From Limnobacter alexandrii (GTDB lineage Bacteria; Pseudomonadota; Gammaproteobacteria; Burkholderiales; Burkholderiaceae_B), in NCBI RefSeq assembly GCF_005871185.1, contig NZ_SWKN01000006.1, forward strand, positions 1,218,451 through 1,282,450: a stretch of DNA of 64,000 nucleotides. Direction: 5' to 3'. The translations under genes were made by a program, and so were the position numbers. This document shows, piece after piece, positions 1-64,000 of this stretch. The notes under the pieces are model-generated. The model saw nothing but the letters and a program-made list of their open reading frames with translations, was not told where the DNA came from and did no database searches. Each line of letters opens with the position of its first letter. Within the stretch, counting starts at the first letter, position 1.

Positions 1-822
1 CAAACGTTCGCCAGGCGGAATGAATTCAGCCAGTACGTTCAGCATGGATGTTTTGCCGGTGGATGTTGCGCCGCTGACCACAAGGTTGCAGCGTTTGCGA
101 ACAGCCTCTTGCATCAATTCGTACACCCGCGAATCGAAGGTGCCCAAACCCATCAGGTCTTCCGCACGCAGGGGGGTGCTTCTGAACTTACGGATGGACA
201 CCACCACGCCATCGCGGGCCAGTGGGGAAATGATCACGTTGATCCGGCTGCCATCGGGCAGGCGGGCGTCCACCATGGGGCTGGATTCATCGAGCCGGCG
301 ACCCAGTGGCGCCAGAATGCGGCGAACGATACGCAAAAGGTGGGCATTGTCCACGAAGCGGGCCTGAACGCGTTCCATGCGGCCCATTTTGGACACGTAA
401 ACGTCCTTGTAGCCGTTGATCATCACGTCTTCAACATTGGGATCGGCCAGCAGGTCTTCCAGCGGGCCAAAGCCTGCAATTTCCTTGTACAGCGAGTCGG
501 CCACGAAGGCCACCTCGGAATCGTTCAGCGGAATCTGTTTGCCATAAATCAGGCTCTGCACTTCACCTTGAATGAATTTCTCAAGGGCGCTGTTGTCCAT
601 TTTGGCAAAGGTGGCGCCTTTCTTTTCAATGATGGCCAAAATATGCTCATGGGCCATTTCCTTCACATCGGCCAGCACCGAAGAGTCCATTTCGCTGACT
701 TTCACGGTGGCGAATTGCAAGTCCTCAGCTGAATTGGCTGCATTGGATGCAGCGCCTTCAATGTGTTCAGGCTCCGTGGGCTTGGGGGGCGGCGCTTCCT
801 GGCCGAAAATGATCTCACTCAT
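1..822 (-). CDS. cpaF: Tad pilus assembly ATPase CpaF/TadA (C-terminus cut by window edge)
   Basis: Cytoplasmic secretion ATPase that powers assembly of Flp/Tad pili. The reading frame starts with ATG at 822 and runs off the left edge, so only about 274 residues are visible. The Walker A loop GATSTGKT lies near residue 247, just before the edge, and the upstream part has the usual CpaF N-terminal domain (for example VEDVMINGYKDVYV and RINVIISPLA). Its ATG overlaps the stop of cpaE in an ATGA, indicating translational coupling. It is the last visible gene of a minus-strand operon flp-tadE-cpaB-cpaC-cpaE-cpaF; tadB and tadC would be expected further left. Family assignment is secure. Confidence 0.93.
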   Translation of the reverse strand, partial: MSEIIFGQEAPPPKPTEPEHIEGAASNAANSAEDLQFATVKVSEMDSSVLADVKEMAHEHILAIIEKKGATFAKMDNSALEKFIQGEVQSLIYGKQIPLNDSEVAFVADSLYKEIAGFGPLEDLLADPNVEDVMINGYKDVYVSKMGRMERVQARFVDNAHLLRIVRRILAPLGRRLDESSPMVDARLPDGSRINVIISPLARDGVVVSIRKFRSTPLRAEDLMGLGTFDSRVYELMQEAVRKRCNLVVSGATSTGKTSMLNVLAEFIPPGERL

Positions 823-2018
823 TTGTTAAACCATTTTTTGAATGTACTTGACAGGCCACCGTGGCCCTCAAGGTGTTTGCGGTTGGCGTTCACTTTGCCG
901 AGCAGTTGTGCAACTGCTTTGGCATATGGATCTTTGGAATCGGCAGCAGACAACACCTGGCCACCATTGACCGCATTGATGAGGGGCGCACGACGGTCAG
1001 GCAAAGTGTGCACGGTTTCAATGTTGAGTTTCTTGGCGATCGATTCTGCGTCCAGCGCAACATCCTTGTGATAAGGCGTGACCACCAGGTCAAATGTCTG
1101 GGTTGCGATGCCTTTGTCGTTCAGGCCTTTGATCAATTCAGCCGCAGTCACAATTCCGGGTACGGATTGTGGGGTCAATACCATCGTGGCGTCTGCGCTG
1201 CGCAGAAGGCTGGCCACGAATTCAATGTTGGAGAAGCCGCACAAATCAATCACGATGTTCTCGAAGAAGGATTTGATCAGGTTCAAAAATTTCAGTGCAT
1301 CGGATGCGGAAATGTCACGCAAGTCCGCGAGGTTTCTGGGCAGTGAAAGTATGGCCACGCCCGTTGCATTGTTTCGGCGAAATGCAGTTTTTGCCAGTGT
1401 TGCATCAAAGCGCTTCAGGTTGCGCACGCATTCCACAAAGTCCATGGCACCTTGCTTGTCTTCGGCGGGTAGGTGTACCAGGCCATCGCCCAGGGGCAAG
1501 CCAAAATCGAGCAGCAGGGTGCTGTCTTTGTTTTGTTTGGCCAATTGCACCGCCAGGTTGACTGCCAGTGTGGTGGAGCCCACGCCTTGCCGTCCGCCTA
1601 GTACCACCAAGGCATAGCCTTTGCGCTCATTGCTTTGTTTGGGCGCTTTTTCAACCACGCCCGTCAGAATTTTTGTCACTTCGCCAGCACTTGAATCAAG
1701 GCTTAAAAAGTCTTTGACACCGGAGCGCAGTGCATTGACCACGTCTTCGGTCGAGTCCTTCGAACCCATCGCCACCACAGGCAGGTCGGGTGCCAGTTCT
1801 CGAAGTTCTTTCACGATCAGGCTGGCATCCAGGCCCACTTGTGGCGAGTAATCCACCACCGCCATGCTGGGCGATACCAAGCCTACACGTTTGGTGATTT
1901 CACTGAATGTGCCAGATTCGCGCACCAGCATGAAACGGTCACCCACTGCATCTGACAACCAAAGCCAATTGGCATCAGACCCACTGATGAACAGTATTCG
2001 GGGCATGCTTTGTTGCAT
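819..2018 (-). CDS. cpaE: Tad pilus localisation protein CpaE/TadZ (AAA/ParA-like)
   Basis: 399 residues. An N-terminal response-receiver-like domain (about 1-130) is followed by a MinD/ParA-type ATPase domain starting near residue 135. TadZ/CpaE proteins position the Tad machinery at the pole. The expected deviant Walker A loop appears as GRQGVGSTT: both lysines of the KGGxGKT pattern are replaced (R and S), so ATP binding or hydrolysis may be altered, as known for some TadZ proteins. A purine-rich AAGGGGA lies upstream of ATG 2018; a second in-frame ATG sits four codons later. It lies 12 bases after cpaC and overlaps cpaF by four bases. Confidence 0.88.
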   Translation of the reverse strand: MQQSMPRILFISGSDANWLWLSDAVGDRFMLVRESGTFSEITKRVGLVSPSMAVVDYSPQVGLDASLIVKELRELAPDLPVVAMGSKDSTEDVVNALRSGVKDFLSLDSSAGEVTKILTGVVEKAPKQSNERKGYALVVLGGRQGVGSTTLAVNLAVQLAKQNKDSTLLLDFGLPLGDGLVHLPAEDKQGAMDFVECVRNLKRFDATLAKTAFRRNNATGVAILSLPRNLADLRDISASDALKFLNLIKSFFENIVIDLCGFSNIEFVASLLRSADATMVLTPQSVPGIVTAAELIKGLNDKGIATQTFDLVVTPYHKDVALDAESIAKKLNIETVHTLPDRRAPLINAVNGGQVLSAADSKDPYAKAVAQLLGKVNANRKHLEGHGGLSSTFKKWFNK

Positions 2019-2030
2019 CGCTGATTCCCC

Positions 2031-3392
2031 TTAATTGTTGGTGAAGCCAGGAACAGGCTCTTTCGCGGCAGGCAGGAAGAGTTGGCTCCACACGCTGCGC
2101 GGGCGCATACCCACATTCTGGCCTGGGAGGGCCAAAGCGGGTGCGTCTGCTGCACGGGGTTTTACAAATCGTGGTGTCACAATGATCAGCAATTCCTTGT
2201 CTTCACGGCTGTAGGTGTTGCCCTTGAAGAAGGCACCCAGAATCGGAATTTCAGACAGCCAGGGGACCCGGTTGGCGTTGGCAATGATGTTTCGGCTGAT
2301 CAAGCCGCCGATCACAAAACTTTGGTTTTCGCCCAGTTCAACCGTGGTGCTTGCACGGCGAGTCAGGATGGCGGGAACCAGCACACCCTGAATGGATGTG
2401 CCGCGAGAAAAGTCGAGATCGCTGACTTCGGGCGATACCTTCAAGGCGATTGTTTTGTTCGACAAAATGGTGGGCGTAAAACTTAAACCCACACCAAACT
2501 TTTTGTACTCAATGCCAATGGTGCCGTTGCCGGAAGGCACTGGAATTGGAATTTCGCCACCCGCGAGAAATGATGCATCCTGGCCCGACTGGGCAATCAG
2601 TGAGGGTTCTGCGAGAACCTTCGCATACCCATCGGCTTGCAGAATATTCAGGTTGGCTGTCAGGTCGCCAGCCCGATTGCCCAAGGTGAGCCCGAATGCA
2701 TTTGCAACAGAGTTGCTGGCAGATGCCACTGGATTTGCAATGGCATAGCTAAATCCACCGTTGTTGAATTCGCCGGCCAAGTTAATCCCCAAGCGTTGCA
2801 ATTCACTGCGGGTAAATTCCACCACTTTCACATCCACCTGCACGGTGCCCGATGTTTGTATGGTTGCCTCATCAATCAGTTCGGCTGGTTTGCCATCGCT
2901 GCCCGGTTTGATCAAACTTTCCCGGGCCTGCTGATAGGTGCTGACATTCGGCGTTGAGCCTGAAAGTTTTAACACCTGTCCTTCGGTTTCAAGGTTCAGG
3001 TCTTTCAGCGTTGAAATTGTTTCAGCCGCTTTGCCGGTTACTGAGACCGTGATCACCCGGGCCATGCTGGCACCACGATCCCAAATCAATAGCGATGTAG
3101 AACCGGTTTTCAGGCCAGTCACAAGAACACCTGCATTTTTACCACCGCGGTCGGTGGGTTTGAGTACGGTAACCGAGGCAATGCTGGGGTCGCCAATCGA
3201 CACCCGTGCAGGAATGCCGGGCAGGCTGATGACCTTCTGGAAACCAGTGCTCAGGGTGAGTACAAAAGGTGCGGTGCTACTGGGTGCCGCGGGTGTTTGC
3301 CCCACTGCCACCTGGGGGCTGATCAGCCCTGCACATGCAATTAATGAAATTGCTGCGACCACACTTTTCAAGGTGATGTTGTTGTTCTTCAT
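2031..3392 (-). CDS. cpaC: Tad secretin CpaC/RcpA
   Basis: Outer-membrane secretin forming the pore through which the Flp pilus exits. 453 residues with a signal peptide (about 1-31, hydrophobic core then AVGQ), an N-terminal pilus-secretin domain (about 45-120) and the secretin domain in the C-terminal half, with secretin-typical stretches VLAEPSLIAQSGQDASFLAGGE-like around residue 260-280 and SFVIGGLIS near 365. The ATG overlaps the cpaB stop by four bases (ATGA). The C-terminus after about 420 is proline/alanine rich. Family is certain; the exact pilus role is inferred from the operon. Confidence 0.92.
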   Translation of the reverse strand: MKNNNITLKSVVAAISLIACAGLISPQVAVGQTPAAPSSTAPFVLTLSTGFQKVISLPGIPARVSIGDPSIASVTVLKPTDRGGKNAGVLVTGLKTGSTSLLIWDRGASMARVITVSVTGKAAETISTLKDLNLETEGQVLKLSGSTPNVSTYQQARESLIKPGSDGKPAELIDEATIQTSGTVQVDVKVVEFTRSELQRLGINLAGEFNNGGFSYAIANPVASASNSVANAFGLTLGNRAGDLTANLNILQADGYAKVLAEPSLIAQSGQDASFLAGGEIPIPVPSGNGTIGIEYKKFGVGLSFTPTILSNKTIALKVSPEVSDLDFSRGTSIQGVLVPAILTRRASTTVELGENQSFVIGGLISRNIIANANRVPWLSEIPILGAFFKGNTYSREDKELLIIVTPRFVKPRAADAPALALPGQNVGMRPRSVWSQLFLPAAKEPVPGFTNN

Positions 3393-4354
3393 CGCGCTGT
3401 TTCCCGGGTTGTTTCGCCGCCGCGAATTACCTCAACGGTTGCCGGTTCGGCCGTACGTTGTGTGGTTTGCGCGGGTTTTTTGTTGTCCTTTGTGTTGCCG
3501 CTACCGGGCAACATGGCATTGTTCAGCGAGGTTCCTGCAAAGGCTTTGTCGCTTGGGCTCAGTTCAATCGGCGGTTGTACTTTCAGTACTTTGCCATCCG
3601 CGCCTTTCACGGGCACAGGTTTCAGAACGGTGTCGGGCTGAGGGTACTTGCTCATGTCAGGAAGTTCTTCTTCCTCGGGGCTGCGCAACACCACAAACAA
3701 TTCGCCCTGAGTTTGCGCAATGGCCAGTGTATTGATGTCGGCTGTGGGCACTTCCACCATCATCGCTTTTAAACGTACCGGGCGGTTGTTCACATCTTTG
3801 TCATTGGCGGCGTTGGTTGTTTCTGGCGCATTCACCAACTGAGAGCCGACGGACAGCACTCGCAGCTTGGGCATGATCAGGCGTGAAATCGTTTCTTCAA
3901 TTTCGCGGCTGTTGGATTTGAAGATCGAGAACACATCGACATAATCACCGGCCTTGATTTTGGCGGTGGCCACGTTGTTTTCATCCAGACGCAGTGCGAA
4001 AGCGCGGTAACCCTCACGCACTTCGGCAGCCACTGCGCCAGATTCAAAATATTGGCTGGTCACTGGCAAGCCTTTGCCAATGTTGAACAGGGGTTTTTTG
4101 CCGATGACATCGCCAATGTCGGTGAAGGCACCACTGGGTGCAATGGCAAATTTTTCCACCTTCAGCATCTCGGGCATGACAGGCTTGCCGAACTGAATTT
4201 CAACCGTGCTGACGACTACGGGGAAGCGTTCGAGTTCGGTTTTGATGGCTTCTCCACCTTTCTTCACGTTCTGACCTGACAAAAAGGCCATGACCATGAA
4301 AATCAGTCCGATCCCCAATAGCAGCAATGCGAGTATTTTTGTTTTTCCTGACAT
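3389..4354 (-). CDS. cpaB: Flp pilus assembly protein CpaB/RcpC
   Basis: 321 residues. One N-terminal membrane segment (about 7-25) is followed by an SAF-type domain (about 45-115) and the RcpC/CpaB domain (about 120-240, YRAFALRLDENNVA, then GDYVDVFSI). CpaB proteins act in the periplasm with the secretin. The C-terminal 70 residues are low complexity, rich in proline, lysine and threonine. It sits between tadE and cpaC and overlaps cpaC by four bases. Length and domain order are typical. Confidence 0.9.
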   Translation of the reverse strand: MSGKTKILALLLLGIGLIFMVMAFLSGQNVKKGGEAIKTELERFPVVVSTVEIQFGKPVMPEMLKVEKFAIAPSGAFTDIGDVIGKKPLFNIGKGLPVTSQYFESGAVAAEVREGYRAFALRLDENNVATAKIKAGDYVDVFSIFKSNSREIEETISRLIMPKLRVLSVGSQLVNAPETTNAANDKDVNNRPVRLKAMMVEVPTADINTLAIAQTQGELFVVLRSPEEEELPDMSKYPQPDTVLKPVPVKGADGKVLKVQPPIELSPSDKAFAGTSLNNAMLPGSGNTKDNKKPAQTTQRTAEPATVEVIRGGETTRETAR

Positions 4355-4378
4355 GTCGCGAAGGGCTCCCGGAAGAAT

Positions 4379-4873
4379 TTACAGTGCGTCGGTGTTCTGG
4401 TACAGAACCACAGCGCTGGCGCTGAGTTGTTCTGGAAAAAAAGTGTCTGCAAAAGGAATGTTGGACAAAAACGGATTCTCGGCTGTATTAAAAAATCCCC
4501 GAAACTCCAGGCAACTCAAGGCCGGGTTGGTCCCCGCACCCAGTGCATTGCCGCAATCTGCCGCACCGGCCAATTGGTCGGTTGAAAAACTAAAACCCGC
4601 CGGATACATCGCGCTGGGCAGGGAATTCAACAACAATTGCCTGGCCGCAGACTCTGGGTCGGCTGTGCTTCCGGCAACAGCCACGCTTCGCGCAGCTTGA
4701 GATACTGCTGAGCTAAGCGTGTGTTGCACCATGAACAACAAGCTGTAACCCACAATTGCAAAAATGACTGTGAGTACAACCGGCAACATCAAAGCCAACT
4801 CCACAAGTTGTGCACCGCGCTGTTGTTCAGCGCGGTTGAGAAAAGCAGAGCGAGCCCGAGTGGCTGTATTCAT
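4379..4873 (-). CDS. TadE/TadG-like pseudopilin
   Basis: 164 residues. The N-terminus has the TadE signature: a short basic stretch, a Gly-Ala then QLVELALMLPVVLTVIFA, a prepilin-type hydrophobic helix containing the conserved Glu five residues after the likely cleavage glycine (RG/AQLVE). The rest is a predicted extracytoplasmic domain with two cysteines (in DCGNALG and LSCLEF) that could form a disulfide. TadE-like pseudopilins are minor components needed for Flp pilus assembly. Here it sits directly between flp and cpaB, a slot that in many tad loci holds the prepilin peptidase gene; no peptidase is present in the window. Confidence 0.82.
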   Translation of the reverse strand: MNTATRARSAFLNRAEQQRGAQLVELALMLPVVLTVIFAIVGYSLLFMVQHTLSSAVSQAARSVAVAGSTADPESAARQLLLNSLPSAMYPAGFSFSTDQLAGAADCGNALGAGTNPALSCLEFRGFFNTAENPFLSNIPFADTFFPEQLSASAVVLYQNTDAL

Positions 4874-4894
4874 GGTTACTTCATTGCGAGAGCT

Positions 4895-5080
4895 TTACTC
4901 TCCGCCGCCAGTCAAGGAGTTAACGATGTTGGTAAATGCAGTATCCAAACCATCACCCAAGGTGGCAAATCCAGCCACGGCCAGCGCAACTACCAGGGCC
5001 GCAATTACCGCGTACTCAATCAAGGAAGCGCCTTCTTCCTTGCGTTTCAAAACCAACTGCTTGTTTGCTGCTTTGCTCAT
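4895..5080 (-). CDS. flp: Flp/Fap-type major pilin
   Basis: 61 residues, the structural subunit of the Flp pilus. It has a basic leader ending KRKEEG, then ASLIEYAVIAALVVAL, matching the Flp processing motif G/xxxxEY, a hydrophobic helix, and a short polar tail with a threonine/serine-containing end. ATG 5080 is preferred over the in-frame GTG at 5089 because AGGAG lies eight bases upstream of 5080. First gene of the tad operon; the 15 base-pair region upstream holds a palindrome over a candidate -10 element. Confidence 0.92.
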   Translation of the reverse strand: MSKAANKQLVLKRKEEGASLIEYAVIAALVVALAVAGFATLGDGLDTAFTNIVNSLTGGGE

Positions 5081-5124
5081 GACATTCACTCCTGTGTGAA
5101 AACATCGAACTCTAGGTCGAATTC

Positions 5125-5156
5125 CCCCATATTAGGGGTACTCCAAATGGATCAAA
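5125..5156 (-). promoter_or_regulatory. Candidate flp promoter with palindrome over the -10 element
   Basis: Read on the minus strand: -35-like TTTGAT (5151-5156), 16-base spacer, -10-like TAATAT (5129-5134). The -10 is embedded in the palindrome CCCC-TAATAT-GGGG (5125-5138), which could be an operator. Visual assignment only; no transcript start is known. The remaining 5157-5330 shows nothing else I can name. Confidence 0.4.
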
Positions 5157-5330
5157 ACCAAGATCAGACTGTGATTTGCACCGTCTATTCACAATTTTGA
5201 CCTCAAGGACCACAGCAATCCTAGGGATTTACACCCAAACTGATTACTCCTTGTGAGTTACGATAGTAAACCAAGTCTGTGACTTGTTGATTAGTACCAT
5301 TAGAAACAATTTGCCTTTGATGAATTATTC

Positions 5331-6047
5331 ATGCAAAAGACACATCTACCCAGAGCCCTAATGGGGCCCCTCCACGCTGTAATTGGTTTAGTCACTGGTG
5401 GGGTGCCCGTTTCCAAAGAGCCGGGCAAAGCCAAACGCCCCTATGAGCGCTCCAAAGAAATCACGCAAAAAGCATGTGCGAAGGCGGCTGCAGTGTCGGG
5501 CAGCCTGGCTTTGCCGGTGGGCCCTTTGGGCATGTTGACTGTGCTGCCTGATCTCATCATTGTGTGGCGCATTCAGGCGCAAATGGTGGCCGACATTGCA
5601 GTGGCGTTTGGCCACAAGAAACCCTTGACCGAACAGGAATTGATGACATGTCTTTTCCGGCACGTGGCAGGCACAGCGGTGCGCGAGTATGAAAGATCGA
5701 TTCCGCTGGAGCACGAAGAGAAAACAGGCAGGTCGGTGCTTGATTTGATTGACCGCTTCACGCGCAGTGGCAGCCGGGACATTGCTGTACGTGTAACAAA
5801 ACAAATCGGACAGGCGGTGTTTGAGCGCGTGGCCAAGCGCACTGCGTCCCGAATTGTGCCCTTGGCTGGTGCTGCGGTGGTGTCTGCTTATGCTGCGCTG
5901 GACACCAAAGAAGTGGCGCGCACGGCAGTGGAAATGTTCTCCGGCGAAAAGTTACCTGCCCGAAAAAGCAAAAAAACTTATCCAAGGCCTGAAGAAATGT
6001 TCAATGTCGACAATGTGAAAGACATTCAACCCGACCAAGGGGCTTGA
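5331..6047 (+). CDS. EcsC-like protein
   Basis: 238 residues, divergent from the tad operon. A central hydrophobic stretch (about 57-80, ALPVGPLGMLTVLPDLIIVW) followed by a charged helix resembles the conserved core of the EcsC/DUF697-like family, proteins of unknown biochemical role often found at membranes. A second hydrophobic alanine-rich stretch occurs near 180-195. The C-terminus is lysine rich and acidic. No catalytic motif is visible. The family call is from pattern memory and could be wrong. Confidence 0.5.
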   Translation: MQKTHLPRALMGPLHAVIGLVTGGVPVSKEPGKAKRPYERSKEITQKACAKAAAVSGSLALPVGPLGMLTVLPDLIIVWRIQAQMVADIAVAFGHKKPLTEQELMTCLFRHVAGTAVREYERSIPLEHEEKTGRSVLDLIDRFTRSGSRDIAVRVTKQIGQAVFERVAKRTASRIVPLAGAAVVSAYAALDTKEVARTAVEMFSGEKLPARKSKKTYPRPEEMFNVDNVKDIQPDQGA

Positions 6048-6158
6048 ACCCTCGCTGGCTCTGTGTAAAACTGATTCAGAGCCTCGTGTTGCTCACAAGG
6101 CAGTCACAAGGCACCTCGCACTCGCAGAAACCTATCCGTTTCGTGGAGGAAAGTGGTC

Positions 6159-9100
6159 ATGAATGCCCCTCAGTATCCGCTGTACCGCGCAGTCACGCTC
6201 AGTGACAAATACGCCCTCCCCAAAGGAAAAGTTTACCTCACCGGCACACAGGCGCTTGTGCGCCTCATGCTGCTTCAGTCTGAACTGGATCGCATGAATG
6301 GTCTGAATACCGGGGGCTTTGCCTCAGGCTATCGGGGGTCGCCCCTGGGCGGCGTAGATCAGGCTTTTTGGGCAGCAAAGCCGTTCCTGAAGCCAGCGAA
6401 CATTCACTTTCAGGCTGGCGTGAATGAAGACCTGGCCGCCACCTCAGTGTGGGGCAGCCAGCAGCTCAATCTGTTTCAGGGCGCAAAAGTCGACGGTGTG
6501 TTTGGCCTTTGGTATGGCAAAGGGCCGGGCGTGGATCGAAGCCTGGATGTGTTCAAGCATGCCAATGCCGCAGGTACATCCAGACACGGTGGCGTGTTGT
6601 TGGTGGCCGGTGATGACCATGCTGCGAAAAGCTCGACCTTGCCGCATCAGTCCGATCATGTGTTGAAAGCGGCCATGATCCCCGTGCTGTTTCCAAGCAA
6701 TGTGCAGGAAATTCTCGATTTTGGCGTGCTCGGTTATGCGATGAGTCGCTACGCTGGCGTGTGGGTGGGCATGAAAACAGTGGCTGATGTGGTGGAGTGC
6801 TCGGCGACTGTCGACATTGACCCTGCGCGCCACCAGTTTGTATTGCCCACCGATTTCACCATGCCCGAAGGCGGCCTGAATATTCGCTGGCCCGACACTG
6901 CCCTGGCCCAGGAAGCCCGCTTGATTGATCACAAGTTGTACGCGGCGCTGGCTTTTTGCAGGGCCAACGGCATCAACAGAACGGTAATTGATTCGCCCAC
7001 CCCGCGCTTTGGTATCGTGGCCACTGGCAAAGCGTTTCAAGACACCTTGCAAGCCTTGAATGACATGGGTTTAGACGCCCCACGCTGCGCCGAAATTGGT
7101 TTGAGGGTGTACAAGGTGGGCATGGTGTGGCCGTTGGATGCCGTGGGCATTCGGGAATTCGCCAAGGGTTTGCAGGAAATTCTTGTGATCGAAGAAAAGC
7201 GCCAACTGGTGGAGTATCAAATCAAGGAAGAGCTGTACGCCTGGCATGAGGATGTTCGCCCCAAGGTGTACGGCAAGTTTGACGAGAGGTTGGCTGAAGA
7301 TGGCCGCGAGGGTGGAGAATGGTCGCTGCCGCAGGGCAACTGGCTGTTGCCCAGCCACTATGAACTAGACCCAGCATTAATTGCATTGGCAATTGCCAAA
7401 CGCTTGCGCCACATGCAACTGCCTGCCGACATCACAGCGCAGATCGAAAACCGGATCAACACCATTGAACACAGCCAGGAAGTGGGGCATTCAGCCCACG
7501 TGCCGGTTGAACGCAAGCCTTACTTTTGCTCAGGTTGCCCGCACAACACATCCACGAAAGTGCCTGAGGGCAGCCGTGCCATGGCAGGCATTGGTTGCCA
7601 CTACATGGCGGTGTGGATGGACAGGAACACGCAAACCTACACACAAATGGGCGGTGAGGGTGTGCCCTGGATTGGACAGGCCCCGTTCACTGAAACGCAA
7701 CATGTGTTTGCCAATTTGGGCGACGGCACTTATTTTCACTCGGGGATTCTGGCCATTCGGGCCAGCGTTGCTGCAGGCGTAAATATCACCTACAAATTGC
7801 TTTACAACGATGCTGTGGCGATGACAGGTGGGCAACATCTCGACGGCACGCTCACAGTGCCCCAGCTTACCCGCCAACTGGCCGCTGAAGGTGTGGCCAA
7901 AATAGTGATTGTCAGCGACAACCCGGCGGCGCATCTGCGCAAGGTGCCAGACGATCCCAAGGCCGAAGGCATTGAGGTGTTTCACCGTCGCGACATGGAC
8001 ACCGTGCAGAAATTGTTGCGCGACATCAAGGGCACCACAGTGCTGGTGTACGAGCAAACCTGTGCCTCGGAAAAACGCCGCAGGCGCAAGCGCACCGATC
8101 CTGCCACAGGCCAATTGATGTACCCCAATCCCGCCAAGCGGGTGTTGATCAACCCGCGGGTGTGCGAAGGTTGTGGTGACTGTTCCAAACATTCGAATTG
8201 TTTGTCGATTGAGCCTGTTTCCACGCCCTGGGGGGTGAAACGCACCATCAACCAATCCACCTGCAACAAAGATTACAGTTGTCTTGAAGGGCTTTGCCCC
8301 AGCCTGGTGACCGTGGAAGGTGGCGAGTTGCGCAAACCCGATACTTCGATGCAGCACAGTGAACTGAGCCAGGCCTGCGCAAGCCTTGCGGAGCCAAAAT
8401 TTCACATTCATCCCGACGAGCTTGAACAACGCTACGCTGTGCTGATCAACGGTGTGGGTGGTACTGGAGTAGTCACAATCGGCGCATGGCTGGGTATGGC
8501 TGCGCATTTGCAAGGCATGGAGGCTTTGGCGCTGGACATGGCCGGCTTGGCCCAGAAGGGCGGTGCCGTGTTTTCTCATGTGCAGTTTGCCCCGGCGGGC
8601 AACTCCCTGGCGTCTTCGAAAATTCCCGTGGGCGAAGCCGACTTGATGATAGGCGGTGACCTTGTTGTGTCAGCCCATGAAAAAACACTGGAGTTGCTCA
8701 ATAGCGCAGCATTTGCAGTGGTGAATACAGACACGCCACCCACAGCCGATTTTATTGCCCAGCGAGACTGGTGTGCCCCTGTTGAACAAATGCACTCTGA
8801 CATTGCACGGGCGCTGAATGAGCCCGCTCAACATTACACACCGATTCGAGCCCAATGGTTTGCCGAAAAATTGTTTGGCGACACGGTGTATGCCAATGCA
8901 TTGCTGTTGGGTGTTGCCTGGCAGCGTGGGTGCTTGCCCTTGCACTTGGCCGCCTTGCGCAAAGCCATTGAATTGAACGGCGTGAAGGTGAAGGAAAACC
9001 TGCTGGCGTTTGATGCAGGCAGGCTGGCCGTATCAAACCCTGACTTGCTTGAACGAATATTGGACAATCCTGTTGAACCACATGATTCGCTTGAAAGTGA

Positions 9101-9743
9101 TGACGACAAACTGGCCCGCTATCAGCATGAGTTGACGCTGTATCAGGACAGTCAACTGGCGGCACGTTACACAGCCAAGGTAATGCCCTTGCGCGCCCTG
9201 TTTGAGGCGGAGGGTTTGAAACACCAGTGGATGCGCCTGTGCAGCACCTATTTCAAACTATTGGCTTTCAAAGACGAGTTTGAAGTGGCCCGCTTGCACA
9301 CCAACCTGGCGTGGCGAGCACACACCATGGCGCAATTTGAACCCGGTGCAAAATTGTATTTTCATTTTGCACCCGCCTGGCTGGCCGGGCAGGGCAGCCG
9401 ACCCCGGAAAATAAGACTGGGGCCGTGGGTTTATCCTTTGCTCAAGGTATTGGCGGCTTTGCGCCACTTGAGAAACACGGCGTTCGATCCATTTAAAGGC
9501 ACTTTAGAGCGTAAAAACCAGACTTTACTGGTCAGTTGGTTTGAAACCTGGTTGGAACTGATGCACAATAATCCTTCAATGTTGCAGCACAGCAAACAGA
9601 CCGATCGCCTTCTTGACCTGTTTAATCAGGTGAAAGGTTTCGGTCAGGTTCGTGCCCAATCATTTGAACAAGTGCGGTTCGAGATTCAAAAGTCCGTGGA
9701 ACAAAAGCCCAACCTGGATCAGCATGACCAAAGCAGACCTTAA
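6159..9743 (+). CDS. Indolepyruvate ferredoxin oxidoreductase family protein (fused alpha/gamma)
   Basis: 1194 residues. Members oxidatively decarboxylate arylpyruvates or related 2-oxoacids to acyl-CoA with thiamine diphosphate and Fe-S clusters. Order seen: N-terminal pyrimidine-binding domain (YRGSPLGG near 55), CSGCPHNT cysteines near 455, thiamine-diphosphate motif NLGDGTYFHSG near 517-527, cysteine cluster CEGCGDCSKHSNC near 668, and C-terminal gamma domain starting GVGGTGVVTIG near 764. Single-chain versions of about 1190 residues are usual in Betaproteobacteria. ATG 6159 is chosen because GGAGGA (6145-6150) is eight bases upstream; an in-frame GTG at 6153 is too close. The natural substrate is not shown by sequence. 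Confidence 0.88.
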   Translation: MNAPQYPLYRAVTLSDKYALPKGKVYLTGTQALVRLMLLQSELDRMNGLNTGGFASGYRGSPLGGVDQAFWAAKPFLKPANIHFQAGVNEDLAATSVWGSQQLNLFQGAKVDGVFGLWYGKGPGVDRSLDVFKHANAAGTSRHGGVLLVAGDDHAAKSSTLPHQSDHVLKAAMIPVLFPSNVQEILDFGVLGYAMSRYAGVWVGMKTVADVVECSATVDIDPARHQFVLPTDFTMPEGGLNIRWPDTALAQEARLIDHKLYAALAFCRANGINRTVIDSPTPRFGIVATGKAFQDTLQALNDMGLDAPRCAEIGLRVYKVGMVWPLDAVGIREFAKGLQEILVIEEKRQLVEYQIKEELYAWHEDVRPKVYGKFDERLAEDGREGGEWSLPQGNWLLPSHYELDPALIALAIAKRLRHMQLPADITAQIENRINTIEHSQEVGHSAHVPVERKPYFCSGCPHNTSTKVPEGSRAMAGIGCHYMAVWMDRNTQTYTQMGGEGVPWIGQAPFTETQHVFANLGDGTYFHSGILAIRASVAAGVNITYKLLYNDAVAMTGGQHLDGTLTVPQLTRQLAAEGVAKIVIVSDNPAAHLRKVPDDPKAEGIEVFHRRDMDTVQKLLRDIKGTTVLVYEQTCASEKRRRRKRTDPATGQLMYPNPAKRVLINPRVCEGCGDCSKHSNCLSIEPVSTPWGVKRTINQSTCNKDYSCLEGLCPSLVTVEGGELRKPDTSMQHSELSQACASLAEPKFHIHPDELEQRYAVLINGVGGTGVVTIGAWLGMAAHLQGMEALALDMAGLAQKGGAVFSHVQFAPAGNSLASSKIPVGEADLMIGGDLVVSAHEKTLELLNSAAFAVVNTDTPPTADFIAQRDWCAPVEQMHSDIARALNEPAQHYTPIRAQWFAEKLFGDTVYANALLLGVAWQRGCLPLHLAALRKAIELNGVKVKENLLAFDAGRLAVSNPDLLERILDNPVEPHDSLESDDDKLARYQHELTLYQDSQLAARYTAKVMPLRALFEAEGLKHQWMRLCSTYFKLLAFKDEFEVARLHTNLAWRAHTMAQFEPGAKLYFHFAPAWLAGQGSRPRKIRLGPWVYPLLKVLAALRHLRNTAFDPFKGTLERKNQTLLVSWFETWLELMHNNPSMLQHSKQTDRLLDLFNQVKGFGQVRAQSFEQVRFEIQKSVEQKPNLDQHDQSRP

Positions 9744-10659
9744 ACCTGACACAAAAACAAGCAAGCGCAAAGAGCCAAAGCGCTCTGAAAAAGTATTGCC
9801 CGATGCCTTGGTGCCCGAAAGTCAGTGGGAAATTTTGGGCCAGGCCTGCATGGTCAATGGCAAGGCAGTGCGCCTTCGACAGTGGCCTACACGCTATGGT
9901 GACATGCCTTCAAAAGAAGACATGCACGAGCGGGTCGATCAATTGTCTGAACGCTTAAATCATTTGCTGACCTGCCTGTATGCGCAGGGCAAGCACAAAC
10001 TTCTCGTTATTTTGCAAGGCATGGACACCGCTGGCAAAGACGGTGCCGCCCGTGCAATCATGCGTTCGGTGCACCCCATGGCCCTTCGCATGGTGTCATT
10101 CAAAGAGCCCTCCGCCCAAGAAGCGGCGCATGATTTTTTGTGGCGGGTTCATCCCCATGTACCTGGGGCGGGGCAGTCGGTCATTTTTAATCGTTCCCAC
10201 TACGACGGCATCATCATGCCCATGATTCAGGACAATGTGTCGCCCAACTGGGTTGAGGAGCGCATTCGGCAAGCGAACGACTTTGAGCGACTGCTGGTGG
10301 AAACCGACACCACGGTGCTGAAAATATTCCTGAATATTTCCCGGGAAGAGCAACATCAGCGAATGATCGAACGCTGGGAAACCCCCGACAAACGCTGGAA
10401 GCTCACGGAAAAAGACCTTCACTGTGGTGAAAATTACAGCATGTATGCCAATGCCTATGAACAGGTTCTGGAAAAAACCTGTACCAAGCAGGCACCGTGG
10501 TGGATTATTCCGGCCGATCACAAAGGATTCCGGAACATGTTGGTGGCTGAAATTTTGGTGGGCACCCTGGAGCGCATGGGCTTGGCCTGGCCCGAGCCCG
10601 ACCCGGCTGTCGCCAAAAGCGAGTTCTGGAAAAAGCCGTCAACCGCCCACGGAACATGA
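9724..10659 (+). CDS. Polyphosphate kinase 2 family protein
   Basis: 311 residues. PPK2 enzymes move phosphate between polyphosphate and nucleotides. Walker A GMDTAGKDG lies near residues 99-107, the Walker B-like FNRSHYDG near 157, and a lid segment follows (RWETPDKRWKLTEKD). FNRSHY rather than DRSWYN fits the polyphosphate:nucleotide phosphotransferase subgroup (class III-like); nucleotide preference cannot be read from sequence. The chosen ATG lies inside the end of the oxidoreductase gene, a 20-base overlap implying co-transcription. The protein opens with a lysine-rich tail. Confidence 0.86.
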   Translation: MTKADLKPDTKTSKRKEPKRSEKVLPDALVPESQWEILGQACMVNGKAVRLRQWPTRYGDMPSKEDMHERVDQLSERLNHLLTCLYAQGKHKLLVILQGMDTAGKDGAARAIMRSVHPMALRMVSFKEPSAQEAAHDFLWRVHPHVPGAGQSVIFNRSHYDGIIMPMIQDNVSPNWVEERIRQANDFERLLVETDTTVLKIFLNISREEQHQRMIERWETPDKRWKLTEKDLHCGENYSMYANAYEQVLEKTCTKQAPWWIIPADHKGFRNMLVAEILVGTLERMGLAWPEPDPAVAKSEFWKKPSTAHGT

Positions 10660-10703
10660 TCGTTATTCTGGTTCCCAAACAACATTTCAAGGGGACTTAA
10701 ACC

Positions 10704-11090
10704 ATGAATAAAACTACATTGAAACTCGCCGTTGTCAGCAGTGCCCTGATGTTTTCTGCCTCTGCAATGGCAGTGGGCTTGGGTGTGAACACAGGTGTTG
10801 GCGTGAAAGCAGAAGTGCCCGGCGTGTCCGTCAACGCAGATGCCAAAGCCAAGGCGGATGCCAACGCAAATGCCAATGCCGATTTGAAAGGCAAGTCCAG
10901 CGCAGCAGTGAAGGGCGCGAAGTCTCAAGGTGATGAAATGCGCAATGAAGCAGGCGCTTTGCATTCTGAGGCCAAAGGCGAAGTGGGCAAGCGCACGGGT
11001 CAGCTTGAATCAGCTGCCGATGTGAAAGCCAAGGCAGACGTCCAAGCCGATGTCAAGGCTGGCAGCAAACTAAAAGCCGACAAGAAGTAA
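10704..11090 (+). CDS. Low-complexity Ala/Lys/Asp-rich exported protein
   Basis: 128 residues. AAGGGGA lies ten bases before the ATG. A clear signal peptide (about 1-23, ending SASAMA) precedes a highly biased mature part: tandem short alternations of Ala, Asn, Asp and Lys (ADAKAKADANANANAD), then two further patches built on ADVKA-like units. No cysteine and no bulky aromatic residue in the mature part. Such composition suggests an extended or helical hydrophilic protein, loosely like hydrophilins, but no family is recognised. It lies between PPK2 and an osmotic-stress channel and is followed by a strong terminator. Confidence 0.75.
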   Translation: MNKTTLKLAVVSSALMFSASAMAVGLGVNTGVGVKAEVPGVSVNADAKAKADANANANADLKGKSSAAVKGAKSQGDEMRNEAGALHSEAKGEVGKRTGQLESAADVKAKADVQADVKAGSKLKADKK

Positions 11091-11117
11091 TCGTTTTACT
11101 GCAATGTAATTCCAAAG

Positions 11118-11138
11118 TGCCCCTTCGGGGGCATTTTT
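11118..11138 (+). terminator. Rho-independent terminator after the low-complexity gene
   Basis: Stem TGCCCC / GGGGCA closed by a TTCG tetraloop (11124-11127), followed by a run of five T. This ends the transcript of the preceding gene and shows that the mscS start must lie downstream of it. Confidence 0.9.
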
Positions 11139-11188
11139 GTTGTCGATGTTCTCTACACTTGTTCTTTTGTTTTCATCAAGAAGTTGCC

Positions 11189-12325
11189 ATGAATTTTTCC
11201 GGCCTTAAAGAATGGCTCCTGGGCTTGGGCGTGCCCAGCGGGGTTTTTGCTTACAACACTTGGGTTTATCAGGTGTTCACGGTCGTGTTTCTCACCCTGT
11301 TGCTCAGTTACGCCGTAGGGTTGGTGTTCAACCGCTTGGGGCGACTGGCAGAAAAGTCGAATAATCCCTGGGACGATGTCTTCCTCGAAAGTGCCCGCAA
11401 GCCCCTGAAATTATTGATCTGGTTGCTGGGCGTTACCTGGGCAGCGAGAATTACACACACTGCAAACAATGCCGAGATTTTTGAGTTCATCGACCCGGTG
11501 CGCCGGGTCGGCATTATTGTGCTGATCACCTGGTTTTTGTTTGGGCTGGCCAAACGATTTGAAGTGGCGCTTCAAAGCCCTGACAGAATCAAGGAACCAC
11601 TCGACGCCACCACAGCCAGTGCGATTGGCAAATTGCTTCGCGCCTCCATCATCATCACCGCCACCTTGGTGATTCTTCAAAATCTGGGATTCAGTATTTC
11701 AGGTGTGCTCGCCTTTGGTGGTGTGGGTGGCATTGCCGTGGGCTTTGCCGCCAAAGATTTACTGGCGAATTTTTTTGGCGGCTTGACCGTGTACATGGAC
11801 CGCCCTTTCGTGGTGGGCGATTGGGTGCGTTCGCCCGACAAGAACATTGAAGGCACGGTAGAGCACATTGGCTGGCGACTGACCCGTATTCGTACTTTTG
11901 ACAAGCGCCCACTGTACGTGCCCAATGCCACATTCAGCACCATTTCACTTGAAAATCCGTCGCGCATGACGCACCGCCGAATTCAGGAGACCATTGGCGT
12001 GCGTTATGACGACATTGCCCAAGTGCGCAGCATTGTTGATTCGGTCAAGCGCATGCTGATTGAGCATGATGAAATTGACGACAATCAAACCTTGATTGTG
12101 AACTTGAACCAGTTCGGCGATTCAAGCGTCAACCTGATGGTGTACACCTTCACCAAAACCACAATCTGGGTGAAGTACCATGAAGTGAAACAAGACGTGC
12201 TGTTGAAAATCGCCGAGATTATTGAGCAACACGGGGCTGAAATTGCCTTTCCCACCTCCACACTTCATGTGGCAAGTCTGCCCGAGCAATTTGCTCAGGC
12301 AGCGGTTTCTCCAGGCAAGGCTTAA
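11189..12325 (+). CDS. MscS-family mechanosensitive ion channel
   Basis: 378 residues. Inner-membrane channel that opens on membrane tension to relieve osmotic downshock. Four N-terminal membrane segments (roughly 20-45, 70-90, 105-125, 150-170) lead into the pore-lining helix GGVGGIAVGFAAKDLLANFFGG-type region near 175-197, the beta domain (DRPFVVGDWV) and an alpha/beta C-terminal domain. ATG 11189 is chosen over an earlier in-frame ATG at 11117 because the latter would run through the preceding terminator and encode an improbable cysteine-rich leader. Its end overlaps the convergent rfaE2 by four bases. Confidence 0.88.
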   Translation: MNFSGLKEWLLGLGVPSGVFAYNTWVYQVFTVVFLTLLLSYAVGLVFNRLGRLAEKSNNPWDDVFLESARKPLKLLIWLLGVTWAARITHTANNAEIFEFIDPVRRVGIIVLITWFLFGLAKRFEVALQSPDRIKEPLDATTASAIGKLLRASIIITATLVILQNLGFSISGVLAFGGVGGIAVGFAAKDLLANFFGGLTVYMDRPFVVGDWVRSPDKNIEGTVEHIGWRLTRIRTFDKRPLYVPNATFSTISLENPSRMTHRRIQETIGVRYDDIAQVRSIVDSVKRMLIEHDEIDDNQTLIVNLNQFGDSSVNLMVYTFTKTTIWVKYHEVKQDVLLKIAEIIEQHGAEIAFPTSTLHVASLPEQFAQAAVSPGKA

Positions 12326-12816
12326 AGTTTGCGGATTTTCTCGAGCGTGGCGGTGGTGCTGCGCTCGTGTTCAAACGCAATGGACAGCGCGGTGCCGCCC
12401 CAGCTTTGAACTTCCTTGGCTCCGACCATCTTTTCAACAGGCCAATCCCCGCCTTTCACCAATACATCCGGGCGGGCTGCCAAAATTGCATTCAGGGGCG
12501 TGTCTTCTTCGAAGTAGGTGACCAAGGCCACGCATTCCAGCGCGGCCAAAACATGCATGCGATCAATCTGTGTGTTGATGGGGCGGTCTGGCCCTTTGCC
12601 CAAACGCTTGACTGACTCATCTGAATTCACTGCCACAATCAGGCTTTGGCCCTCCTGGGCAGCCTGGTCCAGATAGGTAACGTGGCCACGGTGCAGCAAA
12701 TCAAAAACCCCGTTGGTAAACACCACGGGGCCTTTGAGTTTTTTGGCGCGCTCAGCCAGTTCGTTGGGGTGGCACACCTTTTTTTCAAAGCGTGCCGGTT
12801 TTCCGGTTGTTGTCAT
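12322..12816 (-). CDS. rfaE2: D-glycero-beta-D-manno-heptose 1-phosphate adenylyltransferase
   Basis: 164 residues. Makes ADP-heptose for the lipopolysaccharide inner core. The cytidylyltransferase-like fold is marked by TNGVFDLLHRGHVTYL (residues about 33-48) containing the HxGH signature, and by GGDW and EHERSTT-type downstream elements. This is the stand-alone adenylyltransferase half; the heptose kinase half must be elsewhere. It lies 14 bases after the ferritin-like gene on the same strand. Confidence 0.9.
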   Translation of the reverse strand: MTTTGKPARFEKKVCHPNELAERAKKLKGPVVFTNGVFDLLHRGHVTYLDQAAQEGQSLIVAVNSDESVKRLGKGPDRPINTQIDRMHVLAALECVALVTYFEEDTPLNAILAARPDVLVKGGDWPVEKMVGAKEVQSWGGTALSIAFEHERSTTATLEKIRKL

Positions 12817-12830
12817 GTTGAAGCAATCAA

Positions 12831-13694
12831 TCAGGCAGCGTTGCCAACGGGCGTGTCGCTGGTACCCAAGCGCGCCATCACTTCCTTGCGGTAGCGGTTC
12901 AGGTCTTGTACCGATTCGAAAGTGCGTTCAAACAGCAAACTCATGTTGTGCAAAATGCGGTCAACCACTTTCTTTTCCCAGTCGGCATCAAAGCGAATTT
13001 GACCATCCAGCCAGTTTTCCAGCCAGTCGGGGTCAGGCAAGCGGCTTTGCACTGTGTCGTTGGGGAACAGGTCTTTGTTCACATGCAGGTTGGTGGGGTG
13101 CAAGGGTTTCTGGGTGCGGCGGGCTGAAGCCATCAGCACACCAATTTTGCTGAATGCAGCGCGTGCACCGTCGCCCACCTCAACCAGGGCTTTTTTCATG
13201 TAACGCAGGTAGGCGCCACCATGGCGTGCTTCATCGTGCGAAATAATTTTGTAAATTTGCTTGATCACGGGTTCTGTGTGCCAATCCGAGGCGCAGCGGT
13301 ACCAGTGGTTCAGGCGAATTTCGCCGCAGAAGTGCAGCATCAGCGTTTCAAGCGGTGGCGCTGGGTCAAATTCAAAGCGCACTGCATGCAATTCTTCCTC
13401 GGTGGGCAATAAATCGGGCCGGAAGCGGCGCAGGTACTCCATCAACACCAGCGAATGTTTTTGCTCTTCAAAAAACCAAATGGACATGAAGGCAGAAAAG
13501 TCACTGTCGTGTTTGTTGTCACGCAAGAACATTTCAGTGGCCGGCAAGGCGGACCACTCGGTGATTGCATTCATTTTGATGGTTTGGGCCTGCTCTTCAG
13601 ACAACTTGGAAGCATCGAACTGATCCCAATTGATGTCTTTTTCCATGTTCCAACGAACGGACTCCAACGACCTGAATAATTCTGGATACAACAT
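12831..13694 (-). CDS. Ferritin-like di-iron protein, acyl-ACP-desaturase-like
   Basis: 287 residues. Carries a complete set of candidate di-iron ligands: E46 (ITEWSALP), E76 with H80 (EEQKH), E125 (CGEIRLNHW) and E155 with H158 (DEARH). The EExxH...DExxH arrangement and the opening EKDINWD are like the plant-type acyl-ACP desaturase branch of ferritin-like proteins, though the protein is shorter (desaturases are usually 330-400). Probable O2-dependent oxidase or desaturase; substrate unknown. It may be cotranscribed with rfaE2 and lies next to the lipid-modification operon, which hints at a lipid role. Confidence 0.68.
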   Translation of the reverse strand: MLYPELFRSLESVRWNMEKDINWDQFDASKLSEEQAQTIKMNAITEWSALPATEMFLRDNKHDSDFSAFMSIWFFEEQKHSLVLMEYLRRFRPDLLPTEEELHAVRFEFDPAPPLETLMLHFCGEIRLNHWYRCASDWHTEPVIKQIYKIISHDEARHGGAYLRYMKKALVEVGDGARAAFSKIGVLMASARRTQKPLHPTNLHVNKDLFPNDTVQSRLPDPDWLENWLDGQIRFDADWEKKVVDRILHNMSLLFERTFESVQDLNRYRKEVMARLGTSDTPVGNAA

Positions 13695-13824
13695 GTTGCT
13701 CCACCTTCACTGAATAGATTTGACTTTGTGATTTTAACAAGACATGTCATGAAGCGCATGAAGATTTGGTGACATGGGGCTTTTATGTGCACAAGTGTAC
13801 GCCGAAACGGTTCGGCCAAGGCTT

Positions 13825-14313
13825 TCAGCCCGCCTGCTTTTTCAGCCAGCGCATCAGTCCCCCCAGCACCGGGATCTTTTCATAAAGCTCTTCAGCCGTG
13901 TCCCAGTAGTCTCTGTGGGACTGTACAAGCCCATTTTGGTTCAACAACAGGTGTGAGGAGCCTTTGATGCACTGCACCTGTCCGGCCTTGAAACGTTTCA
14001 TCTCAAAGAGAAAGTCCCAGGCCATGAACACCTGTTGGCCCGATTGAAATGCGGTGTGCACCACAAAGCGAGGGTTCTCGACCTGATGAAACATTTCGCC
14101 AAAAATGCGGGCGATGTCTTCAACCCGGTTTACTTCGTTGAATGGGTCTTTGAAATAAGCATCCGCCGCATAAAACCTGGGCATGTCAGCCACCGTTTGC
14201 TCGGTCAGGTGTTCAAAAAAATCAATCAATCTGCGTAGTGGTTCGGAAAGCTGCTGTCGATCCAGTGGCGCCAGGCCAGCTGTTCTTCCGGAGGCGTTAC
14301 TTGCTTTGCTCAT
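13825..14313 (-). CDS. NTF2-like (SnoaL-fold) protein
   Basis: 162 residues. Pattern of an NTF2-like cone fold: N-terminal helices with FYAADAYFKDPFNEV, then beta strands (FVVHTAFQSGQQVFMAWDF) and HRDYWDTAEELY. Proteins of this type recur in the conserved light/singlet-oxygen clusters with SDR, Cfa and FAD genes. Last gene of the eight-gene minus-strand operon; its start lies 17 bases inside the SDR gene. Function unknown: small-molecule binding or isomerase chemistry is possible. Confidence 0.7.
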   Translation of the reverse strand: MSKASNASGRTAGLAPLDRQQLSEPLRRLIDFFEHLTEQTVADMPRFYAADAYFKDPFNEVNRVEDIARIFGEMFHQVENPRFVVHTAFQSGQQVFMAWDFLFEMKRFKAGQVQCIKGSSHLLLNQNGLVQSHRDYWDTAEELYEKIPVLGGLMRWLKKQAG

Positions 14314-15106
14314 GGCCCAGTTCCGCTTTGTTTTTGTTTGCAGTCAGCTTGCGCACTGCAGCAAAGTACAGAGAATAAGGCAGCACGCGCAAGGTTCGAA
14401 GCGAGCGTGTGAACGCCTTGGGGAAGTGAATTTCGAATTCGCCTTTCTCAAGGCCAGTGATAATTTCCTGCGCCGCTTTTTCAGCAGTAATCAAGAACGG
14501 CATGGGGAAGGTGTTTTTGCGGGTCAGTGGGGTGTCTACAAAACCTGGATTCACCACGCTCACGCCCACATGGTGCGGCTTTAACTCCACGTGTAGCGCT
14601 TCGGCCAGGTTGATCAACGCTGCCTTGGTTGGCCCATAGGCCAGTGAATTGGGCAGGCCTCGGTAGCCCGCCACGCTGGATACAATGGCCAGGTGCCCCG
14701 ACTGTTGTGCGAGCAATTTGGGCAGTACATTGGCCAGCACATACATGGTGCCGTTCAGGTTCACATCGATTTGTTGTTTCACTTTCTCGATGTCGAATTC
14801 AGCCACCGACATTTCCGAGTAAGTGCCCGCCATCAGCACGATCAGGTCGACACCACCCCAAGCCGCCGTAATATTGTCAAATGCTGCTTTCACAGCCGCT
14901 TGTTGGGTAATGTCCAGGGGCAGGGCGGTGGCATGTTGCAATTCGCCAGCCAGTGTGGTCAGTTTGTCTGCGCTGCGGGCCGACAACATTTGCTTGCAGC
15001 CCAGCTGGTCCAGCTGGCGGGCCAAGGCTTCACCAATGCCGGTGGAGGCGCCCACCAGCCACACCCGCTTGTTTTGCCATTGGGTCAGTTTCGGGTTAAA
15101 GCTCAT
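14297..15106 (-). CDS. Short-chain dehydrogenase/reductase
   Basis: 269 residues. Classical SDR: cofactor motif GASTGIGEALA (residues 19-29), LIVLMAGTYSE near 90 replacing the NAG segment, catalytic SSVAGYRGLPNSLAYGPTKA with Ser, Tyr and Lys near 142-160, and VNPGFVDTP after it. The C-terminus carries a basic, hydrophobic tail. Reduces or oxidises an unknown alcohol/ketone; the operon suggests a lipid-linked substrate. Placed 13 bases after the DUF3833 gene. Confidence 0.85.
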   Translation of the reverse strand: MSFNPKLTQWQNKRVWLVGASTGIGEALARQLDQLGCKQMLSARSADKLTTLAGELQHATALPLDITQQAAVKAAFDNITAAWGGVDLIVLMAGTYSEMSVAEFDIEKVKQQIDVNLNGTMYVLANVLPKLLAQQSGHLAIVSSVAGYRGLPNSLAYGPTKAALINLAEALHVELKPHHVGVSVVNPGFVDTPLTRKNTFPMPFLITAEKAAQEIITGLEKGEFEIHFPKAFTRSLRTLRVLPYSLYFAAVRKLTANKNKAELGHEQSK

Positions 15107-15118
15107 GCGGGTTCCTTT

Positions 15119-15685
15119 TCAATCTCGTTTGCGAAAGCTCAACAACACCTCGCCCAATTCAATGCCGAACTTGCTCATGGTGGCGCGGTTCAACATCACT
15201 TTGTCGTCCATCTGGTACATCCAGTCATCGAACTGCACTTCATAGGTGGTGCCATCGACGGGCAGCAGCATGGTGTACTTCCATTGAAATGCATTGCCTG
15301 AAGTTTCACCATGCGCCTGACCCAATACATCGCCCGCAGTGCCTGTGTATTTGTTGCCGTCTTTCTTCAACGTCCAGATGCGTTTCTGGGTGGTGCCATC
15401 CGAGTAGGTAAAATCTTCGTCCAACACACCGGTGTCACCATCCCAGGTGCATTTCATCACCACAGTAAAGCGCTTTACCACCTTGCCCGAGCGGTCCTGA
15501 AACACACCCCACGCATCAATGGTGCCATTGAAATATTCTTTCAAGTTCAGCACAGGTTTTTCCTGGGCATAGTCGCTGGGTTGCGGGCTTGCGCAGGCCG
15601 TTAAAACCAGTGCACCTGCCAAGGCAAGGAATGCCAGTTGCAGCTTGCGTGCCCATTGTTTTGCCGATTGTTTTGCGATAATCAT
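15119..15685 (-). CDS. DUF3833 lipoprotein
   Basis: 188 residues from ATG 15685. A lipoprotein signal peptide ends in the lipobox LTAC (cysteine near residue 30), so the protein is likely anchored in the envelope. The mature part matches DUF3833: LNLKEYFNGTIDAWGVFQD, TVVMKCTWDG, TLDEDFTYSDG-like strands and a C-terminal LGEVLLSFRKRD. The start is chosen for the signal peptide and for its ATGA overlap with the MFS stop. Function unknown; DUF3833 is a regular member of the CfaS-DUF1365-FAD gene neighbourhood. Confidence 0.85.
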   Translation of the reverse strand: MIIAKQSAKQWARKLQLAFLALAGALVLTACASPQPSDYAQEKPVLNLKEYFNGTIDAWGVFQDRSGKVVKRFTVVMKCTWDGDTGVLDEDFTYSDGTTQKRIWTLKKDGNKYTGTAGDVLGQAHGETSGNAFQWKYTMLLPVDGTTYEVQFDDWMYQMDDKVMLNRATMSKFGIELGEVLLSFRKRD

Positions 15686-17067
15686 GCGGTACTCCCAATT
15701 GCGGTATTGTTGTTTGTTCGGTTCAGGCTGGCCAGCCCACTGCGGCCCAACAGCACAATGGCCAGCAGCTTCAAGGCGCAAGGCACCAAGGCGTACACCC
15801 ACAGCAGTGGGTCGTTGGCCAATTGCTGCAGCAGCCCCATGTTTTGATAAGACTCGGTTGTTGCCATGTCGGCTGAATAGTTGAACCACTGCAAGGTGCC
15901 CAGCGCAAAACTGGGTGCCAGTGCCAGGTTGAATTTGTTGACCCAATTCCAAAGCCCAAAATAGGTGCCTTCTGTTTTGCCACGTTCGCCGTTCTCTTCG
16001 ATTAGCCGGGCCACCAGGGCAGCAGGCAGCGAAAGGTCTGCACCTAGCGCGAAGCCAGTGACTATGCACACGAACAGGTAGCCAGCCAGGTCGCCTTCAC
16101 CCAATACCACCACAACAATGAAGGCAGGAATGGACAACACCATGCCCAAGAGCCATGAACGTGCCAAGCCGATTTTACTGGCCAGCCACACCCAGAATAC
16201 CGTGGATGCCGCACCTACCAAAAAGTACACGGCCAGTACCCATTGATCGGAATCGCCCAGGCCCAAGCGGTCGCGCATGTAAAAAGGCACCAGCGTGGCC
16301 GGCAATGCCGCAGCCAGGCCATTGCACAAAAATACGCCCATTAATTTGCGAAAATTTTGGCGGCGCAAAGGTTGCACAATGTCGGCAAATCCTTTGCGAA
16401 TGGCCGTTGCGACACTGGTTTGCGCATGGTCGAAAGTTTGCGCAAGCGGGCTGAGGGGCTGTTGTGCGCTTTTGTCAGGTTGTGGCGAGAATTTAAGCAG
16501 CAAAAACATGCCCAACACCAACATCACCGCGAACACAGTGAAAATCAGTCCAGCATTGGTCTCCAGCGCAAGCGACACTGCGAATACCACACCCAGAATG
16601 CCCACACCTTCACGCACCGCCACATAGGTTGAGCGCTCTTTGTCGGTGTGGCCCAATTCGGCACCCCAGGCTTGGTAGGCAATGCTGGCAAAGCTATAGC
16701 CCAGGTGAACCACAATCAGGCTCACCATCAGGCTGGCGGCATATTCAGTCGGGTTGCTGCCCAGCGGGAAAAACACGCCCGCCATGCCCAGCAACAACAG
16801 GGGCACGGCCAGGAGCAAGGGCAGGGCGTAGCGGTTGCCCTTGCCGCCCCGGCGGTCAACCCACAAGCCAATTGCGGGATCGAGTACCGCATCCAGCAAC
16901 CGTGAGAGCAACAAGATGATGCCCACCCATGCGGAGGGCACTTCGTAAATGCGGGAATACAGGTAAGGCACCTGAATGTATATGGGCACGGCCACAGCGC
17001 CCAAGGCCCAGCCCAAAAGGCCGTAATTCAGCAGGTCTTTGGCGCTGGTGCGGGGCTGTTGATTCAT
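15682..17067 (-). CDS. GPH-type MFS transporter
   Basis: 461 residues with about twelve membrane segments. The segment RLLDAVLDPAIGLWVDRR near residue 58-75 (D-P-xx-G-xx-D-R) is the signature of the glycoside-pentoside-hexuronide:cation symporter branch. Such a transporter is a known part of the sigmaE/LitR-linked furan or cyclopropane fatty acid clusters; its substrate there is unknown. Lies 17 bases after the chalcone-isomerase-like gene and overlaps DUF3833 by four bases. Confidence 0.85.
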   Translation of the reverse strand: MNQQPRTSAKDLLNYGLLGWALGAVAVPIYIQVPYLYSRIYEVPSAWVGIILLLSRLLDAVLDPAIGLWVDRRGGKGNRYALPLLLAVPLLLLGMAGVFFPLGSNPTEYAASLMVSLIVVHLGYSFASIAYQAWGAELGHTDKERSTYVAVREGVGILGVVFAVSLALETNAGLIFTVFAVMLVLGMFLLLKFSPQPDKSAQQPLSPLAQTFDHAQTSVATAIRKGFADIVQPLRRQNFRKLMGVFLCNGLAAALPATLVPFYMRDRLGLGDSDQWVLAVYFLVGAASTVFWVWLASKIGLARSWLLGMVLSIPAFIVVVVLGEGDLAGYLFVCIVTGFALGADLSLPAALVARLIEENGERGKTEGTYFGLWNWVNKFNLALAPSFALGTLQWFNYSADMATTESYQNMGLLQQLANDPLLWVYALVPCALKLLAIVLLGRSGLASLNRTNNNTAIGSTA

Positions 17068-17084
17068 GTCGGCGCGGCCGTTAA

Positions 17085-17654
17085 TCAGCGTTTCAAGCCA
17101 ATCAATTCACGGCGCATTTCAGGTGCAGAAGTTTTTGGGTCCAACCAAATGCCCATGAATGCCTCGGCCAGTTCTGGGTCGTCCACTTTGGCCAGGGGCA
17201 AGCCATTTCGGAAAAACTGAACCCCCTTGCCTGGCGTAAACAGCGCACTCAAGGTGTGGCCTTTTTTTACGTCGGGAAAAATCTCGTTCAATTTGACCAG
17301 CCATCCCTGGCGTTGCACTTCAGTGCCTGCGCCAATCTCTTCCATTTCATCAATGCTGCGTTCGGCAATGTCGCTGCCATCAAAATCGCGGGCATATTTC
17401 AGTTCCAGCCAAGAGGGGTCGCGCTTGTAATTGAAGCCTTCGGGTTCGGCGTTGGACCAAAGTTGGCCGTCGTACACGCGCAAACCAAACCAGCGCAGCG
17501 TGCCATAGCCCATCAGCTTGGCGTTCTCAATGGTTTGCGTGACCTGTTTTGGCGGCGCGTTCAAGTTGCTGTTGGCCAGCGCCAAGGGGGCTGTGCCCAG
17601 CAGGGCAAAGCACAGCAAAGCACGTTGAATGAACTGAACCGGAAACAACTTCAT
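17085..17654 (-). CDS. Chalcone isomerase-like periplasmic protein
   Basis: 189 residues. A signal peptide (about 1-27, ending PLALA) is followed by the chalcone-isomerase-like fold pattern, for example MGYGTLRWFGLRVYDGQLW and YARDFDGSDIAERSIDEM, and FFRNGLPLAKVDDPELAEAF. Bacterial members are not known to act on chalcones. The gene overlaps the methyltransferase stop by four bases. Probably a periplasmic ligand-binding partner in the lipid pathway (inference). Confidence 0.8.
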   Translation of the reverse strand: MKLFPVQFIQRALLCFALLGTAPLALANSNLNAPPKQVTQTIENAKLMGYGTLRWFGLRVYDGQLWSNAEPEGFNYKRDPSWLELKYARDFDGSDIAERSIDEMEEIGAGTEVQRQGWLVKLNEIFPDVKKGHTLSALFTPGKGVQFFRNGLPLAKVDDPELAEAFMGIWLDPKTSAPEMRRELIGLKR

Positions 17655-18877
17655 TGATTTTCAACCTTCTCGAGGTAAAACTGGATGACATCGGTACTTT
17701 CGTATTCAAACCCCGCTTCGCAGTAGGCCAGGTAAAACTCCCAGGTGCGGATGAACGGGTCGTCAAAGCCCTGGTTTTTCACCTGCTCCAGCGTTTTCAT
17801 GAACTGCGAGCGCCAGCGGCGCAATGTTTCAGCATAGTCTTTTCCAAAGGCTTTTTCCGATACCACGCGCAAACCATGCTTTTCTGCCATGGCTCTGAAT
17901 TTTGCAGGTGACGGCAACATGCCACCCGGGAATATGTATTGCTGAATGAAGTCGGTGCCTTTGCGGTAACGGTCGAATAGCTCGTCTTGAATCAAAATCG
18001 TTTGAATGGCTGCCTTGCCGCCTTTTTTCAACAGTCGATTCACCGACTGAAAGTAGGCTGGCCAGTATTCTTCGCCCACGGCTTCAAACATTTCAATTGA
18101 AGCAATGTGGTCAAACTGGCCACGGCAGTCGCGGTAATCTTGCAGCCTGAAATCGGCCTTCTCTGCAAAACCCTGTTTTGCCAGGCGTGCTTTGGCAAAG
18201 GCAAGTTGTTCCGTCGACAAGGTCAAGCCGACCAAGTCAGCACCCGACGCACAGGCCTTTTCAGCAAAGCCACCCCAGCCACATCCAATTTCCAGAACCT
18301 GTTCACCCGCCCCGGGAGTCAAGTAGTTCAGCATGGCCTGGTACTTGGCATGCTGGGCCTGTTCCAGACTCAGGCTGGTGTCGCCATCAAACAGCGCACT
18401 CGAGTAGGTCATGGTAGGGTCCAGCCACAACTGGTAAAACGGATTGCCCAAATCGTAGTGGGCATGAATGTTTTTCTTGGCTTGGGCCTTGGTATTGCGA
18501 TTCAACAGGTGTTTGATTTTGTAAGCGATACTGCCCAGAAAACTGCCGTAAATCACGGTTTCCACTGCTTTGCGGTTTTCAAGAAACACACCCAGTACCG
18601 AGGCAATGTCGTGCGTTTCCCATTCGCCCGCAATGTAGGCTTCTGCAAAACCGATGTCACCTGCTTTCAGTGCCCGCTGGCACACAGCCCAGGAATTCAA
18701 TTTGATTTTTGCGCTGGGCTGGTCTTCCTCGCCGCCAAACAACAGGTGCACACCTTCGGGAGTCACGATCTCCAGGCGTCCCTTTTTCAGTTTGGTCAGC
18801 AATTTCAGGGTCCACTGTGCCGACGACGGTGCGTGGCTGGGCAGCTGGAACTGGGAAAATGTAATGGCTTGAGTCAT
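17651..18877 (-). CDS. Cyclopropane-fatty-acid synthase family SAM methyltransferase (UfaM-like)
   Basis: 408 residues. Methylates unsaturated acyl chains of membrane phospholipids. A Cfa-type N-terminal domain (about 1-130) precedes the SAM domain with motif I VLEIGCGWGG (near 196-205), GLTLSTEQ, and a Cfa-like HYDLGNPFYQLWLD before it. In this gene context (FAD oxidoreductase, DUF1365) it is more likely the methylase of furan fatty acid synthesis (UfaM of Rhodobacter and light-induced ufaM of Pseudomonas putida, from memory) than a classical Cfa; that is inference. Overlaps both neighbours by four bases. Confidence 0.85.
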   Translation of the reverse strand: MTQAITFSQFQLPSHAPSSAQWTLKLLTKLKKGRLEIVTPEGVHLLFGGEEDQPSAKIKLNSWAVCQRALKAGDIGFAEAYIAGEWETHDIASVLGVFLENRKAVETVIYGSFLGSIAYKIKHLLNRNTKAQAKKNIHAHYDLGNPFYQLWLDPTMTYSSALFDGDTSLSLEQAQHAKYQAMLNYLTPGAGEQVLEIGCGWGGFAEKACASGADLVGLTLSTEQLAFAKARLAKQGFAEKADFRLQDYRDCRGQFDHIASIEMFEAVGEEYWPAYFQSVNRLLKKGGKAAIQTILIQDELFDRYRKGTDFIQQYIFPGGMLPSPAKFRAMAEKHGLRVVSEKAFGKDYAETLRRWRSQFMKTLEQVKNQGFDDPFIRTWEFYLAYCEAGFEYESTDVIQFYLEKVENQ

Positions 18878-19695
18878 GCTTCGATTTCAGTCTGCGTAAT
18901 TGTTTGACGGGGTGGGGCAGGCTTGCCATGAAACTTTGCGCCTTTGAACAGCAGTTTCACCGCTTGCCAATGAATTTTTGCGATTACGGCCAATGTAAAC
19001 CAACCGTATTTCAATAAGGTTTTACCCCAAAGCTGGGTGCTTGGATGCATCAGTTCTCCGCTCACGCTGGTGCTGAGCTGCTGAAGGGAGCCTTCAAAGT
19101 AGTTGATGCGTGCCATGGTTCGGTTTGCGCTGCTGACAAACCTGAATTCATAGCGCCCGGAGACCGGGAAAAAAGGTGACACATGAAATTCTTTTCGGGC
19201 ATGTAGCAGCATGCCTTTGTCAAGCGGTGCCTGGCTTTCAGGGGCGGTCAACAAGTAAAAGTGCCGTTCACCAAATGTGTTGTTCACTTCACACATCACA
19301 GCGCGGCATTGTTGTGCCTCATTGTGGAAATACCAAAAGCTGACCGGGTTGAACACATAACCGAATACTTTTGGAAAGGTGTGCAAATGCACCGGGCCTT
19401 GCAGGGCCATGCCTGTTTCTGATTCAACCTTGCAAACCAGCGCAGTGACAAATTCTGGAAACTTTAGCGCGTGTTGCTCAAACCCGTAATTGCGGGCTGA
19501 CACGGACACCAGGCCTTTGCCGTCGATCACCGGGTATTTGTGCGCAGGTTTTGACTCAGGCTGTGTCGAAAATTCCAGGCGAACGAAACAAGCGCCAGTG
19601 GCAAAACCATTGGCCTTTGGGAGTGCCCGGTGATGTTTCACCAGGCCCCAGGCCAGTTTTACATTGTTGAGTTGAAAACGCCCTTGCGCCATCAA
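18874..19695 (-). CDS. DUF1365 protein (candidate furan fatty acid pathway enzyme)
   Basis: 273 residues, COG3496-like. Features seen: RNYGFEQHALKFPEFV, then VFGYVFNPVSFWYFHN, the hallmark NPVSFWY of DUF1365, EVNNTFGERHFY, and KEFHVSPFFPVSGRYEF. There is no signal peptide. DUF1365 is nearly always next to Cfa-type methylases and an NAD/FAD-binding amine-oxidase-like protein. In Rhodobacter a neighbour of this kind is thought to be UfaO, needed to add the furan oxygen (recollection). Tightly coupled with both flanking genes. Confidence 0.85.
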   Translation of the reverse strand: MMAQGRFQLNNVKLAWGLVKHHRALPKANGFATGACFVRLEFSTQPESKPAHKYPVIDGKGLVSVSARNYGFEQHALKFPEFVTALVCKVESETGMALQGPVHLHTFPKVFGYVFNPVSFWYFHNEAQQCRAVMCEVNNTFGERHFYLLTAPESQAPLDKGMLLHARKEFHVSPFFPVSGRYEFRFVSSANRTMARINYFEGSLQQLSTSVSGELMHPSTQLWGKTLLKYGWFTLAVIAKIHWQAVKLLFKGAKFHGKPAPPRQTITQTEIEA

Positions 19696-21005
19696 GCCGC
19701 CTTTTGTCTGGTTTTCGCCAAGTTGTCAATTACTGCGCGTGCAGCATTCAAGCCAGAAGTGTGTCCGTCTTCGTGAAAGCCATATTTCATCCACGCACCT
19801 GCCAGGTAGACATTGTTTAAGCCTTGAAGTTCGGCCAAGGCCTGCTGGGCCTGAACAGCTGGCACGTCAAACACGGGGTGGGAGTAATGGATTTCCCGAA
19901 ATACTTGATTCGTATCGGGTTGTATGATCGGGTTCAATGTCACAAAGATCGGTTTTTTCACCGGCAGCGGTTGCAGCAGGTTGCTCCAGTAGGTGACCGA
20001 CACGCTGGGCTGGGGGTTTAACACATCACTCAGGTAATTCCAGGACGACCAGGTGCTGCGGGTTTTGGGCATCAGTTTTACGTCGGTGTGTAGGTAGGCC
20101 ACATTGGGCTGGTATTTGATGTGCTGTAACTGATCTTTTTGGGCCTCGTTTCCGTTGAGCATGCCCAGCGCTTCGTCGCTGTGGCAGGCCATGATCACAT
20201 GGTCAAACTCTTGCTCGCCCAGTTTCGTTTTTACAATCGGTTTTGCAGCTGTGGTGTCAACTTCCAACACCGGGGTGCTTGGGTGAACCACATCTACCAG
20301 TGGCAATATTTTTTGCACGTAGTTGCGCGCACCGTTTTTCACAGTGAACCACTTGGGTCTGTCATTCACTTGCAACAGACCGTGGTTGTGACAAAACTGA
20401 ATGAAAGTGGCCAAGGGAAACGCCAGCATTTGTTCGCTGGGGCAAGACCAAATGGCCGCGGCCATTGGAATCAGATACCAGTCACGAAATTCAGCGCTGT
20501 ACTTTTCCTCGACCAGATAGTCGCCCAAATGCATTTTTGCTTTGCTTTGGAATAGTGCGGCTCGCCCCGCATCGGCCACCATCGCGGTGGCTTCTTTGTT
20601 GAAGCGCAAAATGTCCAGCAGCATGCGAATAAAACGCGGGCGCAACAAATTGCGGCGTTGTGCGAATACGGTGTTCAGGTTTGTGCCTGCCCATTCAATA
20701 TTCAGTTCAGGCAAGCACACAGAGAAAGACATGTCCGACTCGACTGTTTCCACAGCCAGTTCGTCGAACAAGCGAATCAAATTCGGGTAGGTGCGTTCGT
20801 TGTACACCAGAAAGCCGGTGTCCACCGCAACCAGTTTTCCCTCGACTTCAATGTCCACGGTGTTGGTGTGGCCGCCAATGTAGTCATTGGCTTCAAACAG
20901 CGTGGTGTGTGCATGGTCTCGTAGCGCATAGGCGGCTGTGAGGCCGGAAATACCGCCCCCCACAATTGCGACTTTTGGTAACAACTCTTTTGTATTGTTG
21001 GTCAT
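19692..21005 (-). CDS. NAD(P)/FAD-dependent amine-oxidase-like oxidoreductase (UfaD-like)
   Basis: 437 residues, COG2907-like. An FAD Rossmann motif VAIVGGGISGLTAAYAL lies at 12-28 with the acidic residue LFEAN about 25 residues later, then GGHTNTV and DTGFLVYNERTYPNL. C-terminal GAWMKYGFHEDGHTSG is the second FAD-binding stretch. First gene of the eight-gene operon. The counterpart in the Rhodobacter singlet-oxygen regulon is, from memory, the acyl chain desaturase UfaD. Electron acceptor unknown. Confidence 0.85.
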   Translation of the reverse strand: MTNNTKELLPKVAIVGGGISGLTAAYALRDHAHTTLFEANDYIGGHTNTVDIEVEGKLVAVDTGFLVYNERTYPNLIRLFDELAVETVESDMSFSVCLPELNIEWAGTNLNTVFAQRRNLLRPRFIRMLLDILRFNKEATAMVADAGRAALFQSKAKMHLGDYLVEEKYSAEFRDWYLIPMAAAIWSCPSEQMLAFPLATFIQFCHNHGLLQVNDRPKWFTVKNGARNYVQKILPLVDVVHPSTPVLEVDTTAAKPIVKTKLGEQEFDHVIMACHSDEALGMLNGNEAQKDQLQHIKYQPNVAYLHTDVKLMPKTRSTWSSWNYLSDVLNPQPSVSVTYWSNLLQPLPVKKPIFVTLNPIIQPDTNQVFREIHYSHPVFDVPAVQAQQALAELQGLNNVYLAGAWMKYGFHEDGHTSGLNAARAVIDNLAKTRQKAA

Positions 21006-21082
21006 GTGTGCTCAGGTTTAAATAAAGCGAGGGTATTCACTAACATCCTAACCTTTTATTTACTGCAATAAGTGAAAGTGGC

Positions 21083-21101
21083 TCTGGCTTTTGAAGCCAG
21101 A
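21083..21101 (-). terminator. Stem-loop between folE2 and the lipid operon
   Basis: Perfect eight-base stem TCTGGCTT / AAGCCAGA with a three-base loop just after the folE2 stop on the minus strand. The downstream tract is only moderately T-rich, so termination is likely but not certain. The lipid operon would therefore use its own promoter in 21006-21082. Confidence 0.55.
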
Positions 21102-21114
21102 ACCAAGCTACTTC

Positions 21115-21921
21115 CTACTTTTGTTTGCGTTTGTCCTCTTCAATCCAGGCCACCGCCGAATGGTTGTGAATTGATTCAAAGTTTTCACTTTCAATTCTAT
21201 AAGCCAACACCTTCTTGCTGGCTCGCAGGCGGATCGCCACATCGCGCACCAAATCCTCTACAAATTTCGGGTTGTCGTAAGCACGCTCGGTCACGTATTT
21301 TTCGTCTGGGCGCTTGAGCAAACCCCACAATTCGCACGAGGCCGATTCTTCCGCCATGCGAATCAGTTCCTCTACTGCAATACCGTCGGCCACCAAGGCT
21401 CGAATCGTAATGTGGCTGCGCTGATTGTGTGCGCCGTATTCGGAAATCTTTTTCGAGCAAGGACACAGGCTTGTTACGGGTACGACCACTGTCATGAAGA
21501 CATCGGTAGTGGTACCACCGTTGTTGTCAGCCTCCAGCGTCACTTCATAATCCAACAGGCTGGCTACGCCCGACACTGGCGCAACCTTGCGCACGAAGTA
21601 AGGAAACCTCATGGTGATGGTGCCTGCATTGGAATCCAGTCGTTGAAGCATGTCGTGCATCATTTGCTTCAGGCCCACGGGTGTTAATGCACTTTCCTGG
21701 GATTGCAAAATTTCCAGGAAGCGTGACATGTGTGTGCCCTTGACATCACTGGGCAGGAACACCGACATATCAATGGTGGCAACCGAAGGTTGTGGCCCTT
21801 CCAGTGTTTCAACGATGATGGGGTGCTTGATTGCACGCACGCCCACGCGTTGAATGGCAATGTTGCGCTTGTCCGCGCGTGATTGTTCATCAGGTAAAAA
21901 AAGTCCGTCCGGTGCATTCAT
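21115..21921 (-). CDS. folE2: GTP cyclohydrolase FolE2 (type IB)
   Basis: 268 residues. Converts GTP to dihydroneopterin triphosphate, first step of folate/pterin synthesis; the type IB enzyme can use metals other than zinc. Seen: [20 protein letters not shown], which holds the active-site cysteine and the FolE2-specific pattern, and [25 protein letters not shown] later. ATG 21921 is favoured because GGAG (21930-21933) is eight bases upstream. It follows the peroxidase gene on the same strand by about 20 bases, placing it in the photo-oxidative island; folE is light-induced in P. putida (from memory), perhaps to supply photolyase antenna pterin. Confidence 0.9.
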
Positions 21922-21942
21922 GATGAAGCGCTCCAATAATAA

Positions 21943-22587
21943 TTACTGCTTTGTGATTGGATGTGCATCGAGTGCACGGCGAATTGCCTGTGTAACCTCC
22001 GGGCTTGTTGGTGAAACATTGCTTTTAAAAGTTTCTACAACTTGTCCTTGTCGATTAATCAGGTACTTGTGGAAATTCCAGCCGGGTTGTTCTCCGCTGG
22101 TCTGGGCCAATTGCTTGTAAAAAGGGTTGGCCGAATCCCCTTTCACCACGGTTTTTGCAAACATCGGGAATTTAACCCCGAAGGTGTTGTTGCAAAAAGC
22201 CGCGATTTCTTTGTTCGATTTGTATTCCTGGTTGCCAAAATCGCTGGATGGGAAGCCCACCACACTAAAGCTTTTGTCTTTGTATTGGCTGTGCACTTTT
22301 TCCAGTTCCTCGTATTGGCCGGTGAAGCCGCAGAAACTCGCTGTATTCACCACCAACAACACCTGGCCCTTGAATTGGCACATCGAAATCGGCTTCTCGT
22401 CTTGCAAGCGAGGAAATTGATGGTTCAAAAGCGCAGGACAGTCCTCGGCAATGTTCTTGGCTTTGCCAGCGGCTGCGTGTGCAGAAGTCAAGGGCAGCAG
22501 GGCGGCAAGCAGCAGAAATCCCAGTGCGGCTGTTCTCCACAGGTTTACCCGGACTGGACTAGACAGACGCTTGTCTTTACAATGCAC
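21943..22587 (-). CDS. Exported glutathione peroxidase-family protein
   Basis: About 214 residues if translation begins at GTG 22587. A signal peptide (hydrophobic core LGFLLLAALLPLTSAHA) precedes the GPx domain: NTASFCGFT with the peroxidatic Cys in place of selenocysteine, GFPSSDFGNQE with the conserved Gln, and WNFHKYLI with the conserved Trp and Asn. Thiol peroxidase reducing lipid or hydrogen peroxide, probably periplasmic. The start is uncertain: GTG codons at 22596 and 22587 and a TTG at 22653 are all in frame, and a candidate promoter (22606-22633) argues against the TTG. Confidence 0.82.
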   Translation of the reverse strand: MHCKDKRLSSPVRVNLWRTAALGFLLLAALLPLTSAHAAAGKAKNIAEDCPALLNHQFPRLQDEKPISMCQFKGQVLLVVNTASFCGFTGQYEELEKVHSQYKDKSFSVVGFPSSDFGNQEYKSNKEIAAFCNNTFGVKFPMFAKTVVKGDSANPFYKQLAQTSGEQPGWNFHKYLINRQGQVVETFKSNVSPTSPEVTQAIRRALDAHPITKQ

Positions 22588-22605
22588 AAAATCCACTTGA
22601 ATGTC

Positions 22606-22633
22606 TCTATATGTGTGGTTAAATCTCGGCCAA
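22606..22633 (-). promoter_or_regulatory. Candidate promoter of gpx-folE2
   Basis: On the minus strand, TTGGCC (22628-22633), a 16-base spacer and TATAGA (22606-22611) resemble a housekeeping promoter. If right, the transcript begins near 22600 and the leader before GTG 22587 is very short. Read by eye only. Confidence 0.35.
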
Positions 22634-22642
22634 TGTGCTAAT

Positions 22643-22713
22643 TTGATTAGCAATCAAGCTTTGAGTTCCATTATTATTCGTTCAGAGTGGCAAGTCAATT
22701 TGTCTAGGACAAA
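22643..22713. promoter_or_regulatory. Divergent control region with two 6-3-6 palindromes
   Basis: Between gpx (minus) and the CarH-like regulator (plus) are two perfect palindromes with the same geometry: TTGATT-AGC-AATCAA (22643-22657) and TTTGTC-TAG-GACAAA (22699-22713). A third inverted pair AGACA...TGTCT (22561-22576) lies in the gpx leader. They are candidate operators for the regulator. The direct-repeat consensus I recall for Pseudomonas PplR (TGTACA, twelve bases, TGTACA) was not found here. Confidence 0.45.
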
Positions 22714-22751
22714 ACAAAGATGTTGAAGTTTCACCGTGGTCAGGTTCAGGT

Positions 22752-23693
22752 ATGAATGAGCGTGCAGATTTAAGCCAACCCTCATTTTCAATAGCAGCAG
22801 TCGAGCGGGATACCGGCTTGCCCAAAGACACCCTGCGTGTCTGGGAAAAACGCTACAACTTTCCGCAACCAGGCCGCGATTCCTTCGGCGAGCGTATTTA
22901 TTCCATTGATCAGGTTGAAAAACTTCGCGTCATCAAGCGTCTTCTGGACGGTGGTCATCGCCCCGGAAAAATCATTGGACTGAGCATTGACGAGTTGGTG
23001 AAGCTTGCCGAAGTCAGCAGTGCAGGGTCGCGAATGAATGTGGCGCCAGACAGCCTCGACGAGCTGAATGGCTACATGGAATTGATCAAGCGGCATGATG
23101 CGGAAGAGTTTCGCCAAGCCATGTCGCGCCTGGCCCTCACCATGGGTTTGCGCAGGTTTGTGGTTGAAATTGTCGCACCCATGAACGCCATGGTAGGCGA
23201 TGCATGGGCGCGGGGTTATTTCGAAATTTTTGAAGAGCACATTTACACCGAAACCATTCAGGTTGTGCTTCGCAATGCCTTGAATACCATTCCCTCCACG
23301 CGCAAAGGTCCGCGTGTGTTGCTAACCACATTGCCCAATGAATTGCATGGTTTGGGCTTGCTGATGGCCGAGTGCATTTTTTCAATGGAGGGTGCACAGT
23401 GCGTCTCCTTGGGTACTCAAACGCCGATTTACGACATCGTTTTGGCAGCCCGTGCTCAGAACATCAATATCGTGGCCTTGTCATTCTCCGTCATTCAAAG
23501 CTCGCCCGCGGTGCTTGAGGCCGTGGCCGAGTTGCGCGAGAAACTGCCTCCGATGGTCGAAATCTGGTGTGGGGGTTCTTCCACAGCATTGCGTAAAAAG
23601 CCGTCTGAAGATTTCGTGTTGCTTTCCAGTCTCGAATCGATCAGCGAGTCGATTGCCGATTGGCGCATGCGTAACAAATTCAATCCGCAGTAA
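22752..23693 (+). CDS. CarH/LitR-type B12-dependent MerR-family photoreceptor regulator
   Basis: 313 residues. N-terminal MerR helix-turn-helix (about 12-75: AAVERDTGLPKDTLRVWEKR), then a helical bundle and a cobalamin-binding Rossmann domain. Hallmarks of light-sensing adenosyl-B12 regulators are all present: W152 and E162-H163 in W-x9-EH spacing (as W131/E141-H142 of Thermus CarH) and E197-L-H199-x-x-G202, the lower axial histidine motif. In known members dark tetramers repress and light releases DNA. It is divergent from gpx-folE2 and upstream of DUF2256 and photolyase, with which it forms an operon. No adjacent LOV protein is seen, consistent with B12 as the light sensor. Confidence 0.9.
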   Translation: MNERADLSQPSFSIAAVERDTGLPKDTLRVWEKRYNFPQPGRDSFGERIYSIDQVEKLRVIKRLLDGGHRPGKIIGLSIDELVKLAEVSSAGSRMNVAPDSLDELNGYMELIKRHDAEEFRQAMSRLALTMGLRRFVVEIVAPMNAMVGDAWARGYFEIFEEHIYTETIQVVLRNALNTIPSTRKGPRVLLTTLPNELHGLGLLMAECIFSMEGAQCVSLGTQTPIYDIVLAARAQNINIVALSFSVIQSSPAVLEAVAELREKLPPMVEIWCGGSSTALRKKPSEDFVLLSSLESISESIADWRMRNKFNPQ

Positions 23694-23698
23694 TTCTC

Positions 23699-23884
23699 GT
23701 GGCCGGAAAGCAGCAGTCGTTCAAAGGCAACAAATCGTATTTGCCCAGTAAACCTTGCGTGGTGTGCGCCAAGGAAATGACGTGGCGCAAAAGCTGGGCC
23801 AAGAATTGGGGTGATGTAAAGTATTGCTCCGACGCATGCCGCAAAGCGGCGCCCCGAATGAGCGGTAAATATCATGAGCAGTAA
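23699..23884 (+). CDS. DUF2256 zinc-ribbon-like small protein
   Basis: 61 residues starting with GTG five bases after the regulator stop. Cysteines CVVC and YCSDAC form a probable zinc-binding ribbon around a tryptophan-rich middle (TWRKSWAKNW), the DUF2256 signature. The 3' end overlaps the photolyase start by eleven bases. DUF2256 is habitually found beside cryptochrome/photolyase genes; its function is unknown. Confidence 0.85.
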   Translation: MAGKQQSFKGNKSYLPSKPCVVCAKEMTWRKSWAKNWGDVKYCSDACRKAAPRMSGKYHEQ

Positions 23885-25415
23885 AAACAAAGCCGTGGTG
23901 GTGTTGGGCGATCAACTCGACCTGAATAACCCCGCACTCTTGGCCAACCCCCCTGAATCAGCCGACATCATCATGGTGGAGTCTTCCACCGAATCCACCG
24001 TGGTTTGGGTTCACAAGGTGCGTATTGCATTGTTCCTCAGTGCCATGCGCCACTTTGCCGATGAATTGCGCAAGGCTGGTTACACCGTTCACTACCGCAA
24101 ACTTGGTGACACTGGCCAAAACAATTTGGTGCAGGAAATTGCGGCCTTGTGCAAACAACATGGCTTTTCCAGTGTGGACATGGCTGAACCCGGTGAATGG
24201 CGACTGGAGCAGGAATTTTTAACGCTGGCGAAGTCCGAAAACCTGAAGCTTCGCATGCTTGAGGATACGCATTACCTGTGCAGTCGCGCTGAATTTGCAA
24301 AGTGGGCCAGCGGCTACAAGCAAATGCGCATGGAGTATTTTTACCGTGAAATGCGCAAGCGCACGGGTGTACTCATGGAAGGCACTGAACCTGCCGGAGG
24401 TAAATGGAATTTCGATGCAGACAATCGCAGCGCGTTTCCCAAAGCTGGTCCTGGCAAAATTACACCGCCTGCATTTTTCGAGCCCGATGAAATAACACAA
24501 GCAGTGTGTGCTGAGGTCGAAGCGAATTTCCCTGATCACCCCGGAATACTGAAAAATTTCGCCTGGCCAGTTACGCGCGCGCAAGCCTTGCAGGCGCTCG
24601 ATGCCTTTATTGAGCATCGATTCTCCAATTTCGGTGCTTATCAAGATGCCATGTGGACCAACACGCCTTTTGGTTGGCACTCACTGGTGTCGAGTTCGAT
24701 CAATTTGCATTTGCTGCACCCACTTGAGGTGATTCAAAAAGCAGAGGCGGCTTATCGTGCAGGCAAGGTGGATGTGGCCAGTGCTGAAGGATTCATCCGA
24801 CAAATTCTGGGCTGGCGCGAGTTCATGCGCGGCGTGTATTGGCTCGACATGCCCAAGATGCGTGAAGATAACTTTTTGCAGGCAACACGCGATTTGCCCA
24901 AGTGGTTCTGGACCGGGCAAACCCAAATGAACTGTCTGAAAGATTCAATCGGTCAAACGCTTGATTACGGTTATGCACACCACATTCAACGCTTGATGGT
25001 GATTGGTAACTTTGCTTTGTTAGCCGGGCTCGTGCCGCAGCAGGTGGAAGACTGGTTCTTGGCGGTGTATGTGGACGCCGTGGAATGGGTTGAACTACCC
25101 AATGTGGCTGGCATGGCCTTGTTTGCCAACGGCGGGCGATTCACCAGCAAGCCCTACATTGCATCGGGTGCGTACATCAAACGCATGAGCAACTACTGCA
25201 CTGGCTGCAAATACAACCCAGCCGAGAAAACAGGTGACAAAGCTTGCCCTTTCACCACGCTGTATTGGGGCTTTCTGGACCAGCATGAAAAAATGCTGTC
25301 CGCCAATCCGCGCACTGGCCTGATGGCCAAAAACATTGCTCGACTTGATGATTCACAACGCCAGGCCCTTCGGGAAAAAGTGGCCGACACCTTCAAGAAT
25401 ATTGAACAACTGTAA
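23874..25415 (+). CDS. Fe-S bacterial cryptochrome/photolyase (PhrB type)
   Basis: 513 residues. An N-terminal Rossmann antenna domain (KAVVVLGDQLDL) and a C-terminal FAD domain. The ends of the FAD domain have YCTGCKYNPAEKTGDKACPF, giving cysteines typical of the iron-sulfur FeS-BCP class, and the preceding ASGAYIKRMSNYC. This class includes the (6-4) photolyase PhrB of Agrobacterium and CryB of Rhodobacter, which use dimethylribityllumazine as antenna. Repairs UV photoproducts with light; which lesion is not determined by sequence. Third gene of the light-regulator operon. Confidence 0.92.
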   Translation: MSSKNKAVVVLGDQLDLNNPALLANPPESADIIMVESSTESTVVWVHKVRIALFLSAMRHFADELRKAGYTVHYRKLGDTGQNNLVQEIAALCKQHGFSSVDMAEPGEWRLEQEFLTLAKSENLKLRMLEDTHYLCSRAEFAKWASGYKQMRMEYFYREMRKRTGVLMEGTEPAGGKWNFDADNRSAFPKAGPGKITPPAFFEPDEITQAVCAEVEANFPDHPGILKNFAWPVTRAQALQALDAFIEHRFSNFGAYQDAMWTNTPFGWHSLVSSSINLHLLHPLEVIQKAEAAYRAGKVDVASAEGFIRQILGWREFMRGVYWLDMPKMREDNFLQATRDLPKWFWTGQTQMNCLKDSIGQTLDYGYAHHIQRLMVIGNFALLAGLVPQQVEDWFLAVYVDAVEWVELPNVAGMALFANGGRFTSKPYIASGAYIKRMSNYCTGCKYNPAEKTGDKACPFTTLYWGFLDQHEKMLSANPRTGLMAKNIARLDDSQRQALREKVADTFKNIEQL

Positions 25416-25468
25416 AGCTTTGCTTTGTTAAGGTGGTGCCTTGATGTTGAGGTTCAAGGAGTACAAAC

Positions 25469-26464
25469 ATGGGTTTGCTTGTAGATGGTCAGTGGCAGGA
25501 CAAGTGGTATGACACCAACTCGAGCGGTGGCAAATTTCAACGTGAAAGCGCCAAGCTGCGCAATTGGGTAACGGTTGATGGCAGCGCCGGCCCCACTGGC
25601 GTGGGTGGTTTCAAGGCGGAAAGTGGCCGTTACCACTTGTATGTTTCGCTGGCTTGCCCGTGGGCGCACCGCACACTGATTTTCCGGAAACTGAAAAATC
25701 TTGAAAGCCACATTGATGTGTCGGTGGTCAGCCCCGACATGCTGAGCAATGGCTGGACTTTCAACACCGAGGCTGGCAGCACGGGCGATGCACTTTTCAA
25801 GAGTGAATTCATGCATCAAATTTACACGCGTCACAAAAGCGACTATTCAGGGCGCGTCACTGTGCCGGTGCTGTGGTGCAAGAAGACCCATCAAATTGTC
25901 AGCAATGAATCGTCGGAAATCATTCGAATGTTCAATTCTGCATTCAATGACATGACAGGCAATCAGGATGATTATTATCCCGAGCCATTGCGTACGATGA
26001 TTGATCGCGTCAATGGCCTGGTTTATGACAACATCAACAATGGTGTGTACCGCGCTGGTTTCGCGACCACGCAGGGCGCGTATGAAGAGGCCTACAACGG
26101 CGTGTTTATGGCGCTCGATTCTGTTGAGAAAATTTTAGATAACAACCGCTATCTGGTAGGGCCGCAAATTACGGAAGCCGACTGGCGTTTGTTCACCACC
26201 CTGATCCGTTTTGATGCGGTGTACCACGGGCACTTCAAGTGCAATCGCCAACGGCTTGAGGATTTTCCGAATATTTCCAATTACGTGCGCGAATTGTATC
26301 AGTGGCCCGGCGTAGCCGAAACCGTCGACTTTTTCCACATCAAACGGCATTACTACTATAGCCACGACATGATCAACCCCACACGGGTTGTACCTGCCGG
26401 CCCTTCCATTGATTACATGCGTGAGCACAACCGCACGCGTTTGTCCGGCAGCCATTCGGCCTGA
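25469..26464 (+). CDS. Glutathionyl-hydroquinone reductase (Xi-class GST)
   Basis: 331 residues. Reduces glutathionyl-hydroquinones using glutathione. The catalytic cysteine C63 is in the class motif SLACPWAHR, and GRYHLYVSLACPWA plus the C-terminal helical domain (RFDAVYHGHFKCNRQRLEDF) match the YqjG/PcpF family. Length is usual. AAGGAG precedes the ATG. Follows the photolyase gene by 53 bases with no terminator, so it may extend the light-stress operon; a role in quinone detoxification would fit. Confidence 0.9.
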   Translation: MGLLVDGQWQDKWYDTNSSGGKFQRESAKLRNWVTVDGSAGPTGVGGFKAESGRYHLYVSLACPWAHRTLIFRKLKNLESHIDVSVVSPDMLSNGWTFNTEAGSTGDALFKSEFMHQIYTRHKSDYSGRVTVPVLWCKKTHQIVSNESSEIIRMFNSAFNDMTGNQDDYYPEPLRTMIDRVNGLVYDNINNGVYRAGFATTQGAYEEAYNGVFMALDSVEKILDNNRYLVGPQITEADWRLFTTLIRFDAVYHGHFKCNRQRLEDFPNISNYVRELYQWPGVAETVDFFHIKRHYYYSHDMINPTRVVPAGPSIDYMREHNRTRLSGSHSA

Positions 26465-26505
26465 TTCGGTGGTAATCTTGGGCAACATTGATTCCCGTGT
26501 TGCCC

Positions 26506-27678
26506 ATGGCCCGCCACCCCAAATTGCCAGGTTTTCAGACCGACCCCATCATTGCAAAACTGCCAGCCGATGTGCAGGTTTACGTGGTCGGCGGTGCCGT
26601 TCGTGATGCCTTGATGGGGCGCACCAGCAGCGACAAGGATTGGGTATTGGTGGGCGCCACCGTCGATCAAATGCTGGCCGCAGACTTCACCCCTGTTGGT
26701 GCGGATTTCCCGGTTTTTCTGCATCCACGCACGCATGAAGAATATGCCTTGGCCCGCACCGAGCGCAAAAGTGGTCATGGTTACAAGGGTTTCACCTTTC
26801 ACGCAGACCCTTCTGTAACCCTGGAAGAAGATTTGGCAAGGCGCGATTTCACAGTGAACGCCATGGCCATGAGTGCGGCTGGCGAGTTGATTGATCCGTT
26901 CAACGGTATTCAGGATTTGCAGAACAAATTGATGCGTCATGTCAGCAGCGCCTTTACTGAAGACCCGCTGCGCGTGCTTCGACTGGCCCGCTTTCTGGCA
27001 CGCTTTCTTGATTTTTCTGTGGCCGAAGAAACCATGCAGCTTTGCCGCGAATTGCGCAACAGCGGTGAGTTGAAACATCTGGTTCCTGAACGTGTGTATG
27101 CAGAACTGAACAAAGGCATGGGTGAGGAAAAACCCTCGCGGATGTTGAAGTTGATTGGGAAGCTCAATGGCTGGGGCGAACTGGCTTCGGCATGCGAGGT
27201 GCCGTTTTCCCGCTTTGACAAACCCGACTACGATCGCTTGAACGGTTTGCTCAATGCCGAGGACAGGTGGGTTTATTCATTGGGGTTTTTCCTGAATCCT
27301 GCTCAGATCAAGTCACTGGCCAAAGCATGGCGTTTGCCCCGCGACACCGAGGACCTGGCGGTGGTTGCCGCAAACTTTCATGAATTCTTGGTGCAGGCGC
27401 GCTTCGATGCGGTTTCAATCGGACAGTTTTTAGGTCAGGTGGATGTGTACCGCAAGCCAGCCCGTTTGCAGCAAGTGCACGGCATGATTCGAACCTTGTT
27501 GGGTGACAGTCCAATGAGTGCTTTTGTTGATGCTGTTGTGGCGGAATTGGAACAAGGTCGCTACAAAGCTTTTCTTGGTGATAAAATTGCTTCCGCACCG
27601 GCAGGTGAGCATGTGGCGCAAGTTGTCGCCAATGCACGCCAAGCCTGGTTGAATGCCTTGCATTCCCAACACTTTTGA
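26506..27678 (+). CDS. cca: CCA-adding tRNA nucleotidyltransferase
   Basis: 390 residues. Adds or repairs the 3' CCA of tRNAs. Class II nucleotidyltransferase motifs: [14 protein letters not shown] (near 21-34), DKDWVLVG with the metal-binding DxD-like residues, and [16 protein letters not shown], the next conserved block. Downstream is the RNA-binding helical part. Length is that of a beta/gammaproteobacterial CCA enzyme without a full HD extension. ATG 26506 chosen; an in-frame TTG at 26488 is the alternative. No good ribosome site is visible. Confidence 0.9.
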
Positions 27679-27686
27679 TTCTTGAA

Positions 27687-27730
27687 GTGAGGACGACCTC
27701 ACCGCTCAACCTTCGATCGGGGACGGCCCC
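27687..27730 (+). promoter_or_regulatory. Guanidine-II (mini-ykkC) riboswitch
   Basis: Two hairpins in the leader of gdx/sugE. P1 has stem GTGAGG/CCTCAC with loop ACGA (27687-27702); P2 has stem GGGG/CCCC with loop ACGG (27719-27730); the linker is 16 bases. Both loops fit the ACGR consensus of the guanidine-II class flanked by GG/CC. The ribosome site GGGAG (27741-27745) is just downstream, so guanidine binding probably opens translation. The gene it controls encodes the expected guanidinium exporter. Confidence 0.95.
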
Positions 27731-27750
27731 ATTGCTTGATGGGAGTTGTC

Positions 27751-28062
27751 ATGTCCTGGTTAATTCTGTTTGTTGCCGGTCTCTTCGAAATCGTTTGGGC
27801 CATCGGCCTGAAATACACCGACGGTTTTACCCGCTTTGTTCCCTCGGTTATTACTTTGATTGCTGCGGCAATCAGCTTCGGATTGCTGGGCTTGGCCATG
27901 AAAACATTGCCAGTCGGCACTGCCTACAGTGTGTGGGTTGGCATTGGTGCAGCGGGCACCGTACTGATGGGTGTTTTACTGTTTAGCGAGCCTGTCAATG
28001 CGCTGCGTATCGGCAGTGTGGTGCTGATTGTTTTGGGTGTTTTGGGTTTAAAGCTGTCATGA
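27751..28062 (+). CDS. gdx: SMR-family guanidinium exporter Gdx/SugE
   Basis: 103 residues with four membrane segments. E13 in [12 protein letters not shown] is the essential SMR glutamate and W16 follows as in SugE/Gdx. Exports guanidinium in exchange for protons. GGGAG lies five bases before the ATG. Regulated by the guanidine-II riboswitch just upstream. Its stop overlaps the start of the LOG-family gene (ATGA). Confidence 0.93.
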
Positions 28063-28625
28063 AAAATATTTGTGTGTACTGTGGTTCCAGCGCGGGCAGT
28101 CGCGCTGAATACGCTGAAGGTGCAAAGGCATTGGCGCGCGCATTGGTCGACAACAATCTCGGCCTGGTTTATGGCGGGTCCAATCTGGGTTTGATGGGCG
28201 TGGTGGCCGAAGAGGTGTTGGCCCTGGGTGGCACTGCCACCGGCATCATTCCCGAATCCCTGGTGACCAAAGAACTGGCTCACCCGGCCCTAACCGAGTT
28301 GATCGTGACCCGCAATATGCACGAGCGCAAAGCCATGATGGCCGAGCGGTCCGATGGCTTTGTCGCCTTGCCGGGTGGCTTGGGCACCTTCGAAGAGTTG
28401 TTTGAAATCCTGACCTGGGGGCAACTCAGCTTTCACCACAAACCAGTGGGTGTGCTGAATGTGAATGGGTATTACGATGGTTTGCTCTCGTTTCTTGATC
28501 ATGCCCATGCCGAGTCCTTTATTCGCCCGCAGCATCGAAATATGCTGATGGCACACACCGATGCCGGCAAGCTATTGGCAGCGTTCAAGGAATACGAAGC
28601 ACCTGCTGTGGTGAAGTGGGTGTAA
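28059..28625 (+). CDS. LOG-family nucleotide phosphoribohydrolase
   Basis: 188 residues. Hallmarks: VYCGSSAGS at the N-terminus, [13 protein letters not shown] and [16 protein letters not shown] (near 105-120), containing the PGGxGTxxE motif of the Lonely Guy/TIGR00730 family. Such enzymes release the base from cytokinin-type or other nucleoside 5'-monophosphates. Co-translated with gdx by a four-base overlap, so it sits under the guanidine riboswitch; a link to guanidine is not known. Confidence 0.9.
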
Positions 28626-28630
28626 AAGCG

Positions 28631-29158
28631 ATGCTCACCATTCGTGATGCCACCTTGGCTGACATGACCGCCGTGCATGCACTGTACGCGCATTATGTAT
28701 TGCATGAACTGGCCACCTTCGAGTTGGTGCCGCCCACACTTGAAGAAATGTGTGCACGTTGGCAAACCATAGTGGACACACAGTTGCCCTACCTGGTTGC
28801 TGAAATTGACGCTGAAATTGTGGGCTATGCCTATGCAGCCACTTACAGGCCCAGGCCCGCATATCGGTACACGGTGGAAGACTCGGTGTATTTGTTGCCA
28901 AGCCACAAAGGCAAGGGCATTGGCGTGGCTTTGCTAAGCGAAGTTATTCGCCGGTGTGAACAAGGCCCTTGGCGCCAAATGGTGGCCGTGATTACTCAAG
29001 GCGGTACCGCAGGTTCAGCAGAGTTACATCAAAAGCTGGGCTTTCAGGAAGTTGGACGCATGCCCAACGTGGGCTACAAATTCAATCGCTGGGTGGGCAC
29101 ACTCATCATGCAGCGCGCCTTGGGCGATGGCGGCAATTCCAGCCCCACCCCAATTTAA
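28631..29158 (+). CDS. GNAT acetyltransferase, phosphinothricin-acetyltransferase-like
   Basis: 175 residues. RDATLADMTAVHALYAHYVLH, then GYAYAATYRPRPAYRYTVEDSVYL and KGKGIGVALLSEVI (acetyl-CoA P-loop) match the PAT/YncA branch of the GNAT fold. Probably N-acetylates a small amine; substrate unknown. Placed five bases after the LOG gene, so likely part of the gdx operon. Confidence 0.88.
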   Translation: MLTIRDATLADMTAVHALYAHYVLHELATFELVPPTLEEMCARWQTIVDTQLPYLVAEIDAEIVGYAYAATYRPRPAYRYTVEDSVYLLPSHKGKGIGVALLSEVIRRCEQGPWRQMVAVITQGGTAGSAELHQKLGFQEVGRMPNVGYKFNRWVGTLIMQRALGDGGNSSPTPI

Positions 29159-29165
29159 AGGACCC

Positions 29166-29915
29166 ATGTTGGAAATCAACGACTACTCCCTGATTGTTGG
29201 GCTGGCATTTTTGGTGGCAGGTTTCGTCAAAGGCGTCACCGGCATGGGCTTACCGCCCATCGCAATCGGCCTGATGGCAGTGGTGGTGCCACCCGTGCAG
29301 GCCGCTGCGCTTATCGTGGTGCCCTCCATGGTCAGCAATGTGTGGCAAATGCTGGTTGGTCCAGGTTTTTTAAGTGCAGTGCGCAGGTTTGCTGCTTTGC
29401 TAATCATGGTGTGCATTGGTGCAGCTTTCGGCGTGGGCATATTGACTGGTAGTACTCCAGCTTATGCCACACTGGCTTTGGGCTTGGTGCTGTTTGTGTA
29501 TGCCGTGCTGGGTTTATTCAAGTTCAATATGCATGTAAATGCGACCAATGAGCGTTGGGCGTCGCCGCTGGTGGGTGGGCTAACCGGGTTTTTGGCGGGT
29601 GCAACCGGGGTGTCGTCAGTGCCTTCTGCGCCCTACATGAATTCATTGGGCATGAGCAAAGATGAATTGCTGCAAGCCTTGGGGCTTGTATTCACCGTGG
29701 GTACTTTTGCCCTGGCGGTGGGTTTGTATTTGAAAGGACGTTTTGAACTGGCGGCGGCCTGGGAATCCACCTTGTGCCTGATTCCCACCATGGCAGGTGT
29801 ACTGGCCGGGCAAAAATGCCGTTCGCTGTTAAGTGCCGAAACATTCAAAACCGTGTTTTTTGTAGGCTTGCTGGCTTTGGGTGGCTACATGATTGTGCGT
29901 GTCGTTTGGCTGTAG
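29166..29915 (+). CDS. TauE/SafE-family sulfite/anion exporter-like permease
   Basis: 249 residues with about eight membrane segments. The repeat motif AGFVKGVTGMGLPPIAIGLM (near 18-37) and GGLTGFLAGATGVSSVPSAPYM (near 140) are the paired half motifs of TauE/SafE proteins. ATG 29166 follows AAAGGACC. Last gene of the tight gdx-LOG-GNAT series. Substrate is unknown; family members move sulfite, sulfoacetate or other anions. Confidence 0.87.
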   Translation: MLEINDYSLIVGLAFLVAGFVKGVTGMGLPPIAIGLMAVVVPPVQAAALIVVPSMVSNVWQMLVGPGFLSAVRRFAALLIMVCIGAAFGVGILTGSTPAYATLALGLVLFVYAVLGLFKFNMHVNATNERWASPLVGGLTGFLAGATGVSSVPSAPYMNSLGMSKDELLQALGLVFTVGTFALAVGLYLKGRFELAAAWESTLCLIPTMAGVLAGQKCRSLLSAETFKTVFFVGLLALGGYMIVRVVWL

Positions 29916-29958
29916 GCTGATATACACTGAAAGCCACACCAATGCCTTGGAGTAAAAC

Positions 29959-30357
29959 ATGCGGCGCATGCTTCTTGCCCTGTGCGTATCGGCGGGCTTG
30001 ATCGGCTTAATCGGCTTAAGCGACATTGGCCTTGCGCAGGCAGCCCCGATTGCTGCAGAGAAAGCGCTTACCCGATTGAACCAGGAAGTTCAGGTTCAAA
30101 TGAAGGTTCGCTCCAGCAAACTGCGCGCTGATCGCGACGAAGTAGATCTCAATTCACACACCAACTTTCGCGATCCTGCCAACCTGACTGTGGCCATTGA
30201 TGGCCAGGTCGCGGCCTGGTATTCCTATCAAGGTATTCACGACTTGCCAAAATTCTTTTTTGGTAAAACCATTGTGGTATCGGGCGTTGTCGAACAGTTC
30301 ACCGACCAAACCCGAATTCTTGTCGTCGACCCAGCCCAAATTCAAATCGTGAAGTAA
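29959..30357 (+). CDS. Exported OB-fold-like protein of unknown function
   Basis: 132 residues. Signal peptide (about 1-28, ending AQAA). Mature part about 100 residues with beta-rich VAIDGQVAAWYSYQG, GKTIVVSGVVEQFTDQTRILVVDPAQIQIV, a pattern like small periplasmic OB-fold proteins. No cysteine. TTGGAG precedes the ATG. Function not recognised. Confidence 0.72.
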   Translation: MRRMLLALCVSAGLIGLIGLSDIGLAQAAPIAAEKALTRLNQEVQVQMKVRSSKLRADRDEVDLNSHTNFRDPANLTVAIDGQVAAWYSYQGIHDLPKFFFGKTIVVSGVVEQFTDQTRILVVDPAQIQIVK

Positions 30358-30361
30358 GCCC

Positions 30362-30994
30362 ATGTATTTGCCCAAGCAGTTTGAGGAAACTTCGGTTCCG
30401 GTGTTGTTGAGTTTGATCAAAGCCCACCCGCTGGCCACGGTGATTACCATGTCGGCCTCAGGGCTGAATGCCAACCACATTCCCATGGTGCTCGCGGAAA
30501 GTACCAGCGGCCAAATGGCACTGCGAGGCCATGTGGCGCGGGCCAATCCAATGTTGGCCGATTTGGCAGTGTCGCCCCAAACGCTGTTGGTTTTTCAAGG
30601 GGCTGAACATTACATTACGCCCTCTTGGTATGCGACCAAAAAAGAAACAGAGAAGGTTGTACCCACCTGGAATTACGCGGTGGTGCATGTGAAGGGGCAG
30701 ATGCGGGTGGTGGATGATGCCACTTGGCTGCACCAGCAGCTGGAAGATTTAACGGTGCAGCAGGAGAGCACCCGAGCCATGCCTTGGTCGGTGAATGATG
30801 CGCCTGCTGAATTTCTGGATCAAATCAAACAGGCCATTGTGGGCTTCGAAGTTCAAATTGAAAGCATGGTGGGCAAATGGAAAGTGAGCCAGAACCAACC
30901 ATCGAAAAACAGGGCCACCGTGGTAGAGGGCCTGGAAGGCGAGGGCACCGAAAAAGCGCTAGAAATGCGTGATTTGGTGAAGAAAAAACTTTGA
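30362..30994 (+). CDS. PaiB-type FMN-binding protein
   Basis: 210 residues. PaiB family flavin-binding split barrel: YLPKQFEE, VLLSLIKAHPLATVIT, NHIPMVL, GPQ-equivalent FQGAEHYITPSWY and VPTWNYAVVHVKG are the family hallmarks. Bacillus PaiB is described as a negative regulator of sporulation and protease genes, but in Proteobacteria members act as flavin-binding proteins with unknown role. Starts four bases after the preceding gene. Confidence 0.88.
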   Translation: MYLPKQFEETSVPVLLSLIKAHPLATVITMSASGLNANHIPMVLAESTSGQMALRGHVARANPMLADLAVSPQTLLVFQGAEHYITPSWYATKKETEKVVPTWNYAVVHVKGQMRVVDDATWLHQQLEDLTVQQESTRAMPWSVNDAPAEFLDQIKQAIVGFEVQIESMVGKWKVSQNQPSKNRATVVEGLEGEGTEKALEMRDLVKKKL

Positions 30995-31012
30995 ACTTGG
31001 CAGGTGTGCGCA

Positions 31013-31300
31013 ATGCCTTCGTCCCGGTTGAAAAGCGGTCAGTGTTTGTGCTGCAAGCGGATTACCGCGTTAACCTTTCACCATCTAATCCCCAAAAAAT
31101 TGCATCGACGTGCCTTTTACCGAAAAAACTTTGACAAAGAAACCTTGAACCAAGGTGTGAACGTGTGCAGGCTTTGTCACGATGGCATTCATGATTTGTA
31201 CGATGAAATGCAGTTGGCCAAGCAATTTTCAAGCGCCGAAACACTGTTGGCCGATGAAGCCTTGCAAAGGCATTTCGCCTGGGTCGCCAAAAAGAAATAA
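31013..31300 (+). CDS. Small HNH-endonuclease-like protein
   Basis: 95 residues. A zinc-binding arrangement CLCCKR ... FHHLIPKK ... NVCRLCHDGIHDLYDE gives two CxxC pairs and the central HH and final H of the HNH/beta-beta-alpha-metal fold. Such small HNH proteins are common and mostly uncharacterised nucleases. ATG 31013 is chosen; GTG 31004 is an alternative. Ends nine bases before the DUF2254 gene. Confidence 0.82.
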   Translation: MPSSRLKSGQCLCCKRITALTFHHLIPKKLHRRAFYRKNFDKETLNQGVNVCRLCHDGIHDLYDEMQLAKQFSSAETLLADEALQRHFAWVAKKK

Positions 31301-31309
31301 GGACTGTAC

Positions 31310-32557
31310 ATGCGAGAAAACCTGTTGTTTCACTGGAACCGAATTCGCGAAAAGCTCTGGGTGAAACCCTTGCTGGTCAGTGTGTTGTCGGTTGCCTTTG
31401 CGTTTCTGGCCACCCTGGCCGATCAAACCAATGCATCTGTTTGGGTACCCGATGTCAGCACCGAGTCCATCGAGGCTTTGCTGAATTTGGTCACCTCCAG
31501 CATGTTGGTCATTGCCATGTTTGCAGTGGGGGCCATGGTCACTGCCTATGCCTCAGCCAGCAATTCCGCCACACCGCGCGCCTTTTCGGTGGTGCTGGCT
31601 GACGACACCTCGCAAAATGCCCTGTCAGTTTTTATCGGTGTATTCATTTACGGGGCTGTGTCATTGGTGGCGCTTGAAAACGACTTGTACGAACACGCAG
31701 GCCGTTTCGCGCTTTTTGTGGTCAGTGTGCTGGTTTTTGCCCTGGTGATCCTCACGTTCATTCGCTGGATGGACAGCATTGCCCGCCTTGGGCGCATGGG
31801 TAACACCATTGACAAGGTTGAATTCGCCGTTGCGGAGTCATTTGTCAGTCGATTAAAGCAGCCCTACCTGGGGGGCAAGCCCGCTTCAAATTCAACCCAT
31901 CTGCAAGGCCTTCCCTTGTTCATGCCCAATGTGGGGTATTTGCAGCGCATCGACATGGCTTCACTGCAAACAAGTGCTGAAAAACATGAAGTCGACATTG
32001 AATTGATTGCCTTGCCGGGCAAGTTTTGTACGCCGGACAAGCCGGTTGCCTATGTCGCGGGCTCGCCTCAGCAGCAAATTGATTGTTTGTCTGAATTGGC
32101 TTCTGCCTTTTACCTGGCCGATCAACGAACTTACGATCAAGACCCTCGGTTCGGCCTGATTGTGTTGTGTGAAATTGCCTGTCGGGCCTTGTCCCCTGCG
32201 GTCAATGATCCCGGGACCGCCATTGATGTGATCGGCACCACCACACGACTTTTTCACCAATGGGCCACGGGCGACGACAAACCCGATGACACCGTGCTGT
32301 ACGACCGCATCAGCGTTCCCTCTTTGCGAGAGCTTGACATGTTTGATGATGCCTTCAATGGACTGGCCAGGGATGCAGCCGGCACTGTCGAGGTGTCTAT
32401 CCGTTTACAAAAGGCATTTGTAGCCATGGCTGGTTTCGGCAATCCGTGTATTCGCGCGGCTTGTCTGGAACATTCGCGACGGGCCTTGACCAGAAATGAG
32501 TTGACCATGAACTTGCCGGAAGACATTGAAGCGGTCAGACGGGCTGCAAGCTTCTAG
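31310..32557 (+). CDS. DUF2254 membrane protein
   Basis: 415 residues. Four N-terminal membrane segments (about 20-40, 60-85, 105-125, 135-155) followed by a large cytoplasmic domain, including YLQRIDMASLQ, PGKF and LVLCEIACRALSPAVNDPGTA, the signature of DUF2254. Unknown biochemical role; predicted inner-membrane. Confidence 0.85.
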   Translation: MRENLLFHWNRIREKLWVKPLLVSVLSVAFAFLATLADQTNASVWVPDVSTESIEALLNLVTSSMLVIAMFAVGAMVTAYASASNSATPRAFSVVLADDTSQNALSVFIGVFIYGAVSLVALENDLYEHAGRFALFVVSVLVFALVILTFIRWMDSIARLGRMGNTIDKVEFAVAESFVSRLKQPYLGGKPASNSTHLQGLPLFMPNVGYLQRIDMASLQTSAEKHEVDIELIALPGKFCTPDKPVAYVAGSPQQQIDCLSELASAFYLADQRTYDQDPRFGLIVLCEIACRALSPAVNDPGTAIDVIGTTTRLFHQWATGDDKPDDTVLYDRISVPSLRELDMFDDAFNGLARDAAGTVEVSIRLQKAFVAMAGFGNPCIRAACLEHSRRALTRNELTMNLPEDIEAVRRAASF

Positions 32558-32613
32558 GCACGGAATACTTGGTACAATCAGAGGCTTAGCTCAAACCTGC
32601 CAGACCTGTCCCC

Positions 32614-34353
32614 ATGCTTGCCCAACAACGAAACACATTGATCGCCGCGTTCGAAGCGGCCGCTGCTGCTGCCCTCAATCAGCCCTTTGAGGGCGTGGTT
32701 ACGCTGGAAAAGCCCAAAGACGCCAGCCACGGCGATGCTGCCTGCAACCTGGCCATGCAATTGGCCAAGCCTGCACGCCGCAACCCACGTGAACTTGCAC
32801 AATTGTTGGCCGACCATGTGAAGGGCAATCCCTCCTGTGCAGGGCTGGTTGATGCGGTTGAGGTGGCAGGCCCGGGCTTCATCAACATTCGGCTAAGCCA
32901 ACAGGCCCGCGTGGCCGTGGTGGCCGAGGTGCTGAAACAGGGTGCCGAATTTGGCAAGTCACAAGCCCATGCGGACGAAACCGTACTCATCGAATTTGTA
33001 TCGGCCAACCCCACTGGGCCCCTGCATGTGGGCCACGGCCGACAGGCTGCCTTGGGCGATGCCATGGCCGCTGTCATGCAAACCCAGGGTTGGAAAGTTC
33101 ACAAAGAGTTTTATTACAACGACGCGGGTGTGCAAATTCAAACCTTGGCCACCTCGGTTCAGGCTCGCGCCAAAGGCGTTAACCCCGGCGACGCAGAATG
33201 GCCCGAAAGTGCCTACAACGGCGATTACATTGCCGACATTGCCGCCGACTTTCTGGCGGGCAAAGAAGTGAAGGCTGCCGATGGCGAGCCTGTCAAGGGC
33301 AGTGGCAATGTAGACGATTTCGAATCCATTCGCGCATTTGCCGTGGCGTATCTGCGGGCCGAGCAAGACCTTGACCTGAAAGCCTTTGGTGTCAACTTCG
33401 ATCAGTTTTACCTTGAAAGTTCTCTGTATTCCGAGGGCAAGGTGGAAGCCGCAGTCGCATTGATGGTTGCCTCGGGCAAAACCTTCGAGGAAGGCGGCGC
33501 CTTGTGGCTGCGCTCCACCGATTACGGTGACGACAAAGACCGGGTCATGCGCAAGTCTGAGGGCGGCTATACCTACTTTGTGCCCGATGTGGCCTACCAC
33601 ATCCAGAAATTCAAGCGTGGCTTTGGCAAGGTCATCAACATTCAGGGCACCGACCACCACGGTACCATTGCCCGTGTCCGGGCTGGTTTGCAGGCCTGCA
33701 ATGTGGGCATTCCGCAGGGTTACCCCGACTATGTGCTGCACAAAATGGTCACGGTCATGAAGGGTGGGCAGGAAGTGAAAATTTCCAAGCGTGCCGGTAG
33801 TTACGTGACTGTGCGCGACCTGATCTGTTGGTCAGGCGGGGTGGATGAAAGCCAGCCCATGCTGAGCCAACCCGAGGCCCTCACCAAAGGCCGAGACGCC
33901 GTGCGTTTTTTCCTGGTCAGCCGCAAAGCCGACACTGAGTTTGTGTTTGATGTGGATTTGGCCTTGGCCCAGTCGGATGAAAACCCGGTGTATTACGTGC
34001 AGTACGCGCATGCACGCATTCACTCCATTCTGGACCAGGCTGAAGTGGACCTTTCGAGCATTTCCAGTGCCGATCTGACTCTTTTGTCTGCACCTTCCGA
34101 ACTGGCTTTGTTCCGAACGTTGGTTTCTTACCCGGACATTTTGTCCAAGGCGGCCGACGAGTTGGCGCCCCACCACATTGCGTTTTACCTGCGTGAACTC
34201 GCCGGCGCCTTCCACACTTTCTACAACGCCGAGCGGGTTCGAATCGACGATGTGGCCTTGAAAACAGCCCGTGTGGCCTTGCTGGTGGCTGTGGCCACGG
34301 TGTTGGCCAACGGCTTGGCTGTGTTGGGTGTATCAGCGCCAAAGCGCATGTAA
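32614..34353 (+). CDS. argS: Arginyl-tRNA synthetase
   Basis: 579 residues. Class I synthetase charging tRNA-Arg. ATP motif HVGH in [19 protein letters not shown] (near 128-148), the KMSKS-like KISKRAG near 390, and a typical ArgS C-terminal anticodon domain ending LGVSAPKRM. Usual length. A long inverted repeat serving as terminator follows. Confidence 0.95.
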
Positions 34354-34371
34354 AAGTTACGCGCTGAACAT

Positions 34372-34402
34372 CCCAAAACCCTTGTGCTGTAAGGGTTTTG
34401 GG
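34372..34402 (+). terminator. Stem-loop after argS
   Basis: Perfect twelve-base stem CCCAAAACCCTT / AAGGGTTTTGGG with a seven-base loop. The 3' strand contains TTTT but no classic T run follows, so it may act as a terminator in combination with Rho or as a transcript end-protecting hairpin. Confidence 0.65.
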
Positions 34403-34483
34403 TGAAAATTGAGGAGGCGCCACTCTAGGCGCAAGTACCGTGTTTTTGGTACCATGAATGGCTAAGCAGTCTAAAGGTTTTGC

Positions 34484-37400
34484 ATGAACGCACCCGTTGA
34501 ATTAAACACATTGAAACCCTCAGCCGGCGAAACCGCCCGCCTGCGGGAAATTCCGTACAACTACACCTCGTTTTCGGACCGTGAAATCGTGATCCGTCTG
34601 CTGGGTGAGTCGGCCTGGAACATTCTTCAAGAGCTGCGCCAGGAAAGGAAAACCGGACGGTCAGCCCGCATGTTGTTTGAAGTGCTGGGTGACATTTGGG
34701 TGGTGCGCCGCAATCCTTATTTGCAAGACGACCTGTTGGACAATCCCAAGCGCCTTACCGCGCTGATCGAGGCCCTGTTCCATCGCTTGGGCGAAATTGA
34801 TGCCCGCCGGGTTGAAGTGAAGGAAGCTGCGGCAGAAACCGATTCCGAGGATCGCAACGCAAAAGTGCGCGAGTTGCTGACCGTGGCAGAGAAAGCAGTG
34901 TTCGAATTTCAGCGCGAGCTGGAAGCCATGGCCATATTGCGTGGCCATGCCCGCAAAGCGCTGGGCGAGCACACTGCAAAAGACAACATCAAGTACGACG
35001 GCCTGTCCCGTGTTTCTCACGTGACCGACGCAACCGACTGGCGCGTTGAATACCCCTTCGTGGTACTCACCCCCGACCGTGAATCTGAAATTCCCGGCCT
35101 GGTGAAAGCCTGTATCGATTTGGGACTCACCATCATTCCACGTGGAGGCGGCACGGGCTATACCGGTGGCGCTGTGCCCCTTACAGCCATGTCGGCCATC
35201 ATCAACACCGAGAAGCTGGAAGAGCTTGGTCAGGTGAAAATGGAAGTGTTGCCGGGCCTGAGCGAAGAATATGCCACCGTGTTTTCCGGCGCTGGTGTGG
35301 TTACCAAGCGTGTTTCTGAAGCAGCAGAACAAGCGGGCCGCGTGTTTGCGGTTGACCCCACTTCAGCTGAAGCCAGCTGTATTGGTGGCAACATCGCAAT
35401 GAATGCGGGCGGCAAGAAAGCGGTGTTGTGGGGTACTGCGCTCGACAACCTGGCCTGGTGGAGAATGGTCGACCCGCAGGGCGATTGGCTTGAAGTTACG
35501 CGAGTCAACCACAACCTGAGCAAAATTCACGATGCACCCCAGGCCGATTTCGACTTGGTGTGGTCCGACGGCCGCCTGGCACCGAATGCCAAAATTCTGA
35601 AAACCGAGCGCCTTACTGTTGAAGGTGCGCGTTTCCGCAAAGTGGGTTTGGGCAAAGACGTTACTGACAAATTTCTGGCGGGCCTGCCTGGCATTCAGAA
35701 AGAAGGTTGCGACGGTCTGATTACTTCTGCCAAGTGGATTTTGCACCGCATGCCCAAGCACACCCGCACGGTGTGTCTGGAGTTTTATGGTCAAGCCCGC
35801 GACGCAGTGCCTTCAATTGTCGAAATAAAGAATTACCTGGATGGCGAAGGCAAAGCCATGGGCGCCATTCTGGCAGGCCTTGAACACCTGGATGAGCGCT
35901 ATTTGCGCGCGGTGAAATACAGCCCGAAATCCAAGCGTGGCGCATTCCCGAAAATGGTGTTGTTTGGCGACATCGTGGGTGACGATGAAAATGCAGTGGC
36001 CCAGGCAGCCTCTGAAGTGGTGCGCCTCTCCAACGGTCGCGCCGGTGAAGGTTTCGTGGCAGTCAGCCCCGAGGCTCGCAAAAAGTTCTGGCTTGACCGT
36101 GCCCGCACGGCGGCCATTGCGCGTCACACCAACGCCTTCAAAATCAACGAAGATGTGGTCATCCCCTTGCCGCGCATGGGCGAGTACACCGATGAAATTG
36201 AACGCATCAACATTGAACTGTCGATTCGCAACAAGCTGAAGCTGGTTGCTGCGCTGCGCTCCTTCTTCGAAAAGCCGCTGACTCTGGGCAAAACCGATGA
36301 AGTTGATTCCACCAAATTGTCGACCGAAGACCTGGTGGGCGACCGCGTGGGCCGAGCCGTTGAGTTGCTTGAGGCGGTGCATGAACGCTGGAGCTGGTTG
36401 CTGGGCAATATGAACATGCCCTTGGCACAGGCCAACCCTGTGATAAAAACCATTGGTTTGGGCCATTTGGATGCAGCGCTGGAAAAACGCTTGGCTGATC
36501 AACCCGAAGCCACCGTGTTTGATGTGCTGCAAGACCGCACCATTCGCGTTAGCTGGAAAACCGAACTGCGCCACAACCTGAACCGCATATTTGAGGGCGG
36601 TGTGTTTGTGCCCGTGATGGAAGAGTGCAAGGCCATTCACAAGCAAGTGTTGCGTGGCCGCCTGTTCGTGGCGCTGCACATGCACGCTGGCGATGGCAAT
36701 GTGCACACCAACATTCCGGTGAATTCCGACGACTATGAAATGCTGCGTGAAGCGGAACACACCGTAGACCGCATCATGCAAATTGCCCGCAATCTGGACG
36801 GTGTCATTTCTGGCGAGCACGGCATTGGCATTACCAAGTACCAGTACCTCACCAAAGAGGAATTGCAGCCCTTCCAGGACTACAAGCAACGAATTGACCC
36901 CGAAGGTCGTTTCAACAAGGGCAAGCTGTTGCCCGGCGGCGATTTGGCCAATGCCTACACGCCCAGCTTTAACCTGATGGGCCATGAAAGCCTGATCATG
37001 AGTCAAAGCGACATTGGTTCAATTGCTGACTCTGTGAAAGACTGCTTGCGCTGCGGCAAGTGCAAACCCGTGTGTTCTACCCACGTGCCACGCGCCAACT
37101 TGTTGTACAGTCCACGCAACAAAATTCTGGCCACATCCTTGCTGGTCGAAGCTTTCCTGTATGAAGAACAAACCCGTCGCGGTGTTTCCATCAAGCATTG
37201 GGAAGAATTCGAAGATGTGGCTGACCATTGCACGGTCTGCCACAAGTGCTTGACCCCTTGCCCGGTTGATATCGACTTTGGTGATGTGTCCATGAACATG
37301 CGTGCCTTGCTGCGCAAGATGGACAAGAAAAGCTTCAACCCCGGTACCGCCTTGGCCATGACTTTCCTGAATGCGAAAGACCCGGCCACCATCAAGGCCA

Positions 37401-38464
37401 TGCGCGTGGGCATGACAGGCATTGGTTACAAGTTGCAGCGTGGCGCATACAAAGTGGCCAAATCGCTGGGCATGTTGAACAAGCAAACCGCCAAGCCGCC
37501 AGCCACTGTGGGCAAGGCTCCAATTCGTGAGCAGGTGATTCACTTCATCAACAAGCCCATGCCCGGTGGTTTGCCCAAGAAAACTGCGCGCGCGTTGCTG
37601 GACATCGAGAACAGCGATTACGTGCCGGTGATTCGCAACCCGAAAACCACACAGGCCGACACAGAAGCCGTGTTCTATTTCCCGGGTTGTGGCTCCGAGC
37701 GCCTGTACAGCCAGGTGGGTTTGGCCACGCAAGCCATGTTGTGGAATGTGGGCGTGCAAACCGTGTTGCCTCCCGGTTACCTGTGCTGTGGCTACCCGCA
37801 GCGCGGGGCAGGGCAGTACGACAAAGCCGAGAAAATGATCACCGACAACCGTGTGCTGTTCCACCGCGTGGCCAATACACTGAACTACCTCGACATCAAA
37901 ACCGTGGTGGTCAGCTGTGGCACGTGTTACGACCAGTTGCAGGGTTATGAATTCGAGAAAATTTTCCCGGGTTGCCGCATCATCGACATTCATGAATTCC
38001 TGATGGAAAAAGGCGTGAAGCTGGACAACGTCACGGGTACGCAGTACATGTACCACGACCCTTGCCACACACCGATGAAAACCTACGATCCGCTGAAGGT
38101 TGTGAATGAATTGATGAACAGCGAGTTGCAGGGGCAGAACATCACGAAGAACGACCGCTGCTGTGGTGAGTCTGGCACCTTCGGTGTGTCTCGCCCCGAC
38201 GTGGCCACGCAGGTTCGCTTCCGCAAGGAAGAGGAAATGCGCAAGGGCGCGGACAAGCTGCGCGAGAAAGCGCCGCAGGCCGATGTGAAAATTCTGACGA
38301 GCTGCCCTTCTTGTTTGCAAGGTTTGAGCCGTTACAGCGACGATGCCAACGTAGATGCCGATTACATTGTGGTTGAAATTGCCAAAAATGTACTGGGTAA
38401 GGAATGGCTTCAGAACTACGTGAAAGAAGCCAACGATGGCGGTATCGAGCGCATCCTTGTCTGA
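34484..38464 (+). CDS. Giant FAD/Fe-S oxidoreductase (DUF3683, GlcD-like and CCG domains)
   Basis: 1326 residues. Order seen: N-terminal DUF3683 region (about 1-170, [17 protein letters not shown]), FAD-binding PCMH-type domain with [16 protein letters not shown] (near 213), FAD-linked oxidase C-terminal part with [14 protein letters not shown] (near 730) and [11 protein letters not shown], a pair of cysteine clusters [12 protein letters not shown] (near 853) and [14 protein letters not shown] (near 916), and two CCG-type blocks [11 protein letters not shown] and DPCHTP/CCGESG near 1065-1240. It is thus a one-chain D-2-hydroxyacid (glycolate or D-lactate)-type dehydrogenase with its own electron-transfer module. 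Substrate unproven. Confidence 0.88.
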
Positions 38465-38915
38465 TCACGCTTCACCAAATACCAATTGCCCCCTGTGTGC
38501 CACACCGGGCGGCGATTGGGTTTTCAATTGCAGCAAGTTCCGTGTTATCGAAGCGGTAGATGCCGACTATCCGGGGTTTCTTCGCTTGGTGTGGAATGAT
38601 CATGTGCGCGAGTTTTCCGATTTGAGTCGGGAAGATCGGCTGCTGTGCATGGATGCAGTGGTGTTGCTTGAGCAGTTCGTGCTTCGTGTTTTCAAAGCGG
38701 ACAAGGCGAATATTGCAACGCTTGGCAATGTGGTGCCACATTTGCACTGGCATGTCATCCCGCGTTTTACAGACGACAAACACTTTCCTGCGCCAGTGTG
38801 GGCCGCGGCCAAGCCGGGCGTTTCCTTGTCGCCCCGGCAGCAGTGGGTGCTTGATTCCAAACCGAAATGGATGCTGGACTTGCGGGCTGAATTATTGGCG
38901 GCGTTTCCAGGCTAA
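38436..38915 (+). CDS. HIT-family protein
   Basis: 159 residues. The histidine triad [10 protein letters not shown] (near 108-117) marks a nucleotide hydrolase or transferase of the HIT superfamily. N-terminal CPLCATPG may bind zinc. The ATG lies 29 bases inside the end of the upstream oxidoreductase gene, so the two are probably coupled. Substrate unknown. Confidence 0.88.
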
Positions 38916-39368
38916 ATCGCCTCGCTTTTTCGCGTGTATACCTCTGTTGCCTCGCTCACTCAGGCGCATACCCTCTCTCGCCAGAAAACCTGTCTTCCCT
39001 TTTTGAAATCACCCTGACTCACCTTGCTCGGCAAAAAAGCGGGCCGAGTCTCGGTGTCGGCCTTGGACCGACCGTGGCGGGTGAGTTCAAACGGGCAGGT
39101 TTTCTTGATCGGCGCTGCGAGGGTATTGCCACCTGAGTTCGCCGAGCGCGTGAGGTTTGGGTGCTATGCCGCCTTGCCGGCTTTGCAAGGCTTCCCGGCG
39201 GCTTCGAAGCGCGGGGCGGTTCCGCCGGGAACCGATGCGAAGACGCTTAAGCGTTTCGCATGCCCCAAGCCAGAAGCATCACGCCGGAATCAGAAGCATT
39301 GCTTAGGCAAAGTGGCATAGCATTCAAATCGAACTCGGCTTAGCCACAATCGTGCGCTGTAGCAGTAG
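38916..39368. repeat. Palindrome-rich convergent intergenic region (candidate repeat element or structured RNA)
   Basis: No gene supported here. Nested inverted arms pair across about 190 bases: ACTCAGG 38958-38964 with CCTGAGT 39132-39138; ATACCCTC 38968-38975 with GAGGGTAT 39119-39126; AGAAAACCTG 38983-38992 with CAGGTTTTCT 39096-39105; ACTCACC 39017-39023 with GGTGAGT 39080-39086. Inside are hairpins CTCGGC/GCCGAG (39027-39048) and GTCGG/CCGAC (39056-39072). Further on are GCTTCGAAGC (39201-39210), CGGTTCC-GCCG-GGAACCG (39217-39234), a near-palindrome 39236-39260 (ACGCTTAAGCGT core), and CAGAAGCAT twice. Separates the convergent HIT and phoR ends. Confidence 0.6.
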
Positions 39369-40715
39369 TCAAACAACCGTGGCCTCAGCAGCAACAGGCT
39401 TGGAAGCCGCGCCAGCCTTCGCCAGCGGCATCAAAATGGTGAAGGTGCTGCCCGCATTCGGTCGGCTTTGAATGTCCAGTTCACCGTCGTGGCGTTGCAC
39501 CACATGCTTCACAATCGCCAGGCCCAAGCCAGTGCCACCGCTTTCGCGTGAACGGCTGCGGTCCACGCGGTAAAACCGCTCGGTCAGGCGGGGAATGTGT
39601 TCGGCGGAAATGCCAATGCCCGTGTCGCGCACCACAAAAGCTGCACAGGCTTTGCCAATCTCGTTTTCGGCCCGTCGAAGCGTAATCGTGATATTTCCCT
39701 TCTCGGGTGTGTAGCGCACTGCATTGGTTACGATGTTCGAGAAAGCACTGAAAATCTCGGCTGAATTGCCAAAGCCCATCAGGCCTTTTTCCACATTCAC
39801 TGAAATATTGTGTTTGCCGGCCGACAACTGCTGTGCTTCATCGCCTGTCTTTTGTGCAATTCCACTCAAATCCACAGGCTCACCACCTTCGCCTGCATTC
39901 GGCGATGATTCAAGTGCTGACAAGGCCAGCAGGTCTTCCACCAGGTTCTGCATGCGGTTGGCCTGGGTGTACATCAAATTCAGATACTCGGTTTGTTGTT
40001 CCTTGCTCAAGGGCAGGTCGCGGAAGGTTTCCAGAAAGCCGCTCAGCACGGTCAGCGGTGTTTTCAGTTCATGTGACACATTGGCAATAAAGTCGCGGCG
40101 CATGCGTTCCAGTTTTTCAACCTGGGTAACGTCGCGAGACAACACCAGCATTTGCTGGTCGCCGTAGCTGACCAATTGCACCGACAAAACCTTGCTGCGG
40201 CTTCGGGGCGCGGTCATGATCAGGGGTTGCTCCCACGACCGGCTGCGAATGTACTTGGAGAAGTTTGGGTTCCGAACCAGGTTAATCAGTGGCTGCCCAA
40301 TGTCGCTGCCCAGTTTCAGCCCCAAGTGGTCTTGTGCGGTGTCGTTGCACCAGGAAATGTGGCCTTCGGAATCGAGCGTGACCACGCCATCGGGCAGGGC
40401 CTGGGCTGCGGTACGAAACGACACCAAGGCATTGGTAAGGGCCTGCTGTTGACGCTGGTGAAGGCGAAGATATCGAAACAGCTTGGCGGCGAGATCATCC
40501 CACCAGCCCGACACTTCGGGTACGTTCTCGACTTTGAAGTCATCCAGCCAGGCAATAATGCGAAGGCCTGAACGCACATGGAGCGCATAAACCACCAGCG
40601 AGGCCAAAATGGATCCCGCCACTGCGCCTTTGTGGCCAGCAACCATTTGACCCACGATGGCGGCTGCACCCAGCACCATGGCCAACAGTATCAATCGAAA
40701 AAAGATGAACGCCAT
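39369..40715 (-). CDS. phoR: Phosphate regulon sensor histidine kinase PhoR
   Basis: 448 residues. Two N-terminal membrane segments (about 5-25 and 30-45), a PAS domain (about 95-205, PDGVVTLDSEGHISWCN), phospho-acceptor FIANVSHELKTPL near 215, and ATPase boxes NAVRYTPEKG, VVRDTGIGIS and GGTGLGLAIVKH. Inner membrane; senses phosphate through PstSCAB/PhoU and phosphorylates PhoB. It is downstream of phoB with a 40-base gap. The C-terminal tail is alanine-rich. Confidence 0.93.
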   Translation of the reverse strand: MAFIFFRLILLAMVLGAAAIVGQMVAGHKGAVAGSILASLVVYALHVRSGLRIIAWLDDFKVENVPEVSGWWDDLAAKLFRYLRLHQRQQQALTNALVSFRTAAQALPDGVVTLDSEGHISWCNDTAQDHLGLKLGSDIGQPLINLVRNPNFSKYIRSRSWEQPLIMTAPRSRSKVLSVQLVSYGDQQMLVLSRDVTQVEKLERMRRDFIANVSHELKTPLTVLSGFLETFRDLPLSKEQQTEYLNLMYTQANRMQNLVEDLLALSALESSPNAGEGGEPVDLSGIAQKTGDEAQQLSAGKHNISVNVEKGLMGFGNSAEIFSAFSNIVTNAVRYTPEKGNITITLRRAENEIGKACAAFVVRDTGIGISAEHIPRLTERFYRVDRSRSRESGGTGLGLAIVKHVVQRHDGELDIQSRPNAGSTFTILMPLAKAGAASKPVAAEATVV

Positions 40716-40755
40716 AGGTGCGTATTCTAGGGGAATATCCCTTGTAGGGGAGCCC

Positions 40756-41463
40756 TTAGTTTAGTGCACCTTCATTTTGCGTTGCGGTAAAACGGTAGCC
40801 GGCACCACGAACTGTTTCAATCAGACGGTCGTGGCCTGAAATGGTCAAGGCCTGGCGCAAGCGGCGAATGTGAACGTCCACTGTGCGCTCTTCAACAAAA
40901 ACATGGTCGCCCCACACCTGGTCAAGCAACTGCGTGCGGCTGTGCACACGTTCTGGGTGGGTCATGAAGAAGTGCAGCAGGCGGAATTCTGTGGGGCCCA
41001 TGTCAATAATCTTGTCATGGCCCATGATGCGGTGCGTCACCGGGTCTAGCTTTAGGCCATGTACTTCAACAATGTCGTCAGTCAGTTGGGGCGCACGGCG
41101 GCGCAGCACTGCCTTGATACGGGCCAGCAATTCTTTGGGTGAGAAGGGTTTTGTGATGTAGTCGTCGGCGCCAGCCTCCAGGCCATCTACCTTGTCCTGT
41201 TCCTCGGTTCGGGCGGTCAGCATGATGACTGGCACGTGGCGCGTACGCTCGTGGCCGCGCAGTTCATGCGCAAACTGAATACCCGTTTTCCCTGGCAGCA
41301 TCCAGTCCAGCAGCACCAAGTCTGGCAATTCAGCAGTAATCAGGGTTTTGGCCTGGTCTGCGTCGGCGGCCCGCAGCACTTTGTGCCCGGCAAAGCTCAG
41401 GTTGACGGCAATCAATTCTGCAATTGCAGGTTCATCTTCAACAACTAGGATGGTGCTGGACAT
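40756..41463 (-). CDS. phoB: Phosphate response regulator PhoB
   Basis: 235 residues from ATG 41463. OmpR/PhoB-type receiver (about 1-120: VVEDEPAIAEL, phospho-Asp in LVLLDWMLPGKTG) plus winged-helix DNA-binding domain (LDPVTHRIMG to RGAGYRFT). The start matches the usual PhoB N-terminus; a longer frame upstream would add an unlikely 15 residues. Preceded by a Pho box, so autoregulated. Confidence 0.95.
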   Translation of the reverse strand: MSSTILVVEDEPAIAELIAVNLSFAGHKVLRAADADQAKTLITAELPDLVLLDWMLPGKTGIQFAHELRGHERTRHVPVIMLTARTEEQDKVDGLEAGADDYITKPFSPKELLARIKAVLRRRAPQLTDDIVEVHGLKLDPVTHRIMGHDKIIDMGPTEFRLLHFFMTHPERVHSRTQLLDQVWGDHVFVEERTVDVHIRRLRQALTISGHDRLIETVRGAGYRFTATQNEGALN

Positions 41464-41526
41464 CTCGCTTTTCCTCTTCTCTGGCATATTTATTGTGTGC
41501 AATGCCACCTAAAGTAGTGGATTTCC

Positions 41527-41544
41527 ATGACAGTAATATGACAC
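41527..41544 (-). promoter_or_regulatory. Pho box upstream of phoB
   Basis: Minus-strand GTGTCATATTACTGTCAT, two CTGTCAT-type heptamers separated by a four-base AT-rich spacer (7-4-7), one mismatch from the enterobacterial Pho box. Located about 65 bases upstream of the phoB start, consistent with positive autoregulation under phosphate limitation. Confidence 0.88.
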
Positions 41545-41647
41545 TTGAATGAATCGTCATCAAATTAATCCTGCGCCGTGGTGTAAACCGCTGTTGGCCT
41601 CGATGAGATACACTTGAGGATTACGCATTTGAAAGACCCCGAGCAGC

Positions 41648-42073
41648 ATGGAAACCACCAACATTCCCACTCCCACACGCATTGTGGTGCACCAAAAGTC
41701 CAAGGTACTCGAAATTGAATTCGATACTGGCGCCTGTTTTAACCTGCCATTCGAACTGTTGCGGGTGTATTCGCCTTCTGCCGAGGTGCGTGGCCACGGT
41801 CCCGGGCAGGAAACCCTGCAGGTGGGCAAAAAAGAAGTGACCATTACCAACCTGGAACCCGTAGGCATGTACGCCATCAAGCCGTTTTTCTCTGATGGTC
41901 ACGATTCTGGTCTGTTCAGCTGGCAATACCTGCTGTGGATGGGGGAAAACCAGGAAGGCTTGTGGGAAGACTATCTGGAACGCATGAAGGCCGCTGGTGC
42001 AAGCCGCGAAGCCAATGCACCTGAAAACATTCCATTTGAACAAAAGAAGGGCGGCGCCTGCGCGAGCCACTAA
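41648..42073 (+). CDS. DUF971 protein (gamma-butyrobetaine hydroxylase N-terminal-like)
   Basis: 141 residues. [39 protein letters not shown] and [21 protein letters not shown] are the DUF971 pattern, a small beta domain also found at the start of gamma-butyrobetaine dioxygenase. Alone it is probably an accessory metal- or cluster-related protein. First gene of the ubiE-Tim44-ubiJ-ubiB series, six bases ahead of ubiE. Confidence 0.87.
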
Positions 42074-42078
42074 ATCAC

Positions 42079-42819
42079 ATGAACGACAAAATCACCGATT
42101 TCGGCTTCGAGAAGGTTCCCGAGGAACAGAAAGCCAAGAAAGTAGCCGAGGTATTTGATTCGGTAGCGGCCAAATACGACATCATGAACGACCTTATGTC
42201 GGGTGGCATGCATCGCCTGTGGAAGGCCAGCACCGTGCGTGCAGCTGGCGTTCGCCCCGGCATGAAAGTGCTCGACATTGCAGGCGGCACTGGCGATCTC
42301 AGCAAGGCTTTTCTGGACAAGGTGGGCTCTGGCGGTGAAGTGTGGCTGACTGACATCAATGAGAGCATGCTGCGCGTGGGCCGAAACCGCATGATCGACC
42401 ACGGGTATTTGCCAAAAATGGCGTTGTGCGATGCTGAAAAGCTGCCTTTTCCCGACAATTACTTTGATGTGGTGACTGTGGCGTTTGGTTTGCGCAACAT
42501 GACCCACAAAGACGTGGCCTTGAGCGAAATGCGCCGTGTGATCAAGCCGGGTGGCAAGGTGCTTGTGCTTGAGTTCTCAAAGGTAAACCCCTTGTTGGCC
42601 CCGGCCTATGATCTGTATTCATTCCAGGTGTTGCCAAAAATTGGTCAGGTTGTGGCGCAAGACAGTGCCAGCTACCAGTACTTGGCCGAGAGCATTCGCA
42701 TGCACCCCGATCAGGAAACCCTGAAAAGCATCATGCTTGAAAGTGGTTTCGACCAGGTGAAGTACACCAACTTCACCGCAGGTGTGGTCGCCCTGCACCA
42801 AGGAACCAAATTCGCCTGA
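42079..42819 (+). CDS. ubiE: Ubiquinone/menaquinone biosynthesis C-methyltransferase UbiE
   Basis: 246 residues. SAM motif [15 protein letters not shown] (near 65-79), signature [24 protein letters not shown] near 28-50 and [19 protein letters not shown]. Adds the C-methyl group to the benzoquinol ring. Followed by the Tim44 gene and the ubiJ-ubiB pair. Confidence 0.95.
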
Positions 42820-42867
42820 TTCTGTCTACTGCAGTAGGCGAAAATTAAAATTCTGGAGGCTTTTGTC

Positions 42868-43875
42868 GTGAAAACCCGTGTCTGGTCTGTTCGATTGTCA
42901 GTGTTGGCCGTTGTGGCGGCTTTTTTGAGTTTGAGTGTGTTGCCAACTGATGCAGAAGCCCGCCGAATGGGCGGTGGCGGCAGTTTTGGTCGTTCGGCGC
43001 CTTCTCAATTCCAGAAGTCTCCCCCCACCGCGCCTTCTGGCACTTCTTCTACAGCGCCCAGCAAGCAGCAGGCCACCAACCCTGCTGGCGCCACTGCTGG
43101 CACTGCGGCCGCACCGCGTAACCGTTTCCTGGGTCCCTTGGGTGGTTTGGCGGCCGGTTTGGGCTTGGCCGCCCTGTTCGGCTACCTGGGCTTTGGCGCT
43201 GGTATGGCAGAATTCCTGGGCACACTGTTGATGATCGGTCTGGCCGTTTTTGCAGTCATGTTCCTGGTGCGCATGTTGCGCGGTCAACAGGCGACCAAGC
43301 AGCGCCCCGCATACAATGCGGCAGGCTCATCAGGCAACAACAGCTACCGCGAAGCGCCGCAGTCGCCCCGGTACAGTGCGCCTTCAAATCCAATCAATGA
43401 TCCTGTGCCTGGCATGGGCACACCGCGCAACGACCAGGGTTTTGGCCAGTTTGGCAATGCGTCCGCTTTTGATGCGCCAATGCCAGCTGCAACGCCTGTG
43501 AAAGACCTGCCCGCTGGTTTCGATGAAGCCAATTTTGTGAACAGTGCCAAGAAGTTTTTCGTGACCATGCAAGGCGTGTTCGACAAAGGCGATGTTGAGG
43601 GCTTGCGCGAATATTGTAGCGACGAGGTGGTTGATCACCTCAAGGCTGAAATTGATGCCCGCGGCAATGCGGTGAACCGCACTGATGTGGTCACACTGGA
43701 TGCACAGCTGATTGGTTTTGAGACCGATGTGGATGAGCAAATCGCGACTGTGGCCTTCACAGGCATGCTGCGCGAAGAGCAAGATGCGCCGGCAGTTGAA
43801 ATCAACGAGCTGTGGATCATGTCCCGCCCGGTTGCAGGCGGTGGCTGGGTGCTTTCAGGCATTCACAATCTGTAA
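42868..43875 (+). CDS. Tim44-like domain protein
   Basis: 335 residues. An N-terminal signal anchor (about 1-31) precedes a Gly/Ser/Pro-rich linker, GPLGGLAAGLGLAALFGYLGFGAGMAE with a second hydrophobic stretch, and the C-terminal Tim44-like domain (about 210-335; FVNSAKKFFVTMQGVFDKGD, LREYCSDEVVDHLKAEI). Bacterial Tim44-like proteins sit in the membrane near respiratory or quinone genes; role unknown. GTG start (42868) with TGGAGG upstream. Confidence 0.85.
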   Translation: MKTRVWSVRLSVLAVVAAFLSLSVLPTDAEARRMGGGGSFGRSAPSQFQKSPPTAPSGTSSTAPSKQQATNPAGATAGTAAAPRNRFLGPLGGLAAGLGLAALFGYLGFGAGMAEFLGTLLMIGLAVFAVMFLVRMLRGQQATKQRPAYNAAGSSGNNSYREAPQSPRYSAPSNPINDPVPGMGTPRNDQGFGQFGNASAFDAPMPAATPVKDLPAGFDEANFVNSAKKFFVTMQGVFDKGDVEGLREYCSDEVVDHLKAEIDARGNAVNRTDVVTLDAQLIGFETDVDEQIATVAFTGMLREEQDAPAVEINELWIMSRPVAGGGWVLSGIHNL

Positions 43876-43887
43876 TTTTTGACCCTA

Positions 43888-43915
43888 CCCGCCGGGCTTG
43901 GCCTGCCCGGCTGGG
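43888..43915 (+). other. GC-rich hairpin upstream of ubiJ
   Basis: CCC plus GCCGGGC / GCCCGGC with a TTGGCCT loop (core 43891-43911), directly after the Tim44 stop. Could attenuate read-through or bind a regulator. Its presence inside a longer in-frame extension from TTG 43879 argues that ubiJ begins later. Confidence 0.5.
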
Positions 43916-43953
43916 TTACACTCAAACAAATTTTCGACTGTTGGAAGTGTGCC

Positions 43954-44661
43954 TTGGCCAGTCCCCCCGTATTGTTGTTTCAGTTTGCCTCCAAACTACT
44001 TTCCTCCGGCCAAACCAAAGGTGCGGCTGCGGCGGGTGGTTTGTTGTCTGCTCCACTGGCCTTGATGTCAGGAACCGTCACACAAATGGCCTGTCTGGTG
44101 CTCAACCACCTGCTGGATCAGCAGCGCAGCAGCAAATCAAAATTGCAGAAGGAGTCTGGCAAGGTGCTGGCGCTGAATATTTCCCCGGTGCAATTGAAAT
44201 TGCGGGTGAATGATCAGGGTTATTTTCAAGCCAGTTCAGCCAGCAATGGCGTGGCGGCTCCCTCGGACACGACCATTTCCATGCAGTGGGCTGATTTGAT
44301 CGGTTCGGTCAGCAATCCCAACAGCATGTCGAGGAAAGCTGCAATTGAAGGTGATATGGATTTCGCTCAAACGGTGTCCACGGTGATCAACGATTTAAGT
44401 TGGGATCCTGAACGTGACCTGGCGCGCGTGGTGGGCGATGCGCAAGCCGTGTGGGTCATGAATACGCTTGCGGCCATGGGTACGAATGCACGGGACGTGG
44501 TGCAACGTTTCAAAAGCAATTTGCGCGAGTATGTGGTGCACGAAAAGGCGATGGCACCCACAGCATCCGAGTTTGACGCGTTTCGCGATGAAGTCAATCA
44601 ACTGCGAGACGAGTTGGCCCGTCTGGAAAAACGCGTGGGCAAGCTGGGTGCTTCCAAATGA
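43954..44661 (+). CDS. ubiJ: Ubiquinone biosynthesis accessory factor UbiJ (SCP2-like)
   Basis: 235 residues from TTG 43954, GGAAG six bases upstream. SCP2-type lipid-binding domain (about 60-160) then a C-terminal charged coiled coil ([20 protein letters not shown]). UbiJ carries hydrophobic ubiquinone intermediates in the Ubi complex. The start is uncertain: TTG 43879 is in frame. The stop overlaps ubiB (ATGA), and the ubiE-Tim44-ubiJ-ubiB order supports identity. Confidence 0.85.
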
Positions 44662-46253
44662 AGCTACGCCGCCTGGCACGCATTGCACTGGTGGCCCGAA
44701 GGTATGGCCTGTTCCTGATTGCAGCAGACTCCATCAACAATGGCTTTGCCAAGTGGTTTCTCACGATCATTTCCTCTCGTTCGCATGTTCAGGCGCCGCG
44801 TGGCGAACGCATGCGTCGGGCCCTTGAAGACCTTGGTCCCTTGTTTGTCAAATTCGGGCAGTTGTTGTCCACCCGCCGGGATTTGTTGCCAGAGGATGTG
44901 GCCGACGAGCTGGCCAAGCTGCAAGACCAGGTGCCCGCGTTTTCTTCCGAGAAAGCCCGTGAATTGATAGAAGCCAGCCTGGGGCGACAAATTGACGACA
45001 TGTTTCTGGATTTCCAGAACATGCCTGTGGCCAGCGCTTCCATTGCCCAGGTTCACTTTGCGGTGATCAAAGCCGGTGAACATGAAGGTAAAAAGGTGGC
45101 CGTGAAGGTGCTGCGCCCCGGCATGATTGAGGTGATCGACAAAGACCTGGCCTTGATGAAAACAGCGGCCCAGTGGATCGAGAAAATTTCCTCAGACGGC
45201 AAGCGCTTGAAACCCCGCGAAGTGGTGGCTGAGTTCAACAAGTACTTGCACGATGAACTGGACCTGATGCGAGAAGCCGCCAATGCTTCGCAGTTGCGTC
45301 GTAATTTCTCGCCAACTTCAGGCAGCGGACATTTGTTGCGTGTTCCGGAAATGTATTGGGATTATTGCTGCAGCACTGTGATCACCATGGAGCGCATGCA
45401 CGGCATTCCAATTTCCCAGATTGAACGGCTGCGCGAAAACAATATCGATCTGAAAAAGCTGTCCCGTGAGGGAGTGGAAATTTTTTTCACCCAGGTGTTT
45501 CGAGACGGTTTTTTTCATGCTGACATGCACCCCGGCAATATTTATGTGGGTGATCAACCCGAGGATTTTGGCCGTTACATCGCATTGGACTTCGGCATTG
45601 TTGGCACGCTTAGCGACGTAGACAAGCAGTACCTGGCGCAGAACTTTCTGGCCTTCTTCCGGCAAGACTACAAACGGGTGGCCGAGCTGCATGTTCAATC
45701 GGGCTGGGTGCCCAAGGGCACGCGCATCGACGAGCTTGAATCCGCCATTCGCGCCTGTATTGAACCTTTCTTTGGAAAGCCACTGAAAGAAATTTCACTG
45801 GGTCAGGCCTTGATGCGCCTGTTTCAAACCTCTCGCCGTTTCAATGTGGAAATTCAGCCGCAGTTGGTATTGCTTCAAAAAACCTTGCTGAACGTCGAGG
45901 GGCTGGGGCGTCAACTCGATCCCGATCTTGATCTTTGGAAAACCGCCAAGCCTTATCTGGAAAACTGGATGCACCAGCAAATTGGCTTGAAAGGCTTTCA
46001 ATCCAGTTTGCAATGGGAAGCTGCGCAGTGGTCTCAAATTTTGCCAGCCTTGCCGCGTTTGCTCCATCAAACCCTGACGCACTCCAATGGCCGGGTGGAT
46101 GATCAAATTGAACAACTGGTGAAACAGCAAAAGCGCCTGAATCGTGCCTTGTTCTGGATGGTGTTCATGTTGGCCGTGCTATTTGGTGTGGTCGCACTTG
46201 ATCTGTTGTGGCCTTATTTGATTGCTTACTCGGGCACCAAGGGACTTTTCTAG
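44658..46253 (+). CDS. ubiB: Ubiquinone biosynthesis atypical kinase UbiB
   Basis: 531 residues. ABC1/ADCK/UbiB fold: KxGQ motif in [11 protein letters not shown] near 70, [14 protein letters not shown] (Ala-rich loop) near 120-135, [17 protein letters not shown] and LDFGIVG. Two hydrophobic segments near the C-terminus (about 490-525) anchor it to the membrane. Needed for ubiquinone synthesis; ATPase rather than protein kinase. Confidence 0.94.
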
Positions 46254-46314
46254 CCCTGCGCATGTTTCTTGCCTATAATCCGAAATCATTTTTTCTCTCT
46301 GGTGGGTTTTCAAG

Positions 46315-47760
46315 ATGTTGCTTGCCTCCGTTGTAGTCTATTTGCTGGTTTCTGTAATGATTGGCCTGTATGTGGCCAGAAATGTGAGCACTGCGGCGGA
46401 TTACGCCGTGGCCGGCAGGCATCTTTCCCTGCCCATTGTGACCGCCACGGTGTTTGCCACCTGGTTTGGCTCGGAAACCGTGCTGGGCATTTCTTCCACC
46501 TTTGTGGAAGAGGGTTTGAGCGGCATTGTGGCCGACCCGTTTGGCGCCTCCATGTGCCTGATTCTGGCGGGTTTGTTCATCGCCCCCAAAATATATCGTC
46601 TGAATCTGCTCACCTTGGGCGACTACTACCGCGTGCGTTACAATCGGGCGGTTGAAGTTTTTTGCAGCGCCTGTATTGTCGTTTCTTACCTGGGGTGGGT
46701 GGCCGCGCAAATCAGTGCACTGGGATTGATCTTCAATGTGCTCACAGATGGTGCAATTTCCCAAGAATGGGGCATGGTCATCGGCGCCAGTGTGGTGCTT
46801 ATTTACACTTTGTTCGGTGGCATGTTGTCAGTGGCCATTCTCGATTTCATTCAAATGGTCGTGATCGCAGCGGGCTTGGTGTACATCATGTGGATTGTGG
46901 CCGACCTGGCTGGCGGCGTTGGCACAGTGGTAGACCATGCTGAGGCCGCGGGCAAGCTGCAGCTTTTCCCTGAGGAATTCAGTTACGTGTTGTGGGTGCC
47001 ATTTGTGGGTGCCTTCCTGACCATGGCTTTCGGGTCCATTCCCCAGCAGGATATTTTCCAGCGCATCAGTTCCGCCAAAGATGAAAAAACCGCCGTGCGC
47101 GGTGCAGTGCTGGGTGGTTCCATGTACTTTTTCTTTGCGTTTATTCCGGTGTTTTTGGCCTACGGCGCGATCATGATCGACCCGGCCACGTTCGGTGCAA
47201 TGGTGTCTGAAGATTCCCAAATGGTATTGCCCAACCTGGTGTTGATGCACACGCCTTTGCTGGCGCAAATCATCTTCTTTGGTGCGCTGATCTCTGCGAT
47301 CATGAGTACTTCAAGTGCCACTTTGCTGGCACCGTCAGTTTCCTTCGCTGAAAATATTGTCAAAAACATTTATCCCAAAATGGACGACAAGGCATTGCTG
47401 TTGACCATGCGAATTTCGGTTTTCGTGTTCACCATCATTGTGGTGGCCTTTGCCATTAACAGTGAGTCTTCGATTTTCGAGATGGTTGAAAGCGCCTATG
47501 AAATTACCTTGGCTGCCGCATTTGTTCCGCTGGTGTTTGGCCTGTACTGGAAGGGTGCCACCTCGCAAGGCGCGGTGTGGTCAATCATTGTGGGTGTCAG
47601 CAGCTGGCTGATCGCCAAAAACTTTTTCCCCAGCGAAATTTGGCCGCCGCAACTGTTGGGCATGGTGCTGGGTTTGTTCACCATGATCATCGCGTCGCTG
47701 TTGCCACAATGGATTGAACACCGGCCAGCGTTGCGTGACGGCGTTATTCACCCACATTGA
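46315..47760 (+). CDS. Sodium:solute symporter family protein
   Basis: 481 residues, about 13 membrane segments. Motifs YAVAGRHLSLPIVTATVFATWFG near 35-57, GDYYRVRYNR near 103 and the conserved GSIPQQDIFQRISSAKDEKTA near 245. Substrate class cannot be told; no histidine-kinase extension. A TATAAT lies about 40 bases upstream (46272 region). Confidence 0.87.
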   Translation: MLLASVVVYLLVSVMIGLYVARNVSTAADYAVAGRHLSLPIVTATVFATWFGSETVLGISSTFVEEGLSGIVADPFGASMCLILAGLFIAPKIYRLNLLTLGDYYRVRYNRAVEVFCSACIVVSYLGWVAAQISALGLIFNVLTDGAISQEWGMVIGASVVLIYTLFGGMLSVAILDFIQMVVIAAGLVYIMWIVADLAGGVGTVVDHAEAAGKLQLFPEEFSYVLWVPFVGAFLTMAFGSIPQQDIFQRISSAKDEKTAVRGAVLGGSMYFFFAFIPVFLAYGAIMIDPATFGAMVSEDSQMVLPNLVLMHTPLLAQIIFFGALISAIMSTSSATLLAPSVSFAENIVKNIYPKMDDKALLLTMRISVFVFTIIVVAFAINSESSIFEMVESAYEITLAAAFVPLVFGLYWKGATSQGAVWSIIVGVSSWLIAKNFFPSEIWPPQLLGMVLGLFTMIIASLLPQWIEHRPALRDGVIHPH

Positions 47761-47762
47761 GC

Positions 47763-47801
47763 TAAAATAGCCGGATTACCTTTGTTGAAAGTGATCCGGC
47801 T
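47763..47801 (+). promoter_or_regulatory. cysM leader: -10-like site and hairpin abutting the start codon
   Basis: TAAAAT (47763-47768) is followed by an inverted repeat AGCCGGATTAC (47769-47779) / GTGATCCGGCT (47791-47801), eight perfect pairs plus wobble, with an eleven-base loop ending directly against the GTG start at 47802. This could limit ribosome access to cysM. Confidence 0.45.
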
Positions 47802-48704
47802 GTGAAATACCTCACCATTGAAGACACCATCGGCAACACTCCCCTGGTGCAGTTGCAACGTTTGCCCGGAAAAGCCAATGCTGATCGTGGCAATGTGATT
47901 TTGGGCAAACTGGAAGGCAACAACCCTGCCGGTTCCGTCAAAGACCGCCCAGCCATTTCCATGATCAAGCGTGCCGAGGCCCGCGGCACCATCAAGCCGG
48001 GCGATACGTTGATCGAGGCCACTTCCGGCAACACCGGCATTGCGCTTGCCATGGCTGCCGCCATTCGCGGATACCGCATGGTACTCATCATGCCCGAACA
48101 CCTCAGCATTGAACGTCGCCAAACCATGCGTGCTTTCGGTGCGGAAATCATTTTGACCCCCCAAAAAGGCGGCATGGAATATGCGCGCGACCTGGCCGAG
48201 CAAATGCGCGATCAGGGCAAGGGCGTGATTCTTGATCAGTTCGCCAACGAAGACAATCCGCTGGCACATTTCGAAACCACTGGCCCGGAAATTTGGCGTG
48301 ACACGGGTGGCCAGGTGACCCATTTTGTCAGTGCAATGGGCACCACAGGTTCAATCATGGGCGTGTCCCGTTACTTGAAAAGCCAGAACCCCAATGTGCA
48401 AATTATTGGCGCGGAGCCCAGCGAGGGTTCGCAAATTCCGGGCATTCGCAAATGGCCGCAAGAATACCTGCCCAAAATTTACAAACCTGCCGGTGTAGAC
48501 CGTGTGGTGCAGGTCACCCAGCTTGAGGCCGAGGAAATGGCCCGAAAAATGGCTGCGGAAGAGGGTATTTTTTGCGGTATTTCAGCAGCAGGTGCGGCGC
48601 ACATTGCCCTGAAAATTGCTCAAGAAGTTGAAAACGCAACCATCGTTTTTATCGTATGCGACCGTGGCGATCGTTACTTGTCTACAGGGGTATTTCCTGC
48701 CTGA
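47802..48704 (+). CDS. cysM: Cysteine synthase B (O-acetylserine sulfhydrylase) CysM
   Basis: 300 residues. PLP-binding lysine in NNPAGSVKDRPA (near 45), TSGNTGIALAMAAAIRGY near 70-86, and IERRQTMRAFGAEIILTP, the CysM-type residue pattern rather than CysK. Makes cysteine from O-acetylserine and sulfide or thiosulfate; the thiosulfate-using B isoform suits an organism that handles reduced sulfur. GTG start. Confidence 0.93.
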   Translation: MKYLTIEDTIGNTPLVQLQRLPGKANADRGNVILGKLEGNNPAGSVKDRPAISMIKRAEARGTIKPGDTLIEATSGNTGIALAMAAAIRGYRMVLIMPEHLSIERRQTMRAFGAEIILTPQKGGMEYARDLAEQMRDQGKGVILDQFANEDNPLAHFETTGPEIWRDTGGQVTHFVSAMGTTGSIMGVSRYLKSQNPNVQIIGAEPSEGSQIPGIRKWPQEYLPKIYKPAGVDRVVQVTQLEAEEMARKMAAEEGIFCGISAAGAAHIALKIAQEVENATIVFIVCDRGDRYLSTGVFPA

Positions 48705-48712
48705 CCACACAC

Positions 48713-49768
48713 TCAATTCAGCATGTCCCGTCTTAGCTTCAACGCTTCGCTGAGTTCCAGCACGGCGTTGGCATAGAAGGAGCTTCGGTTGTAACGGGTG
48801 ACCACGTAAAAGTTTTGCCCGCCTGCCACGAATGCAGGCTCGGCTTCTCCGCGCACCAGTTCAATCAGTGCCAATTTTTCGTCGGGCAAAGTTTCACCGT
48901 TCAATTTCACGCCTTTTTGCTGCATCACTGCTGGGGTAAAGGTGGGCACAATATCGGGCGCCAGCAGTTCCTTCAAATTGTCTGCATGCTCAATGTCCAC
49001 CAGCACACGGGTTGCTTTTCCCGTTTCCCAGCCATGTACTTTCAAAAAATTGGCCACGCTGAAAATGGCATCCCGGCGGCTGTGGAACAGGTCGACGATG
49101 CCATCGCCGTCGCCGTCTACTGCATAGGCTGTCCACGAGCTGGGCATGAATTGCCCCAGACCAATTGCGCCTGCATACGATCCTTTCACCTCCAAAGCAT
49201 CCAGATGGGTTCGGTTGCACAAGGCAATGAAAGCTTCCAGCTCACTGAGGAAAAACTCCGAGCGGTCACGTTGACCTTCCGGGTAAGCAAAGGCCAGCGT
49301 CGCCAAAGAATCCAGCACCCGGTAATTGCCAATGTGTTGCCCGTAAATTGTTTCTACACCAATGATGGCCACGATCACTTCTTGCGGAATGCCATATTTG
49401 GCCTCTGCCTCTTTCAGGGTGTCGAGGTTGGCGTCCCAAAATTCAATGCCTTTGCGTATCCGGTAAGGCTCCACAAAACGGCTGCGGTAGGTATCCCAGT
49501 TTCGAACACTTTTTTTCTTGGGTGGTTGAACAGCCCTGACCACGGCGGGCAATAAGTCAGCCTGTTTCAACAGTTCCAGCGTGGTGTTGGCAGGAATTCC
49601 TTCTTTGCTCTGCAGGCGTTCGGCCAGGGCGGCGGCATTGGTGTGCTCAGCAAAATTAACCTTGTTGCTGTCTTGGGCGTGCACAGCTTGAGTGCAAAGC
49701 GCTGTGCTGATTAGAATGGAGGCAAAGCTTGTTAAGATTCGTTGAGCAGTCACAAAAGGAGTCAGCAT
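48713..49768 (-). CDS. Membrane-bound lytic transglycosylase MltB-like
   Basis: 351 residues from ATG 49768, giving a signal peptide (about 1-31, ending AVHAQ). Family B lytic transglycosylase: catalytic Glu in IIGVETIYGQHIGNYRVLDSLATL (near 155), and SYAGAIGLGQFMPSSWTAY near 225. Cleaves peptidoglycan with 1,6-anhydro product formation. An in-frame GTG upstream at 49846 would add 26 residues before the signal. No lipobox cysteine is seen, so it is probably soluble in the periplasm. Confidence 0.88.
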   Translation of the reverse strand: MLTPFVTAQRILTSFASILISTALCTQAVHAQDSNKVNFAEHTNAAALAERLQSKEGIPANTTLELLKQADLLPAVVRAVQPPKKKSVRNWDTYRSRFVEPYRIRKGIEFWDANLDTLKEAEAKYGIPQEVIVAIIGVETIYGQHIGNYRVLDSLATLAFAYPEGQRDRSEFFLSELEAFIALCNRTHLDALEVKGSYAGAIGLGQFMPSSWTAYAVDGDGDGIVDLFHSRRDAIFSVANFLKVHGWETGKATRVLVDIEHADNLKELLAPDIVPTFTPAVMQQKGVKLNGETLPDEKLALIELVRGEAEPAFVAGGQNFYVVTRYNRSSFYANAVLELSEALKLRRDMLN

Positions 49769-49883
49769 GTCCGGTGTAGGCGTATTCAATAGAAGTAGAG
49801 GTCGACCCGGCGCGTGTTTACTTGGTTTGGCAGGTCCGATGTTCACTATAACCCAGCATTCGCGTGCTGTTTGGGCCTAAGCC

Positions 49884-50804
49884 ATGACCACAGCCTATAT
49901 TTCCCACAATGATTGCGCTCTGCACAACCCGGGCTTGGGTCACCCCGAAAGCATGGCCCGCTTGCGCGTGATTCGTGAAAAATTGCAAACCTCCGATTTG
50001 TGGCCCCGCTTGGTGCATTGCGAGGCGCCCGAGGTGCCGTGGTCGGCTGTGACCGCAGTGCACACCCCAGCTTATGTTGAAAGTATCAAAGCGCGTTTTC
50101 CGCTGAAGCGGAATATCGACATTGATGGCGACACCACGTTGTCCGAATTCTCGCTGGATGCTGCACGCCGCGCTGCGGGTGCCTGTGTGCATGCTGTGGA
50201 TTTGGTCATGGCGCATGCTGTGAACAATGCATTTTGCGCTGTTCGCCCACCAGGTCACCATGCCTGTGTGGACCGTGCCATGGGCTTTTGCGTGTTCAAC
50301 AATGTCGCCATTGCCGCGCAACATGCAATTGATGCCTACCGGCTCGAGCGGGTGCTGATCGTGGATTTCGACGTGCACCATGGCAACGGCACCGAGCATG
50401 CCTTCGCCAACAACCCCAAGGTACTGATGTGCAGCACTTTTCAGTCGCCGCTTTACCCCTTCAGTGGAGGGCTGGACGGCGCACGCAATATGGTGAACTG
50501 CCCGATTCAGCCTGGCGGTGGGCGTGAGGAAATCAAACAGGCCATTCAAACCCACTGGGTTGACGCAATTGACCGATTCAAGCCGCAGTTGGTGCTGGTC
50601 TCGGCAGGGTTTGATGCCCATGAAAGTGATCCCCTGGCCGACATGCGATTGACCACAGAGGACTACGGCTGGATTACCCAGTTTTTGAAGCGTGTGGCTG
50701 AGGAATATTGCGACGGCAAACTGGTCAGCACGCTGGAAGGCGGTTATGAGCTGGAGGCTTTGGCCGATTCTGTCTATGCCCATGTGGAGGCGCTTGCATC
50801 GTGA
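49884..50804 (+). CDS. Histone deacetylase superfamily protein
   Basis: 306 residues. Zinc-dependent deacetylase fold: RPPGHHACVDRAMGFCVFNN (catalytic His pair near 130) and IVDFDVHHGNGT with the zinc-binding Asp and His near 165, plus SAGFDAHESDPL. Bacterial members act on acetylpolyamines or acetoin-like substrates, not histones. Ends overlapping the carbonic anhydrase start (GTGA). Divergent from mltB. Confidence 0.9.
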   Translation: MTTAYISHNDCALHNPGLGHPESMARLRVIREKLQTSDLWPRLVHCEAPEVPWSAVTAVHTPAYVESIKARFPLKRNIDIDGDTTLSEFSLDAARRAAGACVHAVDLVMAHAVNNAFCAVRPPGHHACVDRAMGFCVFNNVAIAAQHAIDAYRLERVLIVDFDVHHGNGTEHAFANNPKVLMCSTFQSPLYPFSGGLDGARNMVNCPIQPGGGREEIKQAIQTHWVDAIDRFKPQLVLVSAGFDAHESDPLADMRLTTEDYGWITQFLKRVAEEYCDGKLVSTLEGGYELEALADSVYAHVEALAS

Positions 50805-51490
50805 TTTTTTCGACACCCGCGCCATATTCTGAAAACCGCTTGAATGAAATGCTGGCACGCAATGCTGAATGGGCGGGGCAAATTACTGCGCAAGACCCGG
50901 ATTATTTCAAACGACTTTCCGCAGGGCAAAGCCCGGCGTTCACGGTGGTGAGCTGTTGTGACAGCCGGGCCGACCCCAATACCTTGCTGCAAAGCAATCT
51001 GGGCGAATTGTTCGTTTATAAAAACGTAGCCAACCAAGCCGGCTTGAACGATCTCAGCTTGCAAACAGCACTGCAGTTCTCCATCGACAGCCTGAAGGTA
51101 AAGCACCTGTTGGTGTTTGGGCATCACAATTGCGGCGGTGTTCGAATTGCACTGGGCTTGCACGCGGGCGGTGCGCCTGGCGACTGGCTGGAGGGTGTAC
51201 GTGAATTGGCCCACGATCACCAGTTGTTCAACCCGGCCACGCCTGCGGAGGCCAACCGGAATGTGGACAAGTTGTGCGAGCTGAATGTGATTCAGCAGGT
51301 GCGGCTGGCAGCTTTGAGCCCCGCCGTCAATGCAGCCTGGGGCCGTGGGGAGCCGGTGGCTGTTGGTGGCCTGGTGTATAGCCTGACCACGGGTCGGGTG
51401 ATCGATCTGGATTGCACCATTCGAAGCCGTGATGAAATCGATGAGCGCTGCTTTTCAGCGATGAAATCGATCTGTGCCCGCTACCAATGA
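50801..51490 (+). CDS. Beta-class carbonic anhydrase
   Basis: 229 residues. Zinc ligands C52 in CCDSR (motif CxDSR), H108 and C111 in GHHNCGGV. Converts CO2 to bicarbonate, supplying carboxylases and carbamoyl phosphate synthase. The GTG start overlaps the deacetylase stop by four bases. Length is typical of cytosolic beta enzymes (no signal peptide). Confidence 0.93.
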   Translation: MIFSTPAPYSENRLNEMLARNAEWAGQITAQDPDYFKRLSAGQSPAFTVVSCCDSRADPNTLLQSNLGELFVYKNVANQAGLNDLSLQTALQFSIDSLKVKHLLVFGHHNCGGVRIALGLHAGGAPGDWLEGVRELAHDHQLFNPATPAEANRNVDKLCELNVIQQVRLAALSPAVNAAWGRGEPVAVGGLVYSLTTGRVIDLDCTIRSRDEIDERCFSAMKSICARYQ

Positions 51491-51509
51491 CCTCGACAAA
51501 CCCCCCCCT

Positions 51510-51573
51510 TAGAGTGTAGACTCTATGAAAAATCGAACGATCGTGCGTTTTTCTACAAAACGCTTCGTATAAT
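51510..51573 (+). promoter_or_regulatory. Promoter region of etfBA with palindrome
   Basis: TAGAGT-GTAG-ACTCTA (51510-51525) is a perfect six-base inverted repeat about 40 bases upstream of a TATAAT (51568-51573). The palindrome may be an operator; the -35 element is not clear. Confidence 0.4.
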
Positions 51574-51614
51574 CCAAATTACACATTTTCCAATTTCAAG
51601 AAGGGATGGCTTGC

Positions 51615-52364
51615 ATGAAGATCCTGGTACCCGTTAAACGCGTAGTCGATTACAACGTGAAAGTGCGCTGCAAAAGCGATGGTTCTGGCGTAGATATTGC
51701 CAACGTAAAAATGTCCATGAACCCCTTTGACGAAATCGCCGTTGAAGAAGCCACACGCCTGAAAGAAGCTGGTGTGGCCACTGAAGTGATTGCCGTGAGC
51801 TGTGGCGTAGCCCAGTGTGTTGAAACCCTGCGCACTGCCGCCGCCATTGGCGCAGACCGCGGCATTTTGGTTGAAACCGATGTTGAGCTGCAACCTTTGG
51901 CTGTGGCCAAGATCCTGAAAGCCATCGTTGAGAAAGAAGGCATTGACCTGGTCATCATGGGCAAGCAAGCGATTGACGACGATTGCAACCAAACCGGCCA
52001 AATGCTGGCCGCCCTTGCAGACATGCCACAAGGCACCTTCGCATCCAAAGTGGTGGTTGAAGGCGGCAAAGTGAATGTAACCCGTGAAGTGGATGGTGGA
52101 CTGGAAACAGTCAGCCTGAGCCTGCCAGCGGTGGTTACTACCGACCTGCGCTTGAACGAGCCACGTTATGTCACCTTGCCCAACATCATGAAGGCCAAGA
52201 AGAAACAGATTGACACCATCAAGCCCGCTGATTTGGGCGTGAATGTTGACCCACGCATTAAAACCCTGAAAGTAAGCGATCCACCCGTGCGTTCAGCCGG
52301 CATCACCGTGCCCGATGTGGCCACGCTGGTCGACAAGCTGAAGAACGAAGCCAAAGTGATCTAA
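51615..52364 (+). CDS. etfB: Electron transfer flavoprotein beta subunit
   Basis: 249 residues. [17 protein letters not shown] at the start, [16 protein letters not shown] and [20 protein letters not shown], the AMP-binding region of EtfB. With EtfA it carries electrons from acyl-CoA dehydrogenases to ETF:ubiquinone oxidoreductase. ATG 51615 is nine bases after AAGGG, unlike the in-frame ATG at 51606 that touches it. Confidence 0.95.
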
Positions 52365-52388
52365 ACAGGGACAAAAGGAGCACAAATC

Positions 52389-53318
52389 ATGTCAGTACTC
52401 GTTATTGCAGAACACGACAATCAAAGCATCAAGCCCGCCACGCTGAACACCATCGCTGCGGCCCAGAAAATTGGTGGCGACATCCACGTGCTGGTCTCCG
52501 GCAAAGGTTGTGGCGCTGCCGCCGAGCAAGCAGCCAAAGCCGCTGGTGTGGCCAAGGTGTTGGTTGCAGATTCTGATTCACTGGGTGACCAGTTGGCAGA
52601 AAACTTTGCAGCGCAAATTCTGGCAATCGCCGGTAACTACGGCCACATTCTGGCCCCGGCAACCAGCGTGGGCAAAAACGTGTTGCCACGTGTGGCGGCC
52701 AAGCTGGATGTTGCGCAAATTTCCGACATCATCAGCGTTGAAAGCGCCGACACATTCACACGTCCTATTTACGCAGGCAACGTGATTGCAACCGTGCAGT
52801 CTTCAGACGCGACCAAGGTGATCACTGTGCGTACAACAGCCTTTGATCCAGTGGCTGCTGAAGGTGGCTCAGCCGCCATTGAAAACTTGAGCGCTGCGGC
52901 CGATTCCGGCAAGTCCACGTTTGTAAGCCGTGAAGTGGCCAAGAGCGACCGTCCTGAGTTGACCGCCGCTGGCACCATTATTTCTGGTGGCCGTGGCATG
53001 GGCTCTGCTGAAAACTTCAGCGTACTGAACCCCTTGGCTGACAAGTTGAATGCGGCCATTGGTGCTTCACGTGCCGCAGTGGATGCAGGCTATGCACCCA
53101 ACGACTGGCAAGTGGGTCAAACCGGCAAAATCGTGGCGCCGCAGTTGTACATGGCTTTCGGTATTTCCGGTGCCATTCAGCACTTGGCTGGCATGAAAGA
53201 CAGCAAGGTAATTGTGGCTGTGAACAAAGACCCCGAAGCACCTATTTTCGGCGTGGCCGATTATGGCCTGGTGGGCGACTTGTTCGATGTAGTGCCACAA
53301 CTGACCGAAAAGCTGTAA
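52389..53318 (+). CDS. etfA: Electron transfer flavoprotein alpha subunit
   Basis: 309 residues. N-terminal alpha/beta part and the C-terminal FAD-binding motif GRGMGSAENFSVLNPLAD near 200, then ASRAAVDAGYAPNDWQVGQTGK and SGAIQHLAGMKDSKVIVAVNKDPEAPIF. Twenty-four bases after etfB, AAAAGGAG upstream. Partner of EtfB. Confidence 0.95.
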   Translation: MSVLVIAEHDNQSIKPATLNTIAAAQKIGGDIHVLVSGKGCGAAAEQAAKAAGVAKVLVADSDSLGDQLAENFAAQILAIAGNYGHILAPATSVGKNVLPRVAAKLDVAQISDIISVESADTFTRPIYAGNVIATVQSSDATKVITVRTTAFDPVAAEGGSAAIENLSAAADSGKSTFVSREVAKSDRPELTAAGTIISGGRGMGSAENFSVLNPLADKLNAAIGASRAAVDAGYAPNDWQVGQTGKIVAPQLYMAFGISGAIQHLAGMKDSKVIVAVNKDPEAPIFGVADYGLVGDLFDVVPQLTEKL

Positions 53319-53345
53319 ACAAAAAAACTGTATTTGGAGACGACA

Positions 53346-55151
53346 ATGAGTTACAACGCCCCAGTCAAAGACATGATGTTTGTGTTGAAAGAATTGGCCG
53401 GCTTGGATCAAGTATCCCAGTTGCCCGGTTGTGAAGACGCGACCGAGGAAACCGTGGATGCGGTTCTGAATGAAAACGCGAAGTTCACCAGCGAAGTGGT
53501 AGCCCCACTGAACTGGTCGGGCGACGTAGAGGCCGCCAACTGGAAAGATGGCGTTGTAACCACAGCCAAAGGCTTCAAAGAGGCTTTCAAGGCTTTCGGC
53601 GAACAAGGCTGGCAAGGTCTTCAGCACCCCACCGAATTTGGTGGTCAAGGTTTGCCCAAATTGGTGGCAACACCTTGCATGGAAATGGTCAATGGCTCCA
53701 ACCTCAGCTTTGCGCTGTGCCCATTGCTGACCGACGGCGCCATTGAAGCGTTGTTGGTGGCGGGCAGTCAGCAACTGAAAGAAACCTATATTCCCAAAAT
53801 GATTTCCGGTGAATGGACCGGCACCATGAACCTGACCGAACCACAGGCTGGTTCAGACCTGGCGCTGGTGCGTTCCAAGGCCGTGCCCCAAGGCGATGGC
53901 ACTTACCGCATTTCCGGCCAGAAAATTTACATCACCTACGGTGAGCACGACATGGCCAAGAACATTGTTCACTTGGTGCTGGCCCGCACTCCCGATGCGC
54001 CCGAAGGCGTGAAGGGTATCAGCCTGTTTGTGGTGCCCAAATTCATGGTCAATGACGATGGTTCCTTGGGCAAGCGCAACGACGTATATTGCGCATCCAT
54101 TGAGCACAAGTTGGGCATCAAGGCTTCACCCACTGCCGTTCTGCTGTACGGCGACAACAAGGGTGACGTGGGTCAAGGCGCGATTGGTTACCTGGTAGGC
54201 GAAGAAAACAAAGGCCTGCAGTACATGTTCGTGATGATGAATGCAGCCCGCTTCCAGGTGGGTGTGCAGGGTATCGGTTTGGCTGAGCGTGCTTACCAAA
54301 AAGCTGTGCAGTACGCCAACGACCGCGTGCAGTCTCGCCCTGTTGATGGTTCCTCTAACGAAGCAGTTGCCATTATTCACCACCCCGACGTGAAGCGCAT
54401 GTTGATGAGCATGCGTTCACAGGTCGAAGCTGCGCGCGCCATGGCTTGCGTGGCAGGTGCCGCTTACGATGCGGCCCACTACCACCCGGACGAAGCGACA
54501 CGCAAGCAGAACATGGCCGTGTATGAATTCATGGTGCCGCTGGTGAAAGGCTGGTCGACCGAAATGAGCATCGACGTGACATCCACCGGTGTGCAGGTAC
54601 ACGGCGGCATGGGCTTCATTGAAGAAACAGGTGCAGCGCAGTACTACCGCGATGCAAAAATCCTGACCATCTACGAAGGCACAACCGCCATTCAGGCCAA
54701 CGACTTGGTGGGCCGCAAAACCTCGCGTGACGGTGGCGCCATGGTCAAAGCCCTGTGTGCGGAAATTGCACGCACAGTGGTTCAGTTGAATGAATCCGGT
54801 TCTGCACACGCCAAGGCAGTGGCAGCCCGTCTGGATGCGGCTCGCGCCTCATTCCTGGATGCTGCACAGTTTGTAGTCGACAATATGAAAGGCAACCCCA
54901 ACGCAGTGTTTGCCGGTTCAGTGCCTTACCTGAAACTGGCTGGCACCACAGTGGCTGGCTGGCAAATGGCGCGTGCGCTGTTGGCCGCAGAAGCAAAAAT
55001 CAAGGCTGGCGAAACAGACAGTTTCTACAGCGACAAGATTTTGACTTCCCGCTTCTTCGCCGACCATGTGTTGAATACAGTGCCTGGCTTGCGCGACAGC
55101 ATTGTGAATGGTTACCAGGGTGTCACAGAAATGGCCGTTGCCAATTTCTAA
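53346..55151 (+). CDS. Acyl-CoA dehydrogenase
   Basis: 601 residues. Acyl-CoA dehydrogenase fold: MNLTEPQAGSDLALVRSKA (FAD/substrate loop), ISGQKIYITYGEHD, VQVHGGMGFIEETGAAQYYRDAKI, and catalytic Glu E444 in YEGTTAIQANDL. The long form with a C-terminal extension (about 470-601) is typical of the family with medium/long-chain substrates. GGAG is six bases before ATG 53346. Downstream of etfBA, its probable electron acceptor. Confidence 0.92.
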   Translation: MSYNAPVKDMMFVLKELAGLDQVSQLPGCEDATEETVDAVLNENAKFTSEVVAPLNWSGDVEAANWKDGVVTTAKGFKEAFKAFGEQGWQGLQHPTEFGGQGLPKLVATPCMEMVNGSNLSFALCPLLTDGAIEALLVAGSQQLKETYIPKMISGEWTGTMNLTEPQAGSDLALVRSKAVPQGDGTYRISGQKIYITYGEHDMAKNIVHLVLARTPDAPEGVKGISLFVVPKFMVNDDGSLGKRNDVYCASIEHKLGIKASPTAVLLYGDNKGDVGQGAIGYLVGEENKGLQYMFVMMNAARFQVGVQGIGLAERAYQKAVQYANDRVQSRPVDGSSNEAVAIIHHPDVKRMLMSMRSQVEAARAMACVAGAAYDAAHYHPDEATRKQNMAVYEFMVPLVKGWSTEMSIDVTSTGVQVHGGMGFIEETGAAQYYRDAKILTIYEGTTAIQANDLVGRKTSRDGGAMVKALCAEIARTVVQLNESGSAHAKAVAARLDAARASFLDAAQFVVDNMKGNPNAVFAGSVPYLKLAGTTVAGWQMARALLAAEAKIKAGETDSFYSDKILTSRFFADHVLNTVPGLRDSIVNGYQGVTEMAVANF

Positions 55152-55175
55152 GCTGCCCATGTAATTCGGTCAATG

Positions 55176-55203
55176 AAAAGCCCCTCACATCGAGGGGCTT
55201 TTT
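55176..55203 (+). terminator. Rho-independent terminator of the etfBA-acd operon
   Basis: Stem AAAAGCCCCTC (55176-55186) / GAGGGGCTTTT (55192-55202) with loop ACATC and a T run. Strong terminator 24 bases after the dehydrogenase stop. Confidence 0.94.
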
Positions 55204-55218
55204 GTTTATGCTCAATGC

Positions 55219-55611
55219 ATGAATTATTCAAATCTTGCTGACCTGGTGTTGCTGATTCATTTTGCCATTGTGCTGTTTGTGGTCGGTGGCTTGCTGCTGA
55301 TCGTAGGGGGCAATTTGTTGCGTTGGCCTTGGGTAAACCGCTGGTGGTTCAGGGCCATGCACTTGCTTGCTATCTCAGTGGTTGTTCTTGAAAGCTGGCT
55401 GGGCATTGAATGCCCGCTCACTACGCTTGAGAACTGGTTGCGCCTGCAGGCCGGGCAGGGGGCATACCGTGGCAGTTTCATTCAGCATTGGGTGCATGGC
55501 GTGATGTTCTACCAAGCTCCGGGCTGGGTGTTTGCCTTGGCTTACACCCTGTTTGGCCTTGCGGTTGTGACGGCTTGGTGGCGCTGGCCGCCGCAGCGAA
55601 TTTGTAGTTAA
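55219..55611 (+). CDS. DUF2784 membrane protein
   Basis: 130 residues with three or four membrane segments. The DUF2784 pattern is seen: LVLLIHFAIVLFVVGGLLLI, WFRAMHLLAISVVVLESWLGIECPLTTLENWLR. Inner-membrane protein of unknown role. A decayed paralogue lies near 60378-60490. Its last four bases overlap the convergent small gene. Confidence 0.87.
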   Translation: MNYSNLADLVLLIHFAIVLFVVGGLLLIVGGNLLRWPWVNRWWFRAMHLLAISVVVLESWLGIECPLTTLENWLRLQAGQGAYRGSFIQHWVHGVMFYQAPGWVFALAYTLFGLAVVTAWWRWPPQRICS

Positions 55612-55817
55612 TACTTTGTTTTTGGTTCATGCATTGCCTTGGCAATCGCTTGAATCACCACATCATGGTGTGTGGTTTGTTGGGCAATTTCCGTTGTCTT
55701 GGTGGCCTTGGCTTTCTCGCATTCGGTCATCGGTTGATTCACCGGGTTGTTTGCCAAAGCAAGGGTGGATGCTGTGCTTATGGCGATTGCAAAGCAAGTT
55801 TGTGCGAATGTTTTCAT
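55608..55817 (-). CDS. Small exported protein, unknown
   Basis: 69 residues. GGAG six bases before ATG 55817. A signal peptide (about 1-23, ending LALA) precedes a mature part of about 46 residues with one cysteine (MTECEKAKATK). No family recognised. Convergent with DUF2784. Confidence 0.6.
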   Translation of the reverse strand: MKTFAQTCFAIAISTASTLALANNPVNQPMTECEKAKATKTTEIAQQTTHHDVVIQAIAKAMHEPKTKY

Positions 55818-55932
55818 GGCGGTCTCCAGTGGTTGAAGATTCGGCACGACCTCGTACCGAATCCAGTTCCACTGTGCGACCTTTCGAATGACAAACTTCC
55901 CACTGCATGATTACAGTTGTGTCATTCTGGTC

Positions 55933-56193
55933 TTACCAACCCCCAATGCTGGCACCTGCTGCGTCAAATCCGCCAATTGCACCGTCAGAAAACCAGCCGG
56001 AAAAGTTCAGCCATTCCGTGGTTTCGGTCACCAGCACGGTGGGCAGCTCAGTGGTCAGATTCGTGGCTTGGGCCAGGCCAATGCCAGCCAAAACAATCAG
56101 CAAAATTAATGTTGTCCTGAGTGCCTTGTTTGCGGTTTCAAACAGGTTCCAGTTCAGGTCCAGGCCAGTGAGGTTTTCGGGCCATTCGTTCAT
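55933..56193 (-). CDS. Small single-span membrane protein, unknown
   Basis: 86 residues. A good ribosome site AGGAG is eight bases before ATG 56193. One membrane segment (about 26-42, TTLILLIVLAGIGLAQA) and a Ser/Gly/Phe-rich end. Divergent from the LysR gene, which may regulate it. Function unknown. Confidence 0.55.
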   Translation of the reverse strand: MNEWPENLTGLDLNWNLFETANKALRTTLILLIVLAGIGLAQATNLTTELPTVLVTETTEWLNFSGWFSDGAIGGFDAAGASIGGW

Positions 56194-56283
56194 GATTCAC
56201 ACTCCTTTTGAGATGGTGTGAAGTCATGGTATTGATGTACATTGTGCAAATAAACTACCGGTATCGAATTACACCATTGCGCC

Positions 56284-57231
56284 ATGAGCAACAATTTCAA
56301 TGAACTTCAAGCAGCTGAAACTTTCCTGATGGTGGTCAACACAGGTAGCTTTGCGGCTGCGGCCAAGCTGAAAGGCGAGAACCCGTCCAGTATCAGCCGA
56401 GCCATTGCGCAGCTCGAGGCCCATTTGAATATCCGTCTGCTTAACCGCACCACGCGGCAGGTCAAAATTACCGAGGCAGGCGAAATTTATAAACTGTATG
56501 CGCAGCGCATGCTGGAAAGTCAGCAAGAGGCGCGTGATGCGATTACCCAACTGCAAAGCGGGCAGCCGCACGGAACCGTTCGTATCAGCCTTCCGGTGAT
56601 CGTGGGCGAAAAGATTCTCGCACCCCGCCTGCCTGAATTTCATGCCAAGTACCCCGATGTGCAACTGCAAGTGGACCTCTCCAACCGCAACGCAATGATT
56701 GTAGAAGAAGGCTTTGACATCGCTTTGCGTGTTGGCTTGTTGCAAGACTCCACCTTGCGGGCCCGCAAAGTGGCCACCATTTGGCGAAAGTTGTATGCCG
56801 CGCCTGCTTACCTTGAAAAGCACGGTGTGCCGCAAACTCCGGCCGATCTGGTACACCACCAGTGCATTGCATTTTCTCAGCGCGGAGACCAAAAGGAATG
56901 GGAGTTCTGGCCTAAAAACGGCGCGCAGCCCAGTCAAAAGCACCGGGTCACTTCTTGGCTTACCTGTTCCAGTCCAATGATGGTGGTGCGTGCCATTCAG
57001 TCGGGTTTGGGTTTGGGTCGAAGCGCAGACTGGATGCTGCAGGGCGCCTTGGCACGTGGCGAACTGGTTGAAATTCTTTCAGATTGGTATTGCGACAACC
57101 CGGCCACAGGCGGTTTGCCCATGTACTTGGTGTTTCCACCGGGTTTAAGCAGCCAGTTGTCCCTGAAAACCCGGGTGGTCGCCGACTTTCTGGAGCAAAT
57201 TGTTCGCACAGAATTCAAAAAGGCAGATTAA
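56284..57231 (+). CDS. LysR-family transcriptional regulator
   Basis: 315 residues. N-terminal winged helix-turn-helix (about 7-65: VVNTGSFAAAAKLKGENPSSISRAIAQLEAHLNIRLLNRTTRQVKIT), then a LysR effector-binding domain (about 90-300: VRISLPVIVGEKILAPRLPEFHAKYPDV). Similar to the LrhA-unrelated oxidative/aromatic type. Target unknown; the divergent small membrane gene is the nearest candidate. Confidence 0.88.
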   Translation: MSNNFNELQAAETFLMVVNTGSFAAAAKLKGENPSSISRAIAQLEAHLNIRLLNRTTRQVKITEAGEIYKLYAQRMLESQQEARDAITQLQSGQPHGTVRISLPVIVGEKILAPRLPEFHAKYPDVQLQVDLSNRNAMIVEEGFDIALRVGLLQDSTLRARKVATIWRKLYAAPAYLEKHGVPQTPADLVHHQCIAFSQRGDQKEWEFWPKNGAQPSQKHRVTSWLTCSSPMMVVRAIQSGLGLGRSADWMLQGALARGELVEILSDWYCDNPATGGLPMYLVFPPGLSSQLSLKTRVVADFLEQIVRTEFKKAD

Positions 57232-57238
57232 ACCGCAT

Positions 57239-57424
57239 TTTGCTGACAGCGAATCTTTCAGCCATCGGCTACATAGCTGAACAACAAAAAATATTCTCGG
57301 AGACACAATGCTCGGCAACACCTGCATCACGATCGGTATGGGTTTAAGCCTGACCGTGGAAGATTTTCGACGCACCGCATCACACCCCCGGTTGCGATGG
57401 AGCTGTAAAGCAACGAAGCCGTGA
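57239..57424 (+). pseudogene. Truncated copy of the downstream symporter leader and start
   Basis: Bases 57239-57377 repeat 60539-60707 with few changes, including the ribosome site, the ATG (57308) and the first codons. The copy lacks 33 bases that in the intact gene lie between two GATCGGT repeats (60632-60638 and 60665-60671), a slip or recombination deletion that is in frame. After FRR the sequence diverges to a stop at 57424 (38 codons). Probably a decayed duplicate; a peptide could still be translated. Confidence 0.8.
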
Positions 57425-57591
57425 AGCAGGCGGTGATGCGCGCATGGAATTTAACTTACACCTTTGGTAAGTACCTTTCCCCAACTGCGGAGGCATTTTG
57501 TTATTTCATACTGGAGCGAGGTGAGCCCTTTTTGATCTCCGAATTTCAAGAGCATCACCTCAACCTGATGCAAAATACAATCAAGCCTTGA
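57421..57591 (+). pseudogene. Open frame resembling a LysR C-terminal remnant
   Basis: 56 codons from GTG 57421 to TGA 57589. Its translation contains TFGKYLSPTAEAFCYFILE, reminiscent of the last segment of LysR-type effector domains (LSP-AA-AF pattern), but no start, DNA-binding region or ribosome site precedes it. It does not match the intact LysR at 56284. Probably debris of an older regulator. Confidence 0.4.
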
Positions 57592-57603
57592 CGGCAAGCA
57601 AAC

Positions 57604-57930
57604 CTACTTGCCTGCCGCTGCCTTGGCAACATACTTGGACAGCACTTTGATCTGCTCTGCCGTCAAACTGTTTTTGTAAGAAGGCATTTGTCCCAAGCCA
57701 TCCCGCAAGGCCCTGGCCACTTGGTCTTCGCTGGGTTTCAGTTCATCCAGTACCGGCCCTATTGCCCCTTCAGAACCTGCATCTGCCAAGGTGTGGCACA
57801 CAGCGCAAGCAGGCACTGCTTGAGAGGTGAAAAGTTTCTTACCCAAGGCCATGTCTTCTGCTTCCCCTGCCGAGGCTGCTGTTGCAAAGGACAGCACCAG
57901 GCCGAGCATCCATACAGTCTTTGATATCAT
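57604..57930 (-). CDS. sorB: Class I cytochrome c, SorB-like
   Basis: 108 residues. Signal peptide (about 1-23, ending ASAG), haem motif CAVCH, and distal Met in GQMPSY. Small monohaem cytochrome that accepts electrons from sulfite dehydrogenase, as SorB does for SorA. Its ATG overlaps the SorA stop by four bases. Confidence 0.88.
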   Translation of the reverse strand: MISKTVWMLGLVLSFATAASAGEAEDMALGKKLFTSQAVPACAVCHTLADAGSEGAIGPVLDELKPSEDQVARALRDGLGQMPSYKNSLTAEQIKVLSKYVAKAAAGK

Positions 57931-59129
57931 GCCACACTCACTTTGATTGAATGGTCCAGCCAACTGTTGTTGTTGTAACCACTTTTGTTTTCAACACGGG
58001 CTTCGGGCTGGCTTTCACCGCTTGTGTCGGTCGCGCGGCTGGCCAGCTGGTATTCACCCGGCTTCAAATCGGCTTCCAGTACAAACTGGCGCCATGCATA
58101 TTTGCCAAGGTCTGGACCTACAAACTTCGCAGCAGTCCATGTTTTCCCGCCGTCAGTGGACACCTCAACACCCTTCACTGCATGGGTACCCCCGAAGGCC
58201 ACACCGTGGATTTGAACGCGCCCAGCCTTGATGGCGCCATCCTCCGGCAAGGGTGCGTTGATCCAGGACTTGATCGACATCTGTTGAACCGAAGGCAGGT
58301 CTGGACCAGACGTGCCCCCGATGGGCGTGATCCGGTAACCGTGCGACATGATCTTGGCCTTGGTTTCCTGTTCGGTGAATGCCAGGCGCTTGATGTACTT
58401 GATGTTGTTCACACCGGTAAAGCCCGGCACGATCAGGCGCAAAGGTCCGCCATGTGCCAGGGAAATGGGTTCGCCATTCATTTCCCAGGCCAATAGTGCG
58501 TCTTCCATGGCATCAGCCGACACAGATCGTTCCACAATTACACTCAAGGGATCCAGCCCGTCTGGCAACTTTTCACCACCTGTTCCTGTCATGTATTTTG
58601 CACCTGCTTTCACGCCACCGTGGGCTTGAACCAGTGCGCGAACGGGTACGCCGCTCCACACCACACAGCCAGCCGCGCCCACTTTCCAGGGGGTGCCGCT
58701 TGGTTTGTGCGGGAAGAATCCACGCCCGTTTCCGGAGCACTGCAGCACCATGGCGGTTGTCTCAAGCCCCATGGTTTTCAGTTCGGCCAGTGTCAATTTT
58801 GCGGGTTTGGCAACCCCGTCAATTTCCACCACCCAGGCATCCCGATCTTTCAGGATTTCAGCATCGGGAGGTGGTAGATTGTTGCGAACAAACAGTTGGT
58901 CGTTGGGTGTAATAACGCTGGTGCCATAGGCGCTTCGTTTGGTCTCCAGTGTGTTGTTGCTATGTACGATAATGTCGCCAGGAATTTTCCAGTCGGCGTA
59001 ACCCGGCAGGGGTTTTGCGTCTGCGGCAAAACCAAGTTTGGTCCAGCTGGCCAGCCCCGCCATGGCCATGGCCGCGACAGTACCCTTAAGCACATGTCTT
59101 CTGGCATTCGATGAAATTGTGTTTGACAT
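57927..59129 (-). CDS. sorA: Molybdenum sulfite dehydrogenase SorA-like
   Basis: 400 residues. A Tat signal (ARRHVLKG near 10-17) exports it folded. Sulfite oxidase fold: C131 in MVLQCSGNGRGFF is the molybdenum-ligating cysteine, and the C-terminal Mo-co dimerisation domain follows (about 270-400). Oxidises sulfite to sulfate and passes electrons to the cytochrome. SoxC is a close relative, but the small monohaem partner favours SorAB. AGGAG precedes the ATG. Confidence 0.88.
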   Translation of the reverse strand: MSNTISSNARRHVLKGTVAAMAMAGLASWTKLGFAADAKPLPGYADWKIPGDIIVHSNNTLETKRSAYGTSVITPNDQLFVRNNLPPPDAEILKDRDAWVVEIDGVAKPAKLTLAELKTMGLETTAMVLQCSGNGRGFFPHKPSGTPWKVGAAGCVVWSGVPVRALVQAHGGVKAGAKYMTGTGGEKLPDGLDPLSVIVERSVSADAMEDALLAWEMNGEPISLAHGGPLRLIVPGFTGVNNIKYIKRLAFTEQETKAKIMSHGYRITPIGGTSGPDLPSVQQMSIKSWINAPLPEDGAIKAGRVQIHGVAFGGTHAVKGVEVSTDGGKTWTAAKFVGPDLGKYAWRQFVLEADLKPGEYQLASRATDTSGESQPEARVENKSGYNNNSWLDHSIKVSVA

Positions 59130-59150
59130 CTCGTTCTCCTTTGGTTTGTT

Positions 59151-59744
59151 TTAACTGCTTTTTGCTTCAATCAATGCACGGTTCGCGGCTGAAATCGCCT
59201 TCTCTTTCTGTGCAACCATTACAACTGCCTTGCCATCAGCGTTGTGCCTGACCTGCCAGTACACATCACGCCACCAGCCACTGCCTTGTGGAATGTGAAC
59301 ACCTTCCTCAAAGGCAAACAAGGTGACCATGCCGCCCTTCTCAAAAAAGGTTGTCAAGTGATACGCCAAATTTCCGTCGATATCGCAAGGGCGCATCAGT
59401 TGCGCGAAGCCGGGCACTGGCTTGTTGGCGGGCAAGCCAAACTTTGGCATCAGTTCAGCTGATGTTATGAACTGTCCCCTCAGGGTTCGTTCGTAATATT
59501 CATGCTCAATAGCTCCGCGGACCAGTTCCGGTGGGCGAAGCGCAAAGAACCCGCCGCCCACCATTGCGAACAGGCCCAGTGCCAACAAACCGCTGACAAG
59601 CGGCGTGCGCCAATAGCGTTCGCGTTTGTACAGGCTCGAGGGGGCTTCGCCTGGCTGGTACGCCAGGGACAATTCAGCACGGGCATTCAGATCGAACTCG
59701 CTGTCGATTGATGCGTCAGGAAAAGTGTTGCGAGGGTCATCCAT
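59151..59744 (-). CDS. Membrane anti-sigma-like protein (DUF3379-like)
   Basis: 197 residues from ATG 59744. About 46 cytoplasmic residues, one membrane segment (about 47-69) and a periplasmic domain (VRGAIEHEYYERTLRG, FEKGGMVTLFAFEEGVHIPQGSGWW). No zinc-binding HxxxCxxC motif. Overlaps the sigma factor gene by eight bases, as expected for a sigma/anti-sigma pair. The periplasmic part may sense sulfite (inference). Confidence 0.7.
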   Translation of the reverse strand: MDDPRNTFPDASIDSEFDLNARAELSLAYQPGEAPSSLYKRERYWRTPLVSGLLALGLFAMVGGGFFALRPPELVRGAIEHEYYERTLRGQFITSAELMPKFGLPANKPVPGFAQLMRPCDIDGNLAYHLTTFFEKGGMVTLFAFEEGVHIPQGSGWWRDVYWQVRHNADGKAVVMVAQKEKAISAANRALIEAKSS

Positions 59745-60279
59745 CTTTAGACCGAAGAAGAGTAGTAATTTTGTTGGACGAATCAACGGGAGGCGCAGGA
59801 TTCATGACCTGCTTCAACGCGTCGCGCGCACGGGCCAGTCTGGACATCACGGTGCCTGGCGCAATTTCAAGTGCCTCGGCAATGGCCATGGTGCTCATGT
59901 CATCGAAGTAATACAGCACCAGCACTTCGCGATGAATGGGTGCAATTCTGGCCAAGGCCCGAACTGAATCAATACGGGAGTCGCTGTCCGGCGCGAACTG
60001 ATCAATGTTGCCGTTTGCTTCGTCGTCCAGTTGCGAGGTTTTTGGTTGTGCGTGGCGGATCACGCAGCGCCGCATGATGCGAAACAACCAGGCTCGCGCC
60101 AGGGATTCATCTTTTAACTGTTTGCGATGCTTCCATGCCAAAAAATAAACATCCTGAACAATGTCTTCAGCCAGCACCTTGGAGCCCGTCAACGCCCATG
60201 CACTGCGTATCAAAAAGCGGTAATGCTCTTTGACCCACTGGTTGTATCTGCTTTCGGCGCTGGACAGAAAAAGGCTCAT
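59737..60279 (-). CDS. ECF sigma factor controlling the sulfite module
   Basis: 180 residues. Sigma region 2 (VKEHYRFLIRSAWAL, AEDIVQDVYFLAWKH) and region 4 (LVLYYFDDMSTMAIAEALEIAPGTVMSRLARARD). First gene of sigma-antisigma-sorA-sorB. Sulfite-responsive ECF sigma factors controlling sulfite dehydrogenase genes are known in Sinorhizobium (RpoE1/RpoE4, from memory), so a similar circuit is likely. Confidence 0.9.
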   Translation of the reverse strand: MSLFLSSAESRYNQWVKEHYRFLIRSAWALTGSKVLAEDIVQDVYFLAWKHRKQLKDESLARAWLFRIMRRCVIRHAQPKTSQLDDEANGNIDQFAPDSDSRIDSVRALARIAPIHREVLVLYYFDDMSTMAIAEALEIAPGTVMSRLARARDALKQVMNPAPPVDSSNKITTLLRSKDG

Positions 60280-60377
60280 AGTCGTATAAGAGCACAGATG
60301 CGAGCATCTCATTCCATGGTTTGCAAAATAAAAAACCGGTTGCCACAGGGGGATGCTTAAAATGTGAACTCAAGTCC

Positions 60378-60490
60378 ATGTGGGCGCAAATTGTGGTGGG
60401 CGGTTTGCTGTTGATTGCGTTGGGCATCGAATGCACGCTGACCACATTCGAGAACTGGCGGCGGCCTGGTGGCGATGGCCGCCAAGGTGA
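60378..60490 (+). pseudogene. Decayed DUF2784 paralogue
   Basis: Translates to VVGGLLLIALGIECTLTTF and ENW, which join two parts of DUF2784 that in the intact protein (55219) are separated by about 36 residues, followed shortly by bases resembling its WWRWPP end. Two internal deletions are thus implied. The frame continues to 60581 as unrelated sequence. Confidence 0.75.
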
Positions 60491-60538
60491 TTGGAACTAT
60501 TTGATCGGTCGGGTGCAAAAAGGCGGAAAAAACGTCAA

Positions 60539-60707
60539 TTTGCTGACAGCGCATGGGTTCGGCATCGGCTACATTAGCTGAACAACAAAAAATATTCTCG
60601 GAGACACAATGCTCGGCAACACCTACATCACGATCGGTTTACCGGTTTCCCTTTTTATCATCATGATCGGTATGGGTTTAAGCCTGACCGTGGAAGATTT
60701 TCGACGC
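60539..60707 (+). repeat. Direct repeat shared with 57239-57377
   Basis: Full-length counterpart of the truncated copy. The shared unit spans the symporter leader, ribosome site CGGAGA and first 30 codons. Together the two copies bracket the sorAB-sigma module in direct orientation, 3.3 kb apart. Confidence 0.85.
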
Positions 60708-61466
60708 ATCAAAGAACAGCCCAAAGGGGTGATCGTTGGTACGGTGTTGCAACTGCTTGGTGTGCCTTTGCTGGGGTTTGCAATAGGCGGTCTTTTCGGC
60801 GGCGGGGTCATGGCGGCTGGTCTGGTTTTGTCGGCGGTCATGCCTGGCGGCACCACTTCGAATGTACTCACCTACATGGCCAAAGCCAACCTGGCTTTGT
60901 CCATCACCTTGACTGTGATTGCCAGCCTGTTGACAGTGCTCACCATTCCCTTTTACATGTCCTACGCGCTTCCGCTGTTTGTCGGGGCCAACACCGAGCT
61001 GCAACTTCCTTTTCTGAAAACCCTCATTACCATGATGGTGATCGTGATTATTCCGGTGTGTATTGGCATGTTTGTTCGTGCCAAGAAACCTGAGCTGTCC
61101 CAGAAATTTGAGCCAGCAATCAACAAGTTTGCGGTGTTTGTGTTGGTTGCGATTATTGTTTTGATTGGAGTGAGCGAATCTGAAAATATGCCCACTTGGT
61201 TTGCTCAGGCCTGGATGCCTGTCGTCGCTTTGAATTTCGCCGCAATCGCCCTGGGTTTGTTGGGTGGAAAGCTAAGCGGTTTGAATGCCCGTGACAGTCT
61301 GACCGTTTCAATAGAGATGTGTGTCAAGAACTCTACGCTGGGTTTAACAATTGCATTGTCTTTGTTGGGTAACGCGGAAATTGCTGTCCCGGTCGTTGTT
61401 TATGGGCTGTTGATGTACGTCACTGTTGCTTTGCTTTGTTGGTACGGCAGAAGACTTCCCAACTGA
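60609..61466 (+). CDS. Bile acid:sodium symporter family protein
   Basis: 285 residues, eight to ten membrane segments. Motifs VMPGGTTSNVLTYMAKANLALSITLT (near 78-103) and EMCVKNSTLGLTIAL (near 238) are the SBF/BASS family signatures. Likely sodium-coupled organic anion uptake or efflux; substrate unknown. GGAGACACAATG provides the ribosome site. Adjacent to the sulfite module. Confidence 0.9.
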   Translation: MLGNTYITIGLPVSLFIIMIGMGLSLTVEDFRRIKEQPKGVIVGTVLQLLGVPLLGFAIGGLFGGGVMAAGLVLSAVMPGGTTSNVLTYMAKANLALSITLTVIASLLTVLTIPFYMSYALPLFVGANTELQLPFLKTLITMMVIVIIPVCIGMFVRAKKPELSQKFEPAINKFAVFVLVAIIVLIGVSESENMPTWFAQAWMPVVALNFAAIALGLLGGKLSGLNARDSLTVSIEMCVKNSTLGLTIALSLLGNAEIAVPVVVYGLLMYVTVALLCWYGRRLPN

Positions 61467-61536
61467 TTTGCGACCAAATTCTTCCAAACTTCTGGATAGG
61501 CCGCACTTCGGTGTGGCCGAACCCGGCTGTTCCGGG

Positions 61537-61542
61537 TATAAT
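61537..61542 (+). promoter_or_regulatory. -10 element ahead of carA
   Basis: Consensus TATAAT about 90 bases upstream of carA, after the symporter stop. No convincing -35 at 16-18 bases. The leader between it and carA contains a few T-rich stretches but no clear attenuator or pyrimidine-sensing element. Confidence 0.5.
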
Positions 61543-61630
61543 TCTCGGCTAGCTGAATGATTCTTAGGCAAAAAGCCTGCGCGGGTGTTATTTGTCCCCG
61601 GGTGTTTTGTCGCATCTATTGGAGTTTCCC

Positions 61631-62806
61631 TTGTCGAAATTAGTCGCAAGCGCCCACCCGCGCGCCTTGCTCGCGCTCGCAGACGGCACAGTATTCGAGG
61701 GCATTTCTTTTGGCGCCCCCACCACGAAAGTGGGTGAAGTGGTTTTCAACACCTCGCTCACGGGCTATCAAGAAATTGCCACCGACCCATCGTATTGTCG
61801 CCAAATTGTTACCCTCACCTATCCGCACATCGGGAATGTGGGCACCAACCCGCAAGACGAAGAATCCTCAGGGCTTCATTTGTCAGGTCTGGTCATCAAA
61901 GACCTGCCCGAACTGGTGTCGAACTTTCGTTCAACGCTGCCGTTGGCCGATTACCTGAAAAAGCATGGCGTACCCGGCATTGCAGGCATTGATACCCGCA
62001 AGCTGACCCGTATTCTGCGTGAAAAAGGTGCCCAAAATGGCTGCCTGTTGACCGAGGGCAGCAGTGAAACATTCAGCGCCGAACGAGCGATTGAATTGGC
62101 CAAAGGTTTCCCCGGCCTTGCAGGCATGGACCTGGCCAAGGTGGTTTCGTGCACCGAAGCCCATGAATGGGTTGAAGGCGAGTGGGCCTTGGGCGTGGCC
62201 GCCGAAGAACCTCATTTTCAGACCGGCGAGCGCCCACACCATGTGGTGGCATTCGATTACGGTGCCAAGCGCAACATTTTGCGCATGCTGGCCCAACGCG
62301 GTTGCCGCGTCACAGTAGTGCCCGCGCAAACCCCGGTTGAGAAAGTATTGGCCTTGAACCCAGATGGCGTGTTTTTAAGCAATGGCCCCGGTGACCCCGA
62401 GCCTTGCGACTACGCAATTTCTGCAATCAAGCACATTCTGGACAACACCAAACTGCCGGTGTTTGGCATTTGTTTGGGGCACCAGTTGATGGCTTTGGCC
62501 AGCGGCGCCAAAACCATGAAAATGAAGTTTGGCCATCACGGTGCAAACCACCCGGTTCAAGACCTGAAAACCAAGCGCGTGGCCATTACCAGCCAGAACC
62601 ATGGTTTTGCGGTCGATGCCGACTCATTGCCTGGCAACTTGCGTGTCACCCATGTGTCGCTGTTCGATGGCTCTATTCAAGGCCTTGAGCGGACCGACCG
62701 GGCTGCCTTCTGCTTCCAGGGTCACCCGGAAGCCAGCCCAGGCCCACACGATCTGGCTGAATTGTTCGACCGTTTTATTTCAGACATCAAGGCAGCCAAG
62801 GCGTAA
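61631..62806 (+). CDS. carA: Carbamoyl phosphate synthase small subunit
   Basis: 391 residues from TTG 61631 with GGAG six bases upstream. N-terminal CarA domain ([23 protein letters not shown]) and C-terminal class I glutamine amidotransferase with nucleophile Cys in GICLGHQL, and HPEASPGP. Produces ammonia for CarB. An in-frame ATG at 61592 is unlikely given its spacing. First gene of carAB. Confidence 0.95.
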
Positions 62807-62867
62807 CGCGCGGTTGTGCACACCTTCGTTTGAACCGTATTGAAATTTTTAAAATTAAAGGGAAGTT

Positions 62868-64000
62868 ATGCCAAAGCGTAACGATCTAAAAACAATCCTG
62901 ATCATCGGCGCCGGCCCCATTGTGATTGGTCAGGCCTGCGAATTCGACTACTCGGGTGCGCAAGCCTGTAAAGCGCTTCGCGAAGAAGGTTATAAGGTGG
63001 TGCTGGTCAACAGCAACCCAGCCACGATCATGACCGACCCGGAAATGGCCGATGTCACTTACATCGAACCCATTACCTGGCAGGTTGTTGAGCGCATTAT
63101 TGAAAAAGAGCGTCCCGATGCCGTATTGCCCACCATGGGTGGTCAAACCGCGCTGAACTGTGCGCTCGATTTGGCCAAGCACGGTGTGCTGGCCAAGTAC
63201 AACGTGGAATTGATTGGTGCGAAAGAAGAAGCCATCGAGAAAGCCGAAGACCGTTTGAAATTCAAGAACGCCATGACCAGCATTGGTCTGGATTCTGCAA
63301 AAAGCGGTGTGGCCCATTCCATGGAAGAGGCCCTTGAAGTTCAGGCCAGCATCGCCAAGCAGGTTGGCAGCAATGGCTTTCCGGTCATCATTCGCCCCAG
63401 TTTCACCTTGGGTGGTACGGGTGGTGGTATCGCTTACAACGCGGAAGAGTTCGAAACCATTTGCCGTCGCGGTCTGGAAGCATCGCCCACCAATGAACTG
63501 CTGATTGAAGAAAGCCTCATTGGCTGGAAAGAATACGAAATGGAAGTGGTGCGCGACAGCGCCGACAACTGCATTATCGTGTGTTCCATTGAAAACCTGG
63601 ACCCCATGGGCGTGCACACCGGCGACAGTATTACTGTGGCACCAGCACAAACCCTGACCGACCGCGAATACCAGTTGATGCGCAATGCATCCATTGCCAT
63701 TCTGCGTGAAATTGGTGTGGATACGGGCGGCTCCAACGTTCAGTTCTCGATCAACCCAGCCAATGGTCGCATGATCGTGATTGAAATGAACCCACGTGTG
63801 TCGCGTTCTTCCGCGCTGGCTTCCAAGGCAACCGGTTTTCCGATTGCCAAAGTGGCCGCCAAGCTGTCCGTGGGCTATACGCTCGATGAACTCAAAAACG
63901 ACATCACCGGTGGTCTTACGCCTGCCTCGTTCGAGCCTTCGATTGATTATGTGGTTACTAAAATTCCGCGTTTTGCGTTCGAGAAATTCCCCACAGCCGA
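62868..64000 (+). CDS. carB: Carbamoyl phosphate synthase large subunit (partial)
   Basis: 377 residues visible, cut at the right edge; the full protein is normally about 1070. [30 protein letters not shown] at the start, ATP-grasp sequence [12 protein letters not shown] near 175 and [18 protein letters not shown] near 300. AAAGGGAAG precedes ATG 62868. Second gene of carAB; makes carbamoyl phosphate for arginine and pyrimidines. Confidence 0.96.

Follow-up and report, generated by a model that had tools for sequence, protein, structure and literature searches.

Limnobacter alexandrii carries a predicted light-inducible furan fatty acid and photoprotection locus beside a B12-type CarH regulator

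The 64,000-nucleotide stretch of the Limnobacter alexandrii (Burkholderiales) genome analyzed here (the window, to which all positions refer) contains a locus that is probably a light-inducible unit for furan fatty acid (FuFA) synthesis and photoprotection, controlled by a coenzyme-B12 photoreceptor. The evidence consists of gene content, motifs, an operator candidate conserved beside a promoter-like site, recurrence across the order, a UfaM signature and a structural model of DUF3833; B12 binding, repression and the roles of all accessory genes are predicted from it. The overall interpretation given by a first-pass annotation is thereby supported, with the light response and the product staying predictions from sequence. 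That annotation did not include the operator candidate or where it occurs, nor the recurrence of the accessory genes.

Pfam scans recovered every gene that had been named, in the order stated, and the features of the locus are as follows.

12831-13694, minus strand: ferritin-like diiron protein, a neighbor outside the cassette (Pfam, gene order)
13825-14313, minus strand: SnoaL_2/NTF2-like protein (Pfam)
14297-15106, minus strand: short-chain dehydrogenase/reductase, SDR (Pfam)
15119-15685, minus strand: DUF3833 lipoprotein with lipobox LTAC and a predicted lipocalin-like barrel (Pfam, model)
15682-17067, minus strand: MFS_2/GPH family transporter (Pfam)
17085-17654, minus strand: Chalcone_3, CHI-like protein with a signal-peptide-like start (Pfam)
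17651-18877, minus strand: CMAS-fold protein, UfaM homologue (Pfam, residue alignment)
18874-19695, minus strand: DUF1365 protein, UfaO homologue (Pfam)
19692-21005, minus strand: FAD amine-oxidase-type oxidoreductase, UfaD homologue, counterpart of RSP1091 (Pfam)
21115-21936, minus strand: FolE2 GTP cyclohydrolase (Pfam; NF010200 above cut-off)
21943-22596, minus strand: glutathione peroxidase (GPX) with a signal-peptide-like start, GTG start proposed (Pfam; start by eye)
22670-22698, minus strand: promoter-like TTGACT-17-AATAAT of the leftward operon (consensus match)
22699-22713, strandless: operator candidate, palindrome TTTGTCTAGGACAAA (recurs upstream of carH in relatives)
22752-23693, plus strand: CarH-type regulator, MerR plus two B12-binding domains (Pfam)
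23699-23884, plus strand: DUF2256 protein (Pfam)
23874-25415, plus strand: photolyase-related DPRP protein, FeS-BCP/(6-4)-class photolyase of the PhrB/CryB family (Pfam)
25469-26464, plus strand: glutathione S-transferase-like protein 3' of the photolyase, membership of the unit uncertain (Pfam, genus comparison)

The eight cassette genes are closely packed, with gaps of -17 to +17 bp, and their order is kept in Limnobacter and beyond, which is more than chance would give (G011 was left out of the genus comparison). FolE2 and UfaD are separated by 109 bp, and a hairpin within this gap may terminate transcription. The gene set of the first-pass annotation stands, but its start at 12831 belongs to a diiron gene that it did not list. 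This gene is judged to lie outside the cassette, since it is 130 bp away and travels with hldE in other families. The diiron protein was considered as an extra furan oxygenase and rejected, as its gene stays with hldE in those families even when hldE is across carH from the cassette. The start of DUF3833 was corrected to 15685 from the 16069 of its open reading frame on the basis of the lipobox.

In Rhodobacter, UfaD (RSP1091), UfaO (RSP1090, DUF1365) and UfaM are demonstrated FuFA genes, UfaD being the 11-methyl-18:1 desaturase and UfaO the furan-forming oxygenase (PMC7380195). The first three cassette genes had been assigned to this type, and consecutive homologues of all three are indeed present in the window, as in most full cassettes surveyed. 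They are 41-45% (UfaD), 28-36% (UfaO) and 44-49% (UfaM) identical to the proteins of five loci (L110, L114, L125, L132, and L157) that carry MFS, DUF3833 and sigma-ChrR genes beside the Ufa genes. The cassette methylases share the CMAS fold and the equivalents of Glu239, Ile268, Tyr317, and Cys354 with bacterial Cfa, but Cys139, His240, and His266 are replaced; the window UfaM has S/E/A/Q/Y at Cfa positions C139/E239/H240/H266/Y317. Neither Cys139 nor His266 was found in any of 63 cassette methylases, the former giving way to Ser or Ala (one Pro, one X), and Ala240 and Gln266 each occur in 62 of the 63. The second CMAS protein of the genome is a canonical Cfa, separate from the cassette. This signature was dropped as proof of product, since cotton cyclopropane synthases also have Gln266, and two of the three have Ser139 as well (PMC3132707). 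The UfaO model is confident (pLDDT 90.4) and had no PDB match at E 0.001, so no mechanism was drawn from its fold. FuFA is thus a predicted product of the cassette.

The regulator that faces the operon had been called a CarH-type MerR protein, and the sequence bears this out. It combines a MerR helix-turn-helix with B12-binding_2 and B12-binding domains in the Pfam scan, matches the B12/adenosyl signature residues when aligned to Thermus thermophilus CarH, and matches only itself in its own genome. Both class I motifs as defined in the literature (Wx9EH and D/ExHxxG; PMC9304148) are intact, as WARGYFEIFEEH and ELHGLG, which places the protein in the B12-competent class and not in class II. Both are also found in 20 of 26 other CarH-profile matches near cassettes. 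A Cob(I) adenosyltransferase is encoded in the genome, and the only carotenoid gene candidate is one weak SQS_PSY match (31.8 bits). The Limnobacter protein is a putative class I-like photoreceptor, predicted to bind AdoCbl and to release DNA in light.

The association between this regulator and the Ufa genes extends beyond Limnobacter. Among the best-scoring 80 named relatives, out of at least 572 confirmed CarH relatives, 62 have at least one Ufa gene within 10 kb of carH and 42 have all three, while 18 have none. Every one of the 62 linked loci has its Ufa genes running divergently from carH and encodes a CarH with both B12 motifs. A photolyase DPRP gene lies nearby in 12 of these 62 loci, a count in which many contigs are cut, and photolyase next to the cassette is not general among linked loci. 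Across the Proteobacteria the UfaD-UfaO-UfaM cassette recurs with CHI-like, MFS_2, DUF3833, SDR and NTF2 genes, and its neighbor is often sigmaE-ChrR or a MerR protein that lacks B12 motifs. CHI-like, DUF3833, SDR and NTF2 genes are thus regular members of the cassette, and their co-occurrence is not special to the Limnobacter locus. The phylum survey took one locus from each of 80 genomes, mostly those with the stronger matches, among 112 others in which DUF3833 was matched, so the frequency of DUF3833 in it is given by construction; UfaD, UfaO and UfaM occur together in 40 of the 80 fetched loci. The labels ECF sigma, ChrR, DUF2878, PhrB, YbgA, and LON denote blastp clusters named by eye with one representative each checked, and LysR is a label given by eye only. 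Six MerR proteins in the survey lack B12 motifs: L129 is MlrA-like, L095 has MerR and a B12 cap domain, L113 has MerR only, and L102, L103, and L112 lay outside the domain scan.

Upstream of carH lies the palindrome TTTGTC-N3-GACAAA, with TAG as the spacer in the window. With at most one mismatch it is found upstream of carH in 36 of the 62 Ufa-linked loci (from the best 80 of at least 572 relatives, cut contigs kept in the totals), whereas only 1 of 5613 random windows has it, as does 1 of 817 regions upstream of other genes in the same loci; in the remaining 26 the best site has two to five mismatches. As 7 of the 18 unlinked carH loci among these 80 also have it with at most one mismatch, the palindrome marks carH and not the cassette as such. 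The motif was derived from sequences of Limnobacter and its relatives; at least 4 of the 80 loci are themselves Limnobacter or near-identical to those relatives, so these loci are not independent. In a first survey of 21 B12-CarH loci, 15 had an exact copy near carH, two had one mismatch, three had two and one had none. Exact T(G/A)TACA-N12-TGTA(C/T)A sites, the published class II type (PMC9758184), were instead found in four of the six loci whose MerR protein lacks B12 motifs, so the putative operator type tends to follow regulator type. Outside B12-CarH loci one palindrome with at most one mismatch was listed (at L131). Only this mismatch class is informative, since sites with up to two mismatches show no excess in the genome (12, vs. 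10 for the reversed pattern), in 16 Limnobacter genomes (135 vs. 177) or within the window (5 vs. 4.98 expected). Two-mismatch sites elsewhere in the genome, for example near a fliS-looking open reading frame, were discounted for this reason.

In the window the operator candidate directly abuts the -35 element (TTGACT) of the leftward promoter-like sequence. Of 35 promoters aligned from linked loci that have the site with at most one mismatch and a long enough flank (one dropped), at least 15 carry TTGACT or TTGACG 0-4 bp past the operator. As the site abuts the -35 and does not cover it, the position would also suit an activator. The published CarH operator consists of tandem 11-bp nnnnTnnACAn repeats, with degenerate repeats also used, and is described as plastic (PMC9304148). 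No pair of TnnACA at 11-bp spacing was found in the window or in 60 of the 62 linked upstreams from the best 80 of at least 572 relatives, and two upstreams have two or more; degenerate repeats lay outside this scoring, though CarH can use them. The palindrome is thus a candidate CarH operator that differs from the published one. Its middle base is A or T in all 41 counted sites, which yields TnnACA on one strand. In Limnobacter the palindrome also precedes an SDR/photolyase-like/DUF3429 operon, and another copy lies ahead of a 137-aa gene specific to the genus. In other genera, none of 20 DUF3429 regions had it with at most one mismatch and only three had a photolyase-like match, and on this evidence the second operator-bearing operon is genus-specific.

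The locus resembles known regulatory systems and differs from each. With the sigmaE-ChrR singlet-oxygen core regulon of Rhodobacter, Shewanella and P. syringae, as far as the sources consulted describe it, it has in common UfaD, UfaO, UfaM/cfaS, SDR, lipoprotein and photolyase homologues, and GPX, which is periplasmic in Shewanella. The Limnobacter genome, however, has no ChrR-sigma pair by Cupin_7 and a B12-type CarH at the locus instead; in agreement with the first-pass annotation, the genome-wide search gave a tandem cupin and nothing else, and the listed open reading frames adjoining it include no sigma factor. In P. putida, ufaM, phrB and folE are light-inducible under class II LitR, a parallel drawn earlier that agrees with the source, and in P. 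mendocina induction is strong for ufaM and phrB and weak for folE (PMC9758184). The class II LitR proteins PplR1 and PmlR1 are likewise MerR-family regulators beside phrB, SDR, FAD oxidoreductase and ufaM, with folE in the regulon, but they are described as having a 4-helix domain only, a LOV partner and TGTACA-N12-TGTACA sites. Loss of the B12 Rossmann domain, a LOV partner and that site are not what is found at the Limnobacter locus, where Wx9EH/ExHxxG are intact and TTTGTC-N3-GACAAA is the candidate; the reported lack of a LOV protein holds for the canonical motif NCRFLQ, a search for which gave two degenerate matches, neither of them NCRFLQ. Class I CarH/LitR of Thermus, Bacillus and Myxococcus shares the MerR helix-turn-helix, the B12-binding cap and Rossmann domains and the signature residues, but mainly targets carotenoid genes (PMC9758184) through tandem 11-bp direct repeats (PMC9304148), whereas Limnobacter has FuFA genes and a palindrome.

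Other readings deserve consideration. CarH may sense B12 supply or oxidative state, or control only carH and photolyase, with the cassette constitutive or otherwise regulated. A site between divergent genes cannot be assigned a target by position alone, and among the best 80 relatives the 18 B12-CarH loci without Ufa genes nearby, 7 of them with the site at one mismatch or fewer, fit this reading; we still regard it as unlikely, as the site abuts a promoter-like sequence directed at the cassette, the AdoB12 motif residues are intact and the Limnobacter partner genes include photolyase. That another regulator binds the palindrome, its conservation near carH being incidental, is the most improbable alternative. 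The departure from the tandem repeat speaks for it, but in the first survey 20 of the 21 B12-CarH loci have the palindrome near carH within two mismatches, exact class II sites appear instead in four of the six loci where the MerR protein is of another kind, the A/T center supplies TnnACA, and CarH operators are plastic.

The product could also be a methyl-branched or cyclopropane fatty acid without a furan, made with UfaD and UfaO homologues of other chemistry. The residues shared with the cotton enzymes, an Arabidopsis protein resembling both UfaM and UfaD (PMC10940516), the low UfaO identity to the five ChrR-linked loci, and cyclic fatty acids in E. coli expressing Halomonas UfaM, a host with its own Cfa (PMC12089945), all lean this way. 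Against it, the Ufa genes follow one another directly, RPA2569-2571, the corresponding trio of R. palustris, is sufficient for 9M5-FuFA (PMC7380195), a canonical Cfa is encoded elsewhere in the genome and the three genes occur together in half of the fetched loci, which makes a non-furan product distinctly unlikely.

Under the preferred reading of a B12-controlled FuFA unit, AdoCbl-loaded CarH would bind the palindrome in the dark and block the leftward promoter and, by position, carH-DUF2256-photolyase. Light would cleave the Co-C bond and release CarH so that both arms are expressed. UfaM would methylate vaccenoyl chains of phospholipids, UfaD would desaturate them and UfaO would insert O2-derived oxygen to form the furan ring, which scavenges reactive oxygen. 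Binding or transport of the modified lipids within the envelope may fall to the periplasmic CHI-like protein, the DUF3833 lipocalin-like lipoprotein and MFS_2, while SDR, NTF2 and GPX may process oxidation products. It is quite possible, though we would not presume it, that throughout the Burkholderiales a B12 photoreceptor took over the FuFA program, run by sigmaE-ChrR elsewhere in Proteobacteria, via a new palindromic CarH operator. Photo-oxidation would then be anticipated from light and not from damage, and an envelope branch (CHI-like carrier, DUF3833, and MFS_2 or DUF2878 instead) would export furan lipids from the inner membrane.

The locus offers a specific, testable operator candidate and a natural comparison of damage-sensing and light-sensing control over one gene set. 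The signature separates UfaM-type methylases from canonical bacterial Cfa, with which they are confusable by name, and the model may provide a structural lead for DUF3833, which is rarely named in the literature searched. In the literature examined, B12-type CarH is mainly a carotenoid switch (PMC9758184, PMC9304148), and an order-wide lipid-modifying target would widen its role.

Every gene named for this island in the first-pass annotation was found in the window, and its claim of an eight-gene operon fits the spacing, the genes of the leftward cassette (UfaD, UfaO, UfaM, CHI-like, MFS_2, DUF3833, SDR and NTF2) overlapping or sitting no more than 17 bp apart. The start it gave, 12831, falls outside the cassette: the gene at 12831-13694, which encodes a ferritin-like diiron protein, keeps company with hldE and was excluded as a member. 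FolE2 lies upstream of the cassette across a gap of 109 bp and GPX lies 6 bp upstream of FolE2. The DUF3833 gene begins at 15685 and its product carries a lipobox; the N-termini of the CHI-like protein and GPX are signal-peptide-like by eye. The photolyase matches PhrB and CryB, FeS-BCP/(6-4) photolyases (E about 1e-150 to 1e-122). The non-coding features of the window are as follows:

21079-21105, minus strand: twelve-pair hairpin in the FolE2-UfaD gap, T-tract weak; may act as an attenuator separating GPX-FolE2 from the cassette
22699-22713, between carH and the leftward operon: palindrome TTTGTC-TAG-GACAAA, from the upstream comparison
27685-27731, plus strand: Guanidine-II (mini-ykkC) riboswitch, 49.8 bits, upstream of a 108-aa ORF (27736-28062)

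The divergent regulator, CarH, carries WARGYFEIFEEH and ELHGLG and aligns with Thermus thermophilus CarH across both B12 domains; the genome holds a single match to it and encodes a cobalamin adenosyltransferase. Its relatives were taken as the best 80 of at least 572 stretches from a bacterial genome scan, mostly Burkholderiales or betaproteobacteria by record title. Limnobacter sp. P1 and Limnobacter humi are among the named relatives sharing 86-99% identity, which places the window in this genus. Among these best 80, at least one Ufa gene lies within 10 kb of carH in 62 (linked loci), all three in 42 and none in 18 (unlinked loci). All 62 linked loci have their Ufa genes in the opposite orientation to carH, and both motifs are present in each CarH. 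Unlinked carH genes were seen in Pseudoduganella, one Massilia and several Duganella, with Duganella aceris being linked. GPX (31), FolE2 (21), photolyase DPRP (12) and DUF2256 (5) occur near carH in the linked loci, many of whose contigs are cut; thus, the window's photolyase arm is not a general feature of them.

The palindrome TTTGTC-N3-GACAAA, at no more than one mismatch and within 290 bp around the carH start, is present in 36/62 linked loci (21 exact) and 7/18 unlinked loci, compared with 1/5613 random windows and 1/817 upstreams of other genes. In the window a -35-like element, TTGACT, abuts the palindrome and AATAAT follows 17 bp further; TTGACT or TTGACG stands 0-4 bp beyond it in at least 15 of 35 aligned promoters. 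This candidate differs from published CarH operators, which the accessible text of PMC9304148 describes as tandem TnnACA repeats at 11-bp spacing. Two or more such repeats occur in 2/62 linked upstreams versus 0.4% of 3629 control windows, in 0/18 unlinked upstreams and nowhere in the window. Near cassettes, 27 CarH-profile matches (window included) divide into 21 with both motifs and six with neither. In 21 B12-CarH loci of the first survey the palindrome near carH is exact in 15, has one mismatch in two and two mismatches in three, and was not found at up to two mismatches in locus L043. A domain scan of three of the six motif-less proteins gave MerR plus a B12 cap domain in L095, as in class II LitR, MerR only in L113 and an MlrA-like protein in L129. 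Exact T(G/A)TACA-N12-TGTA(C/T)A lies upstream of genes in L095, L102, L112 and L113; L103 and the MlrA-type L129 are without it.

In the genome as a whole, three palindrome sites, that of the island included, occur at up to one mismatch, with approximately 0.3 expected in random sequence of equal bases. At up to two mismatches there is no surplus over the reversed pattern (12 vs. 10 in this genome; 135 vs. 177 in 16 genomes). Three features outside the window were noted:

L083 1301-3841, near C1:1301, plus strand: consecutive SDR, photolyase-like FAD_binding_7 and DUF3429 genes behind an operator-like site
L082 3861-4274, C7:141863-142273, minus strand: 137-aa gene with operator-like sites at both ends
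L050 5135-5794, near C1:756158, plus strand: tandem Cupin_7 protein adjoining a large protein resembling a B12-dependent mutase

The Cupin_7 protein has no sigma-factor neighbor. The SDR/photolyase-like/DUF3429 operon follows the second site (context: three genomes) and resembles the pairing of phr with an SDR gene in the RpoE2 regulon of Shewanella; the palindrome at up to one mismatch was found in 0/20 DUF3429 regions from other genera. The third site precedes the 137-aa gene (context: four genomes), and in two genomes (G000 and G004) another site, with two mismatches, lies at its other end. The 137-aa protein has no Pfam match and, by eye, resembles a degenerate receiver-type fold. It is present in 16/16 Limnobacter and 0/24 other genomes. 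The palindrome sites may mark a small candidate regulon within the genus, in which this protein might be induced by light and act together with CarH.

UfaM-labeled enzymes of 63 loci were compared with solved Cfa structures and the genome's second CMAS, with E. coli numbering transferred by alignment (the H240 and C354 labels are our own). Cys139 is absent (Ser 52, Ala 9, Pro 1, X 1), His240 is Ala and His266 is Gln in 62/63 each, and Glu239 (63/63) and Tyr317 (62/63) are retained. C139, E239, H266, I268 and Y317 are conserved active-site residues around bicarbonate, and in cotton cyclopropane synthases position 266 is Q and, in 2/3, position 139 is S (PMC3132707). Therefore, the signature separates UfaM from canonical bacterial Cfa and does not argue against a cyclopropane product. 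In E. coli, the UfaM of Halomonas, whose gene adjoins ufaD and ufaO, yields 11-methyloctadec-12-enoate (PMC12089945).

DUF3833 occurs in 16/16 Limnobacter genomes examined (this one included), 0/8 other-genus members of the family and 113/398 sampled genomes of the phylum. CarH adjoins the cassette in 13/14 other Limnobacter loci fetched and in 4/6 from other families of the order. Loci of up to 20 kb were fetched from 80 of the 112 other DUF3833-bearing genomes, with gene-cluster labels verified on one representative apiece, and 40/80 hold UfaD, UfaO and UfaM. NTF2 (32) and CHI-like (26) genes recur with ufaM in these full cassettes, which also carry SDR (38), DUF2878 (17) and MFS (13); the regulator genes present are ChrR and/or an ECF sigma factor in 16, a CarH-profile MerR in seven and neither in 17. 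Such cassettes are thus already known and widely distributed, and the gene set agrees with the published sigmaE-ChrR core regulon. MFS and DUF2878 never occur together (0/40; hypergeometric 1e-4, uncorrected for kinship; neither in 10), as if MFS_2 and DUF2878 were alternative solutions for one membrane step, with lineage effects possible. CHI-like immediately precedes DUF3833 in 34/39 CHI-like-bearing loci, and in the stretches fetched for L098, L119, L128, L144, L152 and L162 the pair is present but no Ufa gene is; it may therefore have a function of its own.

Plant CHI-fold proteins bind fatty acids and MFS_2 relatives such as MFSD2A transport lysolipids. The DUF3833 model (pLDDT 92.8, ten strands) resembles calycin-type barrels, namely BFA1 (TM 0.63 on query), fatty-acid-binding-like Ycf58, the CpeS lyase and nitrobindin. 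The lipobox Cys is retained in 17/17 aligned sequences, and a loose lipobox pattern is found in 84/100 in fetched loci and 48/60 in full cassettes. CHI-like proteins have an N-terminal hydrophobic run in 78/88, with Tyr61, Tyr87 and Phe166 at 1.00 and Arg89 at 0.89 conservation (n = 88). Together these features lead us to propose that DUF3833, CHI-like and MFS_2 would form an envelope lipid-handling branch of the cassette. Rhodobacter sphaeroides mutants lacking RSP1087, RSP1088 or RSP1089 showed no change in fatty acid profile (PMC7380195), and these genes are therefore dispensable for making furan; gene order and the "lipoprotein"/SDR labels in PMC5507510 suggest that they are the SDR, DUF3833-like lipoprotein and MFS.

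The cassette gene set and its link to light are already known. Among the papers listed, judged by title and abstract and with few subscription journals covered, none describes a B12-type CarH beside ufa genes or such a palindrome, so the absence is weak evidence of novelty for either. The original interpretation of the island is upheld and now more specific: what appears to be new is the association, across an order, of this cassette with a B12-type photoreceptor that has its own distinct operator candidate.
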